In this document: positions 1 through 27,841 of the stretch, piece by piece | How the letters are laid out: each line of letters starts with the position of its first letter | How positions within the stretch are numbered: position 1 is the first letter of the stretch | DNA from: a virus | DNA length: 27,841 nucleotides | IMG/VR virus record: IMGVR_UViG_3300031963_006139 | Location: 1 to 27,841 of that record | Direction: 5' to 3' (one strand) | Position numbers and translations under genes: made by a program | Notes under the pieces: generated by a model | Told to the model about the DNA's origin: nothing | The model's input: only the letters and a program-made list of their open reading frames with translations | Database searches by the model: none

Positions 1-41
1 AGTAAAACTGCTCCAATTAAATTATTCATAGGTGCCCCCAT
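1..41 (-). CDS. start of a gene cut by the window edge, unknown function
   Basis: An open frame begins at an ATG at 41 and runs off the left edge, reading MGAPMNNLIGAVL. A second in-frame ATG at 29 has a G-rich stretch (GGGGG) about six bases upstream and may be the true start. The short hydrophobic run suggests a membrane or exported protein. It lies 12 bases after the stop of the preceding gene, which fits the compact all-minus layout. Only about 13 residues are visible, so no function can be assigned. Confidence 0.35.
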   Translation of the reverse strand, partial: MGAPMNNLIGAVL

Positions 42-53
42 AAACTTATTCTA

Positions 54-386
54 TCATCGTTTATCAGCAATAATTTTTAAAAGTTGTTTAAGGGCGGACC
101 TTTCGTTTGCATCAAGTAGTTTAATCTCGTTTTCATCAAGAGATTTTTTATTAATTTTGACAACTGGGTTTGCTTCTGTCACATCCATGTCTATAAATCC
201 TTTTTCCCAAAGTGTCATGGTAACTTCTGAAAAGTAACCACCGATAGCATTATCTAATTTTGGGTCAATATCTTTTAACATTTCTGTTTTTACATACATA
301 TTCTCCCCAGTTTCTGGATCTTTACCAGCAAACCGCAACCCTCCAGTCAAAATTAATTTTTGAAATATTCTTTCTGAATCTCTCAC
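54..386 (-). CDS. conserved hypothetical phage protein, 110 aa
   Basis: A 110-residue soluble protein with no membrane segment. It has no motif I can tie to a function. Visible features are a GKDPETGE turn near residue 21, a central MTLWEKGFIDMDVTE segment, and a Lys/Leu-rich C-terminal helix. The mixed alpha/beta character and charged surface look like a small conserved actinophage protein, but I assign no role. It starts at an ATG that overlaps the 3' end of the nuclease gene upstream by four bases, so the two are translationally coupled. Confidence that it is a real gene is high; function is unknown. Confidence 0.7.
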   Translation of the reverse strand: MRDSERIFQKLILTGGLRFAGKDPETGENMYVKTEMLKDIDPKLDNAIGGYFSEVTMTLWEKGFIDMDVTEANPVVKINKKSLDENEIKLLDANERSALKQLLKIIADKR

Positions 387-790
387 TTTCCAGACTTCTT
401 TCTTGCTTTTGCTAAAGCATCAAAATCTTTTACCTTGGTATCTCCAAGATAACCCCAAGCATAACCATCATTAATCATGTGATCATTAACAGAAACGGTG
501 TCTTCATTAACATATATCCATCCAAGTATTCTGCCATACTTTTCTGAAGAATCCATTTTTTCGGTTTTTATTACAACAGTTTTGGCATCTTTAAGAAACT
601 TTTTTAAATACTCTTTTGACTCAAGACCTAAAGCCTTTTCTGCTTTATCAGATGTGCGAGACTCTGGGGTATCAATACCAGCCAGTCTAACACGAGATGA
701 AAATAAAATGTCAAAACCTAAATCAATTAAAACGTCAATGGTATCTCCATCTACTACGTTTTCTACTTTTCTTACATAATATGTATACAT
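383..790 (-). CDS. thermonuclease (staphylococcal nuclease-like, SNase domain)
   Basis: A 135-residue calcium-dependent nuclease of the SNase (thermonuclease) family, expected to cut DNA or RNA phosphodiester bonds. The motif VDGDTI at residues 13-18 supplies metal-binding aspartates. RLAGIDTPE at 35-43 gives the family's first Arg, the Asp and the catalytic Glu43, and KYGR at 84-87 gives the second Arg. No signal peptide is seen, so it probably acts inside the host, for example in host DNA breakdown, unlike secreted staphylococcal nuclease. A strong Shine-Dalgarno (AAGGAGG, about six bases before ATG) fixes the start. The C-terminus ends with a Lys-rich tail. Confidence 0.92.
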   Translation of the reverse strand: MYTYYVRKVENVVDGDTIDVLIDLGFDILFSSRVRLAGIDTPESRTSDKAEKALGLESKEYLKKFLKDAKTVVIKTEKMDSSEKYGRILGWIYVNEDTVSVNDHMINDGYAWGYLGDTKVKDFDALAKARKKSGK

Positions 791-800
791 ATAAGCCTCC

Positions 801-1085
801 TTAGACCCAATACTTAATTATAGCAGTTATAGCCAAAATTGTCCAGAGGATATTGAACCAAATAATTGTAGGCAAAGTCTTTACTGTCGATGACCAAATC
901 AATGCAAGGCTTGATACCAATGCAAAGATGTATAGCCACCACCATTGCTTACCGAATAGTAAGCCTGGAAATATAATAGATATTTTTGTCATAAAAGCAA
1001 AGAACTCAACAGTATTTGGCTTGTTCCAATACTCTTTGTGTCTCATTGTCTTTAGAGCATTAATCCACTCTGTTCTAAATTTCAT
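801..1085 (-). CDS. small membrane protein, 94 aa, unknown function
   Basis: A 94-residue protein with a basic N-terminal segment (residues 1-25) followed by about three hydrophobic stretches, roughly 29-44, 48-66 and 72-92, and a Trp cluster (QWWWLY) at 47-52. It is therefore an integral membrane protein with a cytoplasmic basic N-terminus. GGAGGG about six bases upstream of the ATG supports the start, and that ribosome site lies inside the end of the halogenase gene, so the two are co-translated. The position might suggest a link to the halogenase cassette, but no family was recognised. A role as a small transporter subunit is only speculation. Confidence 0.65.
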   Translation of the reverse strand: MKFRTEWINALKTMRHKEYWNKPNTVEFFAFMTKISIIFPGLLFGKQWWWLYIFALVSSLALIWSSTVKTLPTIIWFNILWTILAITAIIKYWV

Positions 1086-2626
1086 TTTAATCCCTCCAAA
1101 AATTGCCTGTGATCAATACACTCTGCTATTTTATAATTTTGATAGTTATCGTAATATTCATACATACTAACTCCCTTTTTATAGTCAGTAGAGTTTTCTG
1201 TATATGTTTTAGCAACATTTTTATTGATTGTATCGTGTGCAGATCCAACAAATATCCAACTGTTTATTGTCCATTCATTGCCAGCATCTAAACTATTAGG
1301 CAACCTGCTGCCCCACTTATCCATTTTTTCTTTTAAATTTTTTGGTGACTTTTCATAAGAGAATTTTTTCCAAAAATCTGTATCTTTTCTTAATGTTATA
1401 TAATGAAAATAAATAAAATCAGAAATACTATTATTCATTTTTAATATAATACTATTGAATTCTTTTCTTATTTCTTTAGAGTTGCCACTTATCCATAAAG
1501 GGTTTTCGAATATTTGTGATAATTGCACCATACTTACCCAAATAGATGTTGCCTCTAATGGTTCAATAAAGTTTGCTGCAAGTCCTATTGCTACACAATT
1601 ATTTATCCACGGTTCTTCATAACATCCAGCATTAAATTTAAACCCACCCTTATCTTTTCTGGGGTATGTTGGCTCATATCCTAAAAAATCTTCTATTTCT
1701 TTTATTGCATCTTTTTCAGATATAAGAGATGAATCATATACATACCCGCAACCGAATCTTGTTTGAAGTGGTATTTTCCACATCCATCCATATTTCATTG
1801 CTATTGCCTCTGTATATGGAGGTATTCTATCTTCCATATCAATAAAAAATGGAATAGCAGAGTCAACAGGAAGAAAGTCTTTATAACTGTTCCATTTGGC
1901 ATTATATACTTTACCAATTATTAGTCTATGGAATCCGCTACAATCAAAAACAAAATCACACAGAATCTTTTCGTCATTTTCTAAAGTTAAACCATTTACA
2001 TAATTATCTTTATCTAGTGAGACATTTTTTATTGTACCATCAACTACTCTAATTCCTCTTTCTGTCCCTATTTCTTTTAGTCTGTTCGCTAGTTTAGTAG
2101 CGTTAAAATGTATAGAAATGTTTCCTATTTTTTTATAATCATCTATTGGATCTTTTTTAGAAACAAATCCAAAATCTCTCTTGTTTGCTTCCAAAGTAAA
2201 GGGGACTTTCCTGGCTTCTGAAATTTTTTCCATGAAGTCTATCTTATTTACGCTATTATTTAAAGATAGGCTTGCGACCATTAGTGGACTATTTGACAAA
2301 TATCTATCACTTAAAACATCAAAACCAAGTTGTTTGTCAGTTGTAGAAAATCCATGATAATAAAATCCTCCATCATTATTCCAGTTTGTAAACTTAATTC
2401 CGTTTTTTATTGTTGCATCACAATTTTTGATTAAGTCTGACAATGGTATATTTAAATGATTTAAAAAGTCTGTAAGGTATGGCGTAGAACCCTCTCCTGC
2501 ACCCAAAATTCCTATCTCTGTTGACTCTATAACAGTTATATCTAAATCTGGATACGATTTATGTGCTTTAAGTGCTGTAAGCCAACCAGCAGTTCCTCCA
2601 CCAACTACAACTATCTTTTTTTTCAT
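1082..2626 (-). CDS. flavin-dependent halogenase (tryptophan 7-halogenase family)
   Basis: A 514-residue FADH2-dependent halogenase. The family uses FADH2, O2 and halide to make hypohalous acid, which travels to a lysine beside the substrate. Visible features: dinucleotide-binding GGGTAGW at residues 9-15, GAGEGSTPYL at 42-51, a lysine in CDATIKNGIKF (K74) matching the catalytic Lys of PrnA-type enzymes, the diagnostic WxWxIP motif as WMWKIP at 281-286, and EPLEAT at 355-360, where E358 matches the conserved active-site Glu. Length is normal for the family (about 500-540). Start: ATG overlapping the preceding stop as TAATG. It lies at the end of an overlapping cassette with sulfotransferase and oxygenase genes. 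Substrate is unknown. Halogenases of this kind are known from a cyanophage (VirX1), so phage carriage has precedent. No flavin reductase is seen in the window. Confidence 0.93.
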   Translation of the reverse strand: MKKKIVVVGGGTAGWLTALKAHKSYPDLDITVIESTEIGILGAGEGSTPYLTDFLNHLNIPLSDLIKNCDATIKNGIKFTNWNNDGGFYYHGFSTTDKQLGFDVLSDRYLSNSPLMVASLSLNNSVNKIDFMEKISEARKVPFTLEANKRDFGFVSKKDPIDDYKKIGNISIHFNATKLANRLKEIGTERGIRVVDGTIKNVSLDKDNYVNGLTLENDEKILCDFVFDCSGFHRLIIGKVYNAKWNSYKDFLPVDSAIPFFIDMEDRIPPYTEAIAMKYGWMWKIPLQTRFGCGYVYDSSLISEKDAIKEIEDFLGYEPTYPRKDKGGFKFNAGCYEEPWINNCVAIGLAANFIEPLEATSIWVSMVQLSQIFENPLWISGNSKEIRKEFNSIILKMNNSISDFIYFHYITLRKDTDFWKKFSYEKSPKNLKEKMDKWGSRLPNSLDAGNEWTINSWIFVGSAHDTINKNVAKTYTENSTDYKKGVSMYEYYDNYQNYKIAECIDHRQFLEGLK

Positions 2627-2829
2627 TACTTTCTACCCCACTGTATTTTATTCCATCCACGCTCATGAAAATAATATAATATAGTTTTTGTAACAACCTC
2701 TAAACTTGCTATACTTGCAGCAATTACTGGCTTTTTAGTAATAAACCAAGATATGATGAATGTATCTGCAGTACCAACCATTCTCCATGTGATTGCTTTT
2801 ATTGCAGACCTAGATTTTGTTGCGTTCAT
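2626..2829 (-). CDS. DUF2061 family small membrane protein
   Basis: A 67-residue protein matching the DUF2061 pattern: a basic N-terminus with a Lys-Ala-Ile-Thr-Trp-Arg segment (residues 11-16), two hydrophobic helices at about 18-31 and 36-53, and the closing YYFHERGWNKI at 52-62. The family is predicted to be a two-helix inner-membrane protein of unknown role. I chose the ATG at 2829 because GGAG lies eight bases upstream; an upstream GTG at 2838 would put that site on top of the start. Its stop overlaps the halogenase ATG (TAATG). A second, divergent member lies at 6132-6350. Confidence 0.8.
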   Translation of the reverse strand: MNATKSRSAIKAITWRMVGTADTFIISWFITKKPVIAASIASLEVVTKTILYYFHERGWNKIQWGRK

Positions 2830-2874
2830 GATGGCCACTCCATGTTGTTAGGTTTAGTAATATAATCCCAAACC

Positions 2875-3633
2875 TTAGATGCCCATTTCTTTACGCTTCT
2901 GCGTAGCCGATATAGCATGAATCTCTGCCCCCAAATCTACTTGTTCAATCTTATATCCAACATCACGACCATAAACAATGTTAGTAATATTTGGTAATCT
3001 TAGTATTAGTGTATTTTTAAAAGGATTGTCTTGTTTGATATACCCTGCCACTTCATCATACATTAGTGGATCTTTTTCAGATGTCTTATAAGTATTTCTT
3101 ACACCAACTAATACTTGATCAGTTCTTTTGTGTGCCTCGTTTTTAAGAGCCTGATGACCCTCATGCCAAGGTTGATATCTGCCAAGTTGCAGAGTAGTAG
3201 GAGCAGACCAATCAAACAAACCACAGGCCTGTATTACTGTGTTTACTTCTTGCTCTACAGTATACCCTTCAAGAATTCTAATATGAAAGTTTATAGGATC
3301 TTTCCAAAGTTTGTTAGTGTCCTCAAACCTTCCTTCTTTTATTCTATCAACCCATACAATGATATCGGCAAAACCAAATGCACTTCTAGTCTCATCGTTA
3401 GGGCAAACAAAATCTACAATTACTGGAGCAACATTCTGTTTAGCAATTAGTCTTGCCATTTCTCCCATGCGCCTTGCTTGCTCAATTCTATCGGCTGGAG
3501 TAAAAGAAAGATCTGAATTAACTGTAGATCTTACCTCATCTGCATTAAGATGAATAGCATTAATTCTTTCTTTTAGTGCCTGTGCAAGCGCTGTCTTGCC
3601 AGAACCAGGCAGCCCAATAATTTGTATAATCAT
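2875..3633 (-). CDS. adenylylsulfate (APS) kinase fused to a HxGH nucleotidyltransferase domain
   Basis: A 252-residue two-domain protein. Residues 1-140 look like an APS kinase (CysC-like): P-loop GLPGSGKT at 7-14, LNADEVR at 29-35 in place of LDGDNVR, FVCPND at 75-80 in place of the SFISP segment, and the late DPINFHIRILEGY region. APS kinase phosphorylates adenylylsulfate to PAPS, the sulfate donor of sulfotransferases. Residues 145-252 carry nucleotidyltransferase signatures: LGRYQPWHEGH at 150-160 (HxGH) and ISATQKR at 241-247, like adenylyl- or cytidylyltransferases. ATP sulfurylase also uses an HxGH motif, but this domain is far shorter. The P-loop kinase could instead be a generic AAA_33-type kinase. 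The ATG overlaps the preceding gene, with GGAG upstream. A sulfotransferase lies two genes upstream. Confidence 0.78.
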   Translation of the reverse strand: MIIQIIGLPGSGKTALAQALKERINAIHLNADEVRSTVNSDLSFTPADRIEQARRMGEMARLIAKQNVAPVIVDFVCPNDETRSAFGFADIIVWVDRIKEGRFEDTNKLWKDPINFHIRILEGYTVEQEVNTVIQACGLFDWSAPTTLQLGRYQPWHEGHQALKNEAHKRTDQVLVGVRNTYKTSEKDPLMYDEVAGYIKQDNPFKNTLILRLPNITNIVYGRDVGYKIEQVDLGAEIHAISATQKRKEMGI

Positions 3634-4193
3634 CTTGTCTCCAATTCTTCATTTGGCATTATGTCAATGAGCAAATGAACTCTATCTATTTCACTATTAT
3701 TTTCTACAAGATGTGGTCTTGAATTGTTAATCTCCCAACACTCTCCAGCCTGCATACTTATCTTTTCATTTCCTACCCCAAAAAATACATTGTCTGAAGT
3801 TATTATTGGGATGTGGTTTCGTCTAGAAAACATAAGATAATCTCCAGAGTCAAAGTGTATTGCTATATCTTCTTTTGCTTTCAATTTAATTAATAAAACC
3901 ATTCCTCTAACTCCGTTATGAATATTTTCTAAATCTTTTATAATGGGCTCAAGTAGACCAACTAGTTTTTCATCATCTGATTCTTTTTTTACATAAAATG
4001 AGTCGCCCTCTTTCCAAAGAAGGTTAGCCCTATAAACAAAATATGAAACTGTATCTTTATGAACATCATAGTTATCTTGTCTTGATGTGTCTAATAGCCA
4101 CTCGCTAGAAAAATTTGAAATATGATTTTTTATTGCTTCAACACCATAAGTTGCATGCTTTTTAAAATTAAAATCTTCGCCAGTTTTTCTCAT
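3630..4193 (-). CDS. aspartyl/asparaginyl beta-hydroxylase-like 2-oxoglutarate oxygenase
   Basis: A 187-residue protein of the aspartyl/asparaginyl beta-hydroxylase fold (double-stranded beta-helix, Fe(II)/2-oxoglutarate). The metal and co-substrate residues are readable: H113 in IHFDSGDY (with D115), RRNHIPI at 124-130, the GECWEINN segment at 150-157, H161 in SRPHLVENN, and R171 in DRVHLLID. This His...His...Arg layout is typical of the family. Substrates in this family include peptide Asp/Asn and free amino acids or lipopeptide residues; here the substrate is unknown. The gene begins at an ATG four bases from the sulfotransferase stop and overlaps the APS kinase gene by four bases, so it is part of the same operon. 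Confidence 0.85.
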   Translation of the reverse strand: MRKTGEDFNFKKHATYGVEAIKNHISNFSSEWLLDTSRQDNYDVHKDTVSYFVYRANLLWKEGDSFYVKKESDDEKLVGLLEPIIKDLENIHNGVRGMVLLIKLKAKEDIAIHFDSGDYLMFSRRNHIPIITSDNVFFGVGNEKISMQAGECWEINNSRPHLVENNSEIDRVHLLIDIMPNEELETR

Positions 4194-4790
4194 TTACAGT
4201 TTCATCCAATCATCAAAGTTTGTGCTATATTTAAACAAGTCAAAATCAGCCTTGTATAGTGTTTTAACTATATCTATTATATCACTAGTGTAGTCGTTTA
4301 GGTATGATTCTACAGCATAATTACCGAGATTATATCTACCCAACTTCCAGTTAAAATCAGATTCAAGTTCTTTTAGATTTTCAAACTTATATATTTTATT
4401 AACTTGTATCTCATTATTTTCAGTAACGTAAAAAGACTGGGGGTAATGAAGCAGTGGAGTTGTTGGTGATATTATACTTTTTAATATATTTTCTAGATAA
4501 TCTTTAAAAGATATTTCTGTTTTATTGGTCTTGTTGTATTGCCTATAGCAACTATATGTTCTTGCATATGGATTTCTAACAACTGAGAAAGAAAAAACGC
4601 TTTGATCTATTGTATTTGCCATCTTTAAATATGAATATGGGTCATGATGTCTTGGCCATGCTCTGTTCCAGTTATCTAAGTTATTGTCATATAGTATTTT
4701 AGAAATAGAGGATCCAGCAGTTTTTGGTATATGTACAAACAATATTCCAGCGTATTCTTTATTATTAACTAACATGTTGTTTAATTTCAC
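4194..4790 (-). CDS. PAPS-dependent sulfotransferase (Sulfotransfer_2-like)
   Basis: A protein of up to 198 residues. HIPKTAGSS at residues 20-28 is the 5'-phosphosulfate-binding loop of PAPS-dependent sulfotransferases, and VVRNPYARTYSCY at 70-82 is the 3'-phosphate-binding segment (Arg72, Ser80). The order and spacing match the Sulfotransfer_2 / Gal-3-O and heparan type. It should transfer sulfate from PAPS to a hydroxyl, commonly on a carbohydrate. No transmembrane anchor is present, so it is predicted cytoplasmic. The longest frame starts at GTG 4790; an ATG at 4775 is the likelier start and still overlaps the preceding gene. The PAPS-forming kinase two genes downstream supports the assignment. 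Confidence 0.87.
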   Translation of the reverse strand: MKLNNMLVNNKEYAGILFVHIPKTAGSSISKILYDNNLDNWNRAWPRHHDPYSYLKMANTIDQSVFSFSVVRNPYARTYSCYRQYNKTNKTEISFKDYLENILKSIISPTTPLLHYPQSFYVTENNEIQVNKIYKFENLKELESDFNWKLGRYNLGNYAVESYLNDYTSDIIDIVKTLYKADFDLFKYSTNFDDWMKL

Positions 4791-5604
4791 TATTTATTTC
4801 TTTAATAAGTTTGTTAACTATTACATCATTCTCTTTGTTCCAAGATTCGTCCATATGTGTTACTTCAGTTACTACTAGCAAGTCAGTTATTTTTTCATCT
4901 TTAAGATTAAGTATTTGCTCTTTAACTGTTTCATAGTTTCCAATTATTGAAAAATTCATATGTCTTGGGTTAAGTGGTATAGTTATTTTTTTAAATTCTT
5001 CGATCTCTTTTTCTGATTCTATTATAGTAACAAAAGCAGAAACCATTCTATTTTTAATTCCATCAAACTTGTTTAAATTTTCTCTATATGTGTCTATCAT
5101 ACACAAAGATGTTCCACTAAACATTTTTGCTGTGTCCAATGTGTAATCAGAAAAACCACTAAATACCATGGGTGGCATTACTGATATGGGACAATACATT
5201 TTATACATTTTTACAAAATCTCTCAAAAAGGTAGTTCTTTTTTTTATTGTATCTGTTAAATCTGATTTTCCAAAAATATCAAACTCTATGTCTGGCTCAT
5301 CACTTCTGTTATGAAAATCTCCAGCAACCCAATTAAAAACAAGTCTGCCTTGATCTATTTCATTGTATGCCATTGTCATCATCGAACAATACTGAGGGCT
5401 TACATGATATGGCCTTAGCGCTATCATATATTTTAGTTTATGCCCTGGAACAATTGCAGCAGCAGATTTTATAAAATAATCTGCTTGACTAGAATGAAAT
5501 GTTAGTAGAACTGATTCATAACCAGCGTCCTCTAGTCTATAAGAAAGATCTCTTAATTCTTCAACATTACAATGTTGATCTCTCAACATATAGTGCAGTC
5601 TCAT
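4765..5604 (-). CDS. luciferase-like flavin monooxygenase (SsuD/alkanesulfonate monooxygenase type)
   Basis: A 279-residue LLM-class flavin-dependent monooxygenase. The N-terminal beta-alpha repeats include LSYRLEDAGYESVLLTFHSS (about 20-39), and the family segment around RPYHVSPQYCSMMT through DQGRLVFNWVAGDF (about 64-96) matches the SsuD pattern of ALRPG...SP...GR...N.V.G. These TIM-barrel enzymes use reduced FMN and O2; SsuD releases sulfite from alkanesulfonates, others oxidise ketones or sugars. It is shorter than SsuD (about 380), with part of the barrel's insertions missing, so the substrate is uncertain. No flavin reductase is visible. It is the first gene of the overlapping tailoring cassette and overlaps the sulfotransferase start. 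Confidence 0.85.
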   Translation of the reverse strand: MRLHYMLRDQHCNVEELRDLSYRLEDAGYESVLLTFHSSQADYFIKSAAAIVPGHKLKYMIALRPYHVSPQYCSMMTMAYNEIDQGRLVFNWVAGDFHNRSDEPDIEFDIFGKSDLTDTIKKRTTFLRDFVKMYKMYCPISVMPPMVFSGFSDYTLDTAKMFSGTSLCMIDTYRENLNKFDGIKNRMVSAFVTIIESEKEIEEFKKITIPLNPRHMNFSIIGNYETVKEQILNLKDEKITDLLVVTEVTHMDESWNKENDVIVNKLIKEINSEIKQHVS

Positions 5605-5607
5605 TTT

Positions 5608-5835
5608 TTAATTTATTTTTTCTCGCTCGTCAACAATGGAAATGGCAAATTTCATCATGCTATCATAGCCAACAGCGTTGTCCATAATTTTATTATAATG
5701 GTGTCCGCAGAAAAATAACTCTCCAGAAATTCCAGAAACTTTTACTAGTGCCTCAGCACCACACTTGTCGCAGCGATCCTGTGGACCAAGAGTCCAAGTT
5801 TTTTCTTCTTCCTTTGACTGTAACATACTAAACAT
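5608..5835 (-). CDS. small zinc-binding protein (DUF7455-like)
   Basis: A 75-residue protein with DRCDKCGAEALVKV at residues 20-33 (C22, C25) and GELFFCGHH at 38-46 (C43, H45/H46). This is a treble-clef or zinc-ribbon pattern common in small actinobacterial and actinophage proteins (DUF7455-like). The function is unknown; DNA, RNA or protein binding is possible. I prefer the ATG at 5835, with GAAGGG six bases upstream and immediately after the FmdB-like stop, over an upstream frame start at 5877 that would overlap that gene by 41 bases. Confidence 0.72.
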   Translation of the reverse strand: MFSMLQSKEEEKTWTLGPQDRCDKCGAEALVKVSGISGELFFCGHHYNKIMDNAVGYDSMMKFAISIVDEREKIN

Positions 5836-5836
5836 A

Positions 5837-6022
5837 TTATACCCTTCTATTGTCAGTTTTATAGAACCCAGAGCCATTAAATGTGACTCCTATATTAGAG
5901 TATACACGAACTAAGTCTTTATTGCAAGTTTCACATTTGTACCCTGGGTCCTCATCGGACATAGATCTAACCTTTATATATCTTGTAGCACAAGACATAC
6001 AATCATATTCATATGATGGCAT
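5837..6022 (-). CDS. FmdB-family zinc ribbon protein
   Basis: A 61-residue zinc ribbon. MPSYEYDC followed by MSC gives the first pair C8/C11, and YKCETC gives the second pair C30/C33; the FmdB/regulatory-zinc-ribbon family starts with exactly this P-x-Y-x-Y-x-C form. The tail contains FNGSGFYKTDNR, also typical of the family. The role in phages is unknown; it is often called a putative regulator. Start TAATG overlaps the preceding short ORF. Confidence 0.88.
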   Translation of the reverse strand: MPSYEYDCMSCATRYIKVRSMSDEDPGYKCETCNKDLVRVYSNIGVTFNGSGFYKTDNRRV

Positions 6023-6132
6023 TACTTTTTCTTTGTCTTAGCCTTTACTTGCCAAACAGGTAGTTTGAGTTCATCTCCAGACCACTCATAGCCTAAAGCC
6101 TTTACTACAAACTTAATAATCTTAATTCTCAT
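6022..6132 (-). CDS. very small basic protein, 36 aa, unknown
   Basis: A 36-residue open frame reading MRIKIIKFVVKALGYEWSGD and ending in AKTKKK. It begins in a TAATG overlap with the stop of the upstream membrane gene, and its stop forms another TAATG with the start of the FmdB-like gene. It fills the only gap between them without spare bases. This chain of overlaps is the main evidence that it is translated. It is strongly basic (many Lys), with a short hydrophobic patch at residues 4-13. No function is recognised. Confidence 0.55.
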   Translation of the reverse strand: MRIKIIKFVVKALGYEWSGDELKLPVWQVKAKTKKK

Positions 6133-6350
6133 TACTTTACCTTCTTTCCAAACTTAGCCCAGATTCTTTCATGAAGGTAGAAGAAAGTCATTTCTAGTGT
6201 TAGATATGAAAGTCCGTAAAGACCAACATACTCCCACTCTGCCTCTCCAGTATAGTACTTTAAAACGAAATAAATTATTCCAGAAACAAAAGTAAAATGT
6301 ACGAATGGCCAACTTATAGTCTTTAGCAATGACTTTCTTCTTGACTCCAT
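6132..6350 (-). CDS. DUF2061-like small membrane protein
   Basis: A 72-residue two-helix membrane protein. RRKSLLKTISWPFVHF (3-18) corresponds to the R-S-x-x-K-x-x-x-W-R start of DUF2061, and the ending EMTFFYLHERIWAKFG (about 53-68) carries the family's YxHERxW motif. The inner part is divergent, with EWEYVGLYGLSYL in the middle, so this is a distant copy of the protein at 2626-2829. It begins in a TAATG overlap with the endolysin stop. That position could suggest a role near lysis, but the family function is unknown. Confidence 0.72.
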   Translation of the reverse strand: MESRRKSLLKTISWPFVHFTFVSGIIYFVLKYYTGEAEWEYVGLYGLSYLTLEMTFFYLHERIWAKFGKKVK

Positions 6351-6988
6351 TATAGTGCCACCTGTGGCTTTCCTCCGCCACCTGCTGACTTCTTTTTCTT
6401 TTTCTTTGGAGCAGCATCATGTGATGTTGGTACATCAGAAGATCCAACCTTGCTAAGAAGTGGAAGATTCTCTTCTCCAGCATACACTGGACGACCCCAA
6501 CCAACAACAGCATTAACCAATTTCTTTTTATTATTTTTTACATATGCACGAGTCTTTTCTACGCACATACCGCCATTTCTTTGATCGCCTTTTGCAGTGC
6601 CTGAAGTGTTTCCTTCAATAACCTGAATTGTTCCATCTCCATTATTTTTTACACAAAGACCAACATGAGAAATTCTGTTAACGCCATCGTCTGGGAAATC
6701 AAAATAAATCCAGTCTCCTGGAGTTGGATCGTCGTTACGAGCATCTGCCCAACGATTATTTTTCTTAAACCAATCTGATGCTGCAATTGTTGCTGCAGTC
6801 TTTGGGTATTTCTTTGGATCTAGGCCTGCAGTAAATGCACACCAAGAAACAAATGATTGGCACCAAGGCAAAAAGTTTGCACCTGTCCATTTTCCATACT
6901 TTGTTTCATTATCTTTTGGACCTTCAATGGTTCCAACTTCTTTTTTTGCAACCTCAATGATTGCTTCTAAACTTCCTTTTACGGACAT
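6350..6988 (-). CDS. CHAP-domain endolysin (peptidoglycan hydrolase)
   Basis: A 212-residue peptidoglycan hydrolase with an N-terminal CHAP domain (about 8-165). The catalytic residues can be placed as C43 in LPWCQSFVSW, H108 in ISHVGL, and E125/N127 in IEGNTSG. CHAP enzymes act as amidases or endopeptidases on cell-wall peptides. No signal peptide is present, so it probably leaves the cell through a holin. There is no recognisable cell-wall-binding domain; the C-terminus is a linker with a run of six Lys, then SAGGGG. A consensus promoter and an AAGGAGG ribosome site lie directly upstream, implying strong expression. Holin-like genes lie 2.6-3.1 kb upstream. Confidence 0.9.
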   Translation of the reverse strand: MSVKGSLEAIIEVAKKEVGTIEGPKDNETKYGKWTGANFLPWCQSFVSWCAFTAGLDPKKYPKTAATIAASDWFKKNNRWADARNDDPTPGDWIYFDFPDDGVNRISHVGLCVKNNGDGTIQVIEGNTSGTAKGDQRNGGMCVEKTRAYVKNNKKKLVNAVVGWGRPVYAGEENLPLLSKVGSSDVPTSHDAAPKKKKKKSAGGGGKPQVAL

Positions 6989-7005
6989 ATGCTTCCTCCT
7001 TGTTA

Positions 7006-7049
7006 ATATAGCACAACTATATTATATCAGACTATACTGTGCCTGTCAA
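7006..7049 (-). promoter_or_regulatory. consensus sigma70-type promoter for the endolysin operon, with overlapping inverted repeat
   Basis: On the minus strand TTGACA (7049-7044) is followed by exactly 17 bases and TATAAT (7026-7021), with TG one base before the -10 box: consensus -35, spacer, extended -10. Initiation would fall near 7014, giving a leader of about 26 bases with AGGAGG at 7000-6995 before the endolysin ATG. An inverted repeat (7022-7017 and 7011-7006, five-base spacer) overlaps the -10 and start point and could bind a repressor. Confidence 0.82.
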
Positions 7050-7061
7050 GGACTATAATAT

Positions 7062-7853
7062 TTATATTTTTGCTAACTCTGGGTTTAAAGGAGATCTTGC
7101 TCCTGCTATTGCTTTTTCAATTTCAGAGCAAACAAAGTTAAACTCTTCTTCAAAGATTTCAGGAGATCTGTCTTCACCCATCTTAGGCTCTTTTCCTTCT
7201 GCAATCATTGCATCTTTAAGAGTTTTTTCAATGTCATAATTTAGAACTGTGCATGTGAAATGCTTCATGACATATCCATCTTTGTCTATTAAATATTTTT
7301 CGTAGTTTCCGCCCATTTGTACACCATCATAGAATCCAATGTTTAGCCATGGGGACTTAAACTTTCCGTTAACATTACCATCTTCTAGAGAGTCTCTCAT
7401 GGATCTCAATTTTTCCATCTGAGATGAAATCTCTGCATACAACTCATGTGGTGGTAGTGTTGGTTGACCCAATCCATTAGTTCCAGTTGTAAGACCATTA
7501 CCTAAAACCTCATTCAACAACTCATGTGGAACAGAAGAAACCATCTCTGAATACTTAAATGTTGTATTATAAATCTCTTCTCCATAAGCCTTTGAATCTA
7601 AGCCACAGGTAATTCCTTGTGACCACTTGCCCTTAGTAACTCCTGGACCACAGTAGTCATTTGTTGGGACAGCAATGATTTCAAACTCTTCGTTGTTGTA
7701 CTTATCTTGAAGCATTTGCAGAACTTCTAGTTGATTTGCATTACCGCAACCAACTGTAGTATTGGCAACTATTGTAACTTTGCCCTTATATTGCTGTAGG
7801 TGATTTGGAGTACCTTCCGCAGAAGATAACTGGATGTCATAGATTGATTTCAT
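7062..7853 (-). CDS. glutathione-peroxidase-like protein (thioredoxin fold)
   Basis: A 263-residue protein whose first ~130 residues match the glutathione peroxidase family: KGKVTIVANTTVGCGNANQ at 23-41, with C36 at the peroxidatic Cys/Sec position, then FEIIAVPTNDYCGPG at 57-71, equivalent to FEILGFPCNQF. NYEKYLIDKDG later matches WNFxKFLID, but the catalytic Trp is replaced (Gly at that position) while Asn remains. It should reduce peroxides with thioredoxin or another thiol, if active. The C-terminal ~60 residues extend beyond the usual ~160-180 length. I place the start at ATG 7853: an upstream ATG at 7871 would put the -10 promoter box inside the coding region. Confidence 0.8.
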   Translation of the reverse strand: MKSIYDIQLSSAEGTPNHLQQYKGKVTIVANTTVGCGNANQLEVLQMLQDKYNNEEFEIIAVPTNDYCGPGVTKGKWSQGITCGLDSKAYGEEIYNTTFKYSEMVSSVPHELLNEVLGNGLTTGTNGLGQPTLPPHELYAEISSQMEKLRSMRDSLEDGNVNGKFKSPWLNIGFYDGVQMGGNYEKYLIDKDGYVMKHFTCTVLNYDIEKTLKDAMIAEGKEPKMGEDRSPEIFEEEFNFVCSEIEKAIAGARSPLNPELAKI

Positions 7854-7859
7854 GTCTAT

Positions 7860-7868
7860 ATTATAACA
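7860..7868 (-). promoter_or_regulatory. extended -10 promoter, probably leaderless
   Basis: TGT followed by TATAAT (7865-7860) sits six bases before the ATG at 7853. Initiation 7 bases after the -10 box would begin the mRNA at the start codon. No Shine-Dalgarno is present. The same spacing is seen before two other genes here (9001 and 12351). Confidence 0.65.
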
Positions 7869-7888
7869 CATTTTTAATGGTGTTTTAA

Positions 7889-7909
7889 GGGCAGTTTTAA
7901 GTCATGCCC
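7889..7909 (-). terminator. weak hairpin after the subtilase gene
   Basis: GGGCA at the 5' side pairs with TGCCC after an 11-base loop, followed by TTAAAA rather than a clean T run. It lies just past the subtilase stop and before the peroxidase promoter. Five base pairs make it a marginal terminator. Confidence 0.25.
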
Positions 7910-7920
7910 AGGACCTATAA

Positions 7921-8793
7921 TTAACTACGAATGTAAGACGATGACCCAATCAAAATTTTTGAAAGAGACGATAGGTACTCTCCAAATGATTTTAATGTAT
8001 TTTTGCTTACATATGAGGCTGATGCAACTGCAGTAGCAACGGATGATCCATATGCAACTGCTGGAGAACCATTATATTTAGTGATTTTTACTCCAGACAT
8101 AGCGACCATATCTAACCCAGGACCTCGGTTGGTTGCTGCTTCAAGTTGAGTTGCAGTAGCCAAAGCCCCCACCCCAATAACTCCATTAACACATGAAGGA
8201 AAGCCTACAACATCTTGTCTACGATCATTTCCTGTTGCAACAAACACTGGAACATTGTTTGCATTTAATGATGATACAGCATTTATTGTTTGTGTATCTG
8301 TTGTGCATCGTGATAGGTTGTCAGCAGAAACCGAAGACTGGCTAATTGATAAAGCATCAATGCTATATTTAGATGCATTCTTTGATACCCAATCAATTGC
8401 TGCTGTTAGTGCTCTAACATCTCCCCTTGAATTTCCAATGCTTGTAACATCATTGAACCTAATAAATACAATCTTAATGTTAGGATCTACTGTAAGTGCA
8501 GATTTAACCATGCTGTCGCCATGATATGTTGCATTATTAACAGATGTTGGCCATGGGGCAGACGCTGCGCCCTTGCCCTCCATAAACAATTCACCATTTG
8601 GGCATGACATATTTTGAGATACAACCTTTGACTTTACTGTTGTAAAACAAACCTCATGAATAATTTGAGGGAAATTATTAGAGTTAATGGCGCTATCAAT
8701 AATTGCCAAAACCTTTTGATCATTTGCCTGTGAAGGCTGAATTACAGTAACTAAAAGTAGTGCTGATAGTATTGCTATTAGTGTCTTTTTCAT
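7921..8793 (-). CDS. secreted subtilisin-like serine protease (S8 family)
   Basis: A 290-residue subtilase. Residues 1-23 form a clear signal peptide (MKKT, a hydrophobic core, then QPSQAND), so it should be exported. Catalytic residues fall in order: D33 in AIIDSAIN, H91 in TYHGDSM, oxyanion Asn189 in VATGND, and S251 in YGSSVATA. Four Cys in the mature part suggest disulfides. It is compact and lacks an obvious long propeptide, so it may be active without processing. Secretion by a phage-encoded protease is unusual; it might act on host surface proteins during release, or help host growth. AAAGGA seven bases before the ATG sets the start. Confidence 0.88.
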   Translation of the reverse strand: MKKTLIAILSALLLVTVIQPSQANDQKVLAIIDSAINSNNFPQIIHEVCFTTVKSKVVSQNMSCPNGELFMEGKGAASAPWPTSVNNATYHGDSMVKSALTVDPNIKIVFIRFNDVTSIGNSRGDVRALTAAIDWVSKNASKYSIDALSISQSSVSADNLSRCTTDTQTINAVSSLNANNVPVFVATGNDRRQDVVGFPSCVNGVIGVGALATATQLEAATNRGPGLDMVAMSGVKITKYNGSPAVAYGSSVATAVASASYVSKNTLKSFGEYLSSLSKILIGSSSYIRS

Positions 8794-8818
8794 TTATTTA
8801 TCCTTTGTTGTTGTTTGT

Positions 8819-9001
8819 TTATTCTTTTATTTTTACTACTAATTGACATGGATCTCCGCCATCTTCCCATTCCTGCTGCTCTTCATCAGTCATGTAGGGA
8901 TCTCCTTCGTGTGTATTGCAGAACGGTTCTGTTATCCATCCCCGCTCAATTCCATTGTTTAACCATATGGAAAACTCGTCGTAATCTTGTTCTTCGATCA
9001 T
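8819..9001 (-). CDS. small acidic conserved protein, 60 aa
   Basis: A 60-residue acidic protein with WLNNGIERGWITEPFCNTHE (13-32), then EEQQEWEDGGDPC. C28, H31 and C52 could hold a metal, but the pattern is incomplete. The GWITEPFCNTHEG stretch looks like a small conserved family I associate with actinophages, of unknown function. A TATACT box six bases before its ATG and the lack of a ribosome site suggest leaderless expression. It ends just upstream of the subtilase leader. Confidence 0.72.
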   Translation of the reverse strand: MIEEQDYDEFSIWLNNGIERGWITEPFCNTHEGDPYMTDEEQQEWEDGGDPCQLVVKIKE

Positions 9002-9007
9002 ATACTA

Positions 9008-9013
9008 AGTATA
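9008..9013 (-). promoter_or_regulatory. -10 box of a probable leaderless promoter
   Basis: TATACT (9013-9008) is six bases before the ATG at 9001, within a 15-base gap between genes. Without a visible Shine-Dalgarno, the transcript probably starts at the ATG. No TG extension is present. Confidence 0.55.
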
Positions 9014-9016
9014 CCG

Positions 9017-9541
9017 TTAAGCGGTTACAATGTCAACTGGGCCAGTGCAGGATGTGCTAAATTTTATTGCTGCATTTACTGCTTGCAAAACTCTATTTCT
9101 TGCATTTTTTTGTTTATCTGTTGCAAATAAAACTCCGTAGGCATACTCCGATCCAGAGCCCATAGCCATATATGGTAATGTATATTTAGATAATGACATA
9201 TCTACAGCACTGTGTTCGTATATCTCGCCACGAATTCCAATAATTAATCCTAAGTCTCCGTCTTTGCTGGTGTCCACCCAAAACTCATTGTAAAATTCTC
9301 TAAGTTCTTTAATAAATTTAGTCTGCATAAACTTATCTGTGTCTTTAATGTTTGGGGCTGTTGGTTTAAAGTTATAGCGAATTCTTTCTCCATCTAATCC
9401 ACCAGCATATCCAATAAGATAGGGACCTATTTTCCAAACCTTGGGTGCTTCAAGAGCCAGAATAATGTTGTCATCTGACGCACCACGATCTCCAGCCATA
9501 TAAACTTTGCCTTCGTGTTTTAATGCAGCAATACAGGTCAT
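9017..9541 (-). CDS. proteasome/HslV-like N-terminal-nucleophile hydrolase
   Basis: A 174-residue protein of the Ntn-hydrolase fold. Met removal exposes T2 in MTCIAAL, and the family's three catalytic positions Thr1, Asp17 and Lys33 correspond to T2, D18 (GDRG) and K34 (KVWKIG). GYAGG at 44-48 and MGSGSEYA at 127-134 match the beta-strand signatures of HslV and proteasome beta subunits. The family forms ring proteases gated by an ATPase; no HslU, ClpX or Mpa partner is seen nearby, so it might use a host ATPase or act alone. The start is the ATG right after a hairpin whose 3' arm contains GAAGGGG. Confidence 0.87.
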   Translation of the reverse strand: MTCIAALKHEGKVYMAGDRGASDDNIILALEAPKVWKIGPYLIGYAGGLDGERIRYNFKPTAPNIKDTDKFMQTKFIKELREFYNEFWVDTSKDGDLGLIIGIRGEIYEHSAVDMSLSKYTLPYMAMGSGSEYAYGVLFATDKQKNARNRVLQAVNAAIKFSTSCTGPVDIVTA

Positions 9542-9594
9542 GAAAAAGCCCCTTCAGGATAGGTGTATTAAAGTATACCACCTTCTGAAGGGGC
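9542..9594 (-). terminator. hairpin terminator with an embedded extended -10 promoter and ribosome site
   Basis: A 10-base perfect stem (GCCCCTTCAG at 9594-9585, partner at 9557-9548) encloses a second stem AGGTG-TAT with one bulge; five T follow directly. It closes the holin-like operon. Inside the loop side, TGG-TATACT (9580-9572) is an extended -10 promoter that would start transcription near 9565. The 3' arm carries GAAGGGG, the likely ribosome site for the hydrolase gene at 9541. Readthrough RNA would hide that site; promoter-born RNA would not. Confidence 0.72.
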
Positions 9595-9616
9595 CGTCAA
9601 GTAGGCCTAAAAATGA

Positions 9617-9901
9617 CTAATTAGCCTTTTTATCTACCGTTTTGAACGCATCATTTATTTCTGATAGGGTTAGTTTACCATCATCAAGAAAGGCTCTTGC
9701 GAGTCTTTCAATAACACTGGCTACACCCAATAGACCAGCAAGCATTACTGCTTGTATTGTGTCAATTCCAACGACTGCTCCAGCACCAAGTACCGATAGA
9801 CCAGACGCTGCAAATACTGCCACTATTCGCATTAATATATTTGTTAATGCTTTTTGTGGATGCTCTTTTTTAGGAGCCTCTACTACTTTTTTAGTTGCCA
9901 T
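9617..9901 (-). CDS. holin-like two-helix membrane protein
   Basis: A 94-residue protein with a charged N-terminus (Lys/Glu-rich, 1-20), two hydrophobic helices at about 22-44 and 48-64, and an acidic C-terminal tail (FLDDGKLTLSEIND, then a Lys-rich end). Length and topology fit holins of actinophages. It follows the other small membrane gene and precedes the terminator. Holins open the membrane for endolysin escape. The assignment is by topology, not by a defining motif. Confidence 0.65.
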   Translation of the reverse strand: MATKKVVEAPKKEHPQKALTNILMRIVAVFAASGLSVLGAGAVVGIDTIQAVMLAGLLGVASVIERLARAFLDDGKLTLSEINDAFKTVDKKAN

Positions 9902-9903
9902 CT

Positions 9904-10110
9904 TTAGTCCTCCTTTCTAAGCGGTATTGATATTAACCAAATAATTGTTGTGATTAATACTGCAAGACCAACAATATCTCTTGCCGATCCTGTCAAAGTT
10001 AGCCAAGCAATAAAGAAGCCAAGGAGAGTAAATGCCTGAGCAATTATTTCAACACCTGCATCTTTTAGCCATGTGAAAAATCCCCTTACAACCTTTTTAA
10101 TTATTTTCAT
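9904..10110 (-). CDS. small two-helix membrane protein, possible holin or holin regulator
   Basis: A 68-residue protein with a strongly basic N-terminus (MKIIKKVVRG), helices at about 22-40 and 45-63, and a short charged end (RKED). It starts two bases after the exported Pro-rich gene and is followed by the 94-residue holin-like gene. A pair of adjacent two-helix proteins is common in phage lysis modules (holin plus second holin or antiholin). No sequence signature confirms this. Confidence 0.6.
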   Translation of the reverse strand: MKIIKKVVRGFFTWLKDAGVEIIAQAFTLLGFFIAWLTLTGSARDIVGLAVLITTIIWLISIPLRKED

Positions 10111-10111
10111 G

Positions 10112-11728
10112 TTACCTCCTCATTCCAATTACCGAAGCGACTATGTTAGAAACAAGTACTACTGGGATAATTACTTCTTGTGCTTTTTCTCTCTGATCGT
10201 CCGTCATATCCATACCTAACTCAGAGAAATTAGATAGGAGTTCTGCTGGATTTATATTTAATATTGCTCCCAAAGGATCTGCCAAGAATGCTTCTGTTTG
10301 TATTTCTGTGACTGCATCTGCCAATGTATATGGCATTGGGGCATCTTCATTTTCTGCTGCCTTTTCAGCAAACTCAACAACTGCTGCTGCAACTGCAGGA
10401 TTTTCTTTTGCTAATTCTGCTATCAATGCTACTTCTTCTGTTTTAATACCTAAATCTTCTGCCAACTCTTTTGATTGTTCTGGATTTAGTTCAGTTAGGA
10501 ATGTTGATACTGCTGACATTAATTTGGCATCATTAACACTAATTAGTTTATTTAACTTTTTAAGTTCCTCGTCAGAAATAGGATCGCTGTCTGTGTTATC
10601 CTTATCTGGTGTTACTACAGGATCTTCGTCAACAGATTGCTCAGGTTCAGGCTCTGGGCTTGGATCTGTATCCTCTGGCTGAGGTGAAGGCTCTTGTGAA
10701 GGTTCTGGAGTTGGATCAGTCTCTTCGTTCTCCCCATCTGTGGTATCAGGGCTTGGAGAAGGATTGGGATCTTCTGGTTCAGTTTGCTCTTCATCATCAG
10801 GGAATCTTGGATCCTCTGGTGTAATAATTTCTGGTTCTACCTCAACATCAGGTTCAGGCAAATCAGGCTCTTCTGTAACATCAGGACTTGGCTCTGGTGA
10901 AGGTTCTGGCTCAACTTCCTCTACTGGTTCTTCTCCATTTATAGCAGCAATAAGATTATTTAAATCTGATATTTGATCAGCCAATTGTGCTGCCTCTGCC
11001 ACCTGTTCTTGCTGTTCTTCTGGCGTTATAGGCGTTTGGGAAGGCGTTGGCTCAGGGATAGGGGTAGGGCTTGGAGTAGGCTCTGGAATAGGCTCTGCAG
11101 CCAATGTAGGGGTTGGCTCTCCAGCCTGTACCTGTGTTGCCCCCCAAGCCTCGAGTGATACTATAGATCCGTCATGAAGACGAACACCTGTTCTAAGATT
11201 ATTATACTCTGGTCCTTGATAACTATAAGATACTGCCAAACCACCTGTATTAGTAATAGCCACTAATATATTTACTGTGCTTGGCTGTGCACCATAGTTA
11301 CCAAATGGAACCATATTAAGGTTTAATTGGAATCCACCTTCTGAATAATATATGTCCAAACCAGATGTTCCGCTTGCTCCTGGAAACCAATCCATTGAGT
11401 ATAAAGAAATTGAAGGGGTAGATGGATAGGTATGAAATGTTCCATCTGGTTGACCAAATGTAATTACAGAGTTAGTTGTTGCATAAATGTTTTCATACTG
11501 TACCCCGTCAAAAGTCACGGTAGTTGCAATAGGTATTTGATAAGATATATCGTCTCCAGAGCAGGTGTCCATATGATGAACTGTTGGCTCTGCATCACCC
11601 TCGTATGCTGCTGCTATGGTTTGTGATTGTATAAAGTTAACGCATGTCGCATTGGCATTTTCTGGAAGCCAAAGATTGAATCCAAAGGCTAACAGGAACG
11701 CAGACACTATTCTTGTTAATTTTTTAAT
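10112..11728 (-). CDS. exported Pro/Glu-rich linker protein, unknown function; apparent ATT start
   Basis: About 538 residues. Reading from ATT at 11728 gives M-KKLTRIV-SAFLLAFGFN ending PENANA, a complete signal peptide with a basic head. The nearest standard start, GTG 11707, would remove the two lysines. GGAGG lies seven bases before the ATT. After the signal come about 190 residues of beta-rich sequence (FDGVQYENIYATTNSVITF, resembling secreted adhesive domains), a long linker dense in PEP, PSP and PEPTP repeats (about 200-400), and a helical C-terminal part ending in a hydrophobic segment and RR. The repeats and export signal suggest a surface or envelope-spanning protein. The two small membrane genes follow directly. 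Confidence 0.75.
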   Translation of the reverse strand: MKKLTRIVSAFLLAFGFNLWLPENANATCVNFIQSQTIAAAYEGDAEPTVHHMDTCSGDDISYQIPIATTVTFDGVQYENIYATTNSVITFGQPDGTFHTYPSTPSISLYSMDWFPGASGTSGLDIYYSEGGFQLNLNMVPFGNYGAQPSTVNILVAITNTGGLAVSYSYQGPEYNNLRTGVRLHDGSIVSLEAWGATQVQAGEPTPTLAAEPIPEPTPSPTPIPEPTPSQTPITPEEQQEQVAEAAQLADQISDLNNLIAAINGEEPVEEVEPEPSPEPSPDVTEEPDLPEPDVEVEPEIITPEDPRFPDDEEQTEPEDPNPSPSPDTTDGENEETDPTPEPSQEPSPQPEDTDPSPEPEPEQSVDEDPVVTPDKDNTDSDPISDEELKKLNKLISVNDAKLMSAVSTFLTELNPEQSKELAEDLGIKTEEVALIAELAKENPAVAAAVVEFAEKAAENEDAPMPYTLADAVTEIQTEAFLADPLGAILNINPAELLSNFSELGMDMTDDQREKAQEVIIPVVLVSNIVASVIGMRR

Positions 11729-11743
11729 CTCCTGACCTCCGAA

Positions 11744-11758
11744 TTAGACTATGTCTAA
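11744..11758 (-). promoter_or_regulatory. inverted repeat, candidate operator
   Basis: TTAGAC and GTCTAA flank a three-base centre, a perfect 6-base inverted repeat. It lies between the -10-like box and the ribosome site of the Pro-rich gene, where a repressor could block transcription. It could also be a small mRNA hairpin. Confidence 0.35.
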
Positions 11759-11765
11759 TAAGGTT

Positions 11766-11796
11766 ATTATATCATTTAATTAAGATTATCTATCAA
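11766..11796 (-). promoter_or_regulatory. candidate promoter for the Pro-rich/holin-like operon
   Basis: TTGATA (11796-11791) and TATAAT (11771-11766) are separated by 19 bases, within and just after the end of the oxygenase gene. The spacer is longer than the ideal 17. The box is about 38 bases before the ATT start, leaving room for the operator and GGAGG site. Confidence 0.42.
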
Positions 11797-12351
11797 TAAT
11801 CCTGCCCTTGGACCGTCACACCAGACCTCGTGTGAGTTTTCAAGTGGAAGATAAAGCATGTCACCTGGCCTAAGTTCGTAAGTCGTTCCACCATCTATTT
11901 TCCAAAATGATGTACCAACTATTTGCCAATAAAAAATATCGTGTGGATCATGATGATCGCTTACATTCCTGTTAGAAAGAGACATCCTTATCCCTTGAAA
12001 ATGCCAGTCACTGTTACAATTATGTTGTCCTTGATTATAATATCCGCAATGCCTATTATCTACAGAGTTGTTAAGTTTATACAATAGTTCTGAAACACCT
12101 TTAAAATCTTCAAATATATTGTGTGTCTGTGGGGCAAGCCAAAATTTTTCCTGTATTTGTATGTTTCCTATATAGTCTAATGCTGTAAGATTATTTACTT
12201 GCTCTACCTTTTTCTTTAAATTGTCATTTTTTATTATTGATTCTTTATATACAAAATTCATTATATCTTCCCAGGTTATTTCTGGAATTTGGTATTGCTC
12301 AAACAAAACTGCATGACTATTTTCTTTTGCGTTTTTTATTAAATCTAACAT
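11776..12351 (-). CDS. cupin/JmjC-type Fe(II) oxygenase-like protein
   Basis: A 191-residue protein of the cupin/JmjC-type fold. SDHHDPHDIFYW at 131-142 holds a likely HxD pair (H133, D135), and ENSHEVW at 171-177 gives the distal His174, the usual His-Asp...His iron site. GDMLYLPLENSHEVW matches the cupin pattern G(D)xLYxPxxxxH, and R182 in GPRAGLLID could bind 2-oxoglutarate. Protein or amino-acid hydroxylases of the ribosomal-oxygenase type look similar. The substrate is unknown. An extended -10 box sits six bases before its ATG with no ribosome site, so it is probably leaderless. It follows a strong terminator and stands as its own unit. Confidence 0.8.
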   Translation of the reverse strand: MLDLIKNAKENSHAVLFEQYQIPEITWEDIMNFVYKESIIKNDNLKKKVEQVNNLTALDYIGNIQIQEKFWLAPQTHNIFEDFKGVSELLYKLNNSVDNRHCGYYNQGQHNCNSDWHFQGIRMSLSNRNVSDHHDPHDIFYWQIVGTSFWKIDGGTTYELRPGDMLYLPLENSHEVWCDGPRAGLLIDNLN

Positions 12352-12357
12352 AGTTAC

Positions 12358-12366
12358 AGTATATCA
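12358..12366 (-). promoter_or_regulatory. extended -10 promoter, probably leaderless
   Basis: TGA-TATACT (12366-12358) lies exactly six bases before the ATG at 12351, right after the terminator of the preceding gene. The layout matches that before the peroxidase-like gene. Confidence 0.65.
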
Positions 12367-12370
12367 CTTT

Positions 12371-12409
12371 ATAAAACAAAAAGGGGGGTAAGTTTCCCCA
12401 CCCCCCCTT
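12371..12409 (-). terminator. rho-independent terminator
   Basis: AAGGGGGG pairs with CCCCCCTT (12409-12402 with 12388-12381) around a 13-base loop, followed by a TTTGTTTTAT run. It begins about a dozen bases after the stop of the Ala-rich exported protein and ends its transcript. Confidence 0.85.
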
Positions 12410-12421
12410 AGTTTAAGTTAA

Positions 12422-13570
12422 TTACTTAAGTGTGGCAACCTTAGCCTTTGGATTAGCCTTGTTCCACTTTGCAGCAAGAGAATTGAATGCCTTCTTGATT
12501 GCAGCAAGTGCAGCAGCATTGTCTGCCTTTACCTTATCAAGTTCAGCCTTTGCAGCAGCCTGAGCATCTGCAAGAGCCTTGTCTGCAGCAACCTTAGCGG
12601 TTACAGCATCAGCCTTCAACTTAGCAATTTCAGCAGCAGCAGTAATAGCAGCAGCATCGGCAGCAGCCTTAGCAGCAACTGCATCTGAAGCAGCCTTTGC
12701 TACAGCAGCAGCAAGAGCAGCATCTGCAGTTACCTTGTCAGCAGCACGAGCAGCCTTTTCTGCAGCGAGTGCAGCATTAGCAGTTGCGAGTGCTCCAGCA
12801 AGATCTGAAACTGTTACGATTGCAGTCTGTGAAGTTGTGGCCAACTTAATTGTTGGAACTGATGTAGGTGCAGTAATAGATGCACCAACAGCAACGGTTC
12901 CAGCAGTAGCAGGAAGTGTAATGTCTGATGTGTAACGACCTGTTACAAGAGCATCAGCAGTGACTGTTCCAGCAGTTGCACCACCAAGAGTGGTTACTGT
13001 TACTGTATCAGCAACAGCGTTTCCAAAGATATCAGCAACATCAAGAGTTGCAGTTACCTTACCAGAAATGTTTCCTGAAGCAGGAATTGACATCTTAAGA
13101 TCGTATGCAGGACCTGCAACACCCTTAAGATATAGTGTTGTTGCTGCACCAGTTACAGAAACTGTAACTGCAGAAGCAGCAGTTGTAGTTGTATATGCAT
13201 AGACAGTCGCTGTTGTTGAAGCAGGTGTGACTGTGATTGATGAGGATCCAGCAGATGCACTAACTGTTGAACCAATTGCAGAGACGAGGCGAGTGTTTGC
13301 GCCTACTGCTGTAAATGTTACTGGTGTTCCAGCAACTACAGTTGCAGTAAGAAGCAATGCTTCGTTGTTTGTTACAGTTGTGGTGTCTGCAACGCTTACT
13401 ACGTTGTCAGATGGAACCTTAACTGTGAATGGTGAGGCTGCAGTACCTGAGCCAGAAATTTCTGTTGTTACGTCTACAGAAACGGTATTGGCACTTGCAG
13501 GTGTCACTACTAGTGTGCCCAAGCCCATGGCTGCAACCATGACGAGAGCGATCTTCTTAAATGAATTCAT
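12422..13570 (-). CDS. exported Ala/Thr/Val-rich protein with Ig-like and coiled-coil regions
   Basis: A 382-residue protein. MNSFKKIALVMVAAMGLGT plus TPASANT is a classic signal peptide with Ala-x-Ala cleavage. Residues ~25-250 are Thr/Val/Ala-rich beta sequence resembling repeated Ig-like or surface-protein domains, then a heptad-like Ala/Lys/Asp coiled coil (about 255-360) and a short basic tail (KWNKANPKAKVATLK). It resembles surface proteins of small planktonic actinobacteria, suggesting host origin or mimicry. A role in host surface change or virion decoration is speculative. AGGAG four bases before the ATG at 13570 is the reason I reject the longer start at 13591. A strong terminator follows. 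Confidence 0.72.
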   Translation of the reverse strand: MNSFKKIALVMVAAMGLGTLVVTPASANTVSVDVTTEISGSGTAASPFTVKVPSDNVVSVADTTTVTNNEALLLTATVVAGTPVTFTAVGANTRLVSAIGSTVSASAGSSSITVTPASTTATVYAYTTTTAASAVTVSVTGAATTLYLKGVAGPAYDLKMSIPASGNISGKVTATLDVADIFGNAVADTVTVTTLGGATAGTVTADALVTGRYTSDITLPATAGTVAVGASITAPTSVPTIKLATTSQTAIVTVSDLAGALATANAALAAEKAARAADKVTADAALAAAVAKAASDAVAAKAAADAAAITAAAEIAKLKADAVTAKVAADKALADAQAAAKAELDKVKADNAAALAAIKKAFNSLAAKWNKANPKAKVATLK

Positions 13571-13596
13571 TTTTCTCCTTTTATTATTCATTCGGT

Positions 13597-15375
13597 TTAT
13601 ATTGTTTTTAGCCTATCCAAATAGTCTTTAATATCTTCTATTTGACTAGACTTATAGTGTATCACATTCTCAGGAAGTTTGTCAACCTGCTTTGGCCTAT
13701 CGCTAAAAGTGTGAACCTCTACTTCAGTGTCTAGGGTTTTTGGAGTATATGATATTGCTCCAAAAATAGCACCACACACAGCATCGGCCAAGTCTTTTGA
13801 CTTTTTCCTAGGGTGATCAACTCTATCATTTTTCATTATTTTTAATTGGGTCAACTCTTCAAACAAAAGATCGATTGCAGGCATTACTAATCTTTCTTCA
13901 TAAACAAGCATAGCCATATCCTCGTAATGCTTTTTAGCAACAGAAACTGTATCAGTCTTCATTCCAACTTGCTTTAGTTCATTCTGGATATCAAATGATT
14001 GCCAACGGTCAAATGAAACCATGCCTATATCAAAACCTATTCTTCTAAGGTTTTGAATCCACTGTTTTACCTCAGATAAATTTACTGGCCCTTCTACCTT
14101 TGGCTCCCACCAAGCGACAGCGTCTACAACTACAACTGGAGCAACTTGCTCATAGTTATTGATTACCTGAATGTTTACCCATTTTTCAACATGTGCAATT
14201 GCTACAGCACACTTGTCATGTTTTTGTGCAAGGTCAGCATGTACATAATATTTTTTATTTGGATCTGGTCTAAAAGACTCATCAAACCTTTTAAAGTTAT
14301 CCACAGGATTTCTTAGTGTCATACAGGCTCTTACTTTGTCTGCCTGCTTAAAAAATGCATCTGAAGCAAAAGTTGGTACGCATGCAAAGCGCATCATTGC
14401 ATCTCCAAGGTCTGTCATAAAAGCAATTTTAAAATCATCAATTTTACGAGTAGGATTTACTTCCCATGTAGGTCTTTTTAAAGCAAATACTCCAGGGTAT
14501 TTATATGAAACAATTGTATCTTCATCCCATGTAATTTCAAATTTATTATCCGCATCTGTATCTGGAAGCAATGGATTAATTATAAATTCGTGAGTTCTTT
14601 CTACAATTTCTTTTTCTGCAATAACGGATTCATATCTTTCTGAAATAAAGTCTCCTGGGTATCGTGGAAATGAAAGAAGAACAACCTTGCCAAGATCAGG
14701 GAAACGAGAGTCTACTGATCCACGAAACGCTTTATAAATGTTATCAGCAGTCTTTCCCTGTTCGTTTCCTGTTCCAACTTCAGATGCAAAACCAGAAATC
14801 TCATCAAGAACTGCCAACAAAAGATTTAGACCCTCATGAGACTCACGCTCTGAGTGGCCAGAGTAAACAGTAATTGATTTATTAAATCCAATTGAATCCA
14901 CTTTTGCTTCATACTTACCAGCAAACCATGGTGACTTTTCGATCTTTGTTTTAAAACCTTTAAAGAAAACATTCTTAGCCTGCTGTGCGTTAATAGCAAC
15001 ATTGATTAGGTCTATGGCATCCCCAGAGGGTTTGCCGAAATATCTGGCTGGGTCCTTAAGGCATAATAACTTATACACAATGTAAGCACAAGCAACAGTA
15101 GAAGTAAAATCTTTTCCACTGCCCTTACCAAGTTGGAGGATAATTTCATTCTTAGTAAATTTTTCAAAATATCTTGCACCTTCTTCTTCGCCCATTATTT
15201 GTTGAAGATCTTCTTTACGATAAATCTGACTCATTGCTTCAACTATGTCATATTGAATATTTGATAATGCTGGCTGACCCAAGTAGTCTGGAGACTCTAC
15301 AAATGTCTTAGCATCTACTGGAGTTTCTTCAAAATGATTATCCTTTAATGCCTCAAGAAAATCATCAAACATCAT
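13597..15375 (-). CDS. terL: terminase large subunit (TerL)
   Basis: About 592 residues: ATPase and nuclease of the packaging motor. Walker A is LGKGSGKD (about 82-89), Walker B LLAVLDEI (about 186-193, with the catalytic Glu), and the RNase H-fold nuclease begins at YYVHADLAQKHDKCAVAIAH (about 375), with later acidic residues in VSFDRWQSFD and KSKDLADAV. It translocates phage DNA into the prohead and cuts it. The longest frame starts at TTG 15381; ATG 15375 or 15372 is more likely, overlapping the small-subunit gene. Portal and capsid genes do not follow on the left, unlike many phages, so the structural block must lie elsewhere. Confidence 0.95.
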   Translation of the reverse strand: MMFDDFLEALKDNHFEETPVDAKTFVESPDYLGQPALSNIQYDIVEAMSQIYRKEDLQQIMGEEEGARYFEKFTKNEIILQLGKGSGKDFTSTVACAYIVYKLLCLKDPARYFGKPSGDAIDLINVAINAQQAKNVFFKGFKTKIEKSPWFAGKYEAKVDSIGFNKSITVYSGHSERESHEGLNLLLAVLDEISGFASEVGTGNEQGKTADNIYKAFRGSVDSRFPDLGKVVLLSFPRYPGDFISERYESVIAEKEIVERTHEFIINPLLPDTDADNKFEITWDEDTIVSYKYPGVFALKRPTWEVNPTRKIDDFKIAFMTDLGDAMMRFACVPTFASDAFFKQADKVRACMTLRNPVDNFKRFDESFRPDPNKKYYVHADLAQKHDKCAVAIAHVEKWVNIQVINNYEQVAPVVVVDAVAWWEPKVEGPVNLSEVKQWIQNLRRIGFDIGMVSFDRWQSFDIQNELKQVGMKTDTVSVAKKHYEDMAMLVYEERLVMPAIDLLFEELTQLKIMKNDRVDHPRKKSKDLADAVCGAIFGAISYTPKTLDTEVEVHTFSDRPKQVDKLPENVIHYKSSQIEDIKDYLDRLKTI

Positions 15376-15901
15376 GGACAATTGTAATCACTTCATCCTT
15401 TTTAGCAATATCAGAAAGCCTACGCATAATCTCGTCACGAATTTGCGGATGTTCTGATGCTATATCTCTAAGAATTGACATTAAAATTTCTTGTCTTCTT
15501 TCTATCTGAATCATTTCTTCTGCAAGTTCTTTGTTTTCTAGCAGTCCTGCTTTTTGCAACATGTCAATTCTTTTAGATTCAATATCCATAACTAGTTTAA
15601 TTGCTGCAGTTTTTGCACTAAGATTATTTGTCATTGATGCTTCATCAATAACTTCGTATGTACGAGATACCAATTTGCTATAGTGTGTATCTGCTGCTGC
15701 TAGTGCTTCCTTAGCACGAGCACGGATAGCATCATTAGCAGATGCCATAACCTTCCACTCGTTGATAAGTGCGACCACTTTAGTTCTTGGAATATCTAAT
15801 TCTTTTGAAATTACTGTAGGGTCATTACCTTTCAAATACTCTTCTACTACCTGATTTACTTGATCTAAATGTTTAACTAAATCATCTTCAGTTGACATCA
15901 T
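15365..15901 (-). CDS. putative terminase small subunit
   Basis: A 178-residue mostly helical protein directly upstream of TerL and overlapping its start. Residues ~18-50 (EEYLKGNDPTVISKELDIPR, then KVVALINEW) form a helix-turn-helix, and the remainder is long amphipathic helices suited to oligomer rings. That matches small terminase subunits, which recognise the pac/cos site. The sequence itself is not diagnostic; the position is the main evidence. An AAGGGA-like ribosome site precedes the tandem ATGs at 15901 and 15898. Confidence 0.75.
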   Translation of the reverse strand: MMSTEDDLVKHLDQVNQVVEEYLKGNDPTVISKELDIPRTKVVALINEWKVMASANDAIRARAKEALAAADTHYSKLVSRTYEVIDEASMTNNLSAKTAAIKLVMDIESKRIDMLQKAGLLENKELAEEMIQIERRQEILMSILRDIASEHPQIRDEIMRRLSDIAKKDEVITIVHDV

Positions 15902-16160
15902 CTAGGTCCCTTGCAATTTTTAAAAGTATTAGATATCCAATTAAATCATCAATGTCATTATCTCCAATATAAGACCCACCTCTAGTTATTCTAGATAATT
16001 TATCATCAATACGAACATGAAGTTGCTCTACACTATCAGAAGTAGAAAAAATTCTAACAGGGTTAAGAGCGGAGTCACCATATGATTTATTTTTTTCAAT
16101 AAGCATATGCTTTATTTCATCACAAACCTGACCAATTGTAAACTGTGTCTCAGAACTCAT
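15888..16160 (-). CDS. DUF1599 / Nmad1-like (nucleotide modification associated) protein
   Basis: A 90-residue helical protein: IEKNKSYGDSALNPVRIFS at 21-39, VEQLHVRIDDKLSRITRG at 44-61, then DLIGYLILLKIARD. This pattern matches the DUF1599 family, called nucleotide modification associated domain 1 and related in shape to MazG-type pyrophosphatases. A role in nucleotide metabolism or base modification is possible but unproven. I use the ATG at 16160, with GGAGAAG six bases upstream; the upstream frame start at 16178 overlaps the small membrane gene more. Confidence 0.75.
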   Translation of the reverse strand: MSSETQFTIGQVCDEIKHMLIEKNKSYGDSALNPVRIFSTSDSVEQLHVRIDDKLSRITRGGSYIGDNDIDDLIGYLILLKIARDLDDVN

Positions 16161-16290
16161 TATCTTCTCCATCTTCATCCCACGCTAGTTCCCAGTCTTC
16201 CATATTTTTAGACAAACGAATTAGAGATATTGCTGCCAAAGAAGACAGGGATCCAATCAATATAATTATAGGCAATAGTATTTTTTTCAT
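16150..16290 (-). CDS. 46-aa single-helix membrane protein
   Basis: A short frame reading MKKILLPIIILIGSLSSLAA and on, then an acidic tail (MEDWELAWDEDGEDNEF). One hydrophobic helix spans residues ~4-24. The start forms an ATGA overlap with the stop of the HTH gene, and the stop overlaps the Nmad1-like gene. Possible roles include a spanin-like or regulatory micro-protein; no family is recognised. Confidence 0.55.
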   Translation of the reverse strand: MKKILLPIIILIGSLSSLAAISLIRLSKNMEDWELAWDEDGEDNEF

Positions 16291-16442
16291 CTTTTAGACT
16301 TCCTTAATCCAAATTTAGCAAGATATACATAGATAGTTTCCACGCTTACCCCACACTCCTTTGCTATTTCTTCTGGAGATTTTTTATCCATAACATAACG
16401 CTTACGCATAAAAACCTCGCTTGTATATAGTTTAGCAGCCAT
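16287..16442 (-). CDS. mini helix-turn-helix DNA-binding protein, 51 aa
   Basis: A 51-residue basic protein. VMDKKSPEEIAKECGVSVET followed by IYVYLAKFGLR (17-47) is a textbook helix-turn-helix of the resolvase/terminase/homeodomain-like type, with a short helix ahead of it and a Lys/Arg tail. It begins four bases after the glycosyltransferase stop and its own stop overlaps the next gene (ATGA). It may be a small regulator or a stand-alone DNA-binding unit. Confidence 0.7.
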   Translation of the reverse strand: MAAKLYTSEVFMRKRYVMDKKSPEEIAKECGVSVETIYVYLAKFGLRKSKR

Positions 16443-16446
16443 ATGG

Positions 16447-17508
16447 TTATCTGTCAACTCCTGGGATTTTCCAGTCTAGTTCTTCTCTAGTAACTGGAGC
16501 ATTATTTTTAATGCCAGACATGTGCTGATATCCATCAATTTTGTCATAATCTGCATTATATTCTGTCCATTTAAGATTTATACCGCTTTTTCTACAATAC
16601 TCTTGTACAGTTTCTAATGATATTCCACCATATTTTCCTTCTAGTTTTCCTGAAAATAACATATTTAGTTTTAGCATAGCCTTTCTTGAGTGCTCCCAAT
16701 GATCATTTTTTTTATCGTCTGCCCATGGCCTTGCAGTATTATATCTACTTAACTTTTCCCCTGGATACTGTCTAGATAAATGGTGATATGCAAAAATTTT
16801 TGAAGTAGCAAACATTCTCCAGCCTCTACCCCATGACTGTAAAGAAACATATGGCTCTTCTCCGTTAAAGTTCATCTCTGGATCTAATGGAACTTCTTCT
16901 ACATAAGACTTATCTGCAAAACACCATGTAAAGTGAACCCAATAATTTTCATGAACATCATTATCTTCTGGTGGAGCATGCCCAATTGGAAACCAGTATC
17001 CTGGAATAAAGTCCGATGTTGACTGAGTTCTTGGATCCCATCCAGTTATTGATGGGTGGTATAAATTTGTTTTCACTTTGTTTTTATATTTAATTGACCA
17101 GTCTTCGTTATATTCAAAGTCTGGTGGACATAATGTTAAAACTGCTTTATTCGTTACCGATTTATTTTTTGCTTTTTCGTACTCAGACAAACATATTATG
17201 TCCCAACCTTCTTCAAACCTTGTATGACCACAAATAAATAAAACATAGTCATATTCATAGTGAGATGGCAAATTCCTTGTTGTCAAGTCTCTAGCCCAAA
17301 GAATCCCCCTGTACTTTGATAAATCAAATCTTCGATACAACATCTGATTTTCTGGAACAAAACTTAAATCTGAATAAAATTCTGGATAGTGCTCTTCAAC
17401 AATAGAAAATAAAAGGCTTTCTTTGTTGCTTGCTTTTTCATAACAGTCTAAAACTGTCCCCAAAAGATCTCCTTCTTTGTATGAAATTATTGATACTAAA
17501 ATTTTCAT
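16447..17508 (-). CDS. glycosyltransferase, GT60 / GlcNAc-transferase-like
   Basis: A 353-residue protein. VSIISYKEGDLLGTV at 5-19 is the nucleotide-binding start of a GT-A fold; WARDLTTRNL at 71-80, FICGHTRFEEGWD at 91-103 and the later LDPEMNFNGEEPYVS and AYHHLSRQYPG segments match the GlcNAc-transferase family that includes Skp1 GnT (GT60, PF11397). The usual catalytic acidic pair is not plainly visible: CGHTRF replaces the typical D-x-H-x-R-F. It probably adds a sugar to a protein, DNA base or surface glycan. The ATG at 17508 forms an ATGA overlap with the RuvC-like gene and has AAGG upstream; the longer start at 17523 is less supported. Confidence 0.78.
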   Translation of the reverse strand: MKILVSIISYKEGDLLGTVLDCYEKASNKESLLFSIVEEHYPEFYSDLSFVPENQMLYRRFDLSKYRGILWARDLTTRNLPSHYEYDYVLFICGHTRFEEGWDIICLSEYEKAKNKSVTNKAVLTLCPPDFEYNEDWSIKYKNKVKTNLYHPSITGWDPRTQSTSDFIPGYWFPIGHAPPEDNDVHENYWVHFTWCFADKSYVEEVPLDPEMNFNGEEPYVSLQSWGRGWRMFATSKIFAYHHLSRQYPGEKLSRYNTARPWADDKKNDHWEHSRKAMLKLNMLFSGKLEGKYGGISLETVQEYCRKSGINLKWTEYNADYDKIDGYQHMSGIKNNAPVTREELDWKIPGVDR

Positions 17509-18089
17509 ATGGCCTTGCCCCAATTATTTATAGCCCAGTGCCCAATTCCACAAGCATCCGCAACATCATTATCATCTATGCTTCTATCATATATTGTATT
17601 AATAAATCTAATTGTTCTTTCTTTTCTTAAGTTTCTTTCGTGCCCTTTATACCAGGATAGGGACTTATTTGGATTTTGAGATCTAATTATTAACTGTTCC
17701 TCTTTTGATATTTTTTTATTACCTATATAATTTTGCCAAGTAATTGGTGCTACCTTACCTATTGTTTTAGTTCCACTCTGACCTGCTGATCCAAGGATTG
17801 CACCCTGAACTAGGGCTAAGTCTGCAGCAGTTTTTGGACTGTTCATAAACACAGTATGTTCAATTACGATTGCCTCAAATCCGCCGTAATAATCAAAAAA
17901 CGCTTTAGTTTTTTTGCCAGCATCTGTAACCTTTTCATAAATATCATTTCCTTCAAATTTAATTTTCCCCACAATACCCAGTGTTTTTTGTTGCGTATCA
18001 AATAAAGCAAATGCAAAACTGTTCGTACTGGCATCAATAGAACATATAGTTTTGGGCAATACATTCATTCCCCATTTATTTTTTGTCAT
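17505..18089 (-). CDS. RuvC-like Holliday junction resolvase (RNase H fold)
   Basis: A 194-residue RNase H-fold nuclease. SIDAST at 17-22 places the first Asp (D19), VIEHTVF at 75-81 the Glu (E77), and DDNDVADACGIGHWA at 172-186 the C-terminal acidic pair (D175, D178), the order of RuvC. It resolves four-way DNA junctions during recombination or before packaging. Start ATG with AAGGA eight bases upstream, overlapping the Zn-protein gene. Confidence 0.87.
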   Translation of the reverse strand: MTKNKWGMNVLPKTICSIDASTNSFAFALFDTQQKTLGIVGKIKFEGNDIYEKVTDAGKKTKAFFDYYGGFEAIVIEHTVFMNSPKTAADLALVQGAILGSAGQSGTKTIGKVAPITWQNYIGNKKISKEEQLIIRSQNPNKSLSWYKGHERNLRKERTIRFINTIYDRSIDDNDVADACGIGHWAINNWGKAI

Positions 18090-18360
18090 TTGATTTATCC
18101 TTAATTTTTTTTATTGCTTTTGCAACCGCATCTGGATTTACTGCACAGGAAGAACAAATTTGAAAATCATTATATATTGATAATGGCATAGAACACGATT
18201 TGCAAAGTCTAGTTTTGCCCTTTCTTTTTAATCTTTTAGACTGTAGATACCTTGCAGCAATCTTTTCTTTTGTTGCAAGGTCCCTACAATCAACAGAACA
18301 ATATATCTGATAAGATACTGACTGATCAAACTGTTTGTCACAAAAATTACAATGTCTCAC
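18076..18360 (-). CDS. double zinc-finger protein
   Basis: A 94-residue basic protein with two zinc modules: C4/C7 with C21/C25 (HCNFCDKQF, YCSVDC) and C53/C56 with C69/C72 (LCKSC, ICSSC), separated by an Arg/Lys-rich helix. It starts at GTG with GGAG seven bases upstream, overlapping the Cas4-like gene. It likely binds nucleic acid, given its place between two nuclease genes. The family is uncertain. Confidence 0.7.
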   Translation of the reverse strand: MRHCNFCDKQFDQSVSYQIYCSVDCRDLATKEKIAARYLQSKRLKRKGKTRLCKSCSMPLSIYNDFQICSSCAVNPDAVAKAIKKIKDKSNDKK

Positions 18361-19162
18361 TTAATGTCTCCAGGGGCGGTATTTTAATTACGCCTGTCCC
18401 TGCAGACTCACATGCTTTTTGAATTGGGCATGACTTGCATATCTTGGAGTTAGATCTATAGTTTTTGGTTGGCAGGGTTTTATTTTCCCACGCTTTCCTA
18501 ACTGTCCTCATCCAATCAAATGCCTGGTCTACCCACCGACGGTAATGATCGTTTACTTCAACAGGAATCAAAAGAAGTTCATGATTATTTTTATTTTCAT
18601 AAATCAAAACACCCTTTGGTTTCTTTAAAATTTTCATATAAATAAGAAGTTGCATCAAGTGTCCCAACTTGCCCTTACCAGATGCTTTTCTGTATTCAAA
18701 ACCTTCATTCATCATTGTTTTTATTTCGCCAACCAACTCTTCATTTTGCCAGTTAAGCATTACATCGCCATAACCAAAAATTGGCGGATCATCATGAACA
18801 ATTTTAAACTCAGTCGTTGCTTCATTATTTTCATCACGAAATATTTTTGCCACACCAGAGTGCATCATTGCATTTTGTATTCTAGCATGGGACAATGTTC
18901 CAGCAGACATATTGGCTGCAGCGTACGCATCAGCATTATCTTCAAATATTTGACCCTCAAAAGCAAGGTACCAATATCTAGCACACTCTCCATTGCCATA
19001 TGATATTGTTGATGGAGCAAATGTTTTCTTTGTTGTATGCTTGTCTACACGATTAATTGTGTATCCTTCTTTTATTTTTGCCACAAGCCCATCAACATCC
19101 ATAGAGTGGACTGGTTTTTCTTCCGTTTTTATCATAACTGTATGTAGTAAATTTTTTGTCAT
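18347..19162 (-). CDS. Cas4/RecB-like PD-(D/E)XK exonuclease with Fe-S cluster Cys
   Basis: A 271-residue nuclease of the PD-(D/E)XK superfamily (RecB/Cas4 type). H92 in LSHARI, D133 in YGDVML, the ExK motif ELVGEIKT with E146/K148, and Q171 in LMQLLIYM form the catalytic core. Four Cys flank it: C60 (NGECARYW), then C242, C245 and C251 (ICKSCPIQKAC), the Cas4/AddB iron-sulphur pattern. It is expected to resect DNA ends for recombination, alongside RecA and RuvC-like. No CRISPR array is visible, so a CRISPR role is unlikely. A tandem TATACT promoter precedes it. Confidence 0.87.
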   Translation of the reverse strand: MTKNLLHTVMIKTEEKPVHSMDVDGLVAKIKEGYTINRVDKHTTKKTFAPSTISYGNGECARYWYLAFEGQIFEDNADAYAAANMSAGTLSHARIQNAMMHSGVAKIFRDENNEATTEFKIVHDDPPIFGYGDVMLNWQNEELVGEIKTMMNEGFEYRKASGKGKLGHLMQLLIYMKILKKPKGVLIYENKNNHELLLIPVEVNDHYRRWVDQAFDWMRTVRKAWENKTLPTKNYRSNSKICKSCPIQKACESAGTGVIKIPPLETLSETL

Positions 19163-19177
19163 TTTTCTCTTTCTGTT

Positions 19178-19192
19178 AGTATAAGTATAGCA
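19178..19192 (-). promoter_or_regulatory. tandem -10 boxes before the Cas4-like gene
   Basis: TGC-TATACT (19192-19184) is an extended -10, directly followed by a second TATACT (19183-19178). The start codon lies at 19162, leaving a short leader of about 15 bases. A matching -35 was not found, as expected for extended -10 promoters. Confidence 0.5.
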
Positions 19193-19194
19193 GA

Positions 19195-19500
19195 TTATCG
19201 AATTATATACTTTAAAGCAGATACAAGATTGTTTATTGCCTCTGCTGCTGTATAGTAAATATTCTTCTTTCCTCTGTCTGACTTATCCACATTAGCCATC
19301 CAAGTTGCTCTTAAGGACATCTTTGCTGCAATAGCCTGAAGTCTTACGATCTCGACTGTAGCCACATTTAATGGGATGTCTGGCTTAACAATTATCTTAG
19401 CAATAAAGGTAAGGGCTGTTGTAAGTTCCTCATCCTCCATATATTCTGCTATATCAGACAAACCGTTTATCATTTCTATTGTTGTTTTATTCTGTTCCAT
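19195..19500 (-). CDS. conserved hypothetical phage protein, 101 aa
   Basis: A 101-residue all-helical protein: an acidic N-terminal part (SDIAEYMEDEELTTALTFIA), a central KPDIPLNVATVEIVRLQAIA segment, and KKNIYYTAAEAINNLVSALKYI at the end. It looks like a conserved small protein of phages, without a known role. It overlaps the end of the preceding gene by 14 bases. The tight position in the recombination block suggests an accessory role there. Confidence 0.65.
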   Translation of the reverse strand: MEQNKTTIEMINGLSDIAEYMEDEELTTALTFIAKIIVKPDIPLNVATVEIVRLQAIAAKMSLRATWMANVDKSDRGKKNIYYTAAEAINNLVSALKYIIR

Positions 19501-19777
19501 TTTTCACCATCTGTTCTAGTAGTTGTAACTCTATTATAGCAAGTCTGGTCTTCTTGTTACCCTCGCCAAGTACGACTACTATGGCTGGATCATTGCCATT
19601 TCGTATAGCATCTGTGGTGGCCTTAGCCCAAACATCTTGATTTAGTGTAAATGATTTTGAGTTCTCTTTAAAATCTACAGTAAAGTTTTCCCAGGTGGCA
19701 TCGCCCTTCTTAGTATTTCTACCAGAATTCTTATGCTTTTTAGCACCTATTCTTTTGCTTTCAGATTTTTCACTCAT
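19487..19777 (-). CDS. putative PD-(D/E)XK resolvase/endonuclease-like protein
   Basis: A 96-residue protein with a basic N-terminus (KRIGAKKHKNSGR), then KKGDATWENFTVDFKENSKS at 23-42, where D26 and D35-x-K37 could be the two halves of a PD-(D/E)XK site. The next part, VWAKATTDAIRNGNDPAIVVVL, resembles small Holliday-junction resolvase-like proteins. The tail is a helix. The fold call rests on the short motif. AAAGG eight bases upstream supports the start; it overlaps the small Zn gene by eight bases. Confidence 0.5.
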   Translation of the reverse strand: MSEKSESKRIGAKKHKNSGRNTKKGDATWENFTVDFKENSKSFTLNQDVWAKATTDAIRNGNDPAIVVVLGEGNKKTRLAIIELQLLEQMVKNGTE

Positions 19778-19946
19778 GCTTTTTTACCTTTTTGTATCCT
19801 ACTTTAAACAACTGAGTTTCTGATAAATGTTTTTGAGAACACATCCAAGACGACATTCCAGTTTCCATATAAACCCTTATTGTCTTTACCTCTTCTTTAC
19901 ATGTTCTGCAAGGAAACTTGCCTTCATAAACGCTGTAGTTAGCCAT
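19770..19946 (-). CDS. small zinc-ribbon-like protein, 58 aa
   Basis: A 58-residue frame filling the gap between recA and the resolvase-like gene, overlapping both (by eight bases each). It reads MANYSVYEGKFPCRTCKEEV near the N-terminus, giving C13/C16, then a lone Cys in WMCSQKHLS with His nearby, and a Lys-rich end. C-x2-C...C-x4-H could bind zinc. The chain of overlaps and the cysteines support a real gene. No function is recognised. Confidence 0.62.
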   Translation of the reverse strand: MANYSVYEGKFPCRTCKEEVKTIRVYMETGMSSWMCSQKHLSETQLFKVGYKKVKKHE

Positions 19947-20949
19947 TTAGTTTGTTCTTGATAAACTCTTGCAAGTCAAGATCCTCTCTTACACGATTAA
20001 CAAATGCCTCTTTACCCTGAACTTTTGTCCCATCTGGAAGCATGTACCATGCCCCAGTTCTTTCTATTACGCCATTTAGTTCTGCTGTTGTAACTAAATC
20101 ACCAATAGTATCTAATCCAACATTGTCCCCTCTGAAATAAAAGTCATACTCTCCTGATTGAAACCCTGGAGATGTTTTAGAAAATTGAAGTTCCCACCTA
20201 ATAGTTCTTCCAATTTTTTCTTCAATCAACTTATCTCCTACTTTAATTTTTCCTTTAATCGCCTGATTGTCTGACTCGGAACTAAATAACTTAATAACGC
20301 AAGAAGAGTAAAACTTAGTAGCCTGACCACCAGAAGGCTGCTGGCTAGTATACATAGCATTAATGTTATTACGAGACTGGCTAATAAGAACAAGCAAAGT
20401 AGGCTTAACTTTATTGTTAGCATAGTTAAGCATTTTCCATGCGTTACTAAAGTCACGAGACTCTGCTCCAATCTGCTTTGTATTTTCCAAAGGCTTCATT
20501 TCGTCAGTGTCCTTTTCAAAATATATTGCAGGAAGCATTGACGTAATAGAGTCTACCACAATTAAATCAACTCCAGCATTCATTAGAGCAACTCCAACAT
20601 CTACCATGTCGCTTATAGTTCTTGCCTGTGAGTAGATTAATTTTTCTGGATCTACCCCCATCTTACGAGCCCATTCCTCTGAGTATGACATTTCTGAGTC
20701 AATCCAAGCACATAATTTTCCTTCTGCTTGCGCTAGAGCAATCATTTGAAGGCACATAGAAGACTTTGCGGATGATTTGCTACCCCAAATAAGTACTTGA
20801 CGACCATATGGAAGTCCTCCACCAAGTGCACGATTTAAACCAAAACTAGGAGTTGGTTGGTATTCAAAGTTAACACCGACACCGCTTCCAAGTCTTTTTC
20901 TCAACTTGGGATCAAGTTGTGCTAACGCTTCTTCTAAACTAACTGACAT
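19939..20949 (-). CDS. recA: RecA-like recombinase with an altered Walker A
   Basis: A 336-residue RecA-family protein. ATPase core: GSKSSAKSS at 56-64 is the P-loop, where the usual Gly before Lys is Ala (A61); WIDSE at 82-86 gives the catalytic Glu; LIVVDS at 129-134 is Walker B; and GGQATKFYSS matches the strand-exchange loop-2/GG-x-ALKFYAS region. It forms DNA strand-exchange filaments, here for phage recombination or recombination-dependent replication. I start at ATG 20949, since GGAGG lies six bases upstream, rather than 20955. It overlaps the DnaE gene end. It lacks the acidic C-terminal tail of cellular RecA. Confidence 0.93.
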   Translation of the reverse strand: MSVSLEEALAQLDPKLRKRLGSGVGVNFEYQPTPSFGLNRALGGGLPYGRQVLIWGSKSSAKSSMCLQMIALAQAEGKLCAWIDSEMSYSEEWARKMGVDPEKLIYSQARTISDMVDVGVALMNAGVDLIVVDSITSMLPAIYFEKDTDEMKPLENTKQIGAESRDFSNAWKMLNYANNKVKPTLLVLISQSRNNINAMYTSQQPSGGQATKFYSSCVIKLFSSESDNQAIKGKIKVGDKLIEEKIGRTIRWELQFSKTSPGFQSGEYDFYFRGDNVGLDTIGDLVTTAELNGVIERTGAWYMLPDGTKVQGKEAFVNRVREDLDLQEFIKNKLNG

Positions 20950-23900
20950 GTACATCCTCCAATGTTACGGTTCCGTCTTTTGTTTTTCCAAATTCAAATT
21001 TATAATATTTTCCTTCTTCAATATGCATGTAAGCCTTTGCAAAAGATGTTGGAAATACTGTTATTGAGTGAAGATCTCTTTTTGTATCTGCAAGGGTTAA
21101 TGATGCCATCTTCTTTCCAGCCTTTGTTACTCTTGGCTTAAAAGATACTACAAACATTTCATCATCTTTATATGGCAACTGTCTATACCCTAAAAATTTT
21201 ACCAAGGCACTTGAAGAATCTTTTATTTGCTCAGATGGAATGAAAGATACAATCCTGTTATCATTACAAAGAACCAAATAAGAACGACCCGTCTCAATAG
21301 TGGTATTTTCATCATCGAATATACCGACAGACCCAGTCTTGTCCAAAATTTCAACTCGTGACCATCCTGTTCCCCTCTTAATAGATTTTACCATACCCAT
21401 AAAAATATAAGATCCTTTTTCTTCAAAGTCTACAATGTCTTGAATGAAAGCATAGTAGTGTGAAGGAATTGTTATATTAAATTCTGGAAGATTTAAATAC
21501 TCATATAGGTTTTCTTTTATTTCCTGATCATTTCTTGGATTATCTGGAAATGTTGCTGCCCCAATTGCTCTAAGTGCTTGAAGCGCTCTACTATTTACTC
21601 CATTGCCTTTTGTGAATGTAAACTGCTCAAGTTCTGCATAAGACTTAAAAGGTCGTGCCGATATATATCGTTCTGCAATCTTATCAGAGATAAACTTGAT
21701 CCCCGAGAGTCCAAACCGAATACCTTTACCTTCAATTTTAAAATCAATATCCGAATCGTTAATATGAGGTAGTTTAATGCTAATCCCCATTCTCTTCGCT
21801 TCAATAAGATATTCAGTTCGTGCATCTTTGTCTCCCTCATTTTTTAATACAGAATACATAAACTCAAGTGGGTAGTAATACTTTAACCATGCTGTCCAAT
21901 AGGATAGCGTTGAATATGCTACTGCGTGAGACTTATTGAATGAATACCCTGCGTGAGCCTCAAAATCATGCCACAAGTCTAAAGCAGCATGCGGAGTAAT
22001 AAAACGAGATGCTCCTTCAACGAATCTATCTTTAAACTGATCAAACTCTTTTGCATCCTTTTTCTTTCCAATAATCTTACGAACTTTGTCAGCCTCTGAC
22101 ATAGACATTCCACCAATATGTACGCAGGCCTGCATAACCTGTTCTTGATACAAAATACAACCGTAAGTATCTTCTGTAAACTCTTTAAGAATCTGATGAA
22201 TATATGCTATATTTTGTCGTCCATGTTTTCTTTCAATATAGTCTTTTCCAATTGTATTCATTGCGCCTGGACGAACAAGAGCATTAGATGCAGCAAGTTC
22301 TGACAAATTTTTAACACCCATTTTTACAAGAAGGTTTGTATATGGCGCTGCTTCACACTGAAATACGCCCTTGGTATATCCTTCAGATAGCATTTGATAT
22401 ACATTATGGTCATCCATTTTTATACTAAGAAGATCAATCTTTTTTCCATGCCTATCTTTAATTATATCAATAGTATCCTTTAGAACTGATAAGGTTTTAA
22501 GACCTAGCGCATCAATCTTGATAAGCCCAATCTTTTCAGCCTCTTCCATATCAATTCCAACAACTGGTATCCGATCATCAGATCCAGTAGAAGAACGAGT
22601 TTCCAATGGCGCATACCTAAAGATCGGATCCTTACTAGTAACAACACCAGCAGCATGAACGCCAGTACCCCTAATACGACCACGAAGTTGCTCACCATAT
22701 ATTTCCACCTCTGGATATTTTTCACGAAACTCTAATGTTGATTTTGATGTACAGTAATCATCCCAAGAGTCTACTGTTTTTAAAACTTTGTTCACATCTG
22801 ACAAAGGTATATTTAAAACTCTGGCAACATCTCTAACTATGCCCTTACCAGTAAATTGTAAAAATGTTGCAATAGAAGCAACATGCCTATACTGTCTAAC
22901 AAGATAATCCTTAACTTCTTCACGACGAGTATCTTGAATATCTGTATCAATGTCTGGAAAATCATTACGCTCTGGGTTAATAAATCGAAAGAACAAAAGA
23001 TTATGTTTTATGGGGTCAATGTCAGTAATCCTCAATGCGTAGCAAACCAAAGACCCAGCGGAAGATCCACGACCAGGACCAACCAATATATCTTCTTTCT
23101 TTGCCCAACTGATCATGTTGCTAACAACAAGGAAGTATGGAGCAAACTTTTTATCTTTGATGATTTGCAACTCTTCATTAAGTCTGTCTACATAAACCTG
23201 ATTTTCAGCCAAACCTCTTTCTTTCAAACCTTCAAGAGCAACCCTAGCAAGTTCTTTGTCTGGACTCTTATATTGTACTGGCAATAGGTTTAAACCTTCT
23301 TGAATGTCATAGTCTTCAATAGTATTTGACAAAAGTATTGTGTTTGTATATATATCTTCTCTATCAATGCCCTGAGATTTCATGGCTGACTTCATTTCTT
23401 CATAGGACAGTAAATGAATGTCAAACTTATTAAATGTAATCTCTCTATCTTTACCATATAGCAAGTCTAGCCTTTGCATCATATCAGACTGTTTTGCTGA
23501 CTTAGCATATGTTACATCCTTTGACACTTTTGCATGCGTATTCATGATTAGTTTAAACTCTTGAATTTCTTTTTGCCCTGGATGAGAATGGTGGCAGTCT
23601 GGAGTAACAATAGCCTTTATATTAAACTCATCTGCTAGTTCTAAAAGATATTTGTTTATGTGTGCTTCATTGTGTGGCATGACCTCAATATAATAATCAT
23701 TGCCAAATTGCTCCTTAAACCAAGATATATACTTTTTAGCAAGAGCAAACTCTTCTTCTTCTAGTGCTTTAACTAGCACACTGCTTGGACATGCTGAAGA
23801 AACTATAATACCTTCTTTATATTTTTCTAATGTCTTAAAATCAAATCTAGGCTTTTTAAAATAGCCATCTGTCCATGCTATCTCGCTAATTTTATTTAAA

Positions 23901-24214
23901 TTTTCTAAACCAATTTTATTTTTGGCTAGAAGGATAATGTGATTATAAACAAGATCTTGCTGACCTGTTCTTTCAGACTTATCTCTTTTATCAGATATGT
24001 CTGCACACATGTATCCTTCTAGACCAAGAATTGGCTTAATGCCCTTTGCTTTTGCAACTCGATACAGTTCTCTATGCCCAGATAATGTTCCGTGATCCGT
24101 GATAGCCAATGCTGGCATACCAAGTTCAACTGCTCGGTCTACTAATTCTTCTGGAGTAGCAATCCCATCAAAAAGACTAAAATGGGTATGGACATGTAAG
24201 CCTACGTAATTCAT
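20939..24214 (-). CDS. dnaE: DNA polymerase III alpha subunit (DnaE-type, family C)
   Basis: A 1091-residue family C replicative polymerase. N-terminal PHP domain: LHVHTHFSLFDG (H9, H11) and ITDHGTLSG (D40, H41), with PDCHHSHPG at 205-213. Polymerase core: GPGRGSSAGS at 379-388, PDIDTDIQD at 420-428 (D421, D423), and the third catalytic Asp in IDALGLKTL (D568). An OB-fold lies near the end (SYIFMGMVKSIKRG). It is slightly shorter than cellular DnaE (about 1160). The PHP metal site seems intact, which may supply proofreading, since no separate exonuclease gene is seen. It sits one base after the SSB-like stop. Confidence 0.97.
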   Translation of the reverse strand: MNYVGLHVHTHFSLFDGIATPEELVDRAVELGMPALAITDHGTLSGHRELYRVAKAKGIKPILGLEGYMCADISDKRDKSERTGQQDLVYNHIILLAKNKIGLENLNKISEIAWTDGYFKKPRFDFKTLEKYKEGIIVSSACPSSVLVKALEEEEFALAKKYISWFKEQFGNDYYIEVMPHNEAHINKYLLELADEFNIKAIVTPDCHHSHPGQKEIQEFKLIMNTHAKVSKDVTYAKSAKQSDMMQRLDLLYGKDREITFNKFDIHLLSYEEMKSAMKSQGIDREDIYTNTILLSNTIEDYDIQEGLNLLPVQYKSPDKELARVALEGLKERGLAENQVYVDRLNEELQIIKDKKFAPYFLVVSNMISWAKKEDILVGPGRGSSAGSLVCYALRITDIDPIKHNLLFFRFINPERNDFPDIDTDIQDTRREEVKDYLVRQYRHVASIATFLQFTGKGIVRDVARVLNIPLSDVNKVLKTVDSWDDYCTSKSTLEFREKYPEVEIYGEQLRGRIRGTGVHAAGVVTSKDPIFRYAPLETRSSTGSDDRIPVVGIDMEEAEKIGLIKIDALGLKTLSVLKDTIDIIKDRHGKKIDLLSIKMDDHNVYQMLSEGYTKGVFQCEAAPYTNLLVKMGVKNLSELAASNALVRPGAMNTIGKDYIERKHGRQNIAYIHQILKEFTEDTYGCILYQEQVMQACVHIGGMSMSEADKVRKIIGKKKDAKEFDQFKDRFVEGASRFITPHAALDLWHDFEAHAGYSFNKSHAVAYSTLSYWTAWLKYYYPLEFMYSVLKNEGDKDARTEYLIEAKRMGISIKLPHINDSDIDFKIEGKGIRFGLSGIKFISDKIAERYISARPFKSYAELEQFTFTKGNGVNSRALQALRAIGAATFPDNPRNDQEIKENLYEYLNLPEFNITIPSHYYAFIQDIVDFEEKGSYIFMGMVKSIKRGTGWSRVEILDKTGSVGIFDDENTTIETGRSYLVLCNDNRIVSFIPSEQIKDSSSALVKFLGYRQLPYKDDEMFVVSFKPRVTKAGKKMASLTLADTKRDLHSITVFPTSFAKAYMHIEEGKYYKFEFGKTKDGTVTLEDVHVS

Positions 24215-24215
24215 C

Positions 24216-24872
24216 TTACCAATCAGTGTTGGTAGATGATGTTACAGATGGGCTATCAAAGCCCAAATAGAACGCTTCTTGTTCCGCATATGGAATCTTC
24301 TTTAGTGCTGACTCCAATGGATAAGGCTCGATATCTTTCCAATCGAATGGTTCCTTATCTGGCGATGATGGAATAAGAGTGTAATTAGTTTCAGTGCCCT
24401 GACCATTACGCTTTAACTTCCATACTACGTTTGAGATACTGCCTGTCTCAAGGGCATACTCACGAATTGTGTTGAATGATGACTGCTTGCTGATACCCAT
24501 TGACCAGATTGCAACATATGGTGCTTCAATACCGTCGTCTACTAGGACATTGCAGTAAAAGCGAAGACGGGCTCTCCATCCAGCCTTTGGATCTTTGCGA
24601 TGCATTTCTTCTGCCCAGTCACGGCCTTCTGTATCCATAGTATCTACAGCCTTACGCTTATAGTCCTTTGGATTAACATGCTCTTTAACTACAAGCGCTA
24701 GTCCACGCTTATCGCTATAGTTTGCAGAATCTTCATCTAGTTCTTCGATGAATCTAATTTTTACAGACTGACCATCAGCAAGTTTTAACCACTTTACCTT
24801 CGGTCCATCGTTTTCATACTTTGGTTTGTCGAGCAGGGCGTTGATGTTTTTAATTCCCTTTACAATGCTCAT
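24216..24872 (-). CDS. putative single-stranded DNA-binding protein
   Basis: A 218-residue soluble protein between primase and DnaE. It starts with VKGIKNINALLDKPKYEN and KVKWLKLADGQSVKIRFIEE, then RLRFYCNVLVDDG and VVWKLKRNG, beta-rich stretches like the OB-fold of phage SSB/gp32-like proteins. No signature residue is decisive; the position in a replisome operon is the main support. The C-terminus is Ser/Thr-rich and ends DW. AAGGAG precedes the ATG. Confidence 0.62.
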   Translation of the reverse strand: MSIVKGIKNINALLDKPKYENDGPKVKWLKLADGQSVKIRFIEELDEDSANYSDKRGLALVVKEHVNPKDYKRKAVDTMDTEGRDWAEEMHRKDPKAGWRARLRFYCNVLVDDGIEAPYVAIWSMGISKQSSFNTIREYALETGSISNVVWKLKRNGQGTETNYTLIPSSPDKEPFDWKDIEPYPLESALKKIPYAEQEAFYLGFDSPSVTSSTNTDW

Positions 24873-24894
24873 ATTTTTCTCCTTTATGTTTGTA

Positions 24895-25839
24895 TTAGTT
24901 TAGCATAGACTCTATGCTTTTGTCAAATGAAAAACTTAAATCTTTAATTTCTTCATCTGGCATATCGCCTATGTCTTTGTATTGTTTGTTTATTTTAATA
25001 ACAGAAACACGAGAGCCAAGTCTTTCAACTATTCTATCTTTCATGTTTCCTCCTGCCTCATCGTTATCAGCAATAACAATAATGTTATTGAAATACTTTT
25101 GAAGCAATTCTATTTGTTTGTTTGATACATTTGCACCTAATGTTGCAACTGCTGGAATACCCACCTGATCCAGCCTGATTGCATCAAAAGATGATTCTAC
25201 AATGTATACTCTATCAGATTTCTTTACACGATGCAAGTTAAACAACGTCTTGCTCTTTGGTAAGCCTGGTGTATTTTTAAAGTCTTTGCCCTCTATAGAT
25301 CTTCCAACAAATCCAATTGGCACTCCGTCTGGACTATGCACTGGAACAGTTACCATATCCTGTTTTTCTGAATACCCTAAAGAAAATTTATTCCATGACT
25401 GTTGAGTTATTTTACGATATTTAAAATAGTCCTTTGGTCTTTCTGATAAAGAAAGATTGTTATGTAATCTTTTAATTATTAATTCATCAAATGGCTTATA
25501 TTTTTCTTCTTCAGCAAGACTACGATCAATGTCTACTACCAGATTACTCAACTTTTCCTTTGTTTTAATAAATCTTGCTGCCTCAAAATATGTTCTACCC
25601 GAAGTATGCATTACAAGTTCTATAAGATCTGCAGACTTTTGACAGGAAAAACAAAAGAACATTCCGCTGTTTTTCTGTACCTCTCCTGCTGGAGTTCTGT
25701 GATTATTATGAAATGGACAAAATATTATAAAGTCAGCATCTAGTTCAGATTCAACATTTATGCCTGATCCTGAAAGGACTCTTTTAACCTGTTCTGCGGT
25801 ATAAGAATTGGATTGGTTCCATCTACCCCTGCTATCCAT
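24895..25839 (-). CDS. DNA primase (DnaG-like: CHC2 zinc finger and TOPRIM)
   Basis: A 314-residue primase that makes RNA primers for replication. Zinc-binding CHC2 domain: C41 and H44 (FCPFHNN), C63 and C66 (FCFSC). TOPRIM catalytic site: E215 in YIVESSFDA and D258/D260 in IADNDEAG. It is shorter than bacterial DnaG (about 600), lacking the C-terminal helicase-binding domain; phage primases are often like this. AGGAAGAG before ATG supports the start, although it overlaps the upstream gene by 82 bases. Confidence 0.93.
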   Translation of the reverse strand: MDSRGRWNQSNSYTAEQVKRVLSGSGINVESELDADFIIFCPFHNNHRTPAGEVQKNSGMFFCFSCQKSADLIELVMHTSGRTYFEAARFIKTKEKLSNLVVDIDRSLAEEEKYKPFDELIIKRLHNNLSLSERPKDYFKYRKITQQSWNKFSLGYSEKQDMVTVPVHSPDGVPIGFVGRSIEGKDFKNTPGLPKSKTLFNLHRVKKSDRVYIVESSFDAIRLDQVGIPAVATLGANVSNKQIELLQKYFNNIIVIADNDEAGGNMKDRIVERLGSRVSVIKINKQYKDIGDMPDEEIKDLSFSFDKSIESMLN

Positions 25840-26111
25840 TCGCTCTTCCTTTTCCCTGCGTAAACTCCGTGTATAGATAATTCAAATTCAAAAAAACCTT
25901 TTATATCATTATACCTTATTGTGAAGTCTGGGTCAAGATCAAGTCTTGGCACATATCCACATAGCCTCATTTCTGAAACCAACAACCTTATATATTCAAT
26001 TTTAAGTCTGCCCAATAGAGCCTCGTCCTGAATTACACCATTGATGTAAAATTTCCTGAGTGGCTTGTGGTGATAAAAATCTGGTGGAATGTTTTCCCTA
26101 TTTTTTGACAT
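25758..26111 (-). CDS. hypothetical protein between helicase and primase, 117 aa
   Basis: A 117-residue soluble protein (PPDFYHHKPLRKFYINGVIQ early; DLDPDFTIRYNDIKGFFEFE in the middle). No family recognised. Its 3' end overlaps the primase by 82 bases, and a TATAAT box lies five bases before its ATG, which may be a leaderless start. The replisome context suggests an accessory replication role, but there is no motif to prove it. Confidence 0.6.
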   Translation of the reverse strand: MSKNRENIPPDFYHHKPLRKFYINGVIQDEALLGRLKIEYIRLLVSEMRLCGYVPRLDLDPDFTIRYNDIKGFFEFELSIHGVYAGKRKSEWIAGVDGTNPILIPQNRLKESFQDQA

Positions 26112-26123
26112 ACCATATTATAC

Positions 26124-27344
26124 CTACTTATCTTCAAAGTCTTTATATCTATAGTATCCTTTATCAAAATCACACTGTACCAAGAAGTCACCCATAAACC
26201 CATTACGGTTCTTTCTAAAGGCACATTCAATAATGTCACTATTGGCCCCACGACCCAACGCCAATACCCAGTCAGCATCATATGCAATCTGCCTAGACCA
26301 TGCAGTTTGGCCTAATGTAGGAACCGTAGATAGGTCACTTACATCGTCTGGGGTAGCAGATGAAATGGCAATAATAGGAACTTCTTCACTGATCGCCATA
26401 AGTTTAAGTTCTCGTGAAAGGTTCTTCATTCGTACCGTCTCATTTTCAGACTTTTGATTTGGAGACATTAGTTGTAAATAGTCAACAATGACAAAGTCTG
26501 GTTTATATTGATCAATCTTTCCACGAAGAACTGATGGATTGATTTCACCACCCTGATCATTTGAGATGATGTGAAACTCTGGCTTGCCCTGTAGATTTTT
26601 TGCATGCCATTCTTTTAGCATGTCTAACTCTATTTCTCCATTACTTAATTTTCTATGAGACCATCTACCCTCACCCATAATTGCAAAGACACGATTGCGA
26701 ACCTCTGTCTCACTCATTTCAAGACTGATGACCAATGGGCTACGACCCTGTTTCCAGGCCTGTACAGCGAAATAGAGAGCCAACCAGGACTTTCCGATAC
26801 CTGGATATGCCAAGAAGACTCCTAGTTGCCCTGGCATGATTCCAGAAGGCAGGTAGTTATCAAATCCTGGTAGCCCAGTCTTAATTCCTATATGGCCTAA
26901 CTCTTGTTGCTTTTTTACATTTTCAAAATATGCAACTGCAGAATCTAGGTCAGTAACATCAATGTCTCTGATAGCAGCAGTATTCTTTTTTAATTCAGAT
27001 GTTTGAGTAATAAGACTTTCTAAAGCCTTGCCACCCTCACCTTGCTGAACCTGTGTTGCAGCAGATCTTAGAATATCTTTTAGACTATCGCTTAGATATT
27101 CTCCTTGCAATTCTTCTAGGTGGTGCTTAGTTGCACCTACGCCTGGGATTGGATCAAAGTCTCTAAATTTTTCTCTAACTAGGTCTGCTGGCGGTAGTGA
27201 GGAATTATTCTCAAAATAAAGCCTTATAAAATTCCAAATATCTCCATGGGTTCTCAAAAGGTTTTCAACATTAGCCTGTAGCAATACATGAATTTGTTTA
27301 TCCTGTAATACAGCGGTAATTAGTTTTGACTCTGTATTATTCAC
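26124..27344 (-). CDS. replicative DNA helicase (DnaB-like)
   Basis: A 406-residue ring helicase. A short helical N-terminal domain (about 1-120) precedes the RecA-type ATPase. The P-loop is AYPGIGKSW at 179-187, with Walker B VIVDYLQLM at 285-293 and ISLEMSETEVRNR at 206-218 (DnaB motif 1a-like). ISSATPDD near 328 takes the place of the typical SQLNR segment, and the C-terminal KNRNGFMG matches the arginine-finger/KNRxG region. It unwinds the fork ahead of DnaE and probably recruits the primase. Confidence 0.94.
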   Translation of the reverse strand: MNNTESKLITAVLQDKQIHVLLQANVENLLRTHGDIWNFIRLYFENNSSLPPADLVREKFRDFDPIPGVGATKHHLEELQGEYLSDSLKDILRSAATQVQQGEGGKALESLITQTSELKKNTAAIRDIDVTDLDSAVAYFENVKKQQELGHIGIKTGLPGFDNYLPSGIMPGQLGVFLAYPGIGKSWLALYFAVQAWKQGRSPLVISLEMSETEVRNRVFAIMGEGRWSHRKLSNGEIELDMLKEWHAKNLQGKPEFHIISNDQGGEINPSVLRGKIDQYKPDFVIVDYLQLMSPNQKSENETVRMKNLSRELKLMAISEEVPIIAISSATPDDVSDLSTVPTLGQTAWSRQIAYDADWVLALGRGANSDIIECAFRKNRNGFMGDFLVQCDFDKGYYRYKDFEDK

Positions 27345-27645
27345 TTAGCCACTCCTTTGCTTTCTGTCTACGCTCTGCTCTATCTTTAATATCTTTTTGT
27401 ATTTCATTTTTTCTATCTAACAAATCTTGAGCCTTGTAAGCAAAAACATTCCACGATGGGCTTGCAGATACCTGAAAATAAAAATCTAACAAATCGTAGC
27501 ATGCCGAAATTCCATATGACTCAATAAGACCATCGGCAGCCCACTGCTCAACATTTAAGTTTAAGTTGGCCTTTTGCTCGTATCTCTGCAAATGAAGTTT
27601 GTTGTAGCGACTGAGCAAAGCCATTCGGTCTTTGCGGTCTGCCAT
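27337..27645 (-). CDS. hypothetical protein upstream of the helicase, 102 aa
   Basis: A 102-residue helical, charged protein (LLSRYNKLHLQRYEQKANL at the start and KKNEIQ-like coil with KDRAERRQKAKEWLSE at the end). It overlaps the helicase start by eight bases and begins in a TAATG overlap. A small helical protein in front of DnaB could be a helicase loader or partner, but this is inferred from position only. Confidence 0.65.
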   Translation of the reverse strand: MADRKDRMALLSRYNKLHLQRYEQKANLNLNVEQWAADGLIESYGISACYDLLDFYFQVSASPSWNVFAYKAQDLLDRKNEIQKDIKDRAERRQKAKEWLSE

Positions 27646-27841
27646 TACTTTGCTTCAGCCTCGGTCTGTGCTTCCAAAATCTTTGCTGTTAGTTTGTCTT
27701 CAACAAACTTGTATACACGCTCAAAAGCCTGATCTACATTTTCTCCATCACGCCTTGCATCTGTTACGCCAAGATCTAGTCTAAGCGATTGAAAGTTTCC
27801 TAAATTTAAAGTATATCCAAGTGTTACAGATACCTTTGTTG
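27645..27841 (-). CDS. C-terminal part of a conserved phage protein, unknown function
   Basis: The frame enters from the right edge and stops at 27645; 64 residues are visible. They include VSVTLGYTLNLGNFQSLRLD and GVTDARRDGENVDQAFERVY, then an acidic, Ala-rich helix. The first part is beta-like. The layout recalls short phage proteins encoded beside replication genes, but no function is known. Stop and next start overlap as TAATG. Confidence 0.6.
   Translation of the reverse strand, partial: TKVSVTLGYTLNLGNFQSLRLDLGVTDARRDGENVDQAFERVYKFVEDKLTAKILEAQTEAEAK

Follow-up and report, generated by a model that had tools for sequence, protein, structure and literature searches.

Tryptophan-halogenase-like genes are already known on phages, both as VirX1 and as auxiliary metabolic genes (AMGs) of cyanophages and pelagiphages (Gkotsi et al. 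2019, as cited in PMC10452541). A halogenase has likewise been reported as an AMG of Actinomycetia phage DSL-LC01, a freshwater actinophage (PMC10611076). The window analyzed here, a whole stretch of 27,841 nucleotides of viral DNA, encodes a flavin-dependent halogenase (HAL) of the same family, PF04820, and the catalytic Lys, the Glu, and the WxWxIP motif are kept in HAL as in VirX1 and the phage AMG enzymes. Identity between HAL and phage halogenases is about 25 to 41% (only 29.5% for DSL-LC01), and VirX1 is matched in the PDB with 162 bits. Several VirX1-type and AMG halogenase genes lie among fibre, structural, or 2-oxoglutarate (2OG) oxygenase genes, unlike the islet in the window. In DSL-LC01 the halogenase gene comes two genes after collagen-repeat genes, with a glycosyltransferase gene immediately following, and neither the small membrane-protein gene M801 nor the sulfotransferase (ST) or hydroxylase (BOH) of our islet is annotated beside the halogenase. 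A search of the phage collection gave no match to M801.

A gene run comparable to that of the window, ST-BOH-2OG oxygenase-HAL, occurs in two marine T4-like loci (L292 and L294), where ST, BOH, and HAL are 41%, 43%, and 36% identical to ours. In contrast to the window, these loci lack M801, DUF2061, and the kinase/nucleotidyltransferase fusion, and they carry an extra Sulfotransfer_3 gene and 2OG oxygenase genes. The fusion shares the P-loop kinase fold of APS kinase (CysC) and PAPS synthetase, and its domain order resembles that of animal PAPS synthetase, in which the kinase precedes the nucleotidyltransferase. Unlike CysC, however, it stays below the APS kinase cut-off (53 versus 138.7 bits), lacks the RDPKGLYKKARAGELRN stretch, and has an NMNAT-like C domain. 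Full-length homologues (37 to 41% identity) are the “kinase” genes of PHROG 10255 in Stenotrophomonas, Xanthomonas, and Clavibacter phages (Bhz60, AhaSv, 33, and DLP_6); no sulfotransferase is annotated near these genes, and in three of the phages the gene lies directly 3' of a NADAR gene. In the literature searched, no paper combined phages, tryptophan halogenases, and sulfotransferases. Phage halogenases themselves are known already, and what is new here is a variant locus with M801 as a partner gene.

Organization and integrity of the islet

A first-pass annotation of the window had proposed a phage-borne tailoring cassette of five genes lying head to tail with overlapping ends. All five (LUX, ST, BOH, the kinase fusion, and HAL) do lie on the minus strand in head-to-tail order (Table 1), and two of the overlaps are present, between LUX and ST (26 bp) and between BOH and the fusion (4 bp). 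ST and BOH abut instead, and the fusion is separated from HAL by a 36-bp gap and the DUF2061 gene, which overlaps the start of HAL by 1 bp. At its other end HAL shares 4 bp with M801, and the two small membrane-protein genes of this run, DUF2061 and M801, were absent from the annotation.

Table 1. Genes of the islet and its borders in the window, with Pfam scores and cut-offs
Feature	Coordinates	Strand	Evidence and remarks
SNase-like gene	383..790	-	PF00565; downstream border of islet; 3' of M801 in most loci
M801	801..1085	-	94 aa; three hydrophobic segments (hydropathy); directly downstream of HAL
HAL, flavin-dependent halogenase, 514 aa	1082..2626	-	PF04820 Trp_halogenase, 336.5 bits (passes; cut-off 21)
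DUF2061, small membrane-protein gene	2626..2838	-	PF09834, E=4e-22, 78.8 bits (passes; cut-off 23.1)
Kinase/nucleotidyltransferase fusion, 252 aa	2875..3633	-	APS_kinase, 56 bits; N domain APS-kinase-like, C domain NMNAT-like
BOH, 2-oxoglutarate/Fe(II) hydroxylase, 187 aa	3630..4193	-	PF05118 Asp_Arg_Hydrox, 49.2 bits (passes; cut-off 22.6)
ST, Sulfotransfer_2 sulfotransferase, 198 aa	4194..4790	-	PF03567, 39.1 bits (passes; cut-off 22)
LUX, luciferase-like oxidoreductase, 279 aa	4765..5604	-	PF00296 Bac_luciferase, 23.2 bits (under cut-off 27.9)
DUF7455 zinc-ribbon gene	5608..5877	-	PF24254; upstream border of islet
CHAP endolysin gene	6350..6988	-	PF05257; upstream of islet

The same gene order, at 98 to 100% identity, is present in the independent contig L003. 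A chimera or assembly artefact was rejected on the strength of this recurrence in independent contigs. The islet genes are under purifying selection (dN/dS of 0.08 to 0.32) with their catalytic residues kept, and they reflect neither chance nor decay. Loss of those residues, which had been named as an argument against function, was not seen in alignments of HAL, BOH, or ST. HAL has the GxGxxG motif, and the Lys74, Glu358, and WMWKIP features initially described hold up across 29 HAL sequences, in which K74, E358, and W281/W283/I285/P286 are invariant. The HxD...H triad of BOH is intact, with H113, D115, H161, and the 2OG-binding R171 invariant in 17 sequences. ST carries the PAPS motifs IPKTAGSS (5'-PSB) and RNPYxRTYS (3'-PB), in which P22, K23, T24, G26, S28, R72, R77, and S80 are invariant across 19 sequences, and it matches the galactose-3-O-sulfotransferase family PHROG 3347 (E=1.6e-15). 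The enzymes of the islet are accordingly well preserved in sequence and are predicted to be functional.

Distribution of the islet genes across related viruses

We sampled 57 loci through the neighboring DUF7455 gene as an unbiased anchor. M801 is present in all 14 loci with HAL but in only 1 of the 43 without it, and ST in 13 and 2 of these, respectively. A recount of sulfotransferases that took in motif-only families, which Pfam scores poorly, gave stronger links to BOH and the fusion: BOH is found in 20/20 sulfotransferase-bearing loci even though the sulfotransferase family changes, and 19 of the 20 sulfotransferases have the fusion no more than 1.2 kb away, in three arrangements and with different sulfotransferase-like families. 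DUF2061 is present together with the fusion in 41/41 anchor-sampled loci. All such raw counts are inflated by the relatedness of the viruses; a tree-based test yielded four supported independent contrasts for HAL, of which ST follows in about 2.5 and opposes none, which is not significant. Farther afield, BOH accompanies ST at 14 loci among the 30 most distant (L281 to L310), and the ST, BOH, and HAL run of the marine T4-like loci falls within this set. The proposal of a phage-borne tailoring cassette is borne out to this extent, as HAL, ST, and BOH recur together.

The search for co-occurrence that the first-pass annotation had called for also shows that the five genes are separable and do not form a fixed set. 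The complete combination of HAL, ST, BOH, and fusion is present in 6 of 30 long contigs. HAL and M801 occur without ST, BOH, or the fusion in four contigs of 55 to 92 kb (G005 to G008), the fusion is often found without a detectable ST (as in the 112-kb contigs G017 and G022), and the 120-kb contig G012 has sulfotransferases, BOH, and HAL but no fusion. The related loci are thus composed of separable units, namely, HAL with M801, BOH with ST, the fusion with DUF2061, and an optional LUX, and a single hydroxylate/sulfate/halogenate pathway, as initially put forward, is unsupported. The islet is best read as a modular set in large freshwater actinobacteriophages that adjoins lysis genes. Variable neighbors in related islets include a carbamoyltransferase gene and, recognized by eye, glycosyltransferase-like and sugar-nucleotidyltransferase-like genes, all of surface-chemistry types.

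M801 adjoins HAL in 188 of 199 testable copies, a count that includes copies re-fetched from the same contigs, and the true exceptions are L195 and L288. Its conservation is 72 to 97%, and no homologue was found in 84,980 cellular genomes or in 50,697 phage records. M801 thus appears from its sequence distribution to be an obligate-looking halogenase partner that is virus-only so far. The PDB relatives of HAL are tryptophan halogenases and VirX1. A search of 14 contigs for a PF01613 flavin reductase found none, so reduced flavin would come from the host or from another reductase family. Cellular HAL relatives were examined at 11 loci, where identity to the Gammaproteobacteria is about 40% and the neighbors are uninformative by eye; one phage-like contig binned as Verrucomicrobia is among these loci.

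The kinase fusion, DUF2061, and LUX

The first-pass annotation had an APS kinase making PAPS for the sulfotransferase. The fold and the proximity to sulfotransferases agree with this: the AF2 model of the fusion (pLDDT 88) matched APS kinases or PAPS synthetases in all of the 50 PDB matches listed by Foldseek, with TMt of 0.56 to 0.79 for single-domain chains among the top APS kinases. The assignment to APS kinase proper does not stand as firmly, since the fusion fails the equivalog cut-off of TIGR00455 (53.1 versus 138.7 bits) and the substrate-lid segment that follows the RDPKGLY motif in CysC is absent from 12 aligned family members. The C domain carries the motifs GRYQPWHEGH ... ISATQKR; its half of the protein matched no ATP-sulfurylase domain model, CTP_transf_like is found in 23/24 family members, and NMNAT models match. 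A compact PAPS synthetase with an ATP-sulfurylase-like GRD motif was considered and rejected, as NMNAT models fit better. PAPS synthesis by the fusion remains a plausible prediction. With at least 591 loci, this APS-kinase-like/NMNAT-like fusion represents an abundant, uncharacterized viral enzyme family.

One proteobacterium encodes a CysN with DUF2061 fused behind it, next to CysD. DUF2061 is present in 44 of 200 proteobacterial genomes and is joined to CysN/CysD in only 1 of 20 loci examined, which makes it a weak marker of sulfate activation, and we rejected it as such. LUX had been labeled SsuD-like, a label that its score of 43 bits against the TIGR03565 equivalog (cut-off, 518.2) leaves unsupported. 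Its AF2 model (pLDDT 83) matches the folds of F420-dependent KvPepI and FMNH2-dependent SfnG/SsuD about equally, and LUX is an optional member of the islet.

A possible role at the host envelope

The islet probably decorates something at the host envelope, and not by the single five-step pathway first proposed. We suggest, with a probability of roughly 0.45, that the islet works as two units, both modifying an acceptor that belongs to the infected cell's envelope or is associated with its membrane. HAL would use host FADH2, O2, and halide to form an enzyme-bound hypohalite or haloamine at K74 and would then halogenate an electron-rich acceptor, probably while docked at the cytoplasmic membrane by its dedicated three-TM partner M801. 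BOH, with Fe(II) and 2-oxoglutarate, would install a hydroxyl that ST may then cap with sulfate from PAPS; the fusion and DUF2061 would be a likely but not obligatory cofactor supply for this pair, putatively of PAPS, and LUX an optional extra redox enzyme. The acceptor may be a glycoconjugate or lipid of the envelope or membrane, and the modification would most usefully serve as a surface change late in infection. Beneath these steps lie the observed gene content, intact catalytic residues, selection, and unit-wise recurrence. Also in favor of this reading are the position beside the CHAP endolysin and small membrane proteins, the surface-chemistry neighbors of related islets, the adjacency of M801 and its absence from cells, the links of BOH and the fusion to sulfotransferases, and the T4-like ST, BOH, and HAL run. 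Against it stand the inflation of co-occurrence by kinship, HAL and M801 without the sulfation unit, and halogenase genes beside tail-fibre genes in several other phage groups.

Phages have long been recognized to carry halogenases, and we know of no natural substrate for these enzymes. The near-invariant, virus-only M801 and the recurring BOH-ST unit offer two testable clues to their site and target. Should the acceptor prove to be part of the envelope, phages would use halogen and sulfate to remodel the cell surface of abundant freshwater actinobacteria, a chemistry for which we found no phage precedent in the literature searched. A more specific version is doubtful: that M801 is a virus-specific membrane partner docking an otherwise soluble HAL onto a lipid-linked or membrane-embedded acceptor, the two forming a membrane-associated halogenation system, known so far only from phages and in many of them coupled to a hydroxylase/sulfotransferase unit whose PAPS would come from a compact kinase-nucleotidyltransferase of its own.

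The tail-fibre associations raise a serious, though in our judgment less probable, alternative: that BOH, ST, and HAL modify tail-fibre or capsid proteins, such as Gly-rich or collagen-like fibres, and thereby change adsorption or stability. In Syn10, Gly_rich_2 fibre genes are followed by two tandem halogenases and 2OG oxygenases, the P-SSM2 halogenase is next to fibre-assembly genes, a phage-like contig (L396) combines a Gly-rich gene with 2OG oxygenases and HAL, and the collagen-repeat and glycosyltransferase neighbors in DSL-LC01 fit as well. In the relative G012, prolyl-hydroxylase-like genes lie among the fibre genes and collagen-repeat proteins are encoded, but about 35 kb separate its islet from the collagen-like genes, the islet of the window's group adjoins lysis genes, and modification of virion proteins would not be expected to involve a dedicated membrane partner.

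We consider it improbable that there is one linear pathway in which PAPS from the fusion serves ST and a single molecule is the target of BOH, HAL, and LUX. The kinase fold, the proximity of the fusion to sulfotransferases, the CysN-fused DUF2061, and the contigs with the complete set speak for it, as may the host: reduced sulfur is a requirement of low-GC freshwater actinobacteria (PMC7527133), so the putative host might lack PAPS. HAL occurs without sulfation genes, however, fusion and sulfotransferase occur without each other, the apsK cut-off is failed and the lid segment missing, and LUX is not SsuD. It is just as improbable that a hotspot has gathered accessory genes that act independently and share no joint function. 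The modules are found separately and in different orders, and their phylogeny-controlled association is not significant; yet HAL is almost always paired with M801 and the fusion with DUF2061, every sulfotransferase-bearing locus of the anchor sample also has BOH, and the combination of ST, BOH, and HAL recurs in unrelated T4-like phages.

Enzyme identities and integrity

The window is an IMG/VR virus record of 27.8 kb. Its large terminase shares 55% identity with the StarPlatinum (Streptomyces phage) enzyme. Because of this likeness and a WhiB gene (PF02467) in related loci, the sequences point to an actinobacterium as the most likely host, and a freshwater lineage is suggested by the low GC content and by relatives from lakes. 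All five islet ORFs described in the first-pass annotation as a head-to-tail run were confirmed in one tight minus-strand run, which has two extra members.

Features in the window and in related loci
Feature	Contig	Position	Strand	Remark
DUF2061 gene	window	2626-2838	minus	between kinase fusion and HAL; extra member of run
M801 gene	window	801-1085	minus	overlaps HAL stop codon; extra member of run
S8-protease-like fragment (PHROG 3677)	window	7921-8793		apparently exported
Pro/Glu-repeat protein	window	10112-11707		apparently exported
JmjC/cupin-type oxygenase	window	11776-12351
Ala-rich coiled protein	window	12422-13591		apparently exported
GlcNAc-type glycosyltransferase (PF11397)	window	16447-17523
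DNA polymerase III alpha, bacterial type	window	20939-24214		includes PHP domain
LUX2	L003	12491-13381
LUX2	L036	12862-14594
CysN-DUF2061 frame	L459	4000-5500		proteobacterium; beside CysD

Family and structure-relative matches identify HAL as a full-length flavin-dependent halogenase. Both PAPS motifs are present in ST, a short member of Sulfotransfer_2, and the HxD...H triad is intact in BOH, a PF05118 hydroxylase. Their catalytic residues, which the first-pass annotation had noted as kept in the halogenase, are invariant among 17 to 29 diverse relatives, and dN/dS is 0.08 to 0.32 for the islet enzyme genes, so all three are very probably working enzymes. The luciferase-like LUX, previously labeled SsuD-like, misses the SsuD cut-off by a wide margin, and its predicted fold resembles F420- and FMN-dependent members equally. 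Many related phages have a second family, LUX2 (~23% identical to LUX), placed ~3 kb downstream from HAL and in some cases present as tandem copies.

The fusion, annotated as a PAPS-making APS kinase, retains an APS kinase-like predicted fold but does not reach the apsK equivalog cut-off and lacks part of the APS-binding lid; the other domain of the protein resembles NMNAT and not ATP sulfurylase. In Stenotrophomonas, Xanthomonas and Clavibacter phages, the gene for a full-length relative directly follows a NADAR-domain gene, making an NAD/ADP-ribose function possible. Given these features, PAPS synthesis and an NAD-type reaction are both candidate outputs. Elsewhere, the L459 frame would tie DUF2061 to sulfate activation.

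Co-occurrence of islet genes

Against ascertainment bias, we sampled 57 loci by the flanking DUF7455 gene: HAL occurs in 14, M801 in 15, ST in 15, BOH in 27 and the fusion in 41, always with DUF2061 (41/41). ST is present in 13/14 HAL loci versus 2/43 without HAL. Motif-based detection added further sulfotransferase-like families (motif and BLAST linkage only; Pfam scores barely register), giving 20/57 loci with a sulfotransferase or sulfotransferase-like gene. BOH is present in all 20, and in 19 the fusion lies no more than 1.2 kb away. Three arrangements occur: that of L342/L350/L385, that of L327/L347 and the window type.

The annotation had proposed one hydroxylation, sulfation and halogenation route. 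HAL, ST and BOH do recur together, but long contigs separate the genes. HAL occurs in 16/30, accompanied by PF03567 in 7, BOH in 10 and the fusion in 11; four (G005-G008) have HAL without any of these. The fusion lacks HAL in 11/30, no sulfotransferase was detected in fusion-bearing G017 and G022 (112 kb each), and in G012 (120 kb) it is the fusion that is missing, with BOH, HAL, M801 and three sulfotransferase-like genes present. By the refutation criterion that the annotation itself had set, these separations leave a single obligatory pathway unsupported; they support two partly independent units. On a tree of flanking genes, which offers only a handful of supported independent contrasts, almost no contrast ran against HAL-M801, HAL-ST or BOH-ST, and none of these associations reached significance.

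Overall, we kept 80 of 159 HAL loci; totals were at least 591 (fusion), 568 (M801) and 166 (ST). A halogenase adjoins M801, a three-TM protein, in 188/199 testable copies, counting repeatedly fetched contigs repeatedly. Scored exceptions mostly have a more divergent halogenase there; the true ones are L195 (no halogenase) and L288 (M801-like gene beside two sulfotransferases). In L002 (13,389 bp), DUF2061-HAL-M801-SNase is 100% identical to the window, ST and BOH are only 69 to 81% identical and farther upstream, and SNase/DUF genes are duplicated: either the halogenase unit was transferred recently or the contig is a chimera.

Halogenases are known from 20/153 cyanophages (PMC10452541) and, singly, lake actinophage DSL-LC01 (PMC10611076); our literature search found no paper combining phage, tryptophan halogenase and sulfotransferase. 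The novelties are virus-only M801 as the halogenase's membrane partner, a recurrent unit of hydroxylase and sulfotransferase in which sulfotransferase-like families can replace one another, and the kinase/NMNAT-like fusion that often neighbors this unit.

Proposed function

We propose a modular tailoring set acting at the envelope, in which M801 would dock HAL, BOH would hydroxylate before ST sulfates, and the fusion would probably supply PAPS. An envelope acceptor is favored because of the lysis-gene neighborhood, two small membrane proteins and variable neighbors (carbamoyltransferase, glycosyltransferase-like and sugar-nucleotidyltransferase-like genes). Virion modification is a serious rival, since the halogenases of Syn10 (which encodes VirX1), DSL-LC01, P-SSM2 and L396 lie at or near fiber-type genes, often accompanied by several 2OG oxygenases; in G012, of the window's own group, prolyl-hydroxylase-like genes rather than HAL lie among fiber genes.

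L396, binned as Verrucomicrobia TMED56, carries a Gly-rich fiber-type gene, several 2OG oxygenases and a halogenase, and is likely a mis-binned phage-like contig. The phage contig G012 (L405-L410) also encodes collagen-repeat proteins, six prolyl-hydroxylase-like genes amid fiber genes, a catalase-peroxidase-like gene (PF00141) and glutathione-peroxidase-like genes. Within the window, the PF11397 glycosyltransferase and JmjC/cupin-type oxygenase are candidate further surface or protein modifiers, the three apparently exported proteins are unusual for a lytic-type phage, and the phage has its own polymerase III alpha subunit.
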